A stretch of 64,000 nucleotides of DNA from Desulfosediminicola ganghwensis (GTDB taxonomy: Bacteria; Desulfobacterota; Desulfobulbia; Desulfobulbales; Desulfocapsaceae). The stretch spans positions 3,185,001 through 3,249,000 of the forward strand of contig NZ_CP050699.1 in NCBI RefSeq assembly GCF_005116675.2, read 5' to 3'. Both the position numbers and the translations under genes were made by a program. Numbering within the stretch: the stretch's first letter is position 1; each line of letters opens with the position of its first letter. A model generated the notes under the pieces. That model was not told where the DNA came from. It ran no database searches and worked only from the letters and a program-made list of their open reading frames with translations. Of this stretch, positions 1 to 64,000 are shown piece by piece.

Positions 1-1530
1 ACGTGAGGTTTGACTGTCCTCGATAACAAAAATGGATTTCTGGCTATTTTTTACGGATGCCGGCGAAATGACAGGGGTTCCCCTTTTCTGGCTTTCACCC
101 GTTTGCTGTTTTGAAATTCCAGTAGCCGGTGCCGTGGGCTGATCTGCTTTCAAAGTGTTGGTAGTGAGTGAGGGGAGTGGGGCCTTGTTCGGGTCCCTCG
201 TCTTTTTGATATATTGCTGAACAAGCTCCGTAAGCTTTTTGGGGTCAAACGGTTTAGTGACATACTCACTTGCTCCGGATTGAATACCGAGCAGGCGGTC
301 AGTGGAATCCTGCCTGCCCGTGAGCATGATAACCGGAATATTTTTCATGCCTTTGAGTTGTCTGAGCTTTGGTAATAACTCGTGACCGTTGATATCTGGC
401 AGCATGAGGTCCAGAAGTATAAGGTCAATAGAGGCAGACTGTGCCTTAGCCATGGCCTCTGCACCATTTTCGGCCTCAACTATCCTATAGCCAAGACGTT
501 CAAAGAGCATTGATAGAACTTTGCGCGAAGTCTTGCTATCTTCGACCATCATCACTGTGACCTGGCTGCTCTGATGACGGGGCTCCTTCCTGGCTTCGGG
601 TTCGGGGTTTCTGTCGTTGGCTTTAGCCAGAGTCAGGAGGAGAGAAAGGCTCTTACGGTAGAGTGTGGATTGGGGTGAGAGCCTGACTGCGTCCCTCATC
701 AATGGGAGTGCTTTTTCGTACTGCTTGAGGTTGAAAGAGCCAAGTGAGAGCGTATAAGCGATACGCGCATTTTCAGGATCTTTCTCCAGGGCACGGTGGT
801 AATAGACAAGAGACTGCTGTATTTCTTCCTGCTTGATATCGGATGCCAGCGGTTGTCCTGTAACTATAAGAGATGCTTTACAGTGACCACAGGTCGTGCC
901 CTCATCCAGAAGCGACCAGCAGAATACGCAACGTTTAACACTTTCCGGAATATCTTCCAGCTGAGGCCTCATCTTCCGCGATTCCCGCCAGATATCTCTA
1001 TCGTCGTTCCCCCATCGGTAGGCCTCATCAAGTGCTTTTATGATGTAATCATCCCTGGTGAGAAGGCGTGATTGCCAGAGCCATGCGGGGTAGTAAAACC
1101 TATTTTGGCGCAGAATACGTAACAGAAGCTCCGCAGCTTGTTTGTTTTTGAACTGGAAGAAAAGGAGCAGAGCATCTTCGAGGTATTTCTCCTCGTCGAC
1201 GGGTATCTGCTTTTCCGATTGAGTTTGCAAACTGGACGTGTAATGGAGAATCTGCTCCAGCGAAAGAGAGATGTTCTTTGGTGCTGGTGCTGATTGCTCG
1301 TCGATAGCAATAGTGGTGTTTTCGAGACTTACCAGGGTAAGCACAGCACCGTTTCCGTTGAGTTTTCCCGTTGTGGCAGAAAGGAGTTGACCGCTACGTA
1401 TCTGAACAATTCCCTGCCTGTTCCCGCTTTTGATGTGCAGATCAAGGCTGCTTCCTTTTCTGCGGGCAGACTGGATGTGATCGAGAATAGTATTGTTCAG
1501 ATCTGTTGAACTGTGAACTATTTTTGACAT
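1..1530 (-). CDS. DUF4388-like / multi-receiver response regulator (3' end outside window)
   Basis: The frame is open from an ATG at 1530 down to the window edge, so the C-terminus is missing. Residues about 1-70 look like a DUF4388 (PATAN-like) domain. A helical repeat region follows, containing a short CxxC...CxxC zinc-ribbon-like motif (about residue 205) and TPR-like helices. At about residues 330-445 there is a complete CheY-type receiver: MMVEDS at its start, phospho-acceptor Asp in LLDLMLPD, then the conserved Thr (MLTG) and Lys (TKPF). After a Pro/Thr/Ser-rich linker a second receiver begins (SIFVIEDSQTSR) and is cut by the edge. Domain order suggests a phosphorelay or gliding/pilus-type signalling protein. 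The output domain cannot be seen. Confidence 0.8.
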   Translation of the reverse strand, partial: MSKIVHSSTDLNNTILDHIQSARRKGSSLDLHIKSGNRQGIVQIRSGQLLSATTGKLNGNGAVLTLVSLENTTIAIDEQSAPAPKNISLSLEQILHYTSSLQTQSEKQIPVDEEKYLEDALLLFFQFKNKQAAELLLRILRQNRFYYPAWLWQSRLLTRDDYIIKALDEAYRWGNDDRDIWRESRKMRPQLEDIPESVKRCVFCWSLLDEGTTCGHCKASLIVTGQPLASDIKQEEIQQSLVYYHRALEKDPENARIAYTLSLGSFNLKQYEKALPLMRDAVRLSPQSTLYRKSLSLLLTLAKANDRNPEPEARKEPRHQSSQVTVMMVEDSKTSRKVLSMLFERLGYRIVEAENGAEAMAKAQSASIDLILLDLMLPDINGHELLPKLRQLKGMKNIPVIMLTGRQDSTDRLLGIQSGASEYVTKPFDPKKLTELVQQYIKKTRDPNKAPLPSLTTNTLKADQPTAPATGISKQQTGESQKRGTPVISPASVKNSQKSIFVIEDSQTSR

Positions 1531-1722
1531 ATGAATCGTAGCACCTTGAATCTAAATTATTTTCATATGCTATTTAACCGTTGCCTGTACAATTGTTCAG
1601 TGTTTAACAGGTGAGCGGTAGTCACAAGCTGTCTGTTACTGTTACAGCTGCAAGTTGGATAAACAGGAACCATGGCGCTGCTTCAGCTCAGAATCGTAGC
1701 AACGGCAGTTCCGCATACCTGT

Positions 1723-2892
1723 CTACGGACACACTGAATCATGGGTTGTAAATTTTTCATCTACAATTTTGCCGACAACGATACACTTATCAGGGTTACC
1801 GCTGGCGTTGAAACTCATCATGCCGGTGGCCCCTTCAAAGTTGCGGAGCTTGGCCAATTGACGTTGAACCGCAACACGGTCATCAATAAGATTGCCGGTT
1901 AAGCCACCGGTATCTTTAATTGCTTTGAATAATGCACGCATGGCATCCCAGGTGAGCGCTGCAGGTTCATCAGGAACCAGGTCATATGCTTTGCTGTATT
2001 GCTCAACGAATGTTTTGTTAATTCCTTGAGCATTGCCGGGTAGATAATTGCTGGTAAAGACAACGCCGTTACAGTTTGCCCCGCAACGTTCCAGGAGTTC
2101 ATCGGTTGCATATCCTTCTGTGCCAAGGATCGGGATATCAAGGCCGAGTTCGATCATCTGTTCAACAACCGTGGGAACTTCATAGTATTGCTGTGGAAGG
2201 AACAGTACTTCGGCACCTGAAAGAAGAATGTTTTTGATCTGTGCACGGAAATCAGTGTCTCCATTCCTGAATTGCTCATTTGCCACCACGGCTCCTGGAC
2301 CATGGTACTCTTCAAAATCTTTTATAAACGCTTTTGCCATGCCGCTGGAGTAGATATTGGTGGCATTAAAAAGCACGGCACCCTTCTTCGCCCCGTATTC
2401 CTGATCGGCAAATTTGGTGAGAATAGGTGTCTGGTCAGTGTAGACAAAGCAGCTTCTGAAAGAGAAAGGCATTTTCTCAGTGGTTTTGGGAACAGTGGAC
2501 CAGGGGCTGATGACGACAGTGGAGAAAGCATTTGCCATTTGCCCTACAGGGACTGCCTGTTTACTGCTTAAAGGCCCGATCATGGCAAGAACGCGGTGCT
2601 TTGAGACCTGTTCAATGACGAGATTGGCTGCCTTGGTTGGGTCAGCATCGTTGTTGCCGTAAATATATTCGACATCATAGACTTTATCACCAACCCTAAG
2701 CCCACCTGCTGCCTTGATATCTTCCAGAAGAAGTTCAGCTGCATTCTGTCCATGTCTTGCAGCTAATTCAAGTCCACCGGTCAAAGGAAAGTTAAAACCA
2801 ATACGTATCGTACCGTCAGCGGCTATTGCCTGCGGGCAGAGCATAAGAAACGCAACGCTATAGAAGAGGAGGAAGGTCCTAATTTGGGTCAT
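1723..2892 (-). CDS. LivJ-type branched-chain amino-acid/amide binding protein (paralogue 1)
   Basis: This is a periplasmic solute-binding protein of the Peripla_BP_6 / LivJ family. It has an N-terminal signal peptide (hydrophobic core FLLFYSVAFLML, cleavage near AIAA), then the family opening TIRIGFNFPLTG, a central AMIGPLSS motif and a VVISPWST motif. I start it at 2892 rather than at the upstream in-frame ATG (2955), because a CGGAG ribosome site lies just ahead and the signal peptide begins there. It closely resembles the protein at 3240-4409, so the two arose by tandem duplication. No permease or ATPase gene of a Liv transporter adjoins. The neighbour is a chemoreceptor, so a sensory role is possible. 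Ligand unknown. Confidence 0.85.
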   Translation of the reverse strand: MTQIRTFLLFYSVAFLMLCPQAIAADGTIRIGFNFPLTGGLELAARHGQNAAELLLEDIKAAGGLRVGDKVYDVEYIYGNNDADPTKAANLVIEQVSKHRVLAMIGPLSSKQAVPVGQMANAFSTVVISPWSTVPKTTEKMPFSFRSCFVYTDQTPILTKFADQEYGAKKGAVLFNATNIYSSGMAKAFIKDFEEYHGPGAVVANEQFRNGDTDFRAQIKNILLSGAEVLFLPQQYYEVPTVVEQMIELGLDIPILGTEGYATDELLERCGANCNGVVFTSNYLPGNAQGINKTFVEQYSKAYDLVPDEPAALTWDAMRALFKAIKDTGGLTGNLIDDRVAVQRQLAKLRNFEGATGMMSFNASGNPDKCIVVGKIVDEKFTTHDSVCP

Positions 2893-3239
2893 TGAATACT
2901 CCGTTAAGCTATCAACCGAGATACTCGTGGTATCAGGTAGATTATCTTTCAACAAGCTGATTTTCTAAAAATATCCGAACATTAGATATCTGTTTTGAAA
3001 ATCGACAAGTGCCGAAATCAACTAAGACAACTTAGTGCCTTATGGACATATGCAGGTTTTGCAGATGTCTCAAGTGAACAGCATGCAATGACTTGAGACA
3101 TCTGTAAAAAAGATTGTGCAATGTGCTATTGGTAAAAAAAACAATATTATAAATTGATTACCCACTAAGTTTGAATTGAGCTATAAAAGCCCCAAGTGTT
3201 TTCACACAGTTGAATCGATTGCGGTAAAGCCTGGTTGAA
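2893..3239. other. Intergenic spacer with two inverted repeats
   Basis: No gene seen. It contains a perfect 14-bp inverted repeat (arms 3062-3075 and 3091-3104, 15-nt loop with a central GCATGC) and a small 6-bp hairpin (3021-3036). The remainder is AT-rich. Confidence 0.6.
3062..3104. repeat. Perfect 14-bp inverted repeat between paralogous binding-protein genes
   Basis: The arms CAGATGTCTCAAGT and ACTTGAGACATCTG are exactly complementary across a 15-nt loop. Neither strand has a T-run after the hairpin, so it is not a standard intrinsic terminator. It could stabilise or attenuate the polycistronic message between the two binding-protein genes, or be a protein-binding site. Confidence 0.7.
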
Positions 3240-4409
3240 TTATGGGCAGACAGAATCGTTGAAAGTGAAAAGACCATCAACGATCTTGACAATAATTGTG
3301 CACTTCTTGGGGGTCCCGCTGGCATTGAAGCTCATCATGCCGGAAGCACCGTCAAAGTTTTTTAACTGAGCGAGTGAAGTATTAACAGCCTTGCGGTCTT
3401 GGAGCAGGTTGCCGGTTAATTCACCTGTATTCTGAATTGCTTTCAACAGAGCCCTGATTGCGTCCCAGGTAAGGGCTGCCGGCTCATCTGGGTTCTTGCC
3501 ATACGCTTTTGAATATGATTCCACGAATGTCTTGTTGATGCCGGTTGCTCCGCCAGGTGCATAGTTTCCTGTGAAAATGAGGCCGTCGCATTCACTGCCG
3601 CACTCTCCGACAAGATCTCCGCCGGCCCATGAATTACTGCCTACAATGGGGATATCCAGGCCTACTTCCTTGGCTTGACGCACTATGAGTGGGACTTCAT
3701 TGTAATGCTGCGGAGTGAAAAGAACCTGGGCACCGGACAACCTGATTCGCTCAAGTTGGGGGCGGAAATCTTTGTCCTCAGTCCTGAACTCCTCAAAGGC
3801 GACGACTGAGCCTGTTCCGTTCACCTTCTCAAATGCAGCTTTAAAGGATGAAGCCATACCTCTCGGGTAGGCACTGAGTATATCGTATAGAACCGCAGCA
3901 CGTGTCGCACCATATTCTTTGGCAGTATACTGTGTGAGAACAGGCCCTTGTTCTGTGTAAATGAAGCAGCTTCTAAAAGAGAACGGTTTGTCCTTGGTAG
4001 TTACAGGTGAAGTTGACCAGGGGCTGATGACAGTGGTTGAAAACGAATTGGCCATTTCTGCAACGGGGATCGCCTGCCTGGAACTCAAGGGACCGATCAT
4101 GGCCAGTACGCTGTCTTTAGTGATGTGTTCTACTGTGAGAGCAGATGCTTTTACGGGGTTTGAATTGTTATTGCCGTAGAGAAATTCTACATCGTAAATT
4201 TTATCACCTACCCTAAGCCCACCTTGGGCAATGAGATCTTTACGAACGAGTTCGGCTGCATCCTTTGCATGATTGCCAACCATGCTGAACATGCCGATAA
4301 GTGGAATATTGAAACCAATGCGAATGGTACCGTCGGCACCATTGACGTTTTGGCATAAAACAACCAGAACGAGTGAGCCGAGCAAGAAAATGCGGAATAA
4401 TCGAGTCAT
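3240..4409 (-). CDS. LivJ-type branched-chain amino-acid/amide binding protein (paralogue 2)
   Basis: This is the second member of the tandem pair of Peripla_BP_6 proteins. It has a signal peptide (core FLLGSLVLVVLC), the opening TIRIGFNIPLIG, AMIGPLSS and TVISPWST motifs, and the same C-terminal MMSFNASG segment as its paralogue. I choose the ATG at 4409, with GGTG six bases ahead, over the ATG at 4421 because the signal peptide fits better. Its start lies about 75 bp after the stop of the chemoreceptor gene on the same strand, so chemoreceptor, this gene and paralogue 1 may be co-transcribed. Predicted to bind an amino acid, amide or similar small ligand in the periplasm. Confidence 0.85.
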   Translation of the reverse strand: MTRLFRIFLLGSLVLVVLCQNVNGADGTIRIGFNIPLIGMFSMVGNHAKDAAELVRKDLIAQGGLRVGDKIYDVEFLYGNNNSNPVKASALTVEHITKDSVLAMIGPLSSRQAIPVAEMANSFSTTVISPWSTSPVTTKDKPFSFRSCFIYTEQGPVLTQYTAKEYGATRAAVLYDILSAYPRGMASSFKAAFEKVNGTGSVVAFEEFRTEDKDFRPQLERIRLSGAQVLFTPQHYNEVPLIVRQAKEVGLDIPIVGSNSWAGGDLVGECGSECDGLIFTGNYAPGGATGINKTFVESYSKAYGKNPDEPAALTWDAIRALLKAIQNTGELTGNLLQDRKAVNTSLAQLKNFDGASGMMSFNASGTPKKCTIIVKIVDGLFTFNDSVCP

Positions 4410-4482
4410 CTGGAACACCATAGTTTGGTGCCCGGCAACAGAGGTAGCCGGGCATTTATCATTGCAGACAGTCAGGTGGGAA

Positions 4483-6645
4483 CTAGGCAGCCTTTACTGT
4501 GTCGGTAACCTTGAACATTTCAACAGAGGCACGCAGATCGTGAGCGGTGCGGCTCAAAATGTCCATTGAGGTTGCAGTTTCCTGGGAAGATCTGGAAGAT
4601 TCAGTACTTACTTCACCAACCTCCTGCATTGTTACAGTAATTTCCTCAGAAACCTGTACCTGTTTTGTGGCTGCTACGGTAATGGACTCAATCAGATCGG
4701 CAAGCTGGTTGGATACCTGCTCAATTTCCTGAAGCTTGGCATGGGCCCCGTCAGCAAGCTGGGAACCCTGAACAACTTTACTGATACTCTCATCCATGCG
4801 GGTACTAACGTTTTTAATTTCCGCCTGAATGTTCTTAACAAGTGCCTCGATCTGCTTGGTAGAGTTACCGGAACTTTCTGCAAGTCGCTGGACCTCGTCC
4901 GCAACTACGGCAAAGCCGTGACCCGCGTCACCCGCCATTGCAGCCTGGATTGAAGCATTCAGGGCAAGGATGGATGTACGGTCGGCAATGTCGTTGATGA
5001 TCTGAATAACGTTACCGATTTCCATGGAACTTTCGCCGAGACGTTTAATGGAGCGTGCAGTCTCGTTAATTTCCTCACGAATTTCGTTCATCGCGTCATT
5101 GGTTCTCTGTACTGCTTCCGCACCTTCACGGGCGTTGAGTCTTGAAGCCTCTGATACGTTTGCTGACTGCTGTGCGTTTTCAGATACGTCTTTAATGGAG
5201 TTTGCCATTTGCTCAATAGCTTCAATCGCTTGATTCACCTTTTGGGTCTGCTCGATATTTCTATTAGCAAGGGTCATGGTCTGCTTGGAAACCTCTTCAG
5301 AGGTATCATCTACGGACTCAGTGGCTTCTTTAACCTTTCGAATAATGTCGGAGAGCTGATCGGTCATAGCGTTAAAGGAGTCGGCAATAGCGCCGGTCAT
5401 ATCCTCGGTAACCTCAGCACGTGCGGTAAGGTCACCCTCGGTAAGGGAACTGATCTCCTCAAGCAGCTTCATGATCGAGTTCTGGATTGCATCGCGCTCA
5501 GTCTGACTCTGGATAAGAACCGTAACATTATCGAGCATGGCATTCAGCGTTGTGGCCATGGAACCAAGTTCGTCGTTACTTACAACCTCGGTACGTGCAT
5601 CGTAGTTTCCTTTACCGATCTGCTCGAAGAGGGCAACGATATGGCTGATCTGACTGGTGAGACCACGGGAGAGTCGAATCGCGATAAAAATACCGATCAT
5701 AATCGCGATTCCACCCACGGCAATTACGAGTTGCTGGGTGAGCTTGGTAGACTCTTCCATCTGCGTACGAGCAGAAGCCTCATTGCGAACTGCGTTCTTG
5801 AGAAAGGATGCAATAATCGGTTCAGCATTCTGAGCTGCTTTTTCATAGGTCTCGATCCTGGCAGTAATTACCTCATCGGTATTTGCTACCTCTGTAAACC
5901 ATTTGGTGAATTCTTCGGTTTTTTGGATGAGGCGACCCTGCTCATGATCAGAAAAAGGCAGGCTTGAAATTGTTTCCAAAAAATTATCGCGCTCGAAAAT
6001 GACTCCAACTGCGACATCGCGGGTAGGGGTCATCAGGTAATCTTTGAGAGTGTTCTGGAGCTGGAAATAGGCGTTGGAGAGCGCCATTGAGTCGAGAGTT
6101 TCAACTGTCGCGTGTAAGGCAGCTGCACTTTCCTCGAGTTTGATAAGCTCACCAAACTCCGGATCCGCACGCAGTTCAAGAATGTTCACTGTACCGATAA
6201 AGGCACTGAGATATTCGTTGATCGACTGCATCGCGGTCTGGGCGGTATCGATATCGGCCTGGCTGGTCGCCAGCTGTTGGATCTGATAGATGGTCTGGTA
6301 GGACTGACCACCGTGGTCGGTAAATGGGCTGAGGTATGTATCCTTGGCTTCCTGGATACCGATAGATTTGTATTTGATGAGGAAGTCTTTTTCGTAGCTT
6401 TGCATCATTCGCAGATGCTTCTCTGTTTCAAGACTCAGTCGCGCGATTGTACCGTGAATATTAACAAGGTCATCAATGGTCTTGTTGGCGATGGTCTGGG
6501 AAACCAGGGTAATCGCACTTACTGAAAGAGTAAGTAAAATCATTACGAAAAATGCAAGCATAAGCTTACTGCGAATGCTAAAGCTGCTTGCCAGTCGTGA
6601 AAAAAGAGTACTTTTTGCTTCAGCCCCTTTACTTTTGCTTTCCAT
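4483..6645 (-). CDS. Methyl-accepting chemotaxis protein
   Basis: This is a transmembrane chemoreceptor of about 720 residues. It has a short basic N-terminus, a first membrane helix near residues 30-55, a helical periplasmic sensor of about 250 residues, a second membrane helix near 305-325, then HAMP and a long coiled-coil signalling domain. The hairpin tip is canonical (DIADRTSILALNASIQAA), as is GFAVVADEVQRLAESS. No CheR/CheB-tethering pentapeptide is seen at the C-terminus. A GTG at 6648 is also in frame, but the GGAGGA immediately before it leaves the ATG at 6645 as the better start. The two solute-binding-protein genes downstream suggest that liganded binding proteins may dock on its sensor domain; that is inference. 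Confidence 0.93.
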   Translation of the reverse strand: MESKSKGAEAKSTLFSRLASSFSIRSKLMLAFFVMILLTLSVSAITLVSQTIANKTIDDLVNIHGTIARLSLETEKHLRMMQSYEKDFLIKYKSIGIQEAKDTYLSPFTDHGGQSYQTIYQIQQLATSQADIDTAQTAMQSINEYLSAFIGTVNILELRADPEFGELIKLEESAAALHATVETLDSMALSNAYFQLQNTLKDYLMTPTRDVAVGVIFERDNFLETISSLPFSDHEQGRLIQKTEEFTKWFTEVANTDEVITARIETYEKAAQNAEPIIASFLKNAVRNEASARTQMEESTKLTQQLVIAVGGIAIMIGIFIAIRLSRGLTSQISHIVALFEQIGKGNYDARTEVVSNDELGSMATTLNAMLDNVTVLIQSQTERDAIQNSIMKLLEEISSLTEGDLTARAEVTEDMTGAIADSFNAMTDQLSDIIRKVKEATESVDDTSEEVSKQTMTLANRNIEQTQKVNQAIEAIEQMANSIKDVSENAQQSANVSEASRLNAREGAEAVQRTNDAMNEIREEINETARSIKRLGESSMEIGNVIQIINDIADRTSILALNASIQAAMAGDAGHGFAVVADEVQRLAESSGNSTKQIEALVKNIQAEIKNVSTRMDESISKVVQGSQLADGAHAKLQEIEQVSNQLADLIESITVAATKQVQVSEEITVTMQEVGEVSTESSRSSQETATSMDILSRTAHDLRASVEMFKVTDTVKAA

Positions 6646-7582
6646 CACTCCTCCATAAATCCAGATTCAGCCCTTTTCGGACTACCTTTTCAGACAACTT
6701 TTTCAGAAAAAACGAACTGGGACATACTTTTTACTACCTGTGTCGTTCGGATAACAGAAGCCTGGAATCTTTAAAGATTTCAATAACCCGTCTCCCCCCC
6801 AGCAACACCGTGTAATTTTAACCTCCTTGACCGACCAATTTGCGCAAATTAAAAAATCTCATGTATTGAATATGTTACATGAAATAATGGCTATTAAAGA
6901 TAGTCAGGAGAGGCCGGCTTTATGCTGTATGTCCCTTGTTTAACAACGTAAAATTGAAAATCATAGTAAATGAATTGATATTGTTTGTCTAGCCTTGTTT
7001 ATGGCCGTACTCCTTATTTATAAAAGAGATTTTCGACATATGTCGGTGTGGCGATGGATCACTCAGTAGATACTGATCGATTATCTCATATTGAAAATGA
7101 AATTTGGCAAATCAGGAAAGATCTGTACCCCTAAGGTGAAAAACAGGGGCGAGCTGAGTCTTTCTTTTTCAATCTGCGGATCAGTCAAGTTCAGCTTCAC
7201 AAAGTGAAGAGTTGGGGACAGGGGGGCAGGGTAAGAGCGTAACGCCAAAGAGATCTTCTCCAATAAAATAAAATAATTCAGCATATTAGACAAAACAGTT
7301 ACCAATAAGCCAGGCCTGCACCTCACGTTTTTTTCCTCACATTTTCACGCCAAAAAATTAACGGGGGAATCAGATTTTTTCTTTGAATGTATGAGCTCTG
7401 GTCCCTGATAAGGAAACCCCACGCTTCTGTCTTGACGATGGCTGGAAAAGATGGGAAAACATCACATTTTCATGAAGTGATGAAAGAAATACTGGTTATA
7501 TTTTTACTTTGTAATTAACCGCTCCGGCAAAGCTGGAGACGAAATTTGAATATTCACTGACGGTTGCCGTATATAGAATCTC
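6646..7582. other. 937-bp gap, no convincing gene
   Basis: Upstream of the chemoreceptor (left) and mutY (right), this must hold both promoters. The 81-codon frame on the minus strand at 7081-7326 has no family features or ribosome site and is not called. A perfect 14-bp palindrome (AATTTGCGCAAATT, 6837-6850) lies about 190 bp upstream of the chemoreceptor start. Confidence 0.6.
6837..6850. promoter_or_regulatory. Candidate operator palindrome upstream of chemoreceptor
   Basis: AATTTGCGCAAATT is a perfect 14-bp dyad in an AT-rich region about 190 bp before the chemoreceptor start. The symmetry and length fit a dimeric regulator site. The regulator is unknown and the palindrome could be chance. 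Confidence 0.35.
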
Positions 7583-8695
7583 ATGAAACATATTGCTGAA
7601 AATCTCCTGGATTGGTTCAAGAACTGCTCCAGACCCCTTCCCTGGAGGAAAAGTTACAATCCGTATCATGTCTGGATTTCAGAGATAATGCTGCAGCAGA
7701 CCCAAATGGAGCGTGGCGTGGGCTATTTCACCAGATGGATCGCTCGATTTCCCGATGTTGCCGCTGTGGCCAGGGCAGAAGAGCAGGAAATCATGAAACT
7801 CTGGGAAGGGCTCGGTTACTATGCCAGAGCCAGAAACCTGCATGCTACGGCAAAGATTGTTCATGCTGAATTTGGTGGGGATATTCCTTGTGACACGGAG
7901 ACACTCCTCACGCTGCCAGGGATAGGACCATACACCGCAGCTGCAATAAGCAGTATCGCCGGGAACGTAGATATTCCGGTGGTGGATGCTAATGTACTGA
8001 GAGTTTTTGCCCGCCTTTTTGATATAGAAGGAAATATTAAAAGTGGAGCAGTAAAAAAGGATATTGAGCAAAAGGCCTGGGAACTTTTACCGAAAGGTAA
8101 GGCAAGACTATATAACCAGGCGCTGATGGATTTGGGCGGTTTGATTTGTCTGCCTCGTAACCCTCGATGCAACATCTGCCCGGTAGCTGAGTTGTGTCGT
8201 GCAAGGAGGCAGGGTACAGTTGATGAGCGTCCGGTCAAGGTGGCAGCTGAAAAAAAGATTCTCATAGAGATGGCAACAGGTGTTCTGAATAAAGACGGCA
8301 GATTATTTATTCAGCAACGTCTGGCTGATGATATTTGGGGAGGGCTCTGGGAGTTTCCCGGAGGCGGTGTAGAGCCTGGTGAGTCTCCGGATGAAGCGGT
8401 GGTGCGGGAGTACCGGGAAGAGACAGGCTTTAAGGTTACGGTTTGCTCAAAAATCACCACTTTGACCCACTTTTACACCAAGTACAAGGTTGTGCTGCAC
8501 TGTTACGGCTGCCGAATGATTTCAGATACCCTGCAACCTTTACAGCTGACCGCAGCGCAACAGTATCGGTGGGTTTTTCCGGAAGAACTCAGTGATTTTG
8601 GTTTCCCGGCGGGGCATCGCAAGCTGCTGGAATATCTGAATGGTTCCTGTCCCGAGATTCTTGTTGATCCCTGCTCTGAAATCGTGAAAAACTAG
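7583..8695 (+). CDS. mutY: Adenine DNA glycosylase MutY with C-terminal NUDIX domain
   Basis: MutY removes adenine mispaired with 8-oxoguanine. The helix-hairpin-helix is LPGIGPYTAAAI (residues 111-122). The catalytic Glu is in SEIMLQQT (E34) and the catalytic Asp in VVDANVLRV (D135). The 4Fe-4S cluster ligands follow the C-X6-C-X2-C-X5-C pattern (C189, C196, C199, C205). Residues about 225-350 form the NUDIX-like 8-oxoG recognition domain with an intact-looking box (GGGVEPGE...REYREETG). The length of 370 residues is normal for the family. It converges on the Nth-XthA fusion gene, so two base-excision repair genes sit tail to tail. Confidence 0.96.
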   Translation: MKHIAENLLDWFKNCSRPLPWRKSYNPYHVWISEIMLQQTQMERGVGYFTRWIARFPDVAAVARAEEQEIMKLWEGLGYYARARNLHATAKIVHAEFGGDIPCDTETLLTLPGIGPYTAAAISSIAGNVDIPVVDANVLRVFARLFDIEGNIKSGAVKKDIEQKAWELLPKGKARLYNQALMDLGGLICLPRNPRCNICPVAELCRARRQGTVDERPVKVAAEKKILIEMATGVLNKDGRLFIQQRLADDIWGGLWEFPGGGVEPGESPDEAVVREYREETGFKVTVCSKITTLTHFYTKYKVVLHCYGCRMISDTLQPLQLTAAQQYRWVFPEELSDFGFPAGHRKLLEYLNGSCPEILVDPCSEIVKN

Positions 8696-8868
8696 CCTGA
8701 AGTTGTGATCTGCATGTGCTGGTTTTACCCTGAGAGAGGGCGTGGTATCCGGTCGGCTAAAAGGGAGTGATTGCCAAATCGCCCTGGTCGGGGTGGCAGA
8801 TGAATCCGGGCCAGGCTCATTCGGCGATAGAACAGCAATACAACAAGCTAGGATTGTGAGACCAGATG

Positions 8869-10329
8869 TTACGAAGCCCAGTGAAGGACCACCGGGCAGT
8901 GGTCTGAGCCCAAAATCTCCGGCAGTATCTCAGCGTTTTGCACGCGTGTGGCACCAGCTGAATCGACACAGAAGTAGTCGATGCGCCAGCCTATGTTCTT
9001 TGCCCTGGCGTTAAAGCGGTAACTCCACCAGGTGTATTGCTCCGGATCCTGATTGAACATCCTGAAGGTGTCCAGGTAACCAGCTTCAATAAAGCTGTCC
9101 ATCCAATCACGTTCGTCCTGGGTGAAGCCGGCGTTTTGGGTGTTGGAGGCAGGGTTCTTCAGGTCAATGGGCTTGTGTGCCACATTGAAGTCCCCGCAGA
9201 GTACGACATGCTTTTGCTTTTTCAGGTTGTCGGTAAAAGCGAGCAGGGCATGGTTAAAGGCTATCTTGAACTCCAGGCGCTTTAATCCTTCTCCAGCATT
9301 GGGGAAATAGATATTGGTGAGATAGTAGCTGTCAAACTCAAGGGTAAGAACCCGGCCTTCACGGTCGAACTCTTCAATCCCCAAGCCTTCAATAACCTTG
9401 AGAGGCTCTTGTCTGGTGTAGACTGCCACTCCGGAATACCCTTTTTTTTCAGCGCTGTGCCAATAAGAAGTATACCCATCAATATCTTTGAGTTTATCTG
9501 AGAGTTGGTCGGGGTGCGCCTTGGTTTCCTGGAGAGCGAGAATATCTGCATCGAGATCTGCCACTATTTCGGCAAAACCCTTCTTTTCCACCGCCCGTAT
9601 TCCATTAACATTCCAGGAGATCAGTTTAAGCGGCTGGCCATTGTGTTTTTCTGTGCGCTTGGAACTGGCTTTTACTGACCTTGGCGTAACACCATTTTGC
9701 GGACAAGCGCCTTGCAGGGGGCATATGTCGCAATGTGGCCGAACCGGCTTACACAGTGACTGCCCGAAGGCAACCAGGATAGAATTTACCGAGATCCAAT
9801 GTTTTTCCGGCAGCTTTGCCCGTAATGCCATCTCGGTCTTTAATGGTGTGTCGGTATCTACATAACACCAGATATTCATGATTCTGTGAACATGGGTGTC
9901 AACGCAGATTGCGGGCTTTGCAAATGCAACACTTCTGACCAGGTTGGCTGTCTTTCTGCCAACCCCCGGCAACTGAATCAGGTCTTCAATGGTATCCGGT
10001 ACTTTATCGCCAAATTGTTTGAGGCTTTGCGGCAATTGAGCCAGGTATTTGGCTTTGTTTCTGAAAAAGCCCACAGGGCGAATGAGCTTTTCAAGTTCTT
10101 CTACAGAAAGTTTTGCGAGTGCTTCGGGCGTTTCGGCTTTTTTGAAGAGACGGCTTGCGGCCTTGGCAGTGGTCTCATCCTTGGTTCGGGCTGAGAGGAT
10201 CGTCGCCACCAGCACCTTGAATGGATCGCGGGTTTGAACTGCTATCAGATCGACGACGGGGACCTGTTTATCGCGGACATAGTCAGCCACGATGTGAAGA
10301 AAAGATGTGATGTCGATTTCTGATTTCAT
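8869..10329 (-). CDS. Endonuclease III - exonuclease III fusion protein
   Basis: One open frame of 486 codons encodes two repair enzymes. Residues 1-210 are endonuclease III: HhH LPGVGRKTANLV with catalytic Lys126, VDTHVHRI with Asp144, and 4Fe-4S ligands C193-X6-C200-X2-C203-X5-C209. A linker of about 20 residues leads to an exonuclease III/AP-endonuclease domain (residues 234-486) with WNVNG, LQETK (Glu268), GDFNV (Asp380, Asn382), RIDYF (Asp451) and the terminal SDHCPV (His477). All catalytic residues expected from both families are visible. The protein would excise oxidised pyrimidines and incise the resulting abasic site or clean the 3' end. It lies downstream of ldtD and the mepK-like gene on the same strand. 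Confidence 0.93.
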   Translation of the reverse strand: MKSEIDITSFLHIVADYVRDKQVPVVDLIAVQTRDPFKVLVATILSARTKDETTAKAASRLFKKAETPEALAKLSVEELEKLIRPVGFFRNKAKYLAQLPQSLKQFGDKVPDTIEDLIQLPGVGRKTANLVRSVAFAKPAICVDTHVHRIMNIWCYVDTDTPLKTEMALRAKLPEKHWISVNSILVAFGQSLCKPVRPHCDICPLQGACPQNGVTPRSVKASSKRTEKHNGQPLKLISWNVNGIRAVEKKGFAEIVADLDADILALQETKAHPDQLSDKLKDIDGYTSYWHSAEKKGYSGVAVYTRQEPLKVIEGLGIEEFDREGRVLTLEFDSYYLTNIYFPNAGEGLKRLEFKIAFNHALLAFTDNLKKQKHVVLCGDFNVAHKPIDLKNPASNTQNAGFTQDERDWMDSFIEAGYLDTFRMFNQDPEQYTWWSYRFNARAKNIGWRIDYFCVDSAGATRVQNAEILPEILGSDHCPVVLHWAS

Positions 10330-10367
10330 GAATTGCGATCAAGCGCTCTGGTTATACTTTTATAGAT

Positions 10368-10925
10368 TTACCAATACCTGATTCTGCCGGTATCAATATG
10401 GACAAAATTTGAATCAGGGTAATAACCGACCCCACCTGCCCGTAGCGAAATAGCCACATCTCTCAAATCTCTGGTTGGAAGATCGGTAAGTCGTAAATCG
10501 ATTGCCTGACCAACCAGGTGCAAACTTTTTAAGGCAACTCCGTTGCTGTTGGCTCGAAGTTGTTCATTGGTTGCTCCTGAGCGATATCCACCGATTACTT
10601 CGTAGGTTCCGTTACTCCCGGTTTTTTCCTGGATATTGGCAAGAACTTTCATGAGTCGGAAATCTATCGGATGCACTTCACCGGTGCGAAAATCACGCAG
10701 GAAGCTGTCGAGATCCTGTTTACGATCTTCCTGGGCGTCGAGAAAAGGGTCTGAGAGCTCGAATTTTTCTCTGGTATGTATATGATAAAATTTAAGTTTA
10801 TGAGAAGGGACCGGCACTGCATGCAGATTGAGAGGCCTCGCAAGTCCGGCACATAGGGTAAGTTTCGCAGCTGTGGCAATGAACCTGCGCCTGCACAGCT
10901 GCGCATCGGGTTGTGGTGGTATCAT
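10368..10925 (-). CDS. MepK-like murein endopeptidase (DUF882 / peptidase M15 family)
   Basis: A 185-residue exported protein. The N-terminus carries a twin-arginine-like signal (CRRRFIATAAKLTLCAG). The mature part has the DUF882 zinc-peptidase pattern: YEVIGGYRS, then SLHLVGQAIDL giving a His and an Asp ligand, and FVHIDTG giving the last His. E. coli MepK (YcbK) of this family cleaves 3-3 crosslinks made by L,D-transpeptidases. Here the gene follows an LdtD (YcbB)-type gene by 38 bp on the same strand, the order also found in E. coli, which supports a paired role in making and cutting such crosslinks. Confidence 0.85.
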   Translation of the reverse strand: MIPPQPDAQLCRRRFIATAAKLTLCAGLARPLNLHAVPVPSHKLKFYHIHTREKFELSDPFLDAQEDRKQDLDSFLRDFRTGEVHPIDFRLMKVLANIQEKTGSNGTYEVIGGYRSGATNEQLRANSNGVALKSLHLVGQAIDLRLTDLPTRDLRDVAISLRAGGVGYYPDSNFVHIDTGRIRYW

Positions 10926-10963
10926 CTGGTGTTGAATATGGTAAAAAACGTGATAATGTAGAA

Positions 10964-12655
10964 CTAAAACAGCGCTTTAGCGAGTTTTTTGTCGCGAGAA
11001 TAAACGTCTACATTAAAATGGATTGTCCCATCTTTGTCAACCCAGCTTGTTTGATACGTGATGTGTACGGGGATAGGTCTGGATAGCTGAATAACCTTAC
11101 GGGAATTGCTGTCATAGGCGGTATCGATTCTCTCGGTATTCCAGTCACCATGTTGATCTTCCAGGAGAAAATAGGCAAGGGCCCGGGGGTCGCTCACGCG
11201 GATACAACCATGGCTGAAATCTCTGTTCGTGTAGTTAAACAGTTGCGGAGATGAGGTGTCGTGCAGGTAGACATCATACCGGTTTGGAAAGAGAAACTTG
11301 ATTCTTCCCAGAGGATTTTTGGGACCGGGGTCCTGGCGTAGCCTGTAACCTGCCATCTGGCCGGGGCTTACCGAATTCCAGTCAATCGAAGTTGAGTCCA
11401 GTTCCCTGGCGTTACCATTCCAACTGGAGTAGAGGCGAATATTTCGCTGTTTGAGAGAACCAGGGTCTTTCCTCAGCTTTGGCAGTTCCTCATTCTTGGC
11501 AATACTGGTTGGAATGGTCCAGTAGGGGTTAATATCAATCTGTCGGATAATATTACTGAAAACCGGGGTCTGGTGTCGCTCTTTTCCAACGACCACCCGA
11601 ATATCCAGAGCCTGTTCCTGGCCCATGTCACGATATGCTTTTAAATTATAACCGGCAATATTCACCAATACATATTTTGAGCCGAGATCGTGCGATTGCC
11701 AGCGCCAGCGAGCGAGGTTGATTCGTATGGTTTTGATACGTTCATCAACGGTGACATTAAGCGCGCCTCTGGTATTGATGCCGATAACCCCGTCTGGTTT
11801 AAGACCGTTCCGGAGTTGAAATTTAATCACAGCGTCTCTCAGCTCCAGATCATAACGGTACGGGTCGGGTGGGTTGGATTCTTGAGAAAGTTCACCTGTC
11901 ATTTTAAGGCGTTCACGCACAATCGCAACACGTGTGTCTCTATTACCCGGAAAAATTTTTAATCCTTCAGGCAGGTATGGCCACCCACCCTGAAGGGCAA
12001 TGATACGATACTTCTCAAGGGCGTTCTTCAGGCTGGTGTAATGAACATGCTGCGGAGGAAGTTGTTCGAGATAGTCTTTGATATTATTAGCAAATCGTAC
12101 CTGTTGAATGGCGAAAACCGGATTGAAATCACGATACCCAGCTTCAGGAAAGAGTTGAGGATTGGTGACACTGGGGCTGAGCTGACCGTAACTTATGTCG
12201 TGTATATAATGAACAAGATTGTAGGTGAGGAGAGTGTCGAGCTTTGCCAGGTCAGTGGCATTTTTTGAATTCCATAACTGCCTGATTTCACCTACCTGGT
12301 AAATCAGGGGGTTGAGGCCGTGTTTTTCGGAGTCCTGAAGATATTCAAAAATTATCCTGGCTTTGTACGATGGTCCTTTTGAGCTGACCCAAAGGGGGGT
12401 GGAGTCATACTTTGTATAAATTATGGCCAGACAAATGTCTTTAGAGGCCAGTAATGGCGTGTTATTTTCGAGCTGTACCAGGTCTATAGGCTGGCATCCG
12501 AGATGTTTTTGCAGTTCTAAAGCTATCTGTTGTTCAGACGCAGCGGAGTGGCTGACTGCCGGCGAGACTAGAAGACATAACAGAGAGATACTGAGGAGGG
12601 TTTGCGTGAACCAGCAAAGAGTTGTGAATTTGCTTTTGAGTCCTGAAATACTCAT
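10964..12655 (-). CDS. L,D-transpeptidase, LdtD/YcbB type
   Basis: A 563-residue periplasmic enzyme that forms 3-3 crosslinks in peptidoglycan or attaches proteins to it. There is an N-terminal signal/anchor (residues about 12-35), a scaffold region, a peptidoglycan-binding fold (around KFQLRNGLKPDGVIG), and a YkuD catalytic domain with the active-site motif SHGCIRVSDP; the nucleophile is this Cys, with an upstream His in YLHDTSSP. Length and order match YcbB-type enzymes. It heads a probable operon with the mepK-like gene. Confidence 0.9.
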   Translation of the reverse strand: MSISGLKSKFTTLCWFTQTLLSISLLCLLVSPAVSHSAASEQQIALELQKHLGCQPIDLVQLENNTPLLASKDICLAIIYTKYDSTPLWVSSKGPSYKARIIFEYLQDSEKHGLNPLIYQVGEIRQLWNSKNATDLAKLDTLLTYNLVHYIHDISYGQLSPSVTNPQLFPEAGYRDFNPVFAIQQVRFANNIKDYLEQLPPQHVHYTSLKNALEKYRIIALQGGWPYLPEGLKIFPGNRDTRVAIVRERLKMTGELSQESNPPDPYRYDLELRDAVIKFQLRNGLKPDGVIGINTRGALNVTVDERIKTIRINLARWRWQSHDLGSKYVLVNIAGYNLKAYRDMGQEQALDIRVVVGKERHQTPVFSNIIRQIDINPYWTIPTSIAKNEELPKLRKDPGSLKQRNIRLYSSWNGNARELDSTSIDWNSVSPGQMAGYRLRQDPGPKNPLGRIKFLFPNRYDVYLHDTSSPQLFNYTNRDFSHGCIRVSDPRALAYFLLEDQHGDWNTERIDTAYDSNSRKVIQLSRPIPVHITYQTSWVDKDGTIHFNVDVYSRDKKLAKALF

Positions 12656-12878
12656 AGGATCCTGCTTGCTTTAAATTGCATTTGGTAAGAACTGCTGACT
12701 GGAGCAATCCTGACTGGGAAGAAGACTTTTCTCGTACGAATATATTAATTATGCAATTTCACTGTGGGCATTACAAATACAGATTAAACATAAACTCTGC
12801 TAAATGTAATAGTTGCAGGTTGAAAAAAAATATCTGATTGTTCTATGGAGATAATTTGTACTACGGATGAGGAGAATT

Positions 12879-12902
12879 GCGCCCTGATGCGGGGCAGGGC
12901 GC
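12879..12902 (-). terminator. GC-rich hairpin after the DAP-decarboxylase-like gene
   Basis: GCGCCCTG and CAGGGCGC pair across an 8-nt loop, just downstream of the stop on the minus strand. A second 9-bp hairpin (12908-12929) overlaps the stop codon. The T-run is weak, so termination is probable rather than certain. Confidence 0.5.
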
Positions 12903-12923
12903 TGTAACTATAAGCCGAGTGGC

Positions 12924-14183
12924 TTATAGGGAAAGGCTGTCGGTGGTGAAGTCGAGGGTCGCAAAGTAGTCTTCAGGCCGTTCTTCGCGACGGATAAGTT
13001 CGGCAGTCCCTTTGACTGTCAACATGAGCTCTTTCGGGCGGAGTTTACCATTATAATTGAAGCCCATGGCATGGCCGTGTGCACCAGTGTCGTGGATGAT
13101 CAGAATATCGCCGTCCTGGATAGCAGGGAGTTTTCTCTGAATTGCGAACTTGTCGTTGTTTTCACATAAGGAGCCGACCACATCCACGGTTTCCATCTCA
13201 CAACTCTCATCCTTGCCAAGAACATCAATATGGTGATATGCGCCATAGAGTGCAGGTCGCATCAGGGCGCTCATGCAGGTATCAACTCCGATATAGGTGT
13301 GATAGATATCTTTGCGGTTGATTGCCCGAACCACCAGTACCCCGTGGGGGCCGGTCATAAAACGACCGCTTTCCATACATAGCGCCGGCATATAGCCATT
13401 CTTGTTTTTGAAATCCTGGAATACCGTCGTAATCTCACGACCCATGCCATCCAGATCAAATTTGTCCTGGTCTGGGCGGTAGGGGATTCCCAAGCCACCA
13501 CCAATATTGATGAACTCAAAAGTGATGCCAAGTTCGGCAGAAATGTCTTCAACCAACTCCAGAAGCATTTCAGCAGTTTGAACCATATAGGAATAGTTCA
13601 ACTCATTGGAAGCGAGCATGGTGTGAAGACCAAAGCGTGTTGCACCCCGGGCCATGGCCTGCCTGTAGGCATCGATAATCTGGTCGTGGCTGACACCATA
13701 TTTTGCTTCGGTCGGATTGCCTATTATATCGTTGCCGGTTCTGCGAGTGCCTGGATTATACCTGAAGCAGATCAACTCAGGCATGCTCGGCACCTTATCG
13801 ACCAGAGAAATATCATCGAGGTTGAGAATACAGCCGCCTTCCTGCTCTGCGAGCAGAAACTCTTCCTGGCTGGTATTATTTGAGGTAAACATGATATCCG
13901 CCCCCTTGGCACCAAGTTGACGGCTCAGCATTAATTCAGTGGTTGAGGAACAATCAAAACCAAAGCCCTCATCCTGCATAATTTTGAGAATGGAGGGGTT
14001 GGGCAGGGCTTTTACTGCGTAATATTGACGAAACTCATCGATTCCTGCGAAGGCCCGTTTCAGGTCGGCGCAGGTTTCACGAATTCCCTGTTCATCGTAG
14101 ATATGAAACGGTGTGCCGAAATGGTCGCAGATGTTTTCCAATACCGGAAACAGCCTGCTCTTAAAAGATGTGGATATTGGCAT
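12924..14183 (-). CDS. PLP-dependent decarboxylase, diaminopimelate decarboxylase-like
   Basis: A fold-III PLP enzyme of 419 residues. The Schiff-base Lys is in YYAVKALPNP (K53 region); the glycine-rich phosphate loop is NIGGGLGIPY, and GSLCENNDKF holds the substrate-contacting Cys. The family's usual HIGSQ segment is replaced by LHTMLASNE, and the EPGR motif reads ESGR. It therefore belongs to a divergent LysA-like branch; lysine biosynthesis, or decarboxylation of a related D-amino acid or diamine precursor, is possible. It is preceded by an Lrp/AsnC regulator gene 43 bp upstream on the same strand, which points to amino-acid-responsive control. Confidence 0.78.
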   Translation of the reverse strand: MPISTSFKSRLFPVLENICDHFGTPFHIYDEQGIRETCADLKRAFAGIDEFRQYYAVKALPNPSILKIMQDEGFGFDCSSTTELMLSRQLGAKGADIMFTSNNTSQEEFLLAEQEGGCILNLDDISLVDKVPSMPELICFRYNPGTRRTGNDIIGNPTEAKYGVSHDQIIDAYRQAMARGATRFGLHTMLASNELNYSYMVQTAEMLLELVEDISAELGITFEFINIGGGLGIPYRPDQDKFDLDGMGREITTVFQDFKNKNGYMPALCMESGRFMTGPHGVLVVRAINRKDIYHTYIGVDTCMSALMRPALYGAYHHIDVLGKDESCEMETVDVVGSLCENNDKFAIQRKLPAIQDGDILIIHDTGAHGHAMGFNYNGKLRPKELMLTVKGTAELIRREERPEDYFATLDFTTDSLSL

Positions 14184-14226
14184 GGTGCAGACTCCTGTTG
14201 AATAAACTGTGTATTGCCGAACTATG

Positions 14227-14682
14227 TTAACATATAGGGATTTTTGAAGTTTCTTTAACCGTGTGCATCACTGTGATTGTCCGTGTCGCTGCAACACCCG
14301 AAAGAGTGGTGATCCTGGTGCGGAGCAACTCACCCAATTCACGGCTATCCTTGACCCGTACCTTTACAAAGTAACCATCGTCACCGGTGGTGTAGTGCAC
14401 TTCCTGAATCTCAGGCAGCTGAGAAAGGTGTTCACCAATCAGGTCAAATTCTTCCCCGCCGCAGTTGGTTTGAATTTGAATGAAGGCGATCTGGCCCTTA
14501 TCGAACTGTTCAGGATTGAGCCGGACTTCGTAGCCATCAATTATTCCGTTCTTTTCTAATTTGCGTATTCGTTCAAGTACAGCTGATGGCGCCAGACCGA
14601 CCTGTCGGGATACTTCCACATTCGGAATACGTGCCTTCTCCTGCAGGATTTTCAGAATCTCAAGGCTCTTGTCGTCAATCAT
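14227..14682 (-). CDS. Lrp/AsnC-family transcriptional regulator
   Basis: About 151 residues. The N-terminal winged helix-turn-helix (ILKILQEKARIPNVEVSRQVGLAPSAVLERIRKLE) is typical of Lrp/AsnC, and the C-terminal RAM/AsnC ligand-binding domain carries the characteristic VHYTTGDDGYFVKVRV segment. I start at the ATG at 14682, nine bases after GGAGG; an in-frame TTG at 14691 abuts the ribosome site and is unlikely. It is probably co-transcribed with the decarboxylase gene downstream, and repeated GAGAA/TTCTC motifs upstream (14703-14775) suggest it controls its own operon. Confidence 0.93.
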   Translation of the reverse strand: MIDDKSLEILKILQEKARIPNVEVSRQVGLAPSAVLERIRKLEKNGIIDGYEVRLNPEQFDKGQIAFIQIQTNCGGEEFDLIGEHLSQLPEIQEVHYTTGDDGYFVKVRVKDSRELGELLRTRITTLSGVAATRTITVMHTVKETSKIPIC

Positions 14683-14702
14683 ATGAATCAACCTCCATTT
14701 TG

Positions 14703-14775
14703 GAGAAAAATATTCTCTAATGGCGTGTCGGTCAAGAATAAAATTCTCTATTGTGGCATGAGGTGAGAATTATTG
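14703..14775 (-). promoter_or_regulatory. Phased repeat motifs, candidate Lrp-type operator
   Basis: Two imperfect dyads (14703-14717, GAGAA-N5-TTCTC; 14735-14747, AGAAT-N3-ATTCT) and a third half-site (14765-14773) lie about 31 bp apart, three helical turns. Such phasing upstream of an Lrp-family gene is typical of cooperative binding. Confidence 0.4.
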
Positions 14776-14799
14776 TGGAGATGGATGGGGGTTAACATG

Positions 14800-14835
14800 A
14801 AAAAGGAGGCATCGAACCTGAATTCGCTGCCTCCT
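14800..14835 (-). terminator. Rho-independent terminator of octaheme cytochrome gene
   Basis: On the minus strand AGGAGGCA pairs with TGCCTCCT and is followed by five T. It lies just after the cytochrome stop. Confidence 0.8.
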
Positions 14836-14871
14836 GACGTAGAGTATGGGTGGAGTAAATGCTTGAATGGC

Positions 14872-16206
14872 TTATTTGTCTTTTTCTATAAAATATGGTG
14901 CATAGATTTTTTGCAATTCACCACTCTTGATTTTCCCTTTCAGGGTTTTGGTATCTTCGATCAACCAGGTGTGCATGGGGTCGTTTTCCAGCATGTTTTG
15001 GATATAAGCCGTGATCTCAGGGTCATTATAACGGAGTGCCTCTGGTATGAATTTAAAGTAAAAGTTGTGCGCCACGTCATAAATACCATGCCACCAGGCA
15101 TAGTCGGGACCCATCATTGCTGTACCCATTCGTGCCCGGCGCCCCTCATGATGCCACAGTTCCCAATATTCCCACTCAATATCATTGGCAAATGAGGCAG
15201 TTCTTTTCAGGACGTTTTTCTCCTGTATCATTTTCATGATTGCCCCGGCGGGCTTGGCGAATTTTTCGTTGTAGAGCATCACCAGCGCATCGTACTGATA
15301 GTAATGGCCGTCAATAAAGGTTTGCTGGTGGCAATTAAGGCAGACGTTTTCCATCGCTGTCCGACGTTCCTGCCAGTTATCGAGTTTTGTAGAGACAGGT
15401 GGTCTCAGGGTCCATGAAATTCTGTCGCCGACATCATGGGTTGCAGGTTGGCTGAAGGTTGCAGACATGTGGCAGGTTGAGCAGCTTGGTGCCTGGTAAT
15501 AATCCTGACCAACAATCCAGGTATCATTATCCAGGTTCATGGTATCTTTGAATGAATAGTAGGCGATACCATGTTTTGATTCTTCAAAAATTTCTTTTTG
15601 CGGGTGATCCGGTCCCAGATGGCATTTACCGCAGTTTTCCGGTTGGCGCGCCTGGGCAGCGGAAAAGGAGTGGCGTGAATGACAGGCGTTGCAACTTCCC
15701 TTAGAACCGTCAGGGTTGATTCTGCCAATCCCTGAATTGGGCCAGGTTAAAGGGGAGAGTTTATTGGAAAGTGATTCATCTACAATTACCTTGGCGCCAT
15801 GACATGATTCACAGCCGACAATGGCGATGGGATGACCGCCTGCAACATGCGCCAGATATGCGTCGGAAGACTCCAGTATTTCACCGGCTTTGGCGTGGTG
15901 GGATTTGGTTGCCTGCTCCATTTGCTCTTCATGACACCGGCCACAGTCATGGGGAGTGACCATCGTGGCAACAACAGCCCCGTTGTGCTCAAAACCGTCC
16001 TGGTCATCCTTTGCAGCACCATGGCAATCAAGACAACCTATGTCATTCTTGCCATGTTTTGAATTGAGCCATTGTTGGTAAAGACCGGGGTTGTCTTTTG
16101 CATGGCAGCTTACACAGTCTGTCTCCTCCTGCGCAAAGCCCAGTGAAACAAAACCAAAACACAGTGCAGCGGCTGTAACGAAACAGGTGTTAATCAGCTT
16201 TCTCAT
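14872..16206 (-). CDS. Octaheme cytochrome c of the hydroxylamine oxidoreductase (HAO) family
   Basis: A 444-residue exported protein with a signal peptide (residues 1-25) and eight CxxCH haem sites: CVSCH, CLDCH, CGRCH, CESCH, CNACH, CGKCH, CSTCH and CLNCH. Spacing, and the C-terminal helical segment with MMGPDYAWWHGIYD, match HAO-like octaheme cytochromes. In nitrifiers these oxidise hydroxylamine; in anaerobic proteobacteria relatives are thought to work in the reductive direction on nitrite or hydroxylamine. I cannot tell from sequence alone whether a Tyr crosslinks the catalytic haem. It stands alone with its own terminator; no quinol dehydrogenase partner is adjacent. Confidence 0.88.
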   Translation of the reverse strand: MRKLINTCFVTAAALCFGFVSLGFAQEETDCVSCHAKDNPGLYQQWLNSKHGKNDIGCLDCHGAAKDDQDGFEHNGAVVATMVTPHDCGRCHEEQMEQATKSHHAKAGEILESSDAYLAHVAGGHPIAIVGCESCHGAKVIVDESLSNKLSPLTWPNSGIGRINPDGSKGSCNACHSRHSFSAAQARQPENCGKCHLGPDHPQKEIFEESKHGIAYYSFKDTMNLDNDTWIVGQDYYQAPSCSTCHMSATFSQPATHDVGDRISWTLRPPVSTKLDNWQERRTAMENVCLNCHQQTFIDGHYYQYDALVMLYNEKFAKPAGAIMKMIQEKNVLKRTASFANDIEWEYWELWHHEGRRARMGTAMMGPDYAWWHGIYDVAHNFYFKFIPEALRYNDPEITAYIQNMLENDPMHTWLIEDTKTLKGKIKSGELQKIYAPYFIEKDK

Positions 16207-16468
16207 CTATACCTCCATCAAATTTATGGATTAAAGTAAAATGGAGCGGGCATGGTCGAAAGAGAACCTGGAATGCGTTGCAGGCATTGCTGAAATTTCT
16301 GGATAAATTGAGGTATGTATCCTGACTCTATTGACTGCATTGTGTAAATTGTAAATGAATTGATGAGGTGATACCAGCATAAAGCAGTATCGCGAACCAC
16401 GGCTGTAACATGAGTATGGTGTGGGTTCAGTACAACAGAAGAACCGGGAAAAGGGGGGCAACGACATA

Positions 16469-17332
16469 ATGAAATGTGTATTTTTGGGACTGACTACCCT
16501 TGATATAATTCATTACCTGAAAAGATATCCATCCAGTAACGAAAAGGTACGGGCGGATACCCAACTCTTTTTTGCCGGCGGGCCTGCTGCAAACGCAGCG
16601 GTGACCTGCTCATCTTTAGGTGCTGAGGCAATACTCGTTACCGGACTGGGACAACAGCCGCTAGCAGGTCTGGCCCGTCAGGACTTAGAGGACCATGGGG
16701 TTGAAGTTATCGACCACACCGCGAGGCCGGAAGATTTGCCGATAGTCTCCTCGATTATAGTTGATGAATCGAACGGTGATCGCTGTGTTGTCTATACCCG
16801 CCCCGACTCGAGCCGGTTGCTCGCTAACCAGGACTATTCGCAACTGCTGGCGGGTGCGGATCTGTTGATGCTCGACGGGCATTATCATGAAGCTGCTCTG
16901 GCCTGTGTTCGACGAGCGAAATCCCTTGGTCTGAAAACGGTCCTGGATGGTGGTAGCTGGAAAGAAGGACTGCGTGATATCCTGCCGTATATCGATTATG
17001 CCATCTGCTCGGGTGATTTTTATCCTCCAGGCTGTGGCGACACTGAGTCAGTGGTTGCCTATCTGAAATGTATTGGTATACCCAATATTGCTGTCTCAGG
17101 CGGAGATGCTGCCATTAAGGTATGGCAGGAGAAGTATATGGAGATAGCGATTATTGAAACAGAGGTCGTTGATACTCTAGGCGCAGGAGATATACTTCAC
17201 GGGGCATTTTGCCATTACCTTGGTGATGGTGATTTCTACCAGGCTCTGGCCAGTGCATCCAGGGTAGCGACGCTCTCCTGCAGGTACCGTGGAACACGCC
17301 AATGGATTCATGAAAAGGGGAAACTCGATTGA
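16469..17332 (+). CDS. PfkB-family carbohydrate/nucleoside kinase
   Basis: A ribokinase-like sugar kinase. It has the N-terminal GGPAANAA motif and the C-terminal DTLGAGD signature with the catalytic Asp. The start at 16469 follows an AGGGGGG ribosome site by nine bases; the longer frame from 16421 lacks one. The substrate cannot be deduced. It is followed after 139 bp by a metallo-hydrolase on the same strand. Confidence 0.88.
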   Translation: MKCVFLGLTTLDIIHYLKRYPSSNEKVRADTQLFFAGGPAANAAVTCSSLGAEAILVTGLGQQPLAGLARQDLEDHGVEVIDHTARPEDLPIVSSIIVDESNGDRCVVYTRPDSSRLLANQDYSQLLAGADLLMLDGHYHEAALACVRRAKSLGLKTVLDGGSWKEGLRDILPYIDYAICSGDFYPPGCGDTESVVAYLKCIGIPNIAVSGGDAAIKVWQEKYMEIAIIETEVVDTLGAGDILHGAFCHYLGDGDFYQALASASRVATLSCRYRGTRQWIHEKGKLD

Positions 17333-17471
17333 TTACCGGTCAAAAAAATTTCTTGAGGGAAAATTGAGTGGCTGTATGATGATAGCGTGTCGTGCTCCAC
17401 ATCGGGCTTTGTCTGCGACCAGACAATGACTGAGAGAGCTGTCAGTAATTACGAATGAACGAGGATGAGAG

Positions 17472-18179
17472 ATGACCTATTCGATAACCCCTCTGTTGAC
17501 AGGTGTGCGTAATCCTGATCAGGGAATCATGACCTACCAGCAAGGGTATGGAAAGCGTATATGGTTGCCCATATGGGCATTTCTGGTGCAGGGCAATGGA
17601 CATAATATTCTGGTGGATACAGGTCTGGATGAAAACGAACTCTTCCCTCCGGCAGGTTTTACTGAAGAAACCGGCCTGACACCTGAAACGCTCGCCGACT
17701 GTCTTAAAGCCGAGGGATTGTCTGTTGATGATATTGACATAGTCATCAATACTCATCTTCACGATGACCACTGCGGCAATAATGCACTCTTTACCAAAGC
17801 GACGTTCTACGCTCATCCGGACGAGGTTGCGTTTTGTAAATCTCCCCATCCACTCGACCATCGTTACGATGAATACTTTATTGAAAATACAGAATTTCAG
17901 GATGCGGTGGATGGGCAGGAGATCGTCCCGGGAATTACTGTGATATTCTCACCGGGTCACACTGTCGGCTGTCTTTCAGTCCGCATCTCTACTGCGGTTG
18001 GTGATGCTGTGATAACGGGATTTTGCTGTAATAACCAAAACTTTCCTGATAATGGTCCGGCAGTATGCCCTGGTGTACACCTCAATGCGGTGGAAGCCTG
18101 GGATTCTATTCAGAGAATTAAGGCGATAGCGGCAACCATTCTACCGATGCATGAGCTAAGCCTGAAAAAGATATCCTGA
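17472..18179 (+). CDS. Metallo-beta-lactamase-fold hydrolase (lactonase-like)
   Basis: A 235-residue zinc hydrolase. It has the HxHxDH motif in THLHDDHCG, a downstream SPGHTVG His, and an overall layout like AttM/AiiA N-acyl-homoserine lactonases and related cyclic-ester hydrolases. The segment after GDAVIT reads GFCCNNQ, where the family usually places a metal-bridging Asp, so the second metal site may be altered. The substrate is unknown. Adjacency to a PfkB kinase hints at sugar lactone metabolism. Confidence 0.8.
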   Translation: MTYSITPLLTGVRNPDQGIMTYQQGYGKRIWLPIWAFLVQGNGHNILVDTGLDENELFPPAGFTEETGLTPETLADCLKAEGLSVDDIDIVINTHLHDDHCGNNALFTKATFYAHPDEVAFCKSPHPLDHRYDEYFIENTEFQDAVDGQEIVPGITVIFSPGHTVGCLSVRISTAVGDAVITGFCCNNQNFPDNGPAVCPGVHLNAVEAWDSIQRIKAIAATILPMHELSLKKIS

Positions 18180-18481
18180 ATATGTAGTAATAGCAAGTTG
18201 TTCAACTACCATGTCGGGCATCGTGGCTTTTTGGCGACAACGCCGATGCCTATTTCGGTGCCTGACATTCAATAATTGTTGCCCACTCTCTGAATTTGTT
18301 GTCAAACATCCAGATAAGCGTGATAGGATATCAGGTACGGGGGAGGTGTTGGTGAATCTCCCCAATTTCCCTCTGTGCAGATTCGCGATGTTCGCGTTTT
18401 TTACTATTGAAAACAGATAGTTCATTTGATGTAATCCAAGTATTTCCATCTTTAAACCGAATACTTTACGTTGGTGCTTCT
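18180..18481. other. Structured spacer between hydrolase and glycosyltransferase genes
   Basis: No gene. It contains a branched inverted repeat: outer arms 18211-18220 and 18259-18268 (10 pairs, one G-U) enclosing a GGCG-ACAA-CGCC tetraloop hairpin (18233-18244). It could be a 3' end or 5' leader structure. Confidence 0.5.
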
Positions 18482-20776
18482 ATGGAAGGTGTTTCCATAA
18501 TTATCCCGACGCTTAATGAAGCCGAGAATATAGATCCCCTATTGGAGCGGATTCATACCGCACTTGCGCCATATGATTTTGCTTTTGAGATTGTTTTCTC
18601 CGATGGGGCCTCTGCAGACATGACCAGAGAGGTCATTGAGCTCTGGCAGAATAAGGCTGAAGTGAGGTTGGTTGAAAATGAGCAGGGGAAAGGATTGGCT
18701 GCCGCGGTCATCTCCGGGGCCAGGGCAGCAAAGCATGATTTCCTGGTTGTGATGGATGCAGATTTGAGTCACCCTCCCGAAGTTATACCTGGTCTACTTG
18801 AGCCGTTAATGAGTGGCAGGGCGGATATGGTTGTCGGCAGCAGGTATGTGCGGGGCGGGTCAACTCCTGACTGGCCGGTCAAAAGAAAAATTATATCCAG
18901 ACTTGCGACCTTACCGGCAAGGATGTTTACCCATATTAAAGATCCGCTGTCTGGTTTTATCGCCGTGCGGCGGGAGCGCCTTGCAAAAATTGAGGACGAG
19001 GTATGTGGCTTTAAGATTGGTTTGGAGTTACTGGCGACGGCGGAGGATGACGTGAGAGTACATGAAGTTCCCATAGCATTCAGTGACAGGCGTTGGGGAC
19101 AATCCAAACTGAGCACAGGGGTGGTGACGGACTATATCAAGCAGTTGGCAATGCTGGTCGGCATCAGCCTGTTACCGGGTGGGTTTAAATGGCTTTTTCC
19201 TGTATTTCTTACTGTAGTAGTAACCGATAGCGCACTCTTTACGGCTTTTTTGCATTATGGCATAGCGGCGGGGTGGGCCCATTGTCTCAGTTTTCTCCCG
19301 GCCGCCGCCCTGGGAGGTGTGCTCGGTGTAAAAACTCTTGCCCGAAATGATATTCGCGAGGTCTCCGGACTGCTTAACTGGTATTTTATCGGCACGGCTT
19401 GTGTCTGTTTGCTGACACTCTTTTTGCGGAGCGGGGTTGTTGCGACTTCGTTGAGAATAAATGGAGAACTTACCACCGCATTTGTATTCTATTTTGGCCT
19501 GCTGAGTTTCTTGGGTGCTTATTCAGGAATAATTTTCTGGGTACATTCCCTAAACAAGCGAAGAATTAGTGGGAGACAACTCAGGACCTATTACGGACTG
19601 GGCGTTGTATTCTACCTTATGCTGTTGCGACTGGCGTATATCGGTGGTATGGAGTTATTACCCGAAGAGCAATACTATTACCAACTGATTACACAGGATC
19701 AAGTCGATACACCTGCAGCACTTCTTCCTGCGCCAGCGTTGTTAGGTGCTCTTGGAATGCCGAATTTCCCTGAATTGCTTCTTGGATTTCGGTTGGGCGT
19801 TTGGTTGTTGTGGCTCATGACCCTCGGTTTTATCTTCAGTCTGGCCAGGGATATGTATGATCGGCAGGTTGCGTTTGCTCTTGTTTTGCTGTTTTCCATA
19901 GTACCGTTCTTTTTTGCAGCCGGTTTCTTTGTAACCAATGAAGCAATTCTAACACTTATCTGGTGTGCGGCTCTCTATCTGATTTATCGGGCGATTGTAA
20001 CCGGGGCCAGGAGCGCCTGGATTTTGGCGGGCATTATTATTGGCGCGGGATTGCAGCTTGATGTGCGGCTGAGTGTGATGATCGCTGGAGTGTTGGTTTA
20101 TCTGTGCTACTCAATTACAAGAGGGAAGTTGCTGCTATCCCTAACTGAGCCGTATTTGGGCCTGGCGGCGATGCTGCTGACATTTCTGCCAGCTATTATC
20201 ATTAAGGGGGGGAGGTTGGCTGTAGATGTTTCGACCAGAGAGGTGTACAGCGGACCCGTGTGGATGGAATCGTTATTGGGGGGCGTGCTCAGCAGTGCGT
20301 GGTTGCTGCCGGTCATCTTGCTTACGCCGACAGTACTTGCGGCGGGCGTTGTCTGGGCTTGGTTGTTTTTGAAAGCTGGTATTCGAGAGCAGCGGCTGGA
20401 GGGAGAGCGTGCAGACCGTCACAGGTTATTTCTGATAGCATTTTTTGGAGTGCCGTTTTTGTTGTTTCTTGTCCCTGGTCTGTTTGAAAAAAACATTCTC
20501 TGTGCCTGGGGTTTAATCTGGGGGGGATTGATGCCGACAATCGCTGCCCTGATGGCCTTCAGGGGGAATTATGGTAATTCGGAACTTTCACAACACCCAG
20601 GATCTGTAGGCCTGTCTGGTGGTGACAGCGAGCCGGTGAGTCGTGGTAGAGAGCAGCTTGACTCAACTTCGGTTGAAAAAGAACGCGTAACTGCAATTCT
20701 TCGGCGCTGCTGGTGGCCTACAGTCTGCATGATGCTGCTTATTTATGGTGCGGGGTTGCATTTGATGGTGTTGTAG
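18482..20776 (+). CDS. GT2 polyprenyl-phosphate glycosyltransferase fused to large membrane region
   Basis: Residues 1-225 are a DPM1-like GT2 domain: SIIIPTLNEAENID, the metal-binding DADLSHPP, and GSRYVRGG...KRKIISRLA. These transfer a sugar from a nucleotide donor to a lipid phosphate. Residues about 225-365 are several helices resembling a GtrA-like module. The remainder (about 380-740) is a multi-spanning segment with LPEEQYYYQL and a layout like ArnT/GT39 glycosyltransferases that use such lipid-linked sugars. One polypeptide may thus both make and spend the lipid donor. I chose ATG 18482 because the longer frame begins with TTG and the GT2 fold starts here. Ribosome site weak. Confidence 0.82.
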   Translation: MEGVSIIIPTLNEAENIDPLLERIHTALAPYDFAFEIVFSDGASADMTREVIELWQNKAEVRLVENEQGKGLAAAVISGARAAKHDFLVVMDADLSHPPEVIPGLLEPLMSGRADMVVGSRYVRGGSTPDWPVKRKIISRLATLPARMFTHIKDPLSGFIAVRRERLAKIEDEVCGFKIGLELLATAEDDVRVHEVPIAFSDRRWGQSKLSTGVVTDYIKQLAMLVGISLLPGGFKWLFPVFLTVVVTDSALFTAFLHYGIAAGWAHCLSFLPAAALGGVLGVKTLARNDIREVSGLLNWYFIGTACVCLLTLFLRSGVVATSLRINGELTTAFVFYFGLLSFLGAYSGIIFWVHSLNKRRISGRQLRTYYGLGVVFYLMLLRLAYIGGMELLPEEQYYYQLITQDQVDTPAALLPAPALLGALGMPNFPELLLGFRLGVWLLWLMTLGFIFSLARDMYDRQVAFALVLLFSIVPFFFAAGFFVTNEAILTLIWCAALYLIYRAIVTGARSAWILAGIIIGAGLQLDVRLSVMIAGVLVYLCYSITRGKLLLSLTEPYLGLAAMLLTFLPAIIIKGGRLAVDVSTREVYSGPVWMESLLGGVLSSAWLLPVILLTPTVLAAGVVWAWLFLKAGIREQRLEGERADRHRLFLIAFFGVPFLLFLVPGLFEKNILCAWGLIWGGLMPTIAALMAFRGNYGNSELSQHPGSVGLSGGDSEPVSRGREQLDSTSVEKERVTAILRRCWWPTVCMMLLIYGAGLHLMVL

Positions 20777-20782
20777 CAGTTT

Positions 20783-22165
20783 CTATTTTTTTCCTCCGTC
20801 CGCCATATTTTCCGGATTCAATAATTCCTGCAGGAGTTCTTCCGGCAGATCAGTATGATCCCTGGCGACTTCCAGTATGGTTCGTCCCTCTTTCACCGCA
20901 AGCTTGGCGAGCTCGGCGGCACGAAGATAACCTATCTCCGGGTTGAGCGCTGTGACCAAAATCGGGTTTTTTTCTAAAGCTGCACTGGCTCGCTCTGTAT
21001 CAATTGTCATGTCTCTGATCGCTTTATCAGCCAGGCAAAGACAGCTTCCCGATATCAGCTCTATCGCACCAAGAAGGTTTGCTCCTATAAGGGGCATCAT
21101 AGTATTGAGTTGAAAATTACCCGATTGTGAGCAGATAGTTATAGCGGTGTCATAACCAATAACCTGAGCAGCCGCCATGCATACCGCTTCAGGTATGACC
21201 GGGTTGACCTTGGCGGGCATGATGGATGAACCTGGTTGCAATGCGGGGAGCTGGATTTCGCCCATTCCGGAGAGAGGTCCGGAATTCATCAATCTTAAAT
21301 CGTTGGCGATCTTGAACAGACAGGTTGCCGTGGTTTTGCAATGGCCTGAAATTTCAACTGCGCTGTCCATGCTGCTTAATCCCTTGTAGGCTGATGCAGC
21401 GGAGCTGAATTCCACTCCGGTCTCCTGGGACAGTTTTGAGATTGCAATTGCCTTGAAATCCGGATGACAGTTTACACCGCTGCCGATGGCTGTGCCGCCA
21501 AGCGGGAGTCTGGTAATTCTGGCAAGTCCATCGTTGAAACGCTCACAGCACTCTTCCAGTTGGATGGCCCAGGCCTCGAATTCGGCTTGCAGGCGAATCG
21601 GCAGGGCGTCCATCAGGTGGGTTCTGCCGGTTTTCACCACGTCATGGTGTTCTCTGCCACGTACTCTGATGGTTTCGATCAATGTATCCAGTGCGGGTAT
21701 CAATTGTGAAGTAATACCGACGGCTGTGGAGACATGGATGGCGGTTGGAATGACATCGTTGCTCGATTGCCCGAGGTTGACATGGTCGTTGGCATCTATT
21801 TCGGCCCCTTCAAGAGTGGCCAGGCGGGCGATGACTTCATTCACATTCATGTTGGTACTGGTGCCGGACCCGGTCTGATAGATTGGAACGGGAAAGTGAT
21901 CGCGTAAACCACCTTTGAGGAGCTTGAGACAACTATTGACGATTGCGTGCCCCTGATCCTGATCAAGCAGGCCAAGTTCCATGTTGGTAATGGCTGCGAT
22001 TTTTTTAACAAGGATTACGGTTGACAGGAACTGCCAGGGCATGACCAGAGAGGAAATTGTGAAATTATTTATGGCCCGCTGGGTCTGGGGCCCGTAGAGA
22101 GCATCTTCGGCTATTTCTACAGGACCCATACTGTCACGCTCTGTACGTTTTCCGCTGTCGTTCAT
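20783..22165 (-). CDS. fumC: Class II fumarase (fumarase/aspartase superfamily)
   Basis: About 460 residues. Superfamily signatures are QTGSGTSTNMNVNEV, TGRTHLMDALP and the catalytic loop GSSIMPAKVNPVIPE. The opening DALYGPQTQRAINNF is fumarase-like. The catalytic loop, with Ala-Lys-Val and VIPE, is closer to aspartases, so aspartate ammonia-lyase activity is not excluded. The start at 22165 follows AGGAGG. It converges on the glycosyltransferase gene with only 6 bp between stops. A class I fumarase is also present at 40636-42252. Confidence 0.83.
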   Translation of the reverse strand: MNDSGKRTERDSMGPVEIAEDALYGPQTQRAINNFTISSLVMPWQFLSTVILVKKIAAITNMELGLLDQDQGHAIVNSCLKLLKGGLRDHFPVPIYQTGSGTSTNMNVNEVIARLATLEGAEIDANDHVNLGQSSNDVIPTAIHVSTAVGITSQLIPALDTLIETIRVRGREHHDVVKTGRTHLMDALPIRLQAEFEAWAIQLEECCERFNDGLARITRLPLGGTAIGSGVNCHPDFKAIAISKLSQETGVEFSSAASAYKGLSSMDSAVEISGHCKTTATCLFKIANDLRLMNSGPLSGMGEIQLPALQPGSSIMPAKVNPVIPEAVCMAAAQVIGYDTAITICSQSGNFQLNTMMPLIGANLLGAIELISGSCLCLADKAIRDMTIDTERASAALEKNPILVTALNPEIGYLRAAELAKLAVKEGRTILEVARDHTDLPEELLQELLNPENMADGGKK

Positions 22166-22322
22166 ATGATGCCCTCCTGTTGTAGCGCATTCACGTGTTG
22201 ATACGTTGGTGATCTGCGTCGCATATGCATCACCAGAATTTTGTAGCCTGATACATGATATCAAACTATTGAGGAGGAGTAGTAGTGTCAATAGATGGTA
22301 GATTTCATTACTATGAAATCAC

Positions 22323-22370
22323 AAAAAAAGGTGGCACGCCGGTGGTTATGGCTTTCGGCATGCCACCTTT
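22323..22370 (-). terminator. Terminator of desulfoferrodoxin gene
   Basis: A 15-bp near-perfect stem (arms 22327-22341 and 22356-22370) followed on the minus strand by seven T. Its position just after the desulfoferrodoxin stop fits. Confidence 0.85.
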
Positions 22371-22408
22371 AATCGGTGGTGACTGATTGGCCTGTGGGAT
22401 GGTGGTGA

Positions 22409-22783
22409 CTACGCTTTCCAGAGCCCATGGAGATTGCAGTAGGCGCGTACGGTAACCTCATCTGCCTGAACAGGGAAGAATGCTGCAGGTTTGTCGCCAG
22501 GTGAGAGGAATTCCCGGTAAACAGTGCCATTGTCAATCAGTTCAATCCACTCGATGAAATGGGCATCAGTCATTGGATGATCGACAGAACCGACGTTTAC
22601 TTGCCAGCCATCAGCTTTTTTCTCAAGAGCTGGAACATGCTTCTCAACAGCTGCATCGGTGGTGTTTTCGGTCATCAGGTCCATGTCCTGACCACAACAA
22701 ACCAGATTGGAACCGCCGCCATTAAGCATTTCCACAATATTTCCACATAAATCACATTTGTACACTTCGAGTCTTTCAGGCAT
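22409..22783 (-). CDS. dfx: Desulfoferrodoxin (superoxide reductase, two-iron type)
   Basis: A 124-residue protein that reduces superoxide to peroxide using rubredoxin as electron donor. The N-terminal rubredoxin-like centre has CDLC and a later CC pair (LVCCG). The catalytic centre has [14 protein letters not shown] and the terminal AYCNLHGLW, giving the four His and one Cys. I start at ATG 22783, eight bases after GGAGG. It has its own terminator. Typical of sulfate reducers and other anaerobes; a rubredoxin gene lies at 31862-32023. Confidence 0.96.
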
Positions 22784-23096
22784 GATATAGTCCTCCAATT
22801 AAGAGAGAAATCTTTGATAACTACGCAACACCATAAAGTATACAGAAAGTGGCTGAGGTGTCCAATTGTATTCTTGTCAAATCGGGCGAGCGCTTCAAAA
22901 GTCCCTGAATATCAGTGACGTTGAGGTATTATAAAAAACAGGCGCTTGTATCAAATATTCAGTGTAACCTACTCTGAAAGCATACTTTTCGCCTCTGAAG
23001 GATTGTGCTATTCTGGCATTAGTCCTGCCTTAAATGATGCTGTATTTCTGGAACTGCATCTCGAATGAAAGAGATAACTGTTGTACGGAGTGCATG
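22784..23096. other. Divergent promoter region, desulfoferrodoxin / FAD oxidoreductase
   Basis: 313 bp without a gene between divergent starts; it must contain both promoters. I see no recognisable operator. Confidence 0.5.
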
Positions 23097-24215
23097 ATGA
23101 ATGAAAATGGGAAGCACTTAGTACTTGCAGGGGCGGGCCATGCTCATATGGTTACCCTTAAAAACATTCGGACAATCACTGAACGCGGTCACAGGGTAAC
23201 CGTAATCGGACCGTCACCAATTCATTATTACTCTGGGATGGGGCCGGGAATGCTGGGTGGTAGCTATCATCCGGAGCAGATTTCCTTCAAGAGTCAGCAG
23301 ACGGTCGAAGAGCGGGGAGGCCTTTTTCTCTCAGACAGTGTTGTTCGAATTGACCCTGACCACAAAATAGTGCATTTACAATCGGGCCAAACTGTTTCCT
23401 ATGATGTTTTGTCATGCAACCTTGGCAGCACGGTTATTCGGGAGTTCGAGTCTGAATCAGATAGGATAGAGGGTATATTTAGTTCGAAACCCATCGAGAG
23501 TTTGCTGGCAGCACGAGACTATTTCGGCAGAAACGGTAAAGATAAAGCCCTGAAAATAGTCGTGATAGGAGGTGGTCCATCGGCTGCAGAAATTTCCGGA
23601 AACCTGATGCAGGCAGCAGAACGATACAGTTTGCAAAAGCCGGAAGTGACTGTCTTTTGTCGTGGCGGGTTTATGACGAAGTTTTCAGACAAGGTTCAGA
23701 AAGTTTGTCGTGAGTATCTTCAAAATCAGGGCGTTACAATACGTTTACGTGAGCCTGTGGTACGTATCAAGCCCGGAGCGGTGGTGAGTTGTCTTGGTAA
23801 CGAATTTGAACAGGATATGGTTCTGTATGCACAGGGAGTGAAACCTTCCGCAGTTTTCGATGAATCTGGCTTGAAAACAGGGCCTGCAGGTGGCCTGTTG
23901 GTCAATTCATATCTGCAATCGCCGGAACATCCGGAAATATTTGGTGGTGGCGATTGTATCTATTTTGAACCTTCACCCCTTGATAAGGTTGGAGTTTATG
24001 CTGTTCGCCAAAATCCAATATTGTACCATAACCTGCTGGCGAGCCTGGAGGATAAACCATTGAAGGAATTCTCTCCTGGTGGCGATTATATGCTGATCTT
24101 CAATCTTGGTAAGGGGTATGGGGTCCTGCAGAAACGGGCACTATTCATAAAAGGCAGCCTGGCATTTCGAATTAAGGACTATATCGATCGTAAGTTTATC
24201 CGTCGATTCAGCTGA
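23097..24215 (+). CDS. NADH dehydrogenase type II-like FAD oxidoreductase
   Basis: A 372-residue flavoprotein with an FAD-binding Rossmann motif (VLAGAGHAHM), a second nucleotide-binding motif (IVVIGGGPSAAEISGNL) and a C-terminal FGGGDCIYF FAD motif. The layout is that of Ndh-2 / sulfide:quinone reductase-like enzymes. No redox-active CxxC pair typical of SQR is evident. The start at 23097 is set by GGAG six bases ahead. No membrane helix is obvious; peripheral attachment is possible. It could feed electrons to the quinone pool, but donor and acceptor are not determined. Confidence 0.75.
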   Translation: MNENGKHLVLAGAGHAHMVTLKNIRTITERGHRVTVIGPSPIHYYSGMGPGMLGGSYHPEQISFKSQQTVEERGGLFLSDSVVRIDPDHKIVHLQSGQTVSYDVLSCNLGSTVIREFESESDRIEGIFSSKPIESLLAARDYFGRNGKDKALKIVVIGGGPSAAEISGNLMQAAERYSLQKPEVTVFCRGGFMTKFSDKVQKVCREYLQNQGVTIRLREPVVRIKPGAVVSCLGNEFEQDMVLYAQGVKPSAVFDESGLKTGPAGGLLVNSYLQSPEHPEIFGGGDCIYFEPSPLDKVGVYAVRQNPILYHNLLASLEDKPLKEFSPGGDYMLIFNLGKGYGVLQKRALFIKGSLAFRIKDYIDRKFIRRFS

Positions 24216-24532
24216 TGAGTATCGGGTTCAGCGCGCGAAGGAGCTGACAATTATGCCGCAGTGTCTTGTGTGCTCTTATTTGTTTTTTGCAGTGTTATAT
24301 AGGTGATCAGGTATTTCTTTGACCTAAAGCGAATAACTGGTGTTGCCGGAACGTTCAAAAGCTTCGGCTGATCTATTTTTCAGGCAGTACAATTGAGTAT
24401 GTTCCTTGAAGAGCCCGAGACTGTTGTTTAACCTCATTAATACATTATTATGTTTGACTTTTCTGCCAGTTTGACCGAATGTTAAAGATAAAATAATTAA
24501 ACATCCCTGATAGTAAAAAAGGAGGAATTTTG
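24216..24532. other. Intergenic region upstream of the oxidase operon
   Basis: No gene. TTGAC-like elements occur (24454-24459, 24471-24476), so the operon promoter probably lies here, but the -10 match is poor. Confidence 0.4.
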
Positions 24533-25072
24533 ATGCGCAATCGCTTATGGAACATCTTAATAGCAGGAATATCTTTCGCTGTCATTTTTGCCTCGCAAGC
24601 TGTAGCTGCAGAATACGATCACACTGTTGAGGCAAAAAACATATCCTTTTCATGGAAAATTGATGGTGACAATCTTGCCGGGCAGGTCAGTGCCAAGACT
24701 GAAGGCTGGGTCGGGGTAGGGTTCAATCCTTCAGCTAAAATGAAAGATGCCAATTACGTTATTGGTTACGTCAAAGCTGGTAAGGTAAAAATTGTCGATG
24801 AGTTCGGAGTTACCGCCACAGGCCACAAGGCAGATGACAAGGTGGGTGGCACCGAAAACGTAACGGTAGTCGGCGGTACTGAGGAAGGAGGCATCACCAC
24901 CATCGAGTTCGTCATCCCCCTGAACTCAGGTGACGAGAAAGATGGGGTTATAGATCCTAATGCAGATACCGTGCTACTTCTGGCTTACGGCGGAGGACGC
25001 GATAGCTTCAGGGCCAAGCATAAGTATCGCGAAGTTATGACCGTTAACCTCGGTAGCGGTGAGATGAAGTAG
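24533..25072 (+). CDS. Exported DOMON-domain protein
   Basis: About 179 residues with a signal peptide (core IAGISFAVIFAS, cleavage near AVAA) and a DOMON fold: FSWKIDGDNLAG, then GWVGVGFNP and a C-terminal LLLAYGGGRD. DOMON domains bind haem b or sugars. Candidate haem ligands are His in TGHK and AKHK and Met in AKMK. The start follows GGAGG. It is the first gene of the oxidase operon, separated from the SCO gene by 19 bp, so it may be a periplasmic redox partner or sensor for the oxidase. Confidence 0.82.
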   Translation: MRNRLWNILIAGISFAVIFASQAVAAEYDHTVEAKNISFSWKIDGDNLAGQVSAKTEGWVGVGFNPSAKMKDANYVIGYVKAGKVKIVDEFGVTATGHKADDKVGGTENVTVVGGTEEGGITTIEFVIPLNSGDEKDGVIDPNADTVLLLAYGGGRDSFRAKHKYREVMTVNLGSGEMK

Positions 25073-25091
25073 TCTTTCGATACTTCATGCC

Positions 25092-25910
25092 ATGGTCCGT
25101 TCAGGCGTAGTATACCTTGCTGTTATCCTGCAGCTGCTGTCGCTGCCGTTTGTAGCGGGAGCGACAGCAGAGCAGGATGAAGTCGGCGAACTTCCCCGTG
25201 ACATCAATCGTGAATGGGTTACGGAAAAGCGTGGAGAATACATTCCGCTCGATGCAAGATTTTTAGATGAACACGGCAGGGAAATAACTCTGGGAGAAAT
25301 TATAGATCGGCCAACACTCATTCTGCCGATTTACTTTTACTGCCCGAGTTCCTGCAGCGTAAACCTAGCCAATATGGCTGTGGCCATGAATCGCCTGAGT
25401 TTTGATCCCGGTGATGACTATAAAGCTATAGCACTCAGCTTCAGCCATACTGAAACACCAGAGATAGCGTCGCAGGCGAAGCGGAATTACCTCAAGCTGA
25501 CTTTTGATGGTTTTCCGGAAAATGAGTGGTTGTTTCTTACCAGCTCAGCAGAAGAGATCAAACGTGTTACAGATTCGCTGGGATTCAGGTTCAAGCGCAT
25601 AGATGATGAAACCTTTGTGCATCCATCGGCAATGATTGCTGTGGCAGCGGACGGTAAAATTATCCGTTATGTATATGGTTCATTTATTTCGGGCGACATA
25701 GATATGGCAATATCAAGTGCCCGGGAGGGTATTCCCATCCTCTCTGTACGTCGGTTTCTGGAATTTTGTTTTAATTATGACACCAGCGGCAAGAGAGCGA
25801 TTTATCAGAACGTGAAAGTGGCGGTATTGATATTTTTTACGGTAGTTCTCGTAGGCGTTTCCATATATTACCGCAAAAAACGAAGGCGCGGCGGAGGACG
25901 GACGAGGTAA
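25092..25910 (+). CDS. SCO1/SenC-type copper chaperone
   Basis: A 272-residue thioredoxin-fold protein with a signal peptide, the Cu-binding CPSSC motif and the later His (FVHPSA). A C-terminal membrane helix (VKVAVLIFFTVVLVGVSIYY) is followed by a basic tail. SCO proteins deliver copper to the CuA site of subunit II. It sits between the DOMON gene and subunit I, consistent with oxidase assembly. Confidence 0.93.
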   Translation: MVRSGVVYLAVILQLLSLPFVAGATAEQDEVGELPRDINREWVTEKRGEYIPLDARFLDEHGREITLGEIIDRPTLILPIYFYCPSSCSVNLANMAVAMNRLSFDPGDDYKAIALSFSHTETPEIASQAKRNYLKLTFDGFPENEWLFLTSSAEEIKRVTDSLGFRFKRIDDETFVHPSAMIAVAADGKIIRYVYGSFISGDIDMAISSAREGIPILSVRRFLEFCFNYDTSGKRAIYQNVKVAVLIFFTVVLVGVSIYYRKKRRRGGGRTR

Positions 25911-25946
25911 ACGGTATTCCCTGAACTGCAACCTGGGTGTGTAACC

Positions 25947-27596
25947 ATGACTCAAGCAGCATCATTTTTCGAAACCCCCTCACCATCTCATCTTACCGGC
26001 ATCAAAGCCTGGCTTCTGACCCACGACCATAAAAGGTTAGGGCTGATGTATATGTGGGCGGTGCTGTTCTGGTTCTCATTGGCCATGATTGTCGGGCTGT
26101 TGATACGGACAGAATTGATGTCTCAGGGGAAAACCCTGATGGATGCGGATATGTATAATGCCATGTTTACCCTGCATGGTGTCATTATGATTTTTCTCTT
26201 TATCATTCCGGCAATTCCTGCGATCTTTGGTAATTTCTTTCTGCCAATCCAGATCGGAACAGACGATGTGTTTTTTCCCAGGCTCAACCTCTTCTCCTGG
26301 TATCTGTATATGTTTGGCGGAGTGCTGGCGGTATTGTCGCTCTTTACCGGGCAGGGGTTTGCCGATACCGGCTGGACCTTCTACGTACCATTCAGCGTAT
26401 CTACTGAGCGAAACGTCACACTTACGGTGAGCGCTGCCTTTATTCTCGGCATGTCTTCCATGCTCACCGGTCTGAACTTCGTAACAACCGTGCACCGAAT
26501 GCGGGATAAGGCCATGGGCTGGATGCAGATTCCGCTCTTTACCTGGTCGCTGTATGCCACAGCCTGGGTTCAGATCCTGGCTACGCCGGTGATCTCAATT
26601 ACCCTGGTGCTGGTAGTAATAGAGCGACTCCTCGGTGTAGGATTATTTGAGCCGGATAAGGGTGGAGACCCTATCCTATATCAGCATCTGTTCTGGATGT
26701 ATTCCCACCCTGCGGTCTATATCATGATTCTGCCGGGTATGGGAGTGATCTCGGAGATAATCCCGGTTTTTTCACGAAAGGCGATATTTGGTTATAAGGC
26801 GATTGCCGGTTCTTCTATGGCGATTGCCATTGCGGGTTCATTGGTTTGGGCCCACCATATGTATACCAGCGGCATGAGTGATGTCTCAGTCTTTGTCTTT
26901 TCCCTACTCACGTTCCTGGTGGCAGTTCCCTCGGCGGTTAAAGTGTTTTCCTGGGTATCCACCATGTATAAGGGGGCGATTGAGATGAGTCCGCCGCTGT
27001 TGATGTCGCTGATGTTTATTTATCTCTTCAGTGTGGGCGGACTGACCGGGTTGGTGCTTGGTGCCGCCGGCCCGGACATCCATGTCCATGATACCTATTT
27101 CGTGGTGGCTCATTTTCATTTTGTGATGTTTGGCGGAACCGGATTCGCCTTTTTTGCAGCACTGCATTACTGGTGGCCAAAGATGTTCGGCATTATGTAT
27201 GACTTTAGAAAAGCGTATATCGGCATGACCTTTGCTTGTGTAGGTTTCATGTTCCACTATATGCCCATGTTGGTTCTTGGGTTGCAGGGAATGCCGCGCC
27301 GCTACTATGACTATCTGCCTCAATATGAGGGTGGAAATTTTGTGGCGGGTATCGGTGGCTATGTGATGGTATTCGGTTTTGCCCTCATGCTCTATAACCT
27401 GATAATCAGTTTTAGAAAGCGGGTTCCTGCGCCGGCAGACCCGTGGGGTGGCCCAACCCTCGAATGGTCGGTACCATCACCACCACCATTGTTAAATTTT
27501 GTCGATAAACCGAGGGTCAAGTCCTACCCGTACGATTTTAGTGAGATCCTTAAGCGGGAAGAGAACGCACCTGAACCTGAAAGCGCAGCAGATTAA
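25947..27596 (+). CDS. ctaD: Cytochrome c oxidase subunit I (haem-copper oxygen reductase, A2-like)
   Basis: A 549-residue, roughly 12-helix catalytic subunit. Haem a ligand His77 is in TLHGV. CuB ligands are His254 in YSHPAVYI with Tyr258, and His303-His304 in WAHHMYTSG. Haem a3/a ligands are His389 and His391 in VAHFHFV. The YSHP motif in place of GHPE marks the A2 subfamily, in which the D-channel Glu is replaced by Tyr-Ser. GTDDVFFPRLN provides the D-channel entrance Asp. Downstream by 17 bp lies subunit III. Confidence 0.97.
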   Translation: MTQAASFFETPSPSHLTGIKAWLLTHDHKRLGLMYMWAVLFWFSLAMIVGLLIRTELMSQGKTLMDADMYNAMFTLHGVIMIFLFIIPAIPAIFGNFFLPIQIGTDDVFFPRLNLFSWYLYMFGGVLAVLSLFTGQGFADTGWTFYVPFSVSTERNVTLTVSAAFILGMSSMLTGLNFVTTVHRMRDKAMGWMQIPLFTWSLYATAWVQILATPVISITLVLVVIERLLGVGLFEPDKGGDPILYQHLFWMYSHPAVYIMILPGMGVISEIIPVFSRKAIFGYKAIAGSSMAIAIAGSLVWAHHMYTSGMSDVSVFVFSLLTFLVAVPSAVKVFSWVSTMYKGAIEMSPPLLMSLMFIYLFSVGGLTGLVLGAAGPDIHVHDTYFVVAHFHFVMFGGTGFAFFAALHYWWPKMFGIMYDFRKAYIGMTFACVGFMFHYMPMLVLGLQGMPRRYYDYLPQYEGGNFVAGIGGYVMVFGFALMLYNLIISFRKRVPAPADPWGGPTLEWSVPSPPPLLNFVDKPRVKSYPYDFSEILKREENAPEPESAAD

Positions 27597-27613
27597 AAAA
27601 ACAAGGAGAGTTC

Positions 27614-28210
27614 ATGTCAACCAGATACGATACTACTGGAATCAAGGTGGGCATGTGGATCTTTCTCTACTCTGAGATCATCCTTTTCGGTGGTTTGTTT
27701 GTGCTCTACGCAGTCTACTTTTACCGTTATCCGGAATTTTTCGTGGAAGGTGGGAAGGAATTGAATCGTTTCTTTGGTTCTGCCAATACTATCGTCCTGC
27801 TGATTTCAAGTTTTACGGTGGCGTCATCCATAACCGCTCTGCAGCTTGGTAGAAAAAAACTCACCATTGGCCTGCTTTCCTTTTCTCTTATTTGCGGGTT
27901 CATCTTTCTTGTGAACAAGTATTTTGAATGGGGCGCCAAATTCCACCATGGAATTTACCCGAATTCAGAAAAGTTGGTGGAAGGGGAGCCGGGAATAAAT
28001 ATTTTCTTCGGACTCTATTACGTAATAACCGGCCTGCATGGACTGCATGTGATAATCGGTATGGTGCTGCTTGCCATTAGTCTGGTAATGGTTGCAAAAG
28101 ATATCATTACCCCCCAGCGAATAGCCATGCTCGATAACTCTGGTCTGTACTGGCATCTTGTCGATCTGATCTGGATTTTCGTTTTCCCGCTGTTTTATCT
28201 GGTGCTATGA
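27614..28210 (+). CDS. ctaE: Cytochrome c oxidase subunit III
   Basis: A 198-residue membrane protein with about five helices. Family features are GMWIFLYSEIILFGG, NTIVLLISSFTVA and GLHGLHVIIG near the end with YWHLVDLIWIFVF. It follows subunit I with AAGGAG ahead of the start, and precedes subunit IV. The five-helix length is typical of A2/caa3-like oxidases. Confidence 0.95.
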   Translation: MSTRYDTTGIKVGMWIFLYSEIILFGGLFVLYAVYFYRYPEFFVEGGKELNRFFGSANTIVLLISSFTVASSITALQLGRKKLTIGLLSFSLICGFIFLVNKYFEWGAKFHHGIYPNSEKLVEGEPGINIFFGLYYVITGLHGLHVIIGMVLLAISLVMVAKDIITPQRIAMLDNSGLYWHLVDLIWIFVFPLFYLVL

Positions 28211-28237
28211 CGGGAGGCAACGATATGGAGGAGTGTA

Positions 28238-28528
28238 ATGGGTGAGCATGGAACACACCATATTCTGAGTTATGGCAAGCTGGCCGCTGTTCTAGGTTGC
28301 CTGTTGATGCTCACTGTGGTGACCATTGGGGTTTCGTACGTTGATCTCGGTTTTTTTAACGTGCCTGTGGCAATTGGCATTGCCTCCACCAAGGCAACTC
28401 TGGTGCTGCTCTTTTTCATGCACCTCAAATATGAAGGGCCGCTCATAGTCTGGTCTTTCATCAGCGCGGTCATTTTTTTAGCCATAATGATAACGTTCAC
28501 TTTTTGGGATGTGGCGTTCAGATATTAA
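28238..28528 (+). CDS. ctaF: Cytochrome c oxidase subunit IV, bacterial type
   Basis: A 96-residue protein with three hydrophobic segments. The KATLVLLFFMHLKYEGP motif is characteristic of the small bacterial subunit IV. It sits between subunits III and II, with GGAGG ahead of its start. Confidence 0.9.
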   Translation: MGEHGTHHILSYGKLAAVLGCLLMLTVVTIGVSYVDLGFFNVPVAIGIASTKATLVLLFFMHLKYEGPLIVWSFISAVIFLAIMITFTFWDVAFRY

Positions 28529-28540
28529 GTGGAGACCATT

Positions 28541-29137
28541 ATGATTCCGGGAAAAGGTGTTGACCAGGCACTCTGGTACATCCTTGGTATTTCAGCAGTC
28601 CTGCTGGTGGGTATAACCGCGACGATGATCTACTTCGTTATCCGTTATCGGCGGAGTAAGCATCCGGTTCCGCATGATATACGAGACAACGTACCTTTGG
28701 AAATTGCATGGACTGTGATCCCAACCTTTATTGCCCTCTCAATGTTCTACATAGGCTGGCAATCCTACATTGGGTTGCGCACTGTTCCAGAGAACGCAAT
28801 AGAAATAGAAGTGCTAGGGCAACAATATTCCTGGATTTTTATATATGATAATGACAAAGAAACGGAAAACACCCTGGTGGTCCCCCTGGGGCAACCCATT
28901 AAGTTGAATATAACTTCAATAGATGTTCTCCATAGTTTTTATATCCCGGCATTTCGTGTCAAGGTGGATGCCGTAAAGGGCATGGAGAACTATGTCTGGT
29001 TTAATGCGGATGTGCTTGGAGAGTATGATATCCTTTGTACTGAATATTGTGGCACGGAACATTCGGCCATGGTGGCAAAGTTGAGGATAGTTCCCGAAGA
29101 AGAGTATCTGGTTTGGCTGGAAAGTGAGGATGAATGA
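28541..29137 (+). CDS. ctaC: Cytochrome c oxidase subunit II
   Basis: About 198 residues. Two membrane helices (about residues 12-35 and 55-75) are followed by the periplasmic cupredoxin domain carrying the CuA site: His in VLHSFYIP, then CTEYCGTEHSAM with two Cys, His and Met. There is no C-terminal cytochrome c domain, so electrons come from a separate donor. The ATG at 28541 has GGAG six bases ahead, better than the in-frame GTG at 28529. It is placed last among the subunits, after I, III and IV, which is unusual for the common II-I order. Confidence 0.95.
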   Translation: MIPGKGVDQALWYILGISAVLLVGITATMIYFVIRYRRSKHPVPHDIRDNVPLEIAWTVIPTFIALSMFYIGWQSYIGLRTVPENAIEIEVLGQQYSWIFIYDNDKETENTLVVPLGQPIKLNITSIDVLHSFYIPAFRVKVDAVKGMENYVWFNADVLGEYDILCTEYCGTEHSAMVAKLRIVPEEEYLVWLESEDE

Positions 29138-30026
29138 GATCAGAAATGATTCCAACTGCTCTACATTTCACGTAGATCTTCTGCATACAGTTTCTGCAGT
29201 CAGGCGACTTGCTAAAGTACCGCTTTGTTTATTGATCGCTTGTTCGACAGCATTTGGTGCCAGCCTGGCACCAGGTTCCAGTCTCTCAAGTGGATGGGCA
29301 GTGTCGGTAGGTGTGTTTCTGTTGGCAATGGGGGCTGCGACGCTGAATTCGCTGCAGGAGGTGGCTTCAGACAGTCTGATGCAGCGAACCAGGAACAGGC
29401 CACTGGTGCGGGGGGAGTTGTCTGTTAAATTTGCCGCTCTGCAAACAGCACTCCTTATTTGCAGCGGAATGGCAATTCTGCAACTGGCAAGTATCTCCGG
29501 AGTATCACCTGGCCTCGGTTTTGTGGCATTATTCCTCTATAACGGCTTTTATACTCCGCTCAAAAAGGTAACCCTTTATGCTCTGGTTCCGGGCGCAATC
29601 TGTGGAGCGATACCTCCCCTGATCGGTCTCGCGGCCATGGGGGGAGAGCTGCTGTCACATCAGGCATTATTACTTTTCGCTTTACTCATCTTGTGGCAGA
29701 TTCCACATTTTTTTCTGGTGCAGCTGCAACACAAGCACGATTATCTGACCTCGGTACAGCCCAGTTTTCTGCAAAAATTTTCAGAGACTGGATTACGAAA
29801 ACTGGCAGTCGTCTGGATCAGTTCGCTCGGCTTTGTCATGCTGTTATTCACCATTTCTCCAATGGTAGAAAGTTTCAGGCAATGTGGCCTGATTGGCCTA
29901 AATGCAGCGATTTTTACTTTCATGATTTCTCGCCAATTACTTTTGCAAAAGAGCAGGAACTATAAAATGCTCTTCATCTCCATGAACACCATGTTGGTTT
30001 TTCACATGTTGATTCTTTCGTTTTGA
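29130..30026 (+). CDS. ctaB: Protohaem IX farnesyltransferase (haem O synthase)
   Basis: A UbiA-family membrane prenyltransferase of about 298 residues with around eight helices. The first Asp-rich motif appears as NSLQEVASDSLMQRTRNRPL, with Glu where the first Asp is usual. It makes haem O for the aa3 oxidase. It overlaps the end of ctaC by 8 bp, so is translationally coupled. No CtaA (haem A synthase) gene is in the window, so whether the oxidase carries haem O or A is open. Confidence 0.9.
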   Translation: MNEIRNDSNCSTFHVDLLHTVSAVRRLAKVPLCLLIACSTAFGASLAPGSSLSSGWAVSVGVFLLAMGAATLNSLQEVASDSLMQRTRNRPLVRGELSVKFAALQTALLICSGMAILQLASISGVSPGLGFVALFLYNGFYTPLKKVTLYALVPGAICGAIPPLIGLAAMGGELLSHQALLLFALLILWQIPHFFLVQLQHKHDYLTSVQPSFLQKFSETGLRKLAVVWISSLGFVMLLFTISPMVESFRQCGLIGLNAAIFTFMISRQLLLQKSRNYKMLFISMNTMLVFHMLILSF

Positions 30027-30410
30027 CCACTATTCTTTTGTTATTATATCTGGATCTCAGCTGCACGGAGTGAGGTATAACGACCAAGGTTGTAGAGGTA
30101 ACAGCGTGTGGATTAAAGGCTTTTCTTCACCAGCAGATAAGCATACTGATCCCAGGGTGGGGCACCAGCCAATCAGTTACATCTCACCTCTCTTGTCTAT
30201 CTCCTCATTTTTCCATGTCGCAGGTTAATGGTGCTCTGATTCCTTTTTATCCCCGGGTTGCTGTTCGATAAGAATATGCAGGCTAAGGACAGAAAAGCTT
30301 TGCAATAATGATTACTAATATTATCATGATTGGAAGTCAACAGGGGGGATCAGGCACGGAGTGATAAAATCGCCCCTAACTCAGAATTATAGAAATTTAT
30401 GGATTGATGC
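30027..30410. other. Intergenic region after the oxidase operon
   Basis: No gene. At 30309-30331 there is an AT-rich element containing ATTATC and GATTAC hexamers, a weak match to a Fur-like site, about 80 bp before the 47-aa gene. Confidence 0.4.
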
Positions 30411-30554
30411 ATGCCGAAATCTAAATGCTGCTTGAAATACAGGAAAAAAGGGAAGAAGTGTAAGGGGTGTCCAATAATCGCACTTGAGGATATATTTGGC
30501 AAAAAAGGCAAGAAATCCTTGAAAAAGAAGGACAAAAAAAAGAAAGATAATTAG
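30411..30554 (+). CDS. Small Cys/Lys-rich protein (47 aa)
   Basis: A short frame below usual gene-calling size: ATG at 30411 to TAG at 30552. The N-terminal half holds four Cys in the pattern CC-x8-10-C-x2-CP embedded in Lys/Arg; the tail is nearly all Lys and Asp. I recall similar tiny CCxKYxKKGxxCxxCP proteins in deltaproteobacterial genomes, but cannot verify that here. Four Cys could bind Zn or Fe, and the charge suggests contact with nucleic acid or membrane. It lies between the oxidase operon and ferritin. The ribosome site is weak. Confidence 0.5.
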   Translation: MPKSKCCLKYRKKGKKCKGCPIIALEDIFGKKGKKSLKKKDKKKKDN

Positions 30555-30587
30555 TGATACACCTGACATTACACTTCGTGTGTATCA
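30555..30587. promoter_or_regulatory. Inverted repeat upstream of ferritin
   Basis: TGATACAC (30555-30562) is complementary to GTGTATCA (30580-30587), with an inner ACAC-TTC-GTGT hairpin. About 50 bp before the ferritin start, it could be an operator or a leader hairpin. Confidence 0.4.
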
Positions 30588-30638
30588 AATGAACTGAAAT
30601 ATTAAAAAACCCGTAACCCCGAGCAGGAGGATTATTGC

Positions 30639-31148
30639 ATGATTTCCCAGAATATGGCCGACGCCCTGAACGAACAGATTAACGCAGAACTTTTTTCCTC
30701 ATATCTTTATCTTTCCATGGCCGCATGGTTTGCCAAAACCGGATTACCTGGCTTTGCCAACTGGATGCGGGGCCAGGCAAAGGAGGAAAACTTCCACGCT
30801 GAGAAGATGTTTGATTATCTACTGGAGCGGGGAGGTGAGATTGAGTTGAAGGTGATCGATAAGCCACAGACAAATTGGGAGTCTCCCCTCGATGCTTTTC
30901 AGGCGGTTGCCGACCATGAGGCCAAAGTCACTGGTCTGATAAACGATCTGATAAATACAGCTCTTGATGAGCGTGATCATGCATCCAATATCTTCCTGCA
31001 ATGGTTTGTCTCTGAGCAGGTGGAAGAAGAGGCGAGTGTTGGTGAGGTCCTTGATCGTCTGAAACTGGTTGGTACTGATACCGCAGGTATGTTTGCCATG
31101 GATATGGAAATGGCTAAGAGAGTTTTTACCGAACCTGCAGGTATCTAG
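30639..31148 (+). CDS. ftnA: Ferritin (iron storage)
   Basis: A 169-residue four-helix ferritin. Di-iron ferroxidase ligands are visible: Glu in NEQINAELFSSYLYLSMAAWF, Glu-x2-His in AKEENFHAEKMF, and Glu/Gln in the third and fourth helices (SEQVEEEASV). It stores iron as ferric mineral and limits Fenton chemistry. The start follows GCAGGAGG. A near-perfect hairpin follows the stop. The selenoprotein gene is about 115 bp downstream on the same strand. Confidence 0.96.
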   Translation: MISQNMADALNEQINAELFSSYLYLSMAAWFAKTGLPGFANWMRGQAKEENFHAEKMFDYLLERGGEIELKVIDKPQTNWESPLDAFQAVADHEAKVTGLINDLINTALDERDHASNIFLQWFVSEQVEEEASVGEVLDRLKLVGTDTAGMFAMDMEMAKRVFTEPAGI

Positions 31149-31185
31149 TGTAGATATCCGATTTCAATTAAACTCCTGTACAATC

Positions 31186-31235
31186 GAGTCGCCTTCTGTT
31201 GCCATGAAGTTGTGCCGGCACGAAGGCGGCTCTTT
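31186..31235 (+). terminator. Probable hairpin between ferritin and selenoprotein genes
   Basis: GAGTCGCCTTC (31186-31196) pairs with GAAGGCGGCTC (31222-31232), one G-U, followed by three T. The T-run is short, so read-through into the next gene is likely. Confidence 0.45.
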
Positions 31236-31264
31236 GGATACCCCACAGAACAAGGGCAGAAAAT

Positions 31265-31606
31265 ATGAAAATTGATTGGGCATACTTACGAAAAGGCTGA
31301 GTATCCTGCAAAAAAGCCGGGACGGTTTTTTCAGAAAGTGGTTTGGAGATTAACGAAGAAGTCAATGCCGCCAAAAGTACCATATCCGGTGACGATGTCT
31401 GGGGCCTGGTTGAAGGGGCTGAGAAAGTTGTGGTTACAAGTGGCAAGAAAATTCTGGAATATAACCCGAAAACTGATGACAAGGAGGAGATTGTTGCAAA
31501 GATATCAGGTAGAACAGGCAATTTGCGAGCACCTGCACTGAGAATCGGCAACTCTTATTATATCGGTTTCAATGAAGATCTCTATGATCAGATCGGCAAG
31601 ATGTGA
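31265..31606 (+). CDS. ArsC/Spx-like thioredoxin-fold selenoprotein with in-frame UGA
   Basis: From ATG 31265 the frame reads MKIDWAYLRKG, then TGA at 31298-31300, then VSCKKAG and on without interruption to a TGA stop at 31604. The total is 113 residues if the first UGA is selenocysteine (residue 12). This creates a U-x-x-C redox motif at the exact place of the CxxC in ArsC/Spx-like small thioredoxin-fold proteins. The remainder shows that family's SGRTGNLRAPALRIGN and the terminal YYIGFNEDLYDQ. Just after the UGA a bulged hairpin can form (31310-31331, 3-nt GGA loop), fitting a bacterial SECIS. Standard callers would start only at TTG 31343 and lose the active site. A strong terminator follows. 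Substrate unknown; a peroxide, arsenate or disulphide role is possible. Confidence 0.8.
31310..31331 (+). promoter_or_regulatory. Candidate bacterial SECIS hairpin
   Basis: A stem of six A-T pairs, one bulged G, then CCG/CGG closing a GGA loop. It starts ten bases after the in-frame UGA and has G residues in the apical loop, as SelB-recognised elements do. It overlaps coding sequence. Confidence 0.5.
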
Positions 31607-31637
31607 CAGTAACGCTCTAAGGACCTTACCTAACATG

Positions 31638-31680
31638 CCAAAGCCCCTTCAGAATTTTTCCTGAAGGGGCTTTGGTGTTT
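31638..31680 (+). terminator. Strong rho-independent terminator
   Basis: A perfect 15-bp stem (31638-31652 with 31661-31675) and an 8-nt loop followed by TGTTT. It ends the selenoprotein transcript. Confidence 0.88.
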
Positions 31681-31861
31681 CATAAAAAATTACGGTGAAA
31701 ATCCAGTAATTCTATTCATCAGACATTGTCTGAGAGGAATTACAGGCGAAGTGTTGTGGTTACAGGATAAGATGAGGGTGGCCTGATTTGGAGGAGCCTA
31801 AAACCGCTGCAAGGAAGTGTAAGGGTGGAGCTACCCTGCAGCGACTGATAATAGTCTCAGG

Positions 31862-32023
31862 TTAACCGTCGTATTTCCAGAAAGAGTCTTTCTCTGCACC
31901 GCAAACCGGGCAGACCCAGTCTTCAGGGAGATCTTCCCATGCGGTATCTGGCTCTACGCCATTTTCGTAATCACCTTCTGCCGGATCGTACACATAACCA
32001 CAAGGACATTCCCATTTTTGCAT
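31862..32023 (-). CDS. rub: Rubredoxin
   Basis: A 53-residue protein too short for usual size cut-offs. It has the two iron-binding pairs CPCGY (C-x-C variant: [10 protein letters not shown]) and CPVCG, the conserved DPAEGD, and the aromatic core W-Y-F. The first pair reads C-P-C-G rather than the usual C-x-x-C-G, so the spacing of the first ligand pair is one residue short: an oddity worth checking. Rubredoxins pass electrons to superoxide reductase and to oxygen-reducing partners. The start follows GGAGG. Expression is from a consensus promoter with a Fur box. Confidence 0.93.
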
Positions 32024-32043
32024 TGTGAGCCTCCATAGTATTT

Positions 32044-32062
32044 AACAATGATAATCGTTATC
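32044..32062 (-). promoter_or_regulatory. Fur box upstream of rubredoxin
   Basis: Sixteen of 19 positions match the classical GATAATGATAATCATTATC Fur consensus. It lies just downstream of the -10 element, covering the expected start of transcription, so iron-loaded Fur would block initiation. Confidence 0.7.
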
Positions 32063-32073
32063 GTTTGATACTG

Positions 32074-32101
32074 ATTATATCCTATTAATTTTCACTGTCA
32101 A
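32074..32101 (-). promoter_or_regulatory. Consensus sigma-70 promoter of rubredoxin
   Basis: TTGACA (32096-32101) and TATAAT (32074-32079) are separated by 16 bp, both perfect matches to consensus. Confidence 0.8.
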
Positions 32102-32277
32102 TAACAATCGACGTACAAAAATACATTTATTTTAAAGCAAATATCAAAAGACATAAGCAGGCTATAAACGACTTTCTTATTTCTTATATTTAAAAGAAAT
32201 TCATGAGTACAGTGTCCGCAACTGAAAGGCTGTCCTTGAGACTCCGCCGGATGAGAGACGGGATAATGGCTGGAGAA

Positions 32278-33675
32278 TCAGGAGTAGCGTCGAATGATTT
32301 CCTTGGAAGGAATAAGGGCAGTTGCGGTCGCGGAAACAATATTGCCGGCAACACCTGGACCATCCCCAGCGACGAACAATCCCTTGATGGAGGTCTCAAG
32401 GTTGTTGTCAGACTCTACCTGGGTAGCAAAAAATTTAATCTCCGGGGCATAGAGCAGGGTCTCATCATTGGCAACGCCGGGGATAACGTTGTTGAGTTGC
32501 TGCAGGCCATCCATCAGGTTGGTCAGGATTCGCTCGGGAAGAGCCATGGCGATATCGCCACAGGTTACGTTGGTTAAAGTCGGCTCAATATAGCTGTTAC
32601 GCACTCTGTTCCAGGTTGACCGTCTGCCACGTTTGAGATCTCCATAACGTTGCAGTATTGGTTTGCCACCACCAATGAGAGTAGCCAGTTTACCTATCGA
32701 TTCACCATAGGCCTGATTGTCCTCAACCGGGTCGGTCAGAACCACTTTCGACAGAAAAGCAAAATTAGCGTTTTCTGATTTCCTGTCCATATAGGCATGG
32801 CCGTTGACGCAGACAAAATTCTGATAATTTTCGAGAGCGACGAAACCGCCAAGGTTGGTACAGAAGGTTCGTGTCTGGTCGTCATATTTGTTGGTGCGCA
32901 CAAAAAAAGTCGGATCATAGATGATGTCGCAAAGATCCTGCATAATCTCGTTATGGACTTCCACACGAACTCCCACCTCTATGCCGCGCTGGGAGACGGA
33001 AAGATTATTTTCACGAGCTATTTTACCCATCCACTCAGCACCGACCCTGCCTGGCGCCAATATGACACTGGCCGCTTCATAAGTGCTGCAGTTGGTTCGT
33101 ACTCCAGCCACATGGTCTCCAGCGACAATTATTGACTCCACCTCTTCAGAATGATGGAACGTCACCCCCTGGGCCTGCACATAATCGGCCATGGCGGCAA
33201 TATGGCCTGGCAGGTTGTCACTGCCAAGGTGCTTCTGTTTGATTATGAGGAGATCTATCCCCTGTTTTCTAGCATATTTGCGGATGTCCTTCGCGGCTTC
33301 CATATCGGTGGGATACACTGCTCCATCCATGTTGAAACGGTTGTATATCCCTTCAGTTTCATCTATAAGCTGCATTGCCTCAGAGGTTGGCATGAATTGG
33401 GTCAGGTCGGTTTTGCCAAGCTTATGGATGAAGTTGAGTTTGCCGTCGGAAAAAAGCCCGGCACCGCCAATTCCGCAGAGGATATTGCACGGCTTGCACT
33501 TCACACAGCCGTGATCCTTAATGGGACATTGCCGTTTTAAGGGAGCTTTGCCCTTTTCTATGAGAAGTACGCTGAGGCTGGAGTGTTCTGCAAGATAGTA
33601 GGCAGCAAAAAGACCGGCGGGACCTCCCCCTACAATAATGACATCGAATCTTTTAGCTGAGCCTGGTACCGGCAT
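32278..33675 (-). CDS. FAD-dependent dehydrogenase (COG2509-like)
   Basis: A 465-residue flavoprotein. It has the N-terminal dinucleotide-binding motif DVIIVGGGPAGLFAAYYL and a nearby Cys-rich segment (KRQCPIKDHGCVKCKPCNILCG) that may hold an Fe-S cluster or zinc. FSDGKLNF follows, and a C-terminal FVAGDGPGVAGNI FAD motif. The layout matches the uncharacterised COG2509 dehydrogenases. No operon partner is obvious; it lies about 210 bp downstream of recA after a terminator. Confidence 0.8.
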   Translation of the reverse strand: MPVPGSAKRFDVIIVGGGPAGLFAAYYLAEHSSLSVLLIEKGKAPLKRQCPIKDHGCVKCKPCNILCGIGGAGLFSDGKLNFIHKLGKTDLTQFMPTSEAMQLIDETEGIYNRFNMDGAVYPTDMEAAKDIRKYARKQGIDLLIIKQKHLGSDNLPGHIAAMADYVQAQGVTFHHSEEVESIIVAGDHVAGVRTNCSTYEAASVILAPGRVGAEWMGKIARENNLSVSQRGIEVGVRVEVHNEIMQDLCDIIYDPTFFVRTNKYDDQTRTFCTNLGGFVALENYQNFVCVNGHAYMDRKSENANFAFLSKVVLTDPVEDNQAYGESIGKLATLIGGGKPILQRYGDLKRGRRSTWNRVRNSYIEPTLTNVTCGDIAMALPERILTNLMDGLQQLNNVIPGVANDETLLYAPEIKFFATQVESDNNLETSIKGLFVAGDGPGVAGNIVSATATALIPSKEIIRRYS

Positions 33676-33807
33676 AATATGATCCTGTAGAAAAAGAAGT
33701 CAGTACATTGAGGTCCGAAGCGCAGAACCACTCCGGACGATGTACGCAGTCAAGTACATTCTACCTGAAATGGCAGGAAATCATTATCAGAATCGGTTGA
33801 ATTCGGG

Positions 33808-33842
33808 TAAAAAAAAGCCCCTGTGGGCTGACCACAGGGGCT
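33808..33842 (-). terminator. Terminator of recA
   Basis: AGCCCCTGTGG pairs with CCACAGGGGCT across a 5-nt loop, followed on the minus strand by nine T. Confidence 0.9.
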
Positions 33843-33888
33843 GATTTGTCGCATGGCGCACAGTTTTAGAAAAGGAGCTGAGTATGAT

Positions 33889-34947
33889 TTACTTTTCTGC
33901 GGCTTCAGCAACCTTGGTATCTGCAGTTTCGGGTGGCAGGCTGACTGGCTGCATGCCAAAACCCATTCTCACCTTGTTTTCGATATCAAGGGTCATTTCC
34001 GGGTGATCTTTTAAAAACCGCTTGGCATTTTCACGGCCTTGACCAATTCGTTCATCCTGATATGAGTACCAGGCACCGCTCTTATCAACGATGTTGTTCT
34101 CAACAGCCAGATCGAGCAGATCACCGGTCTTAGAGATACCTTCGCCATAAATGATATCGAATTCGGCAATTTTGAATGGCGGTGCGACCTTGTTCTTGAC
34201 AATTTTGGCTTTGGTCCTGTTGCCGATAGCTTCCTGGCCGTCTTTAATCTGACTGATCCTTCGGATATCGATACGCAGGGAAGAGTAAAACTTCAATGCG
34301 TTACCACCGGTAGTTGTCTCCGGGTTTCCGAACATAACACCAATCTTCATACGAATCTGGTTGATGAAGATCAGTACAGTATTGCTGCGGTTCAAGACGC
34401 CGGTGAATTTACGCATGGCCTGAGACATAAGGCGCGCCTGAAGGCCGACATGGGAGTCACCGACATTACCGTCGATCTCGGCACGTGGTACCAGGGCGGC
34501 AACAGAGTCGATGACGATGACATCAACACCGCCGGAGCGAATGAGAATTTCGGCAATCTCAAGAGCCTGTTCACCGAAGTCCGGCTGCGAAACGAGCAGG
34601 TCGTCAACATTTACTCCCAATCGTTCTGCGTAGCTGGTATCGAGGGCGTGTTCCGCATCGATGAAGGCTGCGGTGCCGCCGTCTTTCTGGGCTTGTGCGA
34701 CAACGTGCAGTGCCAGGGTGGTTTTACCGGATGATTCCGGGCCATAGATCTCGGTTACCCTGCCTTTTGGCAGACCACCGACACCCAGCGCCAGGTCAAG
34801 ACTGAGGGCACCTGTGGGGATCACAGGGATGTTCTCAGACTCCCGGGTACCGAGGCGCATGATAGAGCCTTTACCAAACTGGCGGTGAATTTGGCTGATA
34901 GCGTTTTCGACGCTGTTTCCTTTATTTTTATTTGCACCTGCTGCCAT
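33889..34947 (-). CDS. recA: Recombinase RecA
   Basis: A 352-residue DNA recombinase and SOS co-protease. It has Walker [10 protein letters not shown], Walker [14 protein letters not shown], loop L1 [10 protein letters not shown] and loop L2 around [16 protein letters not shown]. Normal length, with an acidic C-terminal tail. The start follows CAGGAG. A perfect dyad lies 33 bp upstream (34980-34997) and may be the LexA site. cinA lies upstream on the same strand after a 345-bp gap. Confidence 0.98.
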
Positions 34948-35292
34948 ATCATTTCTCCTGAATGAGCAAAGGTTAATTCGGTTTGAGTATTCAAACCAGC
35001 ATATGTACCATAGATATACGACTTTGGATATTGTAGAGATAGGGTATTACCAAAAACCAACAATATCGGAATTATCACCGTTAAAATAAGGAGCTATCCC
35101 GAATTTCTCATCAGTTCAGACAGTGCTGGCCTTAGTGACAGTCACTTAGAACCATGCTTTCTGAGAACGTCGGGCTCTTTCTAATCTTCGTCATGAGTAT
35201 GACATAGGTGGGGTATCATATAGTGACCCACCCGGCAGATTATTTTTCAGTGGCGGAATTTTTTTTATAATTGTGGCTGAATATATCAGGAG
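34948..35292. other. Intergenic region between cinA and recA
   Basis: No gene. It holds the recA promoter region, an 18-bp dyad (34980-34997) and a smaller palindrome AGTGACAGTCACT (35134-35146). Confidence 0.55.
34980..34997 (-). promoter_or_regulatory. Candidate SOS (LexA) operator upstream of recA
   Basis: GGTTTGAGTATTCAAACC: perfect 7-bp arms around a 4-nt centre. It shares the outer GGTT...ACC and the 18-bp length of the Geobacter LexA box I recall, but not its inner C and G. Placed 33 bp before the recA start. Confidence 0.45.
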
Positions 35293-36531
35293 TTATGGGT
35301 GGAGAAGATATTTTCGGACCAGATCGAGACCTGTCTGGGCGGTAAGCTCGCGAACCTGATGGCGGTTTCCTTCAAAAAGGAACTTGGAAACCCAGTTACT
35401 GTTTGGGGTGGCAATGCCAATATAAACTGTGCCTACAGGCTTATCCTCAGTGCCACCGTCTGGCCCGGCGATACCGGTTACAGCTAAACCTATATCAGAT
35501 TCGCTTCTGGTACGCACTCCAACGGCCATCTGCTCAGCCACCTCACGGCTGACCGCACCACATTTTTCAAGTGAGTCCTGGCGAACACCGAGGTAGATGG
35601 ATTTCAGGCTATTGGCATACGAGATAACGCCTCCAAGAAAATAGGCAGAGCTCCCGGGTATTGCGGTGAGTTTCTGGGATATCAGGCCGCCGGTACACGA
35701 TTCGGCAACGGCGAGGGTCAACCCTTTTTCCCGCAACATGTTGCCTACAACCCGCTCCATGCTGTCACGATTGTGTCCATAAATGGCGTCACCAAGCACC
35801 GTGTCGATGGCCTGGCAACTGGATTGATATAGTCGTTTGGCATTTTCCGGTTCTTTATCCCGTATGGTGAGGCTGAGGTGAACTTCGGGGAAAACCGGGT
35901 AATAACCGATATGGGCTGAGCCATTCAGGTCCAGGGTGTCGATACGACGATTTACTTCAGACTCAGGAAGATTGAATATCCTGAAAATTCGTTGATAGGT
36001 CGAGAGGGCGTGTTCTGTGTTCCAGGTTGCCAGGCCCGGCAGTACATGCTCAACCAGCAACTGTTTCATCTGGCTCGGCACACCCGGCAAAAAATAGACC
36101 GGAGTGTTGTCCTGAACAAGCATATAGCCGGCCATGCGAGAATCCGGGTTGAGTACCTCGGCACCTTCCGGCAACCATGCGAGTTTCTCCAACTGGCCGA
36201 CGGGGCCAGTTGTAATAGAATCAAGGTGTTGACGCACATTAGCCAATACGTCAAGATTGGGCAAAGTAGGGCGGTTCAGCGCTTTGGAGACCGCTTCGTT
36301 GGTGAGATCGTCATCCGTCATTCCGAGTCCGCCGGTGACCAGTACCGCGTCTACCCGGTCGATGGCACGCTTGAGTGCTTCCCCGATGAGTGCAGGGGTG
36401 TCGCCGATGGTGTGCATGGCATATATTTCATAGCCTGCCTCGAAAAGATGTCTGGCTGCAAAGCTGCTGGTTGTGTTGAGTATGCGGCCTGACGTAAGTT
36501 CATCACCTATGGCAATTATTTCCACTCTCAT
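35293..36531 (-). CDS. cinA: CinA-family protein (competence/damage-inducible, NMN deamidase type)
   Basis: 412 residues. The N-terminal MoaB/MogA-like domain has GDELTSGRILNT and VTGGLGMTDDD. The C-terminal domain is a PncC-type nicotinamide-mononucleotide amidohydrolase with AESCTGGLIS and GIAGPDGG. It recycles pyridine nucleotide by-products. It overlaps the end of mtaB by 29 bp and lies upstream of recA, a neighbourhood shared by many bacteria. Confidence 0.95.
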   Translation of the reverse strand: MRVEIIAIGDELTSGRILNTTSSFAARHLFEAGYEIYAMHTIGDTPALIGEALKRAIDRVDAVLVTGGLGMTDDDLTNEAVSKALNRPTLPNLDVLANVRQHLDSITTGPVGQLEKLAWLPEGAEVLNPDSRMAGYMLVQDNTPVYFLPGVPSQMKQLLVEHVLPGLATWNTEHALSTYQRIFRIFNLPESEVNRRIDTLDLNGSAHIGYYPVFPEVHLSLTIRDKEPENAKRLYQSSCQAIDTVLGDAIYGHNRDSMERVVGNMLREKGLTLAVAESCTGGLISQKLTAIPGSSAYFLGGVISYANSLKSIYLGVRQDSLEKCGAVSREVAEQMAVGVRTRSESDIGLAVTGIAGPDGGTEDKPVGTVYIGIATPNSNWVSKFLFEGNRHQVRELTAQTGLDLVRKYLLHP

Positions 36532-37846
36532 GATTTCTGCAAATCTCCCCTTTCACCTGTGCTCCGTCAATCTCAGTGAGTTGTACCTGGACGATGCATT
36601 TTTTCAGCGTATCTTCACCTTTAAAGCGGACAGGTACGTAATTATCTGAAAAACCCTTTAAAAAACCGTCACTATCTCGTTTACCTTCTACCAGAACCGG
36701 GACGATTCTGCCAACCTGGCGTTTATGGAAGATGTCTTTTTTTTGCGTCCCGAGTTTTCGAAGTTCAGCTACTCGGCGATCTTTTACGCTTTTAGGGACA
36801 TCATCGTTGTAGGAGGCTGCGACGGTGCCAGGTCTTCTGGAGTAGGGGAATACGTGCAGGTAGGTGCAGCCTATGGATGCCAGGAAGTCACGGGTGTTGG
36901 TGAAGTGCTGCTCGGTTTCTCCCGGAAAACCTGCGAGTATATCAATACCGATCGCTGCCTCTGGTAATTTGGCCAGGCATTTCTCCACGACCGCGCGGAA
37001 TTCCGCTGTTGTGTATTTGCGGTTCATCCTGCTGAGGATCTCATCATCACCGCTTTGCAAAGGGATGTGGAAATGCGGCATGATGTTGTTGCGAGTTTCC
37101 ATCAGGTCAAGTAGATGATCGGTGATTTCAGTGGGCTCAAGAGAGCTGATACGATAGCGGACATGCGGCGTCTCAAGAGAGAGTCGGTCGATGAGTCTGG
37201 TAATGTCCATTCCCTCATCGAGGTCCCGCCCATAATAACCGAGGTGAATGCCGGTAAGTACCAGTTCCTGGTATCCTTCTTCGGCAAAAGTCTTCGCCTG
37301 GGATATCACCTCACCGATAGGCAGGCTTCGACTTGGTCCCCTGGTGTACGGCACTATGCAATAGGTGCAAAAACTCTCGCAGCCGTCCTGAATGCGTAGA
37401 TAGGCTCTGGTGCGGTCTCCAAACTGGCGTACCGGCAACCTGCAGATTTCACTGGCTTCGTTAATTGCACCAAGGAGCATCTGCTGCATCTCTACATCAT
37501 ATTCCACGGCAGTGGGTACCAGGATGTCTTTTTTGCTGTTACCGATAATCGAGAAATCCCTGCCTGCCAACTCTTCAAGTTGAGAGAGTTGTTCCGCGGC
37601 AATTTCCGCATAACAGCCGGTGATCATAAGCCGTGCATCAGGATTATTGCGAACGGCCTGGCGAACGGCGTTGCGTGATTGGGCGCCCGCATTGGCAGTT
37701 ACAGCACAGGTGTTGATCACGACAATATCAGCTTCCTCTCCCTGGCGAACGACCATGTGACCGGCTTCGGTAAAGCTGGTCCGGAAGGCGGCGGATTCAT
37801 ATTGATTGACCTTGCAGCCAAGGGTGGTAAGGAGTACGCGTTTCAT
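36503..37846 (-). CDS. mtaB: tRNA t6A37 methylthiotransferase MtaB
   Basis: 447 residues. The N-terminal UPF0004 domain has TLGCKVNQYES and INTCAVT with the auxiliary-cluster Cys and a third Cys in TGCYAE; the radical SAM cluster is CESFCTYCIVPYTRG; TRAM domain at the end. It converts t6A to ms2t6A at position 37 of tRNAs reading ANN codons. It forms a tRNA-modification run with mnmA 41 bp upstream. Confidence 0.96.
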   Translation of the reverse strand: MKRVLLTTLGCKVNQYESAAFRTSFTEAGHMVVRQGEEADIVVINTCAVTANAGAQSRNAVRQAVRNNPDARLMITGCYAEIAAEQLSQLEELAGRDFSIIGNSKKDILVPTAVEYDVEMQQMLLGAINEASEICRLPVRQFGDRTRAYLRIQDGCESFCTYCIVPYTRGPSRSLPIGEVISQAKTFAEEGYQELVLTGIHLGYYGRDLDEGMDITRLIDRLSLETPHVRYRISSLEPTEITDHLLDLMETRNNIMPHFHIPLQSGDDEILSRMNRKYTTAEFRAVVEKCLAKLPEAAIGIDILAGFPGETEQHFTNTRDFLASIGCTYLHVFPYSRRPGTVAASYNDDVPKSVKDRRVAELRKLGTQKKDIFHKRQVGRIVPVLVEGKRDSDGFLKGFSDNYVPVRFKGEDTLKKCIVQVQLTEIDGAQVKGEICRNHESGNNCHR

Positions 37847-37887
37847 GACTTAATTAAATAGAATGAGTATAAAAATGGACTAGGTGT

Positions 37888-38916
37888 TTAGCAGGCGATA
37901 ATCCCGGAGCCAAGTACTTCTTCTCCGTCATAGATCACTGCGAACTGGCCGGGGGTGACAGCTCTCTGTTCATCTTCAAACAGGATACGGCCTCTGCTTT
38001 CTTCTTGCTGCTCTATTTTTGCCGGAGAGCCTTTATGTGAGTAGCGGATTCGTACATTATAGTGTTTATCCAGATCTGGAACTTTGCCAGTGAGCCAGTG
38101 CAAATCGATTAGCTTGATTTCAGTGCTGAAGAGATCTTCGGCCTTGCCGACGATCAAGGTATTATTGGCTGCATCTATGCCGGTAACGTACCAGGGAGTG
38201 GCATCGGGGATGCCAAGACCACGACGCTGACCTATTGTATAACGAAAGAGCCCGTCATGCTCACCGACCATCTTGCCCTCGGTGGAGATGATTGGGCCTT
38301 TGACGATTTTTTCCGGATAGCGTGATTCCAGGAAGTTGCCAACCGATTCATTGCCGAGAAAGCAGATATCCTGGCTTTCCTGTCCCTCAAAATGGGTGAA
38401 TCCGTGGCTTTTGACAAACTCGTAGGTTTCGGATTTATGTTTTGCTCCAAGCGGGAACAGAACCTTTGACAGCTGTTGCTGGGTGAGTCTTGAGAGAAAG
38501 TATGACTGATTTTTCAGAGGGTCGATACCGTCCAGCAGGTGGTAGCCGTTATCGTCCCGGACGATTCTGGCATAATGGCCAGTGGCCATGGAGTCCATAC
38601 CTGCAGCGAGGATAGCTTCCTGAAAAAGCCCGAATTTAATCTCCCGGTTACAGACAACGCACGGGTTCGGGGTTATGCCTCCAAAGTAGGCGCCGGAAAA
38701 ATAATCGAGCACCTGCTTGGAGAATTGCTCACGAAGATCTATTATGTGCAACTTGATTGAGAGACGTTCAGCCAGTTTTTCGACACGTTCTTTTTGAAAT
38801 TCGAAATTGGGCTGAGCAAGGCGCATGAAAAAGCCTTCTATATTGTGTTGTTCACGAAGGATCAGGGCAGTGGCTGTGGAATCCACACCACCGCTCATTG
38901 CGATGCCTATGTTCAT
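37888..38916 (-). CDS. mnmA: tRNA 2-thiouridylase MnmA
   Basis: About 342 residues. The PP-loop is MSGGVDSTA, the first catalytic Cys is in TPNPCVVCNREIKFG and the second in SQDICFL. It introduces sulfur at U34 of Lys, Glu and Gln tRNAs. I start at ATG 38916, placing the PP-loop at residue 6 as usual for the family; ATG 38955 would add 13 residues. Ribosome sites for both are weak. Divergent from the U32 gene with about 100 bp between. Confidence 0.95.
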   Translation of the reverse strand: MNIGIAMSGGVDSTATALILREQHNIEGFFMRLAQPNFEFQKERVEKLAERLSIKLHIIDLREQFSKQVLDYFSGAYFGGITPNPCVVCNREIKFGLFQEAILAAGMDSMATGHYARIVRDDNGYHLLDGIDPLKNQSYFLSRLTQQQLSKVLFPLGAKHKSETYEFVKSHGFTHFEGQESQDICFLGNESVGNFLESRYPEKIVKGPIISTEGKMVGEHDGLFRYTIGQRRGLGIPDATPWYVTGIDAANNTLIVGKAEDLFSTEIKLIDLHWLTGKVPDLDKHYNVRIRYSHKGSPAKIEQQEESRGRILFEDEQRAVTPGQFAVIYDGEEVLGSGIIAC

Positions 38917-39018
38917 TCTATTCACTGATGTCCTTGCAATCCTTGGGATGTTCATCTATTAAGAGTGTGACAAAGGTGCCAACCGGCCGAAAAAAATAAC
39001 GCTACACACTACTCGACT

Positions 39019-40299
39019 ATGAAAGAAATTAAAAGCGACAATGGGGCTGTCCCAAAGATGCCTGAGTTACTGGCCCCGGCCGGAAATTATGAGAAATTGA
39101 TGACAGCCGTTCACTATGGTGCAGACGCTGTATACCTCGGTGGTAAACACTATAGTCTTCGTGCTAAAGCTGGCAACTTCAATCCTGAAAAAATGCGTGA
39201 GGGTATCAACTATGCCCACCAGCATAATGTGAAGGTGTATGTAACGGTAAACATCCTCGCCCATAACGATGACCTTTCGGGTCTGCCGGATTATCTGCGC
39301 GAGTTACACGATATGGGGGCGGATGGCGTTATTATTTCTGATCCCGGGGTGTTGATGACAGCCAGAGAAGCGGTTCCTGATTTGCCCATTCACCTTTCCA
39401 CCCAGGCCAATGTGACCAATGCTGCTTCGGCAGCGTTCTGGCTGAGCCAGGGGGCCCTCAGGCTCAATCTGGCAAGAGAGTTGTCGATGCAGGAAATAGC
39501 TGATATCTCAAAAGGCGTCAGCGGCGAACTTGAGGTGTTTGTGCATGGAGCTCTGTGTATCTCCTATTCGGGTCGCTGTATGCTCTCAAATTATATGACA
39601 GGCAGGGATGCCAATCAGGGCAATTGTGCCCACCCGTGCCGCTACAGCTATGCCCTGGTTGAAGAAAAGCGTCCCGGTCAGTATTTCCCTGTGGATGAGG
39701 ATGAACGCGGTACCTATATTTTTAATTCGAAAGATCTCTGTCTGCTTGAAAGCCTGCCGCAACTGATAGCCGCCGGTGCCGATTCCCTGAAAATCGAAGG
39801 TCGCATGAAATCGATCTTTTATGTCGGAGGTGTGGTTCGCGTCTATCGGGCCGCGCTCGATTATCTGGCTGGTCTGCCCAAAGAGGCATGGGAAAAGCCT
39901 GAGGAAATCACCTTGCCGCAAGAATTTATGGAAGAGTTGCTCAGAACAGGTACCCGCGGTATCACCGAAAATTTCATAAAAGAGCGGCCGGGTTCCAGTG
40001 AGATGAATTACATGACCTCACGGGTTATTCAGACATATGAGCCGATTGCGGTTGTACGTGATCTCGACAATGGCCTGCTGGTGGAAATACGCAACACTCT
40101 CTTTCCCGGTACCGAGGTGGAATATATGAAGCAGGGTGTAGGGGCTACTAAAGTTCGAATTACCACTTTTCGCGACGAAGAGGGCAAGACTTTGGAAAAG
40201 GCGAATCCGGGTAACAGGGTTTTTCTCACAACCGAGCCTGCGCTTGAGGAGGTTGAGGTATTGGGGATTTTACGCAGAAAAATTGCGGACGATAAGTAA
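39019..40299 (+). CDS. Peptidase U32-family protein (tRNA/rRNA hydroxylation type)
   Basis: 426 residues. It has the N-terminal LLAPAGNYEKLMTAVHYGADAVYLG and the U32 signature EVFVHGALCISYSGRCMLS, with further Cys in GNCAHPCRY that likely bind an Fe-S cluster. E. coli relatives YegQ (TrhP) and YdcP (RlhA) hydroxylate tRNA U34 and 23S rRNA. Its divergent neighbours mnmA and mtaB also modify tRNA, which favours the TrhP-like role. A terminator follows. Confidence 0.9.
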   Translation: MKEIKSDNGAVPKMPELLAPAGNYEKLMTAVHYGADAVYLGGKHYSLRAKAGNFNPEKMREGINYAHQHNVKVYVTVNILAHNDDLSGLPDYLRELHDMGADGVIISDPGVLMTAREAVPDLPIHLSTQANVTNAASAAFWLSQGALRLNLARELSMQEIADISKGVSGELEVFVHGALCISYSGRCMLSNYMTGRDANQGNCAHPCRYSYALVEEKRPGQYFPVDEDERGTYIFNSKDLCLLESLPQLIAAGADSLKIEGRMKSIFYVGGVVRVYRAALDYLAGLPKEAWEKPEEITLPQEFMEELLRTGTRGITENFIKERPGSSEMNYMTSRVIQTYEPIAVVRDLDNGLLVEIRNTLFPGTEVEYMKQGVGATKVRITTFRDEEGKTLEKANPGNRVFLTTEPALEEVEVLGILRRKIADDK

Positions 40300-40346
40300 T
40301 TATTTCAGACTATCCTGAAATCCTATCTCTTTTTTGAATCAAACGA

Positions 40347-40380
40347 AAAGGCTGGATGCCAATGGCATTCAGCCTTTTTG
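40347..40380 (+). terminator. Terminator after U32 gene
   Basis: A 14-bp stem (40347-40360 with 40364-40377) closed by AAT, with five T. The stretch from 40381 to 40635 holds no gene; the fumarase promoter must lie there. Confidence 0.85.
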
Positions 40381-40635
40381 GGTTGAATCGGCGGTTGCCA
40401 AAAAGGTCTGGCCAAAATATCGGCGGCGAGGTAAAACATTGTTCTGGTGAGAATAGTATTAAAATCCAGTCATTGTGTGCAGCTGTATCAGCGAATTATC
40501 ATGTTGGCACCGGGCTGAATGTTTCGTTAATGCCGGTGAGACAGAGTTGTGATTGCAATTATTGGCATTATGCAGCTCTGATCACAGGGTAAAACAGAAC
40601 GATATTCTAGAGAACGAGAGAAAGGAGCGCGAGAA

Positions 40636-42252
40636 ATGGCAGAATTCTATTATCAGGACCCGTATCCTCTGGGCAAGGATGAAACACAGTACCGCAAGAT
40701 TGCAGACTCTGAGAAATATGTAAGCATAGAGACTTTCAACGGTGAAGAGATCGTTTCAGTTGATCCTGAAGCGTTGACAGTGCTCGCCAATGAGGCGATG
40801 CGCGATGTTTCTTTCCTGCTTCGCTCAGCTCACAATCAGCAGGTAGCTAAAATTCTGGATGATCCGGAAGCTTCCACCAACGAGAAAGGTGTTGCCCTCG
40901 CTTTTCTGCGTAACGCAGAAGTAGCATCCAGATTTGAGCTGCCAATCTGCCAGGATACAGGAACAGCGACCATCGTCGGTAAAAAGGGCCAGAATGTCTG
41001 GACAGGAGCAAATGACGCGGAAATGCTCTCGAAAGGGGTCTTTAAGACCTACACTGAAGAGAATCTGCGCTACTCCCAGACGGTCGCCCTGGATATGTAT
41101 ACCGAAAAGAATACAGGCACCAACCTGCCTGCGCAGATTGACCTCTATGCCACCCAGGGACACCAGTATTCGTTCCTCTTTGTCTGCAAAGGTGGTGGTA
41201 GTGCCAATAAGACATATCTCTTTCAGGAAACAAAGGCGCTCCTGAACCCGGAAACGTTGAAATCGTTTCTGGTGGAGAAGATGAAAACTCTTGGTACAGC
41301 TGCCTGTCCGCCATATCACCTGGCATTCGTTGTTGGCGGTACAAGCGCAGAGACCAACCTGAAGACTGTAAAGCTTGCTTCAACCAAGTATTACGATGCG
41401 CTGCCCACCACCGGCAATGAGTATGGCAGGGCATTTAGAGATATTGAGCTTGAAGACCAACTCCAGAAAGCAGCAGAACAACTCGGCATCGGGGCCCAGT
41501 TCGGCGGCAAGTATTTCACCCATGATGTACGCGTCGTTCGTCTGCCACGGCATGGCGCCTCCTGCCCTGTGGGAATGGGCGTTTCCTGTTCCGCAGATCG
41601 TAATGTCAAAGCCAAGATTACCAGTGAAGGCCTTTTTGTCGAACAGCTCGATAGTAATCCAGGCAGATTGATCCCGGAGAAATACCGCGGTAAGCATGAG
41701 CATGGTGTGAAAATTGACCTGAACAGGCCGATGAAGGAGGTCCTTTCTGAGTTGACGCAACACCCTGTCGGTACTTCATTGCTTCTTACCGGCACTATTG
41801 TGGTAGGGCGTGATATCGCCCATGCGAAATTCAAAGAGTTGCTCGATGGCGATAAGCCCCTGCCTGAATACCTGCAACAGCACCCCATTTATTATGCAGG
41901 GCCGGCCAAGACGCCTCCCGGTAAACCTTCAGGTTCCTTCGGTCCGACCACAGCAGGCAGAATGGACAGCTATGTGGACCTGCTACAGACCAATGACGGT
42001 TCCATGATCATGATCGCCAAAGGTAACCGTTCTCAACAGGTTACTGACGCCTGTAAGAAACACGGTGGATTTTATCTTGGCTCGATCGGTGGTCCGGCAG
42101 CGATCCTTGCTGAAGAGAATATAAAGAAAGTTGAATGTATCGATTATCCGGAGCTTGGTATGGAGGCGGTCTGGAAAATCGATGTGGTTGACTTCCCGGC
42201 ATTCATCCTGGTTGATGACAAGGGGAACGACTTTTTCTCTGAGTTGATGTAA
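40636..42252 (+). CDS. fumA: Class I fumarate hydratase (4Fe-4S)
   Basis: 538 residues. This is the oxygen-sensitive fumarase with Fe-S ligands in [13 protein letters not shown] and [13 protein letters not shown], and C-terminal beta-domain motifs [21 protein letters not shown] and [13 protein letters not shown]. It interconverts fumarate and malate. The start follows AAAGGAG. Paired in the genome with the iron-free class II enzyme at 20783-22165, which would substitute under oxygen or iron stress. Confidence 0.96.
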
Positions 42253-42285
42253 ATGCCCTGACACTGTTATTGATCATCACGTCAC

Positions 42286-42323
42286 AAAGGCGGCATCGGA
42301 TTTTCCGGTGCCGCCTTTTTTTA
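42286..42323 (+). terminator. Terminator of class I fumarase
   Basis: A 14-bp stem (42286-42299 with 42305-42318), one G-U, then a run of T. Confidence 0.9.
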
Positions 42324-42636
42324 TGCAGATTCACCTGTGAGGCCGGCGTGGATTTCTCATCAGCTATGAGAGTGTTGAGTTCTTACGTTTCTGGTTCAGG
42401 ATTGGTGAAAAACTCAGAACAAGCGAGGTCAATATAGGATAAATTGGAAATAAGTTGTAAATGATGCATTAGATAGATAGGATTATGGTGTCGACTTGCA
42501 AATTAATATAAATATTATTGGACTGTTGAGTGAGTCTGCAGGTTGGAGCTCGAGGTGATGCGAGGGTTTTGTCATTTTGCGGAGAATGAGAATCCTCTGG
42601 TATATAGACACGCTAAAACATTTGGGGACATAGATT
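42324..42636. other. Gene-free stretch upstream of DUF2142 gene
   Basis: No gene or clear repeat seen. It must contain the promoter of the membrane protein gene. Confidence 0.4.
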
Positions 42637-44523
42637 ATGCAGAAATGGCTGAGCGAGGGCTTTAGCTGGAAGTTTGCTCTGGTGTTATGTGTTCTTGTTG
42701 GTTTAGCGTATCATTTTCTGGTCCTGGAACGGGCAAGGGTCGATCTGAAGATAGTTACCAAGACTGAATGCAATTTCAAAATTTACTGGGCTGAAGCAGG
42801 GCAGGACTTCGCGGAGAAAAGAATGGCCAGGATACGTATCAGTCCAGGCCGGGAACAGTACAATTTGTCCATGCGCAGCCTGAAAAATATCGAAAGACTG
42901 AGAATTGATACCCATGATTTTACGGGAACAGTGGCACTGAAACATTTAGTAATTACTCAGCCAGGCCACAAACAAATACGGATGGTTTCAGAGAGCGCTT
43001 TAAAGCGAATGAAGCCGAAGAATGATGTGAAGAACCTCACCCTGGTGAAAGGCGGGGTGAAAATTGAATCTTCAGGTAATGACCCTACTTTCGAAGTGAC
43101 CTTGTATCCGGCTGAGGTTCAGGCAACAAGTCGCATTGATGAATTTTACCGGGTGGCGATACTCTGCTGTATAATTCTTGCTATATATGCAACGGTAACG
43201 AGTTTTGGTGGCAATTACTCCTATGTGATCCTTTGCCTGGTGGTGGCGCTGGTGCTGGTAACAATTATGGCTATAACCAGCAAAAGTAATGTGCATCCCG
43301 ATGAATACGTGCACGTTGCTGCGCTGAACTACTATAAGAGCCATTGGCTCCCACCGGAAATACTCGACGAAAAGGTACAAAGTACCTACAGCCCGTACGG
43401 GGTGTCGAGATTGAATACCGATGAAATCTATTATTTTGTCGCCGGTAAGTTTGCTTTTGCTTTTGAAAAAATGTTCGAGAACCCATATACCGCAGGCAGG
43501 ATGGGCAATGTGATGCTGCTGCTGGCGATCATTTTGTATCTGGTCAAGGTTCAGCCAGCGAGGATAATGGCATTACCTCTCCTGATATCACCACAGATCT
43601 GGTATTTGTACAGTTACTGCAACTCTGAAGCATTTGCCTTGACGATAATGTTCTTTACCTCATGCCAGGTCGTCCTGCCGGACAGCACACTCCGGAAATA
43701 TTTTGAGCAGAAAAGTCTGCCGCGTTGGCTGGTACATGGTGTCACCGTCGGATTACTCCTCGGCTGCCTACTGCTGTTAAAGAAAAATTTCTATTTTTAT
43801 ACGATATTTTTCGGGATAGTGGCCCTGGTCTCCTTTTACAATCTCATCAATGAGGCTGAGCCGGAAGAGAGAAAGATCCTCTACAAAAAGCTTGTTATCC
43901 TTACCCTCATGAGCGTTTCTCTGTTTGGCAGCAAAAAGCTCGTCGATTATCAGGTCAACGGACTGCACAAGAGCCTGCTGATCAATGAAGCGATTGCAGC
44001 GTATGCCAAACCCTTTTTACGGCCGGATGCAGAGGCGGGCGTGCAGATGCAGAATATGATGCTGAAGAGCAAAGGGGTAACATTTACAGAAATAATAAGA
44101 GATTACAGGTGGGGGGAGAGGTCATTCAGGTCATCTTTTGGTGTCTATGGATATCTTAATACTCCGGCCTCGGAATTTATATATGGTGTGTTCAGGGTTT
44201 CCGCACTCTTGCTTGCTTGTTATTTCTTCATAACAATTTTTGTCAGGGGTTCAACGATAAACAAGCGCTATGCATTAACTGCCCTGGTGATATCTGGCCT
44301 GCTGGTTTGTGTCTCGGCCTACCATTCTTGGACTGCGGATTTTCAACCACAGGGAAGGTACCTGTTTCCCATTGCTGGTATGCTGTTCATTCTCTGTGGG
44401 CAGAATATGAAAGTATTGAGTGAACGCTGGTTGAGTTTGCTGGTGGTATGGATGTTTTGTTTATCTACCTATTCATTTATAGCCGTGGCATTGCTGAAAC
44501 TGCCACGTAATTATCTTTTGTAA
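42637..44523 (+). CDS. DUF2142-type multi-spanning membrane protein
   Basis: 628 residues. One membrane helix (about 12-30) is followed by a soluble region of about 150 residues, then about ten membrane helices. The loop motif HPDEYVHVAALNYY and the late QGRYLFPIAG are typical of DUF2142, which resembles GT-C glycosyltransferases acting on the periplasmic side with lipid-linked sugars. No polysaccharide cluster adjoins. Substrate unknown. Confidence 0.78.
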   Translation: MQKWLSEGFSWKFALVLCVLVGLAYHFLVLERARVDLKIVTKTECNFKIYWAEAGQDFAEKRMARIRISPGREQYNLSMRSLKNIERLRIDTHDFTGTVALKHLVITQPGHKQIRMVSESALKRMKPKNDVKNLTLVKGGVKIESSGNDPTFEVTLYPAEVQATSRIDEFYRVAILCCIILAIYATVTSFGGNYSYVILCLVVALVLVTIMAITSKSNVHPDEYVHVAALNYYKSHWLPPEILDEKVQSTYSPYGVSRLNTDEIYYFVAGKFAFAFEKMFENPYTAGRMGNVMLLLAIILYLVKVQPARIMALPLLISPQIWYLYSYCNSEAFALTIMFFTSCQVVLPDSTLRKYFEQKSLPRWLVHGVTVGLLLGCLLLLKKNFYFYTIFFGIVALVSFYNLINEAEPEERKILYKKLVILTLMSVSLFGSKKLVDYQVNGLHKSLLINEAIAAYAKPFLRPDAEAGVQMQNMMLKSKGVTFTEIIRDYRWGERSFRSSFGVYGYLNTPASEFIYGVFRVSALLLACYFFITIFVRGSTINKRYALTALVISGLLVCVSAYHSWTADFQPQGRYLFPIAGMLFILCGQNMKVLSERWLSLLVVWMFCLSTYSFIAVALLKLPRNYLL

Positions 44524-44962
44524 TAGTTTTACTCAGTGATACAAAAGAGTTGGCGGAGGAATAACTTCCCGGTCAACGAGCATTCGGGCTAACCTATCGC
44601 CATACGCACAGTGCCTCTCTTTAATAATCTTGCAGTCTTCATTCATTTTAAGGGTTGAGACTATATGATATTCCTTATATCATAGCATTTTCAATGGCTC
44701 TAGGTTGTTGAAAAATCACGATTCTTGCAGTGTCTGTTTTTTTATTTCAGGCTCAAAATAATCGTCTTTTTTTTCAGGAAACATCATTTCCCAATGGAAG
44801 TGTTTTCTGTTTCCTCAAATTTCGAAATTTTCACTTCTGGGATTGTACACCAGGACGCAAGGTGGTCAGCTCGCCTGTGGAGACGACAAAATCGTTTATT
44901 GTCTGCTTTCCTGAAATACGATCACCCAAAAAAAGATAAAAAAAGAGGAGTAAAAGAGATAT
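44524..44962. other. 439-bp gene-free region
   Basis: No gene. It includes a perfect 8-bp inverted repeat TATGATAT/ATATCATA (44664-44684) with a 5-nt loop. Confidence 0.5.
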
Positions 44963-46204
44963 ATGGACCCTCAGTTTTCTGTTCGTTTTGCGGAACGCAT
45001 GAACCAGCTCCCTCCATACCTTTTTGGTTTGATAAACAAAATGAAGATGGAGAAGCGTTGGAGAGGTGACGACGTTATTGATCTCGGCATGGGCAACCCG
45101 CTTGATCCCGCTCCGACGCCGGTTACCGAAAAACTGTGCGAGGTTGCAATCGACCCCAAGAGCCATCGTTATCCGGTGGCAGGCGGAATGAAGAATCTTA
45201 AACGGGAGATCGCCCTCTATTATAAGAGAAATTACGACGTTAACTTAAATGGCGAAAACGATGTGATTTGCACCATCGGCTCAAAGGAGGGTATCTCGCA
45301 TCTCAGTCTGGCGCTGCTTGGCCCGGGAGATACCGTGCTTGTTCCTGCACCTGCATTCCCGATTCACGTCTATGCTGCTGTAATTGCTGGTGCCAACGTG
45401 CTGCGTATTCCGCTGAGTTCTGAAGACACCTTTCTTGCCCAGATAGATGAGATGGCAAGATCGCTCTATCCCGGACCCAAGTTGTTAATGCTCAACTTTC
45501 CGCATAACCCGACCGGCAAGTTGGTAACTAAGGAGTTTTTCGCAGAGGTAGTCAAACTTGCGAAAAAATATAACTTCATGGTTATTAACGATTTTGCCTA
45601 TGCCAAGGTAACATATGATGGCTGTGTGGCACCGAGTTTTCTTGAAGTACCCGGCGGGATTGACGTAGGCGTGGAGTTCAGCTCTTTTTCTAAATCGTAC
45701 AATATGGCCGGCTGGCGTCTTGGCTACTGTGTAGGTAATCAAAATATTATCGAAGGACTGGCCAAGATCAAGGGCTATTACGACTATGGAATTTTTTCAG
45801 CGATTCAGGTGGCGGGTATTGTAGCCATGCGCGATTGTGATGATTCCATCACCGAGCAGGTCGAGGTATACCAAAAGCGTCGTGACGTTCTCTGTGACGG
45901 TCTTGTGCGTATGGGCTGGGAGGTAGACGTGCCAAAGTCCGGCATGTTTGTCTGGGTGAAGATCCCTGCACCGTATGATCGCATGGGCTCTGTTCGTTTC
46001 TCTGTGGAAATAATGGACCGTGCCAATGTTGCGGTATCCCCGGGCGCTGGCTTTGGTGAAGAGGGCGATGGATATATTCGTCTTGCACTGGTGGAGAATG
46101 AACATCGCACTACCCAGGCGCTCAAACAGATCCGCAGAGCCTTGAAAGACATCGACCAGGAAGTTGAAGCGGGCACCTTTGATCTTGACCAGAGAGAGGT
46201 GTAA
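44963..46204 (+). CDS. PLP-dependent aminotransferase, AlaC-like
   Basis: 413 residues of class I/II aminotransferase. It has DLGMGNPLDPAP at the start, NFPHNPTGKL, and the PLP-binding Lys in SSFSKSYNMAGWRLGY. The similarity is greatest to AlaC (glutamate-pyruvate transaminase) and related LL-DAP-type enzymes. A terminator shared with the converging HD-GYP gene follows. Confidence 0.88.
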   Translation: MDPQFSVRFAERMNQLPPYLFGLINKMKMEKRWRGDDVIDLGMGNPLDPAPTPVTEKLCEVAIDPKSHRYPVAGGMKNLKREIALYYKRNYDVNLNGENDVICTIGSKEGISHLSLALLGPGDTVLVPAPAFPIHVYAAVIAGANVLRIPLSSEDTFLAQIDEMARSLYPGPKLLMLNFPHNPTGKLVTKEFFAEVVKLAKKYNFMVINDFAYAKVTYDGCVAPSFLEVPGGIDVGVEFSSFSKSYNMAGWRLGYCVGNQNIIEGLAKIKGYYDYGIFSAIQVAGIVAMRDCDDSITEQVEVYQKRRDVLCDGLVRMGWEVDVPKSGMFVWVKIPAPYDRMGSVRFSVEIMDRANVAVSPGAGFGEEGDGYIRLALVENEHRTTQALKQIRRALKDIDQEVEAGTFDLDQREV

Positions 46205-46246
46205 TTCTCTTTAGGTAAGTGGATATCAATAGTGCAGGCAATTCCA

Positions 46247-46288
46247 AGGAAGCCGGGTAATAGTTGCTGTTACCCGGCTTCCTGTATT
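46247..46288 (+). terminator. Bidirectional terminator hairpin
   Basis: A perfect 14-bp stem (46247-46260 with 46270-46283), loop of nine, then GTATTT. The right arm contains the last codons of the converging HD-GYP gene. Confidence 0.75.
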
Positions 46289-48072
46289 TCATCATAGGTA
46301 TCGCCCATAAACTTTAGGCGAATCTCCCTGACTTCATCAATATTCTCAATAAATACCCTTACCAGTTCGGGGTCGAAATATTCCCCGCTTTCTTTCTGCA
46401 GATATTCGAGCACCCGCTTTTCCGGCCAGGCTTCTTTGTAGCTACGCTTATTCGACAGGGCATCATAGACATCGGCCAGCGTGGTGATACGGGCGAAAAT
46501 ATGAATTTCCTCACCTGATTTACCCTGTGGGTAGCCGGTGCCATTCCATCGTTCGTGGTGCTGATGAGCAATGTAACGTGCAGCTGCCAGTAGCTTTCTA
46601 TTTGAAAACTGCAATATACTTTTACCGATGCTGGTATGTTGCTTCATCGTTGCAAAATCAGTGTCCGAAAGCTTATCAGGGCTGTTGAGGATGGCGTCCG
46701 GAATAGCGATTTTGCCAACGTCATGGAGGGGGGAAGCCATCTCAAGCAGATCAAGATCTTCCTTAGGCAGGCCAATTTTTTCACCAAGCAAGCGTGAGAT
46801 TTGGGCCACCCGCTTGACGTGATTGCTGGTCTCGTTGGACCGGCTTTCAATGACTTCGCCAAGCGTTGTTACCAACTCGCGTTGGGTGTCGATGATTTCC
46901 TCTTTCAGACGTAGGACCTGTTGGCTGGTCTTATTGATTATATGCTCCTTATTAAGCATTTTAGCAATCAGCGCCAGGATTGTGGTCAGGATGAGTATTA
47001 TAATAGCCCCGGGTAGCAAGACCTCAATATGTTTATCGATAAAGCTCGGAGGCTTGTTAATGAATTTGACGCCTTTGGGGAATGTGGATAATTTGATGCC
47101 GTACCTGCCCGCAACCTCGTAATCGATTATGAACTCAGCCACGTTACTTTTTTCGGACAGGTCTGTTAAAGGTTTGCCGTTGATTAAATCAAGCAGGGCT
47201 GTCGCTCCAGCTACCCCAAAATTGTAGCCTGAGAGCACAGCGCCTCCCAGTGTGCCTCTATTAAGTTGGAAATTCCAGGAAACGAAGATTGGCGCGGGAG
47301 AGACCTGTGCCAGAGAGCGGGCTACTCTCCCTTCAGAAAAGCTGTTACCTGCAGCATCCTTGAAGAATGGGAGGAGGTAATATATATCGTCAGGGCTACC
47401 CAGTGCCACCTGGGCAATCAGCTCTTCAAATGAAAGAGTGTTCAGGTAATGAAAGGTGATTTTGGTGGATAGCTGCTGCTCGATTTGTTGAATTTCAGAG
47501 ATAAAGATGTTACCGGTAGTTGTGGTATCCACGATTATATAGCAATTTTTTGCTTTGCTCTGCAGCCGTATTGCTTCCTGCAGGGTTGCCAGGTGAGATG
47601 CATTTTCTTTAATGGCATAGGTTATCCCTTGAGGCCATCTCCTGTCACGATAGCCATTGATGCCAGTAGCCAGTATTGGTATATCACCAAACAAATCATG
47701 ACCGTATTTCGACAAAAAAAGCATAGCGTCGTTGTCTGTAGCTAATACGCCGTCAAATTGAACTCCGCCGAATTTTTCTTGTAAAATCTTCAAGTAATAT
47801 TTGTAGTATTTGTCGGTATCCAGACTCTTGCTGTCCATATAGGCGAAGCGGACAGTATTGCTCATATCCAGCTTCTGGAAGACTGACATAGCCCCTTTTT
47901 GCTGAGAATTAGTCCAGCTGAAATCAGCCCCATAAGAGTTGAGAATAAGAAAGTTTTTACCCATGATCTGCATGTTGTCCGATCGTGCCCAGAGGGAAAA
48001 CGGAACCGTCAGCAAAATGAGCAGTAGTATTGTTGTCTTAAAGAAGAATAGAGTTCGAGATCTGTCTGACAT
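46270..48072 (-). CDS. Membrane-anchored HD-GYP phosphodiesterase with periplasmic sensor
   Basis: 600 residues. Signal/anchor near residues 10-30, a periplasmic ABC-substrate-binding-like domain to about 330 (NFLILNSYGADFSWTNSQQKGAM; VLATDNDAM), a membrane helix near 345-365, a coiled linker, and an HD-GYP domain with HDVGKIAIPD and HHERWNGTGYP. HD-GYP proteins hydrolyse cyclic di-GMP; the sensor is probably ligand-gated. All expected metal ligands that I can place are present. Confidence 0.9.
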   Translation of the reverse strand: MSDRSRTLFFFKTTILLLILLTVPFSLWARSDNMQIMGKNFLILNSYGADFSWTNSQQKGAMSVFQKLDMSNTVRFAYMDSKSLDTDKYYKYYLKILQEKFGGVQFDGVLATDNDAMLFLSKYGHDLFGDIPILATGINGYRDRRWPQGITYAIKENASHLATLQEAIRLQSKAKNCYIIVDTTTTGNIFISEIQQIEQQLSTKITFHYLNTLSFEELIAQVALGSPDDIYYLLPFFKDAAGNSFSEGRVARSLAQVSPAPIFVSWNFQLNRGTLGGAVLSGYNFGVAGATALLDLINGKPLTDLSEKSNVAEFIIDYEVAGRYGIKLSTFPKGVKFINKPPSFIDKHIEVLLPGAIIILILTTILALIAKMLNKEHIINKTSQQVLRLKEEIIDTQRELVTTLGEVIESRSNETSNHVKRVAQISRLLGEKIGLPKEDLDLLEMASPLHDVGKIAIPDAILNSPDKLSDTDFATMKQHTSIGKSILQFSNRKLLAAARYIAHQHHERWNGTGYPQGKSGEEIHIFARITTLADVYDALSNKRSYKEAWPEKRVLEYLQKESGEYFDPELVRVFIENIDEVREIRLKFMGDTYDEIQEAG

Positions 48073-48406
48073 CAGCAGTCCCCGTGTCTGATTGTATATC
48101 TATTCCGGCAAGGCCAGGTTGAATAAGGTGTGATTGTAACGCTAGTAGTCAAAAATGCTGTAAGGATAACAGTAAGCAGCATAGCATATTTTGGCATCTT
48201 GAGAAGTAAAGAGCTATGCCGTCTTATAAAACCGGAAGTGGATTTGTCAGATAGTTGAACAATTAAGTATCGGAAATATCGATTTGACAAATACAATAAA
48301 CAGATATAAAAAACATGAAAAAGTATTGACTGAGGCCAGCCGGTTTATTCTGTATTGTATAAAAACCTGGGTGTATCGAGGTTTGCACATTCTGGAGAAA
48401 AGTGTC
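48073..48406. other. Divergent promoter region, HD-GYP / RelE-like genes
   Basis: No gene assigned. The frame of the RelE-like gene is open up to TTG 48284, but no ribosome site supports that start. TTGAC elements at 48284 and 48328 may be promoter parts. Confidence 0.4.
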
Positions 48407-48919
48407 TTGATACGATATCTGTTGTGTTCCCGAACATTTGACAAGCAACTGAAGGCGATGCGGCGCTCAGGGCGAAAGGGTGAGTGGGCGGCCATGCAAT
48501 GCGAAGTGCTGCTCGACAATATACGAGGAAGAGGGATTCTCGCCGACGAGGTGTACTGCAAGAGAACCAAGAACGGCGAATACCGAATCAGTAATTGCGT
48601 AAAATATGATCTCGGCAATGGATATCGGCTGGTGACTGTACGCAACGGATCATATCTCTTCATACCCTTCGCAGGTACACACGATGAGACTGATCAGTGG
48701 TTGGATCGTCGAAAACATTATGAATTCAGGTCGGGTAATCCCGCATACAGAAAAGAAACTATTTCTGCAAAAGGATACCATGGTAACAGTTGTCGACCGA
48801 AAAATGAGGATAAAAATGAAGAACTTGATGATCCATATGAAGAACAGATAATGACGAGGGTCGATGAAGATATGCTCCGTCAGATCTTCATGGGCTTGTA
48901 CGGCGCTAATAAGCAATAA
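48407..48919 (+). CDS. Unrecognised protein with RelE-like core
   Basis: 170 residues if translation starts at TTG 48407, seven bases after GGAGA. The middle (residues about 40-105) reads like a RelE/HigB-type fold: NIRGRG, GEYRISNCVKYDLGNGYRLVTVRNGSYLFIPFAGTHDETDQWLD. The C-terminal 60 residues are charged. No antitoxin gene adjoins, so if it is a toxin relative it is solitary. I cannot assign a function. Confidence 0.6.
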   Translation: MIRYLLCSRTFDKQLKAMRRSGRKGEWAAMQCEVLLDNIRGRGILADEVYCKRTKNGEYRISNCVKYDLGNGYRLVTVRNGSYLFIPFAGTHDETDQWLDRRKHYEFRSGNPAYRKETISAKGYHGNSCRPKNEDKNEELDDPYEEQIMTRVDEDMLRQIFMGLYGANKQ

Positions 48920-48941
48920 TTGGATATTCCGCAAAGATCGA

Positions 48942-48980
48942 AAAGGCCCCACTTGCAGCAATGGGAGTGGGGCCTTTTTT
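48942..48980 (+). terminator. Terminator (usable in both directions)
   Basis: A perfect 12-bp stem (48942-48953 with 48966-48977) and T-run TTTTTT on the plus strand, four T on the minus strand. It serves the RelE-like gene and probably the converging ThiF-like gene. Confidence 0.88.
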
Positions 48981-49010
48981 GTGTTATGAGCGTATTCCGC
49001 CCTGGTGGGA

Positions 49011-49895
49011 CTACTCAGCGAGAATCAGGGTCTCGGTTGAGTGATAATGGAAATCTGCCAGTAGCAGTTTCTTGCGAAGCTGGGAGGGACGTCTGACAGC
49101 GAGCCCCACTACTTCAGCGCACTCATAAGCGGCCATGGCAATGGCTGCATACGGCAGGGTGCCGAGAGTGGCCTCACCACCTTTTTTCGGAGCAGTATTG
49201 GGGTCACCGTACACTAGTTTCAAGCCGGGGTCTTCCGGGAAGATCACCGTAGCCTGGCCGCTGGCACCACCTATGGCGGCAGAAACCATGGGGATGTGCT
49301 TTTTGCGGCAGATGTCTTCAAGCACGAACCTGGCGCTTATAGTGTCGAGACAGTCGACAGCTATTTCACCATCACCGATAATCTCCTCACCGTTTTCTGC
49401 GGTGAGAAACTGTGTGATGCATCTGGTTTCAACTGCAGGGTTAATACTTTTGACTCGCTTTTCACCCACCTCGGCTTTCATCTGGCCCAGCACATCCGTA
49501 CTGCTCAGTAACTGTCGGTTGAGGTTACTGTCTTCAAAATAATCACCATCGACAAGGGTAAGCCTCCCGATACCGATTCGTGCAAGGATTTCAGTGACAG
49601 TTCCCCCCAGTCCACCTTGACCGATCACCACAGCATGGGAGTTGAGCAACCGAATCTGGTCATCACAGGAGAGAATTTTTTGATTACGAGCATACCGTTC
49701 AGGAACAATTTCCATTGCCAGTGCTGCCAGCTGTATTTCCCTATGAGAATGACCGGTTTGCATGGCCAGATCACGTTCCTGGGCAAACAGAAGCGCCTGG
49801 TATGGAGTTTGATCCGGGCGGAGCCGATTTTCCGCGGCAGCTTCAATTTTACAGCGCAGCTCATCTGAAACGATAGTTTTGGTATTCACCTGCAT
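49011..49895 (-). CDS. ThiF/MoeB/HesA-family adenylyltransferase
   Basis: 294 residues of E1-like ATP-using enzyme. The ATP site is VVIGQGGLGGTVTE, followed by LVDGDYFEDSNLNRQ (Asp and Arg-finger region). It adenylates the C-terminus of a small sulfur carrier or similar. There is no rhodanese domain, and the zinc CxxC pairs of MoeB are not obvious. No ThiS/MoaD-like gene adjoins. The partner is unknown. Confidence 0.85.
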   Translation of the reverse strand: MQVNTKTIVSDELRCKIEAAAENRLRPDQTPYQALLFAQERDLAMQTGHSHREIQLAALAMEIVPERYARNQKILSCDDQIRLLNSHAVVIGQGGLGGTVTEILARIGIGRLTLVDGDYFEDSNLNRQLLSSTDVLGQMKAEVGEKRVKSINPAVETRCITQFLTAENGEEIIGDGEIAVDCLDTISARFVLEDICRKKHIPMVSAAIGGASGQATVIFPEDPGLKLVYGDPNTAPKKGGEATLGTLPYAAIAMAAYECAEVVGLAVRRPSQLRKKLLLADFHYHSTETLILAE

Positions 49896-49969
49896 TTCTG
49901 AATGTATCCGGTAGTGGAGATTGAATCCCTTGAAATATATCAGTTTCTTCTAGTGTAGAGTTACCTGGA

Positions 49970-50038
49970 GGCTCTTGAGAACATTTAGCCACGCTCTCAA
50001 GAGCCCTGCAGGTAATGCGCATAAAGCGCAGTACCTGC
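49970..50038. repeat. Two consecutive strong hairpins
   Basis: Hairpin A: 11-bp perfect arms 49970-49980 and 49995-50005. Hairpin B: 50008-50038, 7+5 bp with one mismatch and a 5-nt loop. Neither has a T-run. They lie between the YajG-like and ThiF-like genes and resemble REP-type intergenic repeats or a stabilising 3' structure. Confidence 0.65.
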
Positions 50039-50134
50039 CTAGAGTCTTCTTCGGTCTTTCAGGGATAAAAACTGCCATGATTTATTGTAACAAACTTCGA
50101 AGCTGACACTGCCTGAATTGATAATAACGCCTGA

Positions 50135-50701
50135 TTAGATGGCGGAAACCGTTTTGCGAATATCTTCGTCTTTCAGTATCTGTTGGGCTATGTCACTCAA
50201 CTGGTCATTGAGAATCTTTTCGAGTTGGGCAATTTTGGGTTTAGTGACAGTCTCCTTAGTTTCTTCCCTGTTGTATTTTTTAGTGAGAGTTCTGGTACCG
50301 TTCACAACTTTAAGGGTGATCACGCTTTTTGCATGGATGTCATGGAGAATTTGTGGTTGGTCTACCTTTACCAGCAACTCGTTGATTTCCACGGTCATAT
50401 GTACACGTGCAGCGGGGTTTATGGCTAGCCCCTGGCCTTCGAAGCCTCTCGAGAGGGATTCCTTGAGAATAATTTGCGGAGGTGTAAGAGTCGGTAGCTC
50501 TGAGGTTATTTCGTCTTTGACCGTATAACGAATAACTTTTTTGTCGTTTCGTAGATCTGTGCCCTGGATATTTGCTGCAGCATTCTGGTAAAGGGTGGCA
50601 GGCTGAGCACCAATTCTCAGGTCGAGGTTGGCTGTTACCGGTTGCTTGGTAGCGCATCCGGCCAAGAGTAGAGCAAGGGCTATTGCTGCAAGTCTTTTCA
50701 T
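50135..50701 (-). CDS. YajG-family lipoprotein
   Basis: 188 residues. The type II signal peptide ends in the lipobox LLAGC (lipidated Cys16). The remainder matches the YajG family pattern: a beta-rich domain with conserved NYDYD-like edge strands (SVITLKVVNG) and a Lys-rich end. Start at 50701 follows GGAG; upstream in-frame codons lack a ribosome site. Function unknown; likely in the outer membrane. Confidence 0.8.
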   Translation of the reverse strand: MKRLAAIALALLLAGCATKQPVTANLDLRIGAQPATLYQNAAANIQGTDLRNDKKVIRYTVKDEITSELPTLTPPQIILKESLSRGFEGQGLAINPAARVHMTVEINELLVKVDQPQILHDIHAKSVITLKVVNGTRTLTKKYNREETKETVTKPKIAQLEKILNDQLSDIAQQILKDEDIRKTVSAI

Positions 50702-51002
50702 CTGTCTCTCCATATCTCGATAGTATTGTGCGGTGTTGCATCCATCGTCATTAACCATGGCCTCGAATATACCATAGATCTCTTTGAATTCGAAAAAGAA
50801 TTGGCAGATTCCGTCCTTGGAACCCGGAACGGTGTATTTGCTGTAGTGGCTATATATACAGATGATTCGGCAACGAAACACCCAGGAGCTGCCACTGTAT
50901 GTTCATACCATTGTGGGAAACGTGTAGATATCATATAAATAAAGAGAACGTAGCGGAGTGGTTGTAAATCAGGGTCGTCATACATGCCTGAAGGGTAACT
51001 GT
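50702..51002. other. Divergent promoter region, lipoprotein / cbpA
   Basis: 301 bp without a gene between divergent starts. No heat-shock or other regulatory element is clear. Confidence 0.4.
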
Positions 51003-51959
51003 ATGGAATATAAAGATTACTATAAAATTCTTGGTGTATCGAGGGATGCCAGTCAGGATGAAATCAAGCGGGCTTACCGAAAGCTCGCCCGCAAATATCA
51101 TCCGGACGTGAATAAAAGTGAAGATGCCGAGGTTCGATTTAAGGAAGTGGGGGAAGCCTATGAGGTGTTGAAGGATAAAGAAAAAAGGGCAGCGTATGAT
51201 CAATTTGGCAGTAAATGGAAAGCTGGTCAGGATTTCAAACCACCTCCAGGGTGGGATTTTCGGGAATTTACCGGCGGTCATCGCTATACCAGTTCTTCAA
51301 CGAATGGTTTCAGTGATTTCTTCGAGGCGCTTTTCGGAAGGGGCCATAGAACAGGGGAGAGTGACTTTTCATTTTTTCAAACGGGTGGCCTTAACCGGGG
51401 ACGCGATATTCATGCGAAGCTGGCTATCAGGCTCGAGGAGAGTTTTAGTGGTAGCAGAAAAACAATTTCCCTGAACAGATCGTCACCACATGGATTTGGG
51501 TACGGGGGTGAGACTACCTCGCTACAGGTATCCATCCCGAAGGGTATAATTGAAGGGCAGCAAATACGGCTCGAAGGGCAGGGGGAGTTGTTGATGGAGC
51601 ACGGTCCTCGGGGGGATCTCTTTCTAGAGGTTGTTTTTGAAAAACACCCATTTTTTACGGTGGTAAAACGTGATGTTTCGATGGTGTTACCAGTGACACC
51701 CTGGGAGGCCGCTCTTGGTGCGAAGTTGAAGGTCCCCACCCTTGGTGGGCCAGTGGATTTAAATCTGCCGGCTGGTTCACAATCCGGCAGAAAATTACGA
51801 TTAAAAGGAAAAGGGCTCTGCAGTCGAAGTCAGAGCGGAGACCAATACCTCATTATTGAGATTCATACGCCCAGGGTTGAGAATAATCGGCAAAAAGAAT
51901 TGTATGAGGAGATGGCACGAATAATGCCCTTTAATCCACGTATTACATTTAAGGTGTGA
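51003..51959 (+). CDS. cbpA: DnaJ-class co-chaperone CbpA
   Basis: 318 residues. N-terminal J-domain with the HPD motif (KYHPDVNK), a Gly/Phe-rich region ([14 protein letters not shown]), then two C-terminal substrate-binding beta domains ([18 protein letters not shown]). No zinc-finger CxxCxGxG repeats, so it is a type II DnaJ/CbpA. It stimulates DnaK. Start 51003 follows AAGGG. One base separates its stop from cbpM. Confidence 0.95.
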
Positions 51960-51960
51960 T

Positions 51961-52314
51961 ATGGCTGGCGAAGAAAAATCAGACAGGAAAGTTTTGAAGA
52001 ACAGGCAGGACGTAGGCAAAAAAGAGCCTACTTTGCTCGATGAAAGCGTAACATATACCTTTACCGAGCTTTGCAATGTCTGCAAAGTAGGCGATGAATT
52101 TGTCTTTGAAATGATTAACGAGGGAATTATTGCCCCCATCCGTGCGGCTGGAGCCTCGCCCAGGAGCTGGATGTTTTCGGCAACAAACATCAAAAAAGTG
52201 CAGATGACCGTGCGATTGCAGGAAGATCTGCGAGTGAATTTGCCAGGGGCGGCATTGGCCATAGAGTTGCTGGAAGAATTAGAGCAGTTGCGGAACCGGG
52301 TTGGGGAAGAATAG
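51961..52314 (+). CDS. cbpM: CbpA modulator CbpM (MerR-like)
   Basis: 117 residues: a MerR-type helix-turn-helix region (YTFTELCNVCKVGDEFVFEMINEGII) and a C-terminal helical part. In E. coli CbpM binds and restrains the J-domain of CbpA. Immediate adjacency to cbpA supports the call. The N-terminal 25 residues are a charged extension. Confidence 0.88.
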   Translation: MAGEEKSDRKVLKNRQDVGKKEPTLLDESVTYTFTELCNVCKVGDEFVFEMINEGIIAPIRAAGASPRSWMFSATNIKKVQMTVRLQEDLRVNLPGAALAIELLEELEQLRNRVGEE

Positions 52315-52394
52315 CCGTATATTCCGATCTTATTGGTTCGAATGAGCGCAAATTGGAAACATCGTAGGTGGATATGGAGTAAGGGAAAGTGATT

Positions 52395-52507
52395 TCAACA
52401 GCATTGAGCATGGCCTCTGAGGTTGACCATGCTCAATGCGGGTTTGGAAAAGCATCTTAAAAGGAATTACGAGGCCAGAATGAGTGTACCCGTAATAAGA
52501 AGATGCC
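52395..52507 (-). ncRNA. Candidate Fur-controlled small RNA
   Basis: On the minus strand a promoter-like pair (TTGCCG 52534-52539; TATATT 52512-52517; 16 bp apart) would start a transcript at about 52506. The transcript begins directly with a two-part stem (GCATCTT/AAGATGC; ATTACG-GG/CC-CGTAAT), has a short single-stranded UUUUCCAAACCC linker, and ends with a perfect 13-bp hairpin (52401-52413 with 52427-52439). No open frame is seen. The U-run after the last hairpin is poor, so the 3' end is uncertain. It lies downstream of fau. Confidence 0.4.
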
Positions 52508-52515
52508 TGAAAATA

Positions 52516-52534
52516 TATATGAATTATCATTATC
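52516..52534 (-). promoter_or_regulatory. Fur-like box inside candidate promoter
   Basis: GATAATGATAAT matches the first 12 positions of the classical Fur consensus exactly; the third hexamer (TCATAT) is weaker. It lies between the -35 and -10 elements of the candidate small RNA. Confidence 0.5.
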
Positions 52535-52603
52535 GGCAACCTAATCTGCGATAATTGCCAAACAATAACAATAAATAACACAGGATGGGTGGATGCGTAC
52601 TAT

Positions 52604-53194
52604 CTATACTGCCTGACGTGAACCCCGAATTATCCGTTTCTCAGTGATGACAAGATCCAGCAGCTCATCATGATCCTGTAGCGGAGCCCGCTCGATAATC
52701 TGTGTTTCAAAAGCCAGTCCGACGCGTAGGGCATTGGGGTTGGCTGAGACGAATCTGTCGTAAAATCCCCCGCCATACCCAAAGCGCCCGCAACGTTCAT
52801 CAAAAACAGATCCCGGCAGCACGATCATATCGATATCCATGGGGTTAACATAGTTGCTTGTAAGGATTTCTTTTTTGGGCTCAGGTATATCGCAATAGCC
52901 TGGAGTCAATTCCTCAGTGGGATTCGTAATTGATATGGCATCGAGCCTGCGTTCCTCTACATATGTTATTGGCACCGAGACTTTTTTTCCCAAACGTATA
53001 AGTGCATGCAGGAGTGGTAAGGTTTCTACTTCGCTTCGAAAACTTACGTAAAGAAAGATATTATTCCTTTCAGAAAGCTCCGGGAGTGAGAGGAACGATT
53101 GCTCTATGGCAGAACTTTTTGAGACAATCTCAGCCCTGGTGAGTGAGTCACGTTTGCCAAGAATATCTTTTCGCAACTGTTTTGAGTCATTCAT
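52604..53194 (-). CDS. fau: 5-formyltetrahydrofolate cyclo-ligase
   Basis: 196 residues. Family features are YVSFRSEVET, VLPGSVFDERCGRFGYGGGFYDRF, and the basic ATP-binding N-terminus (LRKDILGKRDSL). It turns 5-formyl-THF into 5,10-methenyl-THF. Located 53 bp after the radical SAM gene on the same strand. Confidence 0.94.
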   Translation of the reverse strand: MNDSKQLRKDILGKRDSLTRAEIVSKSSAIEQSFLSLPELSERNNIFLYVSFRSEVETLPLLHALIRLGKKVSVPITYVEERRLDAISITNPTEELTPGYCDIPEPKKEILTSNYVNPMDIDMIVLPGSVFDERCGRFGYGGGFYDRFVSANPNALRVGLAFETQIIERAPLQDHDELLDLVITEKRIIRGSRQAV

Positions 53195-53247
53195 GTTATT
53201 TCCTGTTTTGAAGTCATTAACCAGTGCAACTGCGTGGGAGTAGAACC

Positions 53248-54522
53248 TTATAGCCTTTGAATAATGTAAAGATAGGTTGGAACCCGACTGAGTACTTTCA
53301 GACGATTGAAACCAAATGTTTTAGATCGTGAAGGTTGACCAAATTTCAGCGGTGACAGGTAGACACACCCCTTCGGTTTAACCCGAGGCAGGGATTCGCG
53401 GACCAGTTCGAGAAAGGCAGGGAGATGTGTTTGAGGCAGATCTTCATCGAGAACAAAATTGGCTGTAATCTCAGTTTTGCTGAAATTGTCATTGATATCC
53501 TGGATGCGGGCAAAGGCATCTGCTACCTGAGCTGAAGTGATTGGTTTGCCAAGCAGGTCGAGTGTGGCCTGGTCATGGGACTCAAGCCCGATATTGATGT
53601 AAACCTGAAAGGGTAATTGCTCAATTTCCCGAAAAAAGTCGTCGGGGGTATTCAGCAACGATGAAACAGAACCAAAGAGATATGCGCTACAGCCATGTAA
53701 GAATGAGGCGGAGAGATTCAGTTTCTCTTCAGCGGATTTGAGGGTGTACAATATCAGCTTGGGTCCGGCATTCAAGGCGTCATGCTCGCCCAGGAAAAGG
53801 CCGTTGTAATTGATGAGGTCATCCCTGTATATACGCATCAACCCATCTAGTTGATGATCAATTTCTGCTGGAGATTTGGGGGCAAATAGTCGTTTGTTTT
53901 TGACTTCACAAAACCTGCACTTGTATAGGCAGCCAGTTGCAACAGTAATAGGGATAACGTTGTAATCAACGTGGCGTGCATCAGGTGGTAATACGGTTGA
54001 GCGTCCACCGCAAAGGGTAAACAGGTTATCAGCCGTCTGTTGCAGTCTGTCAGCATTGTTCGCTAACGCTTTTTCAAGAAAGGAAACGATGTCTTCTGGG
54101 AGATTGCTTTCTCTGGTCAGGATCTCTTCAAGGCACCTCGGCCATGAATTGATCAGCTCTTGCAGGCAACCGTTCTGGAAAGGAGCGCCTCCAAGCATTC
54201 CATTGGTTTTGTACGGCAGGTTCGGGAGGTAATATTCACCCGTAGCCTCGTAAACACCGGTATAGCCACCAGTGGAGTAATAGATCCAGTCGTTGCCCAT
54301 GTTGCGTTTAAGCCATTCATGGGGATGGGGCCAGTCTGCCCCTTTACCCCGGGCACGAATTATCTCGTTGTTAAGGTTGAAGTGCAGCACAAGGTCCCGG
54401 GTTTCAACTTCAGCATAGATACCGCTGAAAACGGGATAGCTCATTTTGACATACTTTGCAGACCCCATTTTCCGGAGGCTGATCTGTACGGTATCAGAAG
54501 TGAATGTTGTTGTTGGCTTCAT
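53248..54522 (-). CDS. Radical SAM protein of unknown function
   Basis: About 424 residues. The radical SAM motif CLYKCRFC lies near residue 200, preceded by an N-terminal domain of about 190 residues rich in aromatic residues (YYSTGGYTGVYEATGEYYLPNLPY). Later motifs GLFLGEHDALNAGP and YINIGLESHDQATLDLLGKP are typical of the core barrel. No second Fe-S Cys cluster is obvious. Start chosen at 54522; the frame opens earlier without a ribosome site. Partner genes are not apparent; fau follows. Confidence 0.78.
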   Translation of the reverse strand: MKPTTTFTSDTVQISLRKMGSAKYVKMSYPVFSGIYAEVETRDLVLHFNLNNEIIRARGKGADWPHPHEWLKRNMGNDWIYYSTGGYTGVYEATGEYYLPNLPYKTNGMLGGAPFQNGCLQELINSWPRCLEEILTRESNLPEDIVSFLEKALANNADRLQQTADNLFTLCGGRSTVLPPDARHVDYNVIPITVATGCLYKCRFCEVKNKRLFAPKSPAEIDHQLDGLMRIYRDDLINYNGLFLGEHDALNAGPKLILYTLKSAEEKLNLSASFLHGCSAYLFGSVSSLLNTPDDFFREIEQLPFQVYINIGLESHDQATLDLLGKPITSAQVADAFARIQDINDNFSKTEITANFVLDEDLPQTHLPAFLELVRESLPRVKPKGCVYLSPLKFGQPSRSKTFGFNRLKVLSRVPTYLYIIQRL

Positions 54523-54635
54523 CTGGAACCTGTGAAAAAAACTATCCGATTTCCTCGGTTTTATTGAACCCTGTAATGTGCTATAACTGGTCTGCAATAT
54601 AGCAAATTTATCTTTACCATGCAGGAGTATTCTTT

Positions 54636-54839
54636 ATGGATCATTGTAGTACTCACCATGACCGTCCGGCACAATATTATTGTTCGAAACACAAAGTTGG
54701 CTTGTGCGAGGAGTGCCTGCATTGTCTCGATCCTGAGATTTATTGCACATTCCGCACATCTTGTCCGATCTGGTTTTTGCACAAGGAGCACAGACGCGAA
54801 GCGCGTCGAATTGAAGAACAGCGGAGAGGGGACAAATAA
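54636..54839 (+). CDS. B-box-like zinc miniprotein (67 aa)
   Basis: A 67-residue protein rich in Cys and His: CSTHHDRP, YCSKHK, LCEECLHCLDPEIYC and SCPIWFLHKEHR. The first half follows the B-box zinc-finger spacing. I recall short deltaproteobacterial proteins with this CxDPexYCxxRxxCPI pattern, but cannot check. It probably binds one or two Zn ions. The start follows AGGAG. The C-terminus is strongly basic. Confidence 0.72.
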   Translation: MDHCSTHHDRPAQYYCSKHKVGLCEECLHCLDPEIYCTFRTSCPIWFLHKEHRREARRIEEQRRGDK

Positions 54840-55181
54840 AAGGTAAAAGCTTGAATTTTCAAGGTTCCGCCAGCGTGCCGGACTATTTATAGTGATAGCG
54901 TACATATAACTCTGCCAGCTTAGCATACATCATCATGCCGGCAGTACGGCGTATCAACCAGCTGATGCCGTAAATGAGATCATGAATCAGAATTGAATCC
55001 TTCAAACTGCTGCCTGCCCAATAGAAGTAACTCTTTTTCCACGCCCTAATTTCCATATAATGAAAAGGTCAATAAGCCTTAGCTACGTATTTTATCATAA
55101 AAGCAGCACTTTAATCAGCAGCAGGTTCACAGGTCGGCTGTACAAGTGAAGTGCAAAATTGAATGATTTCGAAGGGCAATA
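54840..55181. other. 342-bp gene-free region
   Basis: Nothing recognisable apart from the expected promoter of the P460-like gene. Confidence 0.4.
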
Positions 55182-55655
55182 ATGAAAAAGAGAATTCAGT
55201 ATACAATGGCCTCAGTACTGTGTTTGTTGGTTGCGTCATTGGCCTGGGCTGAAATGCCTGAGCCAGGTCTGGATGCGCTGTGGATCTATATCTCCAGGAC
55301 ATCAACTTACAGTTCCTGGGGATTCTGGCCGGATCACCAGGGAATGCGGGAAGGCAGTGCGCCGCATCGTCCGTTACATAAAGTGTATGTCAACGAGGCG
55401 GGACTCACCTCTGCGAAGCCTCTGGTGAATGTTGGTACGATTGTGGTAAAGGAAAATCATAATGAGGCCGAAGAACGTCAGGCCCTTACCGTTATGTATA
55501 AAATTAAAGGATATAACCCGGAAGCTGGAGACTGGTTTTGGGCAAAATATGATACAAACGGTAAAGCTGATAGGTTCGGAAAGCCCGCAGGTGGTATAAG
55601 TTGCCATGGTGGCGCTGCCGCTGGTGATTATATTCTCATCCACAGCTTTGATTAG
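55182..55655 (+). CDS. Cytochrome P460-like exported protein with incomplete haem motif
   Basis: 157 residues with a signal peptide (residues 1-23, AWA). The layout matches cytochrome P460 domain proteins: WIYISRTSTYSSWGFWPD, VKENHNEAEERQALTVMYKIKGYNPEAGDWFWAKYDTNGKAD, and a final CHGGAAAGDYILIH. P460 proteins attach haem through CxxCH near this end. Here the sequence reads GISCH, with Gly at the first Cys position, so at most one thioether bond could form. It may bind haem through a single Cys, or not at all. Start has GAAGGG ahead. Confidence 0.75.
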   Translation: MKKRIQYTMASVLCLLVASLAWAEMPEPGLDALWIYISRTSTYSSWGFWPDHQGMREGSAPHRPLHKVYVNEAGLTSAKPLVNVGTIVVKENHNEAEERQALTVMYKIKGYNPEAGDWFWAKYDTNGKADRFGKPAGGISCHGGAAAGDYILIHSFD

Positions 55656-56488
55656 CATTGAACTGTTTCTTTTCGGCAGCAGCCGATGTATTCAACATTG
55701 ACTGTTGTCGTTATTATCCAGACATGCCCCTCCCGGAATTGCTCTCTTTTAAGCCAGTATCTCTCATCATCACTGATCGCCCCCTTGAGGGGATTTTTCG
55801 TGACAGTGAATTACAATATCACACCAGACTAAAACAGACACTTATAATAAACCAGAAGTGGTTGTTTGTCAGGGTGTGTTGTTCGCAATATAGCGAAAGT
55901 ACACATTTTTTTGTTTGTGCTTGCACAAGATATTGCTATCGGTTAATTATCTCTATGTTGGTGATACTTAACATAAAAAAGTTGCTGGTATTATGGGGCG
56001 TTTGTCCTGCCTGGAGATGTGTACCTGTCGTACCTGCCGACTATAAATTATGTGATAGACAATGTATCCCCCATATTTTTGTGAGAGCTTTTCCATGTAA
56101 TATTCTTTTATCGGGAAAAAAATGCACAGACGACCTCACATATCCCCTTCATTATCTTCGAAGCTGAACTTTAAAGCTCAGTATGTCGTTTGTCTATATA
56201 TTCTGTTTTGTCATATTGTTACTATTTTGTCTGATGTATTTTGCTTTCATTCAGATTTTTTTACTTGATGCGGTTACCTGTTGATAGAATGATTTGAGTT
56301 CGCAACTTGATACTATATATTTATATTCCATATTAACTGGATTTTAATGTGAGCAATATATATTGATGTTAAATATTAATACGATATACAGAACATCTTT
56401 TGGCTGAGGCAGATTAAGCGAGGATATCCAACGTGGTGCGGAAACCCCGCAGGTATAAGAACCAATCAGTAACCAGTGTGAGTTTGTT
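55656..56488. other. 833-bp AT-rich stretch without a convincing gene
   Basis: A 169-codon TTG-started frame (55658-56167) has odd composition and no family features, and is rejected. A short CCCC/GGGG hairpin followed by ATTTTT (55784-55800) could end the P460-like transcript. The right half is very AT-rich. Confidence 0.45.
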
Positions 56489-56845
56489 ATGGATAATAGG
56501 TTTTCCGATGAAGAAAGGGCATTTTTCAGGAAGTTGAAAGATGAGCGATCCAACGGCTGGATAACTATTCTTCTCCCGCTCCTGATATTTTTTATTATCG
56601 TTATAGATATCTATTCCGGTAACAGTACACCAAGCGAGTTGTTATTCTCTCCTTATATCATTATCGGAATAGTCGGTTTTTGTCTGCTGTATCTAGCATC
56701 ACAGGTTATTTCAGAATTGCGCTTTCGTAAACATTATCTGTCACATAGATCACCAAAATCAATTACCTTTATGTTCTTACGTATCGGGTTTTATCTGGTT
56801 GTTGGCATAGGATTTTACTGGGTGATCAGGTATGCACTAATATAA
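56489..56845 (+). CDS. Small membrane protein (118 aa), unknown function
   Basis: A charged N-terminus (about 25 residues) followed by three hydrophobic helices at about residues 26-44, 55-73 and 95-115. No family recognised. The ribosome site is weak, but the topology is coherent. It stands alone between two gene-poor stretches. Confidence 0.55.
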   Translation: MDNRFSDEERAFFRKLKDERSNGWITILLPLLIFFIIVIDIYSGNSTPSELLFSPYIIIGIVGFCLLYLASQVISELRFRKHYLSHRSPKSITFMFLRIGFYLVVGIGFYWVIRYALI

Positions 56846-57245
56846 GTAATTCCGATTATGCCCGGATATTCATTCCTGGTAGTATCTCCCATCCTTCTGT
56901 CTTCTGACCTACTCCCCGCAACACACACAAAAAAGACTGACCCGCAGTCTCGGTTTTGGGCTTTCCTGCGTCTTTCCCCGGATGTGCGCTAATGTCAGCT
57001 GAACTGGCAATACAAATTGTCTCAGCGATAAAAAAGTCTGGCGTACGAGTCGGTCATTTTCTGATTTTGCTTCGAACTGATACAATATTTCATGGAGCAT
57101 TCTGTGAGTTAGTTCACCAGTCATAGACTGGTCTTCGACCAGCTAAAAGATTGCTGATTCCGAATGGTTTGTTGTAAATATTAAATTATGCCAGAGGTTG
57201 TAGTGGCACTATCTGGTATGAAGATAATATGAATAGGGAAAATCT
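56846..57245. other. 400-bp gene-free region with alternative hairpins
   Basis: At 57116-57142 two mutually exclusive hairpins share the GACTGGT segment: ACCAGTC-ATA-GACTGGT and CTGGTC-TTC-GACCAG. They lie about 100 bp before the cotransporter start. Confidence 0.45.
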
Positions 57246-59825
57246 ATGCAGCCAAAGAATGCTTTGCCAGAGCAAGTTGGCGTATTAGGGACTTTTGCCG
57301 GCGTTTTTACTCCTTCCATCCTTACCATTCTCGGCATAATCCTTTTTCTGCGTCTTGGCTATGTGGTAGGTAGCACAGGCTTGATGTATGGTTTGCTCAT
57401 CATTGGGTTGGCTAATAGTATATCGGTGCTGACTGCCTTTTCCCTTGCGGCGATTGCCACAAATTTCAAAGTGAAAGGTGGAGGCGATTACTACCTCATC
57501 TCACGCACCCTTGGCCTCGAGTTTGGAGGGGCGCTGGGATTCGTGCTCTTTCTTGCCCAGTCGGTCTCAATTGCCTTTTATTGTATTGGGTTTGGTGAAG
57601 TTGTCGCTGGCTATTTCCCGGGTGGTCCGTCAAGTCTCCCTCAAATGATCTCCGCGCTTGCAGTGGCTCTTCTGTTCCTTTTAGCCTGGGTTGGTGCCGA
57701 CCTGGCCACGAAGTTTCAGTATCTGGTTATGGCATTTTTGGTGCTGGCTCTGACTTCATTTTATATCGGGGGAGTAGCGAACTGGGATAGTGGGTTGTTG
57801 GCCAAAAACCTCGCACGTCCACAAAATGCCGCACCATTCTGGGTACTATTCGCTATTTTCTTTCCAGCGGTTACCGGTTTTACCCAAGGGGTAAGCATGT
57901 CGGGAGATCTGAAATATCCTGAAAAAAGTTTACCGCTTGGAACATTTGTGGCTGTAGGACTGTCCATTGTAGTTTACGTAACCATAGCGATTCTTTTTGC
58001 AGCCAGCAGACCGCTTACTATACTGCAGAACGATTATGGTGCGATGGCTGATATTGCGTACATGGGTATCTTTATCGATGCCGGTGTCATTGCAGCCACT
58101 CTTTCATCTGCCATGGCCTCATTTTTAGGTGCGCCGCGCATACTGCAATCCCTCGCCAAAGATAAAATATTCCTTTTTCTGAATCCTTTTGCCAAAGGCA
58201 GTGCTGAAACGGACAACCCTCAAAGAGGAGTGGCTTTGTCGGCTGCTATTGCTTTTGCAACTATCGCTTTAGGTGAACTCGACCTGATAGCCCGGTTGGT
58301 TTCGATGTTTTTTCTGATTTCTTACGGGTTGCTGAATTACGCAACCTATTATGAAGCAGGAGCCTCCAGCCCTTCCTTCAGGCCGCGATTCAAATGGTAC
58401 CATAAAAACATCAGTCTGGCCGGGGCCGCAGCGTGTCTGGGGGTGATGTTGGCCATAGATTGGGAATATGGTATTGCGGCTATCGCTATTCTTTTTGCCA
58501 TATATCAATATTTGCGGAGAACCACCCGTCCGGCTCGTTGGGCCGACAGTCAACGTTCCCATAATTTACAAAAAGTACGGTCTCTTCTTCTCGAGGCAGG
58601 TTCGGACCCTGATCATCCAAGGGACTGGAGACCATATATTCTGGCCTTCTCTGCCACCAGGGAAAGAAGGGGAAGGTTGCTTGAGTTTGCAAGCTGGCTT
58701 GAGGGAAAAAGTGGTTTAACCACTGTGGTGCAATTTATTGAGGGAGAAGGGGCGCAAAGTCGTAAAAGGAGGCTTGAGGCGGCTGCTGAATTGAAAAGGG
58801 AAGTGGAAAGTCACCGGCTTGACATCTTCTCACGAGTAATTGCCAGTCCTGATGCTCTACTATCCCTGGACGTGCTTATTCAGTCGTTTGGTTTAGGTCC
58901 CATAAAAGCGAACACAATACTCCTCAACTGGCTTGAAGATAAAGATGATACTTCCGTTGCCCGCACAAGGAATTATGTGAAATATCTTAGGAGTGGTTAT
59001 CGAGCGGGATGCCATCTTGTAATTTTCAAAGGCGATCAGCGTAGCTGGGATGAGGTTGAACTTGTCGAGCCTGAAAAACGGAGAATAGATGTCTGGTGGC
59101 GAGGTGATGCAACGAGCCGGCTGATGTTGCTACTGGCATATCTCACTACCAGAGATAAGCGGTGGGATGGTGCTACCATTCGGGTACTGGCTACCAATTA
59201 TTCTGACCTGTCGGAAAAGAGTCTTGCTGATCTGCAGCAAACCATAGGTGAAACACGCATCAATGCGGAAATGATCCTGGTGGAAAATGCAAATCATCAC
59301 TCTATCTCAAAATATTCTGCTGATGCTGAACTCACCTTTATGGGGGTTACCATAAGAAGCGAAGGTGTATTTGATATATTTGGCGATAATGTCCAGATTA
59401 TCGAACACACCAATGGTTTGCTGGCACTGGTGCAGGCCGGACAGGAAGTCGATCTGGGTGCAGAACCGGAAGAAGGGGAGGCGGGTGATCTTGCTGAAGC
59501 GCAGGATAATCTCGACCGCCTGAAGCAAAGATTGAAAAAGGCTGAAAAGGCTGCTGCTGATGCGGCAGCTAAAGCCAGGACGGAGATGGATAAGATAGAG
59601 CTCGGTGGCTCAACGCTCGACCAGGATCTTGTCGATCAGTTGCGACTCGCCCTGCAGGCACGTGAAAAATCGGAACTTGCTGATAAGAGAATGGCTCGTG
59701 AACAGGCTAAAGTCGATCTGGCAATCAAAGAAGCTGAAGGAGGAACTTCAGAGCTTAAAGACGATGAAGCAGAGAATACAGAACACGATAATCCGGAAGA
59801 TGGGGGCGGAGTAGATCGCCAATGA
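57246..59825 (+). CDS. Cation-chloride cotransporter (SLC12-type, APC superfamily)
   Basis: 859 residues. About twelve membrane helices occupy residues 15-425 with GVFTPSILTILGIILFLRLGYVVG at the first, GGGDYYLISRTLGLEFGGALG and FFPAVTGFTQGVSMSGDL in later ones. The C-terminal half (about 440-740) is the cytosolic SLC12 regulatory-type domain; the last 110 residues are a charged, Ala-rich coiled-coil tail. Bacterial members are thought to move Na/K with Cl or amino acids. The tail is longer than I would expect. AGGGA lies ahead of the start; a strong terminator follows. Confidence 0.87.
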   Translation: MQPKNALPEQVGVLGTFAGVFTPSILTILGIILFLRLGYVVGSTGLMYGLLIIGLANSISVLTAFSLAAIATNFKVKGGGDYYLISRTLGLEFGGALGFVLFLAQSVSIAFYCIGFGEVVAGYFPGGPSSLPQMISALAVALLFLLAWVGADLATKFQYLVMAFLVLALTSFYIGGVANWDSGLLAKNLARPQNAAPFWVLFAIFFPAVTGFTQGVSMSGDLKYPEKSLPLGTFVAVGLSIVVYVTIAILFAASRPLTILQNDYGAMADIAYMGIFIDAGVIAATLSSAMASFLGAPRILQSLAKDKIFLFLNPFAKGSAETDNPQRGVALSAAIAFATIALGELDLIARLVSMFFLISYGLLNYATYYEAGASSPSFRPRFKWYHKNISLAGAAACLGVMLAIDWEYGIAAIAILFAIYQYLRRTTRPARWADSQRSHNLQKVRSLLLEAGSDPDHPRDWRPYILAFSATRERRGRLLEFASWLEGKSGLTTVVQFIEGEGAQSRKRRLEAAAELKREVESHRLDIFSRVIASPDALLSLDVLIQSFGLGPIKANTILLNWLEDKDDTSVARTRNYVKYLRSGYRAGCHLVIFKGDQRSWDEVELVEPEKRRIDVWWRGDATSRLMLLLAYLTTRDKRWDGATIRVLATNYSDLSEKSLADLQQTIGETRINAEMILVENANHHSISKYSADAELTFMGVTIRSEGVFDIFGDNVQIIEHTNGLLALVQAGQEVDLGAEPEEGEAGDLAEAQDNLDRLKQRLKKAEKAAADAAAKARTEMDKIELGGSTLDQDLVDQLRLALQAREKSELADKRMAREQAKVDLAIKEAEGGTSELKDDEAENTEHDNPEDGGGVDRQ

Positions 59826-59928
59826 ATTAGGATACCAAGAACCTGCATCCGGTGGTCTTACGCTTTGGTGTTTCCAAGAAGTGTTCAATCAGCTATGATG
59901 CCGATTGACGTTGACTCTGAAACCTCTT

Positions 59929-59978
59929 GTTCGCACCTGAACTGTCCTAGGTCGGCAGACAGGTGCGAACCTTTTTTT
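59929..59978 (+). terminator. Terminator of cotransporter gene
   Basis: A perfect 11-bp stem (59929-59939 with 59960-59970) and CTTTTTTT. Confidence 0.9.
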
Positions 59979-60045
59979 ATGATCTGATAGTTTTCAGTGA
60001 GTGGAATTTTTCATCGGGGTATTGCTACCAGAAAGGCAGCTGGTT

Positions 60046-60387
60046 ATGAGTGGAATAGATATAGACAAACTGACGGAACTACTTTTGCAGCAGCGGAAAG
60101 AGTTGATCGGGCAGAAAAAGGCCGGTCAGGCCTCCACCCGCACTGTCGAATTGGATCAATCAACTGTAGGACGCCTCTCAAGGATGGATGCCATGCAATC
60201 TCAAGCTATGGCACTTGAAGGCAAGCGACGACGAGAGATACAACTTACCCGCATTGAGGCAGCTCTTGAACGAATTGAAGAGGGGGAGTTTGGCTACTGT
60301 GCCATGTACGATGAAGAGATTGCAGGTCGCCGTCTCGAGATTGACCCGGCCAACCCTTTCTGTGTGCACTGTGCTGAAAAAATCTAG
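60046..60387 (+). CDS. DksA/TraR-family zinc-finger-like protein with a missing Cys
   Basis: 113 residues. A coiled-coil N-terminus (residues 1-75) and a C-terminal zinc-finger region FGYCAMYDEEIAGRRLEIDPANPFCVHC. The family motif CxxC appears as CAMY, so one of four Cys ligands is Tyr; the finger may be metal-free, as in some DksA paralogues. It may act on RNA polymerase. The coiled-coil tip acidic pair typical of DksA is not clear. Start at 60046 is chosen; GTG 60001 lacks a ribosome site. Confidence 0.75.
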   Translation: MSGIDIDKLTELLLQQRKELIGQKKAGQASTRTVELDQSTVGRLSRMDAMQSQAMALEGKRRREIQLTRIEAALERIEEGEFGYCAMYDEEIAGRRLEIDPANPFCVHCAEKI

Positions 60388-60925
60388 AGAAAAAAATCTG
60401 GTAATCATTGGTGGCGCCGGCAGAAATGTTGGTAAAACCGAATTCGTCTGCCGCCTGATACAATCGTTTTCAGCTGAATATGACATCTATGCGTTGAAGG
60501 TCTCTGCTATTTTCCCGGACGAGCATCTTTATCATGGGGATCACAGCCGTGATTTTCTTGAAGGAAAACTGTTTGAAGAAAATCGCCTTAATGGTCCAAA
60601 GGATACCTCCCGTATGCTACGGGCAGGTGCGAAAAAAGTGTTCTATCTTAGAAGTGATGACGCAGGGATAGAGGCAGGGTATCGGGAATTCTCGAAAAGA
60701 ATTCCCGATAATGCGCTTGTTGTATGTGAATCAAACAGTTTAAGGTCGGTGGTTGATCCTGCTATTCATATTGTTGTGCGTTCTGTATCAGGCGAGATAA
60801 AACCGAGGGCGTTGGCGCAGCTTGCCAGGGCGAATCTGGTGGTGGTTTCAGATGGCACTTCCGGTTTTTCTGAACTCAATTCTATAGAAATCGTAGATGG
60901 CAATTGCTGGCAACTGATCCCTTGA
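60371..60925 (+). CDS. MobB-like P-loop NTPase
   Basis: About 184 residues if it starts at GTG 60371, overlapping the end of the DksA-like gene by 17 bp. Nucleotide-binding loop NLVIIGGAGRNVGKTEF, and a later LVVVSDG segment. Resemblance is to MobB-type GTPases of molybdenum-cofactor biosynthesis and related DUFs. The Walker A has GRNVGKT, an unusual spacing. The start codon is uncertain (GTG 60362 is also possible). Confidence 0.65.
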   Translation: MLKKSREKNLVIIGGAGRNVGKTEFVCRLIQSFSAEYDIYALKVSAIFPDEHLYHGDHSRDFLEGKLFEENRLNGPKDTSRMLRAGAKKVFYLRSDDAGIEAGYREFSKRIPDNALVVCESNSLRSVVDPAIHIVVRSVSGEIKPRALAQLARANLVVVSDGTSGFSELNSIEIVDGNCWQLIP

Positions 60926-61016
60926 GGTAATTTCAAATAATAAGGCGGCTTGGTGTCTGGTGGTACGTATCACCCTGGAGCTCTCTTTAGCCTGAAGTGC
61001 GCATGAGGGATTCGGG

Positions 61017-61271
61017 CTAATTAGCTTCTAACTGTTGTTCTCTCTCTGTAGTAATTGCTCGTTTCTGGTCCGAACCATAATCTGCCGACATTGTCAGTAA
61101 GGCAAAATAGTATCCGGCGGCTGCAATTATCAGAACCAGTATAGTGATACGCAAAAATTCCCACGGCTTTTGCCAGAGGAATACCAAAAGGACCACTCCT
61201 ACAATGGCGGCAATGATGGGGTAACTGACGATAAATTGATAAATGGTCGCGTAGATATCAGATAAAATCAT
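61017..61271 (-). CDS. Small two-helix membrane protein (84 aa)
   Basis: Two hydrophobic segments at about residues 8-31 and 37-60, then a charged tail. No family recognised. It could be spurious, but the hydrophobic pattern and the ATG start are coherent. The ribosome site is weak. Confidence 0.5.
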   Translation of the reverse strand: MILSDIYATIYQFIVSYPIIAAIVGVVLLVFLWQKPWEFLRITILVLIIAAAGYYFALLTMSADYGSDQKRAITTEREQQLEAN

Positions 61272-61516
61272 AGTGTTTCAAGTAGTATAGTTGATTTTGG
61301 GAGTATCTCATAGCTGTCGCAATTCATTGCGTAGCTGATGTGAAGATAATATGTAGTCACAAGTTATGCAAATTCCAGACCGATTTATTGGCTGCAGGTA
61401 ACTGCTTCAGTCAGTTTACTCTCTGAATACGTTGAGGTATTCAATTTTATGTTGCCGGCTTAATCTGCATGACATACCATTAATCGTACGGTCAATCATT
61501 GTAAGTACAAGTTGAT
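61272..61516. other. Spacer before the TPP riboswitch
   Basis: No gene. The thiB promoter should lie here, ahead of the riboswitch. Nothing clear was seen. Confidence 0.4.
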
Positions 61517-61605
61517 ACGCGGGAGCTTGGAATAACCAGGCTGAGAGGGGTCTGAAAGGGCCCGACCGCTTAACCTGATCCGGATAATGCCGGCGGAGGG
61601 AAAAG
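61517..61605 (+). promoter_or_regulatory. TPP (thi-box) riboswitch
   Basis: The core motifs are present in order: CTGAGA at 61541, ACCTGATCCGGATAATGCCGG (61573-61593) and the closing GGAGGGA. It precedes a thiamine-binding protein gene, with an intrinsic terminator directly after, so binding of thiamine pyrophosphate would stop transcription. Confidence 0.95.
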
Positions 61606-61615
61606 TGTGGCTTTC

Positions 61616-61647
61616 AGCCATCTCCGCTCTGGGGGTGGCTTTTTTTA
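61616..61647 (+). terminator. Riboswitch-linked intrinsic terminator
   Basis: AGCCATCTCC pairs with GGGGGTGGCT (two G-U) across a 5-nt loop, followed by seven T. Part of the stem can presumably pair with riboswitch sequence in the ON state. Confidence 0.85.
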
Positions 61648-61744
61648 TTGCACACGCTCCTCTGCCCGAAAGTAGTATCTGATTGTAAAAACTGCAGATC
61701 AGAACTGCTTCTCCGGGCAAAATTTCACTTTAAAGGAAATAAGT

Positions 61745-62794
61745 ATGAATGGAGCGATTTGCAAGTTGAAGAGAGTATTGTTAATTTTTGCTCTCGTGTT
61801 CATTTTGCCTGCCTGGTGCCATGCAGGACAGACGTTAACTTTGATGACCCATGACAGTTTTAATGTCAGTAAAGAAGTTATTGCCGAATTTGAAAGAGAA
61901 AATGACGTTGTTGTTCGGTTTTTAAAGTCAGGTGATGCCGGGGCTGCTCTTGTTCAGGCTATCCTTTCTAAGAATAACCCAATGGCGGATCTCTTCTTCG
62001 GGGTAGATAACACTTTTCTATCCAGAGCTATCGGTGCAGATATCTTTGAACCGTACCAGTCTCCCATGCTGGAAATGATCCCCGATCGATTAAAGCTGGA
62101 TAATGAAAACAGGTTGTTGCCTGTGAGTTATGGTGATGTTTGCCTCAACTACGATAAAGCCTGGTTTAAGGAAAAGGGGATAGCCCCACCAACTGACCTG
62201 ACAGATCTGACCAGGGCGGAGTATAAAGGCCTCATTGCAGTGCAGAATCCGGCTACGTCCTCTCCGGGTATGGCGTTTCTGCTTGCAACCATAGGCAAGT
62301 TTGGCGAGGGCGATTATCTTAATTACTGGAAGAAGTTGCGTGAGAATAAGGTGCTGATTGCCCAGGGGTGGTCTGATGCCTACTTCGGACACTTCACAGC
62401 TGCTTCAGAGGGGGATCGCCCTATAGTGGTGAGTTATGCTACCAGCCCACCGGCAACTGTATATTATGCTGAGACTGAGCCTGAAGAGGCTCCAACCGTG
62501 GCATTAGTGACCGATGACAACGCTTTCAGGCAGATCGAATTTGTGGGAATCCTGAAAGGGAGCAAAAATGTCACGGTTGCCCGAAAATTTGTCGATTTCA
62601 TGCTCAGCAAAACGTTTCAGGAGGACATTCCCCTGCAAATGTTTGTCTATCCGGCCAACAGCGAAGCTAATCTTCCTGAAATATTTATAAAGTATTCAAA
62701 AGTCGCAGAGAAACCGTTAAAGGTCGATCCCGCAGCCATCGAGACCAATAGGGAAAAATGGCTGGAGGATTGGACAAACGTGATGTTGCGATAA
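61745..62794 (+). CDS. thiB: Thiamine/TPP-binding periplasmic protein
   Basis: 349 residues. Signal peptide (core VLLIFALVFILPA, cleavage near CHA), then LTLMTHDSFNVSKEVIAEFE typical of ThiB/TbpA, and FFGVDNTFLSRAI. It delivers thiamine to the ThiP permease. TPP riboswitch control confirms the pathway. The permease gene follows after 293 bp. Confidence 0.93.
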   Translation: MNGAICKLKRVLLIFALVFILPAWCHAGQTLTLMTHDSFNVSKEVIAEFERENDVVVRFLKSGDAGAALVQAILSKNNPMADLFFGVDNTFLSRAIGADIFEPYQSPMLEMIPDRLKLDNENRLLPVSYGDVCLNYDKAWFKEKGIAPPTDLTDLTRAEYKGLIAVQNPATSSPGMAFLLATIGKFGEGDYLNYWKKLRENKVLIAQGWSDAYFGHFTAASEGDRPIVVSYATSPPATVYYAETEPEEAPTVALVTDDNAFRQIEFVGILKGSKNVTVARKFVDFMLSKTFQEDIPLQMFVYPANSEANLPEIFIKYSKVAEKPLKVDPAAIETNREKWLEDWTNVMLR

Positions 62795-63087
62795 TTACGG
62801 ATGTTGGGTCTCGAGTAGTCTTTAAAACAACCAGTCATTAAAGCATAACCCCGATATCTCATCGGCACAGGTATAGGAAAGCGCGGAGTTCGTTGCACCA
62901 GATTCAGGCAGCCTGTTTGATTGGAAAATGTGAATAAAATTAGATTAATGAGCAGTGCAAGGGGATTGGCTCCAGGGCATTGGCGACATCTTGACTACGC
63001 AGGTTGTATAACCTGCATGTTGGTGAAATTTACATAGTGGTCATGGGGAATGCTGGTTAAAGGTATATTGTTACTGGGGTTGTACTG
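62795..63087. other. Spacer between thiB and thiP
   Basis: Unusually long for one operon. It holds a dyad GCAGGTT-GTAT-AACCTGC (62999-63016). No gene seen. Confidence 0.5.
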
Positions 63088-64000
63088 GTGAATGAACAAT
63101 CTCGAAATTCGCTGCGGTGGCTGGTTTTTTCCCTGCCTCTGGTTTTCTTGGCACTGTTCTATTTTTATCCGTTAACCAAGATCGTGCTGTTCTCTTTTTT
63201 ACCGGAGGGCAGCTGGCAACCTGAAAGGCTTGCCAAACTGGTCGCCAGTCCTGTTTATTTCCGTATTCTCTGGTTCACCATCTGGCAGGCGGCACTTTCC
63301 ACCTTGCTGACTTTGCTGATTGCCCTTCCTGCAGCCTATATCTTTGCCAGATACCAATTTCGCGGCAAGAGTCTTCTGCAGGCAGTCATGACGGTTCCTT
63401 TCGTGCTGCCAACCGTTGTTGTTGCCGCAGCCTTTCGGGCACTTTTGGGGCAGAATGGGCTGGCGAATGACTTGCTGATAAATGTGTTTAATTTCAGCGT
63501 GCCTCCAATCAGGCTCGACCAGACTGTCTATTTTTTTCTACTCGCTCACGTTTTTTATAATTATTCACTGATTGTCCGCATTGTATCAAGTTACTGGGCC
63601 GGTCTCGATCCTAATCTCCGTTTGGCGGCGCGGATGCTTGGGGCATCACCCTGGCAGACTTTTTTACGGGTTACCGTGCCATTGCTCCTGCCCGCTATTG
63701 GGTCCGCCGGGCTTTTGGTTTTTATTTTCTGTTTCACCAGCTTTGGGGTGGTTCTCATTCTTGGTGGCCCAGGTTATGCCACTATCGAAGTCGAGATATA
63801 TCGTCAGGCTGTGCAGATGTTTAACCTGCCTATGGCTGCCGCTTTATCGCTCATCCAGATAACTATCAATTTTATCCTGATGTGGATATACGCCAGGCTT
63901 GACACAAAATCGAAGAGTTCTTTCTACTCTGCCTCTGTGGCAGGGGGCGCTGTGCGCCCCGTAACTTCTTTTGCCAGGCTTATGATCATCGGTAATGTCT
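63088..64000 (+). CDS. thiP: Thiamine ABC transporter permease (3' end outside window)
   Basis: Starts at GTG 63088 and is open to the edge (304 codons visible). Membrane segments at about 12-35, 70-95, 105-130, 160-180 and 210-235. The permease EAA loop AARMLGASPWQTFLRVTVP is present, for docking the ATPase. ThiP usually has two such halves; the second is cut off. Follows thiB. Confidence 0.9.
   Translation, partial: MNEQSRNSLRWLVFSLPLVFLALFYFYPLTKIVLFSFLPEGSWQPERLAKLVASPVYFRILWFTIWQAALSTLLTLLIALPAAYIFARYQFRGKSLLQAVMTVPFVLPTVVVAAAFRALLGQNGLANDLLINVFNFSVPPIRLDQTVYFFLLAHVFYNYSLIVRIVSSYWAGLDPNLRLAARMLGASPWQTFLRVTVPLLLPAIGSAGLLVFIFCFTSFGVVLILGGPGYATIEVEIYRQAVQMFNLPMAAALSLIQITINFILMWIYARLDTKSKSSFYSASVAGGAVRPVTSFARLMIIGNV

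Follow-up and report, generated by a model that had tools for sequence, protein, structure and literature searches.

ArsC-like selenoproteins have been reported before from Deltaproteobacteria (PMC1794560). The 2008 GOS survey listed a selenoprotein as "Arsenate reductase 2, UxxC" (PMC2398784), and the family has been tabulated as an "arsenate reductase-like protein" with a UxxC motif (PMC13188914). Its curated profile, NF041106 (ArsC_rel_Se_1, "ArsC family (seleno)protein"), has a cut-off of 85 bits, and we found no report on the biochemistry of the NF041106 family. For Desulfosediminicola ganghwensis IMCC35004, one report counts 45 selenoprotein genes, of which 40 were known and 5 were new (PMC12013277).

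We analyzed a stretch of 64,000 nucleotides from the D. ganghwensis contig NZ_CP050699.1, here called the window, for which a preliminary description had proposed a selenocysteine (Sec)-encoding UGA in an ArsC/Spx-like protein. The predicted product matched NF041106 over the whole profile (positions 1 to 107 of 107) with 116.1 bits and an E value of 1.1e-33, and all 74 aligned homologs matched the same profile. With the same full-length alignment, a score above the cut-off, Sec at the same place, and a UxxC motif, nothing essential sets this protein apart from the described family. Because the NF041106 cut-off is exceeded and the UxxC family is already listed, the gene is real but not new, and it represents no discovery; the additions of the present analysis are the covariation of the SECIS hairpin and the wider gene neighborhood. 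The features of the locus are collected in Table 1.

Table 1. Features of the selenoprotein locus (positions are those of the window)
Feature	Position	Strand	Evidence
Cytochrome c oxidase subunits I, III, IV, II	25947..29137	+	Pfam COX1, COX3, COX4_pro, COX2
UbiA-family prenyltransferase	29124..30026	+	Pfam UbiA, 3.4e-34
Ferritin	30639..31148	+	Pfam PF00210, 1.6e-45; 116 nt upstream of the selenoprotein gene
Selenoprotein gene, ArsC/Spx-related (NF041106)	31265..31606	+	translation with TGA as U; NF041106 match; AlphaFold fold
UGA codon, predicted Sec, residue 12	31298..31300	+	TGA position shared by 38/38 homologs
Bacterial SECIS hairpin	31306..31334	+	fold; covariation in 19 homologs
Very stable hairpin, putative terminator	31638..31675	+	−33.2 kcal/mol, z −7.2
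Rubredoxin, convergent	31862..32023	−	Pfam Rubredoxin, 8.3e-21

An in-frame UGA is conserved at codon 12

The reading frame opens with the ATG at 31265, ends with the TGA at 31604-31606, and holds 113 sense codons with one internal TGA at codon 12. Its predicted product of 113 residues, including Sec, begins MKIDWAYLRKG-U-VSCKKAG and carries the UxxC motif as U12-V-S-C15, which reproduced both the coordinates and the motif of the continuous frame proposed earlier. The conventional open reading frame at the locus has a TTG start, spans 31343-31606, and encodes 87 amino acids that lack the active site, just as had been described for ordinary gene calling.

We scanned genome contigs for the gene, which yielded 38 relatives, and then read each copy in frame. 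The TGA was found at residue 12 in all 38, although its presence was no selection criterion, and apart from a few short or broken copies the protein was conserved on both sides of it. Two further surveys, which drew on partly overlapping genome sets, covered 58 relatives and 395 genomes of the phylum; every NF041106 match above the cut-off had exactly one in-frame TGA (37/37 and 28/28, respectively), and no member above the cut-off had Cys in its place. The two relatives inspected below the cut-off also had UGA at the Sec position, within a UTTC motif. The second active-site position, C15, is Cys in 72 of the 74 aligned family members and Ser in the other 2. The preliminary description had named homologs without Cys or Sec at the active site as evidence against its proposal; in all three samples UGA occupied that place.

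A scan of the window for other read-through frames yielded no convincing second selenoprotein, and no plasmid homolog of the selenoprotein gene was found. We also considered TGA as a sense codon throughout the genome and rejected this, because the same gene stops at TGA and the neighboring genes read normally. The UGA at residue 12 is very probably read as selenocysteine.

A SECIS hairpin follows the UGA

The main stem of the hairpin starts ten bases past the UGA and pairs 31311-31319 with 31323-31331 around the apical loop GGA (31320-31322); an outer CUG/CAG pairing (31306-31308 with 31332-31334) lies across a 2-nt bulge. The bulged hairpin with a G in its apical loop was thus found where the preliminary description had placed it. 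Folding the sequence after the UGA did return this hairpin, at −9.4 kcal/mol, but by itself it did not rise above chance; with a z score of −0.11 and 84 of 200 shuffles as good, the single-sequence hairpin is no evidence. No SECIS match was obtained from Rfam.

Comparison among homologs was more informative. Relative to codon-shuffled versions, the 45 nt from the UGA had a mean z score of −0.88 in 82 homologs, versus −0.22 for a control segment in a later part of the gene, a difference that is descriptive only because the sequences are related. In the 19 homologs that share the register of the window, the 7-pair core stem was 92.5% paired, a value inflated by the partial choice of these homologs by register, which affects double changes less readily. 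For the core stem, double-change cells numbered 13, against a mean of 3.2 in shuffles, and the covariation score was 0.386 (shuffled, 0.204); neither value was reached in any of 500 shuffles, and slid controls fell far below the covariation of the real register. Double changes occurred at columns 15-33, 18-30, and 21-27, each of which pairs a third codon position with a third codon position. Since relatives carry these paired third-position changes and no shuffle reaches the covariation score, we conclude from comparative sequence evidence that the hairpin is a genuine bacterial SECIS, and it offers a clean comparative example of one in which synonymous sites change in pairs. Among 27 sequences of another lineage, the hairpin is displaced by four bases in the 3′ direction and has its own covariation (0/500 shuffles for the score), and the element therefore appears to have slid in evolution while its G-bearing loop was kept.

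That the gene is instead broken or misread in sequencing, with the TGA a plain nonsense mutation and the product no more than a short fragment, might draw on the downstream start of the 87-amino-acid frame and on the chance-level hairpin, yet this reading has next to no probability and is refuted because the UGA and the 11 codons before it are conserved, alongside the flanking conservation in 38 unbiased homologs, the SECIS covariation, and the match to a curated selenoprotein family. We consider it almost certain that the locus encodes a selenoprotein of the NF041106 family, with Sec predicted to be inserted at residue 12. The case also illustrates that a true recoded UGA can be recognized by a reader without tools.

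The genome encodes selenocysteine machinery

A search for selB, selC, and selD, which the preliminary description had proposed as a check, found all three in the genome: selB (384.7 bits), a tRNA-Sec with a UCA anticodon (75.4 bits), and two copies of selD, both of which contain an in-frame UGA themselves (L055:1381-2529 and L056:1402-2463). The absence of selB or selC, named there as counterevidence, was not observed.

No match for selA was obtained in the readable sequence with TIGR00474, PF03841, or the SelA of a congener, and SepSecS was likewise not found in the genome. In congeners, selA lies between a 16S rRNA gene and a conserved neighbor; in this genome that neighbor is broken off by a block of 7,500 N, which occupies the syntenic place of selA. 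The same neighbors run into N in two other genomes (G003 and G008), with blocks of 5 to 7.5 kb across the three. Blocks of 5,000 to 7,500 N, probably over rRNA genes, cover this place (L107 at about 10530-18030, L108, and L109). The lack of a selA match counts against the selenoprotein reading, but because the syntenic place falls in an N block, the missing selA is best explained by N masking, and we set aside the idea of a selenoprotein-rich genome without a Sec synthase. Such N blocks give false absences in whole-genome searches.

The predicted fold resembles Spx and ArsC

The AlphaFold model (pLDDT, 93.9) has a thioredoxin-like Spx/ArsC fold. Spx was the best match both by PDB profile (E = 2.8e-5) and by Foldseek (E = 2.3e-4), the latter with a TM score of about 0.5 that denotes modest similarity to solved structures. 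Besides the fold, the protein shares with Spx (1z3e, 3l78, 3ihq) a C/UxxC motif at the N terminus of helix 1, the LRxP loop, and a GFN/GYN segment. It differs in that Sec replaces the first Cys, identity is about 20%, and the Spx cut-offs are not reached (TIGR01617, 23.4 bits versus 75.05; others lower); the protein is known here from its sequence and predicted fold. Invariant residues of the family include W5, Y7, R9, G11, U12, G85, L87, R88, P90, G101, and Y107.

Pfam ArsC gave a weak match below its cut-off (E = 0.0077). The catalytic arginine triad of Escherichia coli ArsC consists of Arg60, Arg94, and Arg106/107 (PMC3169414). Only the Arg94-like R88 in the LRxP loop is kept, and it is invariant; the region of Arg60 reads K/S/R-G. 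The protein therefore has the fold of ArsC and YffB (1rw1, 2kok) and one conserved arginine in common with them, but it carries an incomplete triad and a UxxC motif where those proteins have a single catalytic Cys.

The gene lies among genes for oxygen and oxidant handling

The order in the window is a SCO1-like gene, cox I, III, IV, and II, a ctaB-like gene, ferritin, the selenoprotein gene, the downstream hairpin, rubredoxin on the minus strand, and a gene for an FAD protein. The UbiA-family gene is probably CtaB (heme O synthase), as it is placed after cox. In this anaerobic sulfate reducer the SCO1-like, four-subunit cox, and ctaB-like genes directly precede ferritin and the selenoprotein gene over 25041-31606, an order that recurs in relatives, where cox homologs also lie upstream of the selenoprotein gene.

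Context was counted over 82 loci, many of them with short flanks. The ferritin arrangement occurred in 9/82 loci, all of the lineage nearest the window, a ctaB-like gene upstream in 12/82, convergent rubredoxin downstream in 15/82, and peroxiredoxin in 6/82. A rhodanese-rubrerythrin fusion gene comes after the selenoprotein gene in 8/82 loci, which belong to other lineages. Its frame lies directly downstream and overlaps the selenoprotein stop codon in L070, L071, L074, L080, L089, L093, and L133. Ferritin does stand directly before the gene on the same strand, as had been described, but the iron-storage context proposed on this basis proved too narrow, since ferritin is confined to a minority of loci within a broader cox/ctaB/ferritin/peroxiredoxin/rubredoxin block. 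As judged from the annotated genes, the context is one of oxygen and oxidant handling, with ferritin as one of its components, and not all members of the family share it.

The strong terminator proposed after the gene held up in part: the hairpin there is very stable, but a terminator scan had no match at this place and no clear U-tract follows it on the plus strand, so its role as a strong terminator is plausible only. Elsewhere in the window we noted a perfect sigma-70 consensus promoter (12/12) at 32074-32101, which lies upstream of the rubredoxin gene and like it on the minus strand, and a TPP riboswitch at 61509-61618 (RF00059, 61.2 bits).

Proposed function

The SECIS hairpin past the UGA would be bound by SelB carrying Sec-tRNA, which would insert Sec at residue 12. 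In the resulting thioredoxin-fold product, Sec12 and Cys15 may form a selenenylsulfide, and such a redox center would be the simplest mechanism. Substrates would most likely be disulfides or oxidized thiols, or peroxide-derived species, reduced during oxidative stress. We regard a selenenylsulfide/thiol oxidoreductase in oxidative-stress defense as the probable function, if by no wide measure, its redox activity, substrate, and stress role all being predictions.

A redox-sensing transcription regulator of the Spx kind, in which a Sec12-Cys15 switch acts via RNA polymerase, would fit the best profile and Foldseek matches, which include Spx/alpha-CTD complexes, as well as the UxxC where Spx has CxxC and the oxygen-handling neighbors. 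We nevertheless hold it to be improbable, with scores below the TIGR01617 and Spx cut-offs and so low a sequence identity. Sec also serves less commonly as a mere sensor than as a catalyst.

The chance that the protein is a selenium-dependent arsenate reductase, that is, ArsC proper, is slim. The ArsC-family fold, the weak Pfam match, and the literature name "arsenate reductase-like" (PMC13188914; compare PMC2398784) speak for it. Against it, no arsenic gene was recognized among the annotated neighbors, and Spx gave the best matches in both sequence and fold. Because just one of the three catalytic ArsC arginines is retained, arsenate reduction appears unlikely.

For the favored oxidoreductase, gene context is a weak guide to function, because the neighborhood varies among lineages. 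It is conceivable, but doubtful, that the family represents a Sec-only, Spx-like redox sensor/reductase that serves anaerobic sulfate reducers specifically when they are exposed to oxygen and is inherited together with the heme-copper oxidase-ferritin-peroxiredoxin-rubredoxin block. The recurring oxygen-handling neighbors suggest a testable function for the NF041106 family.
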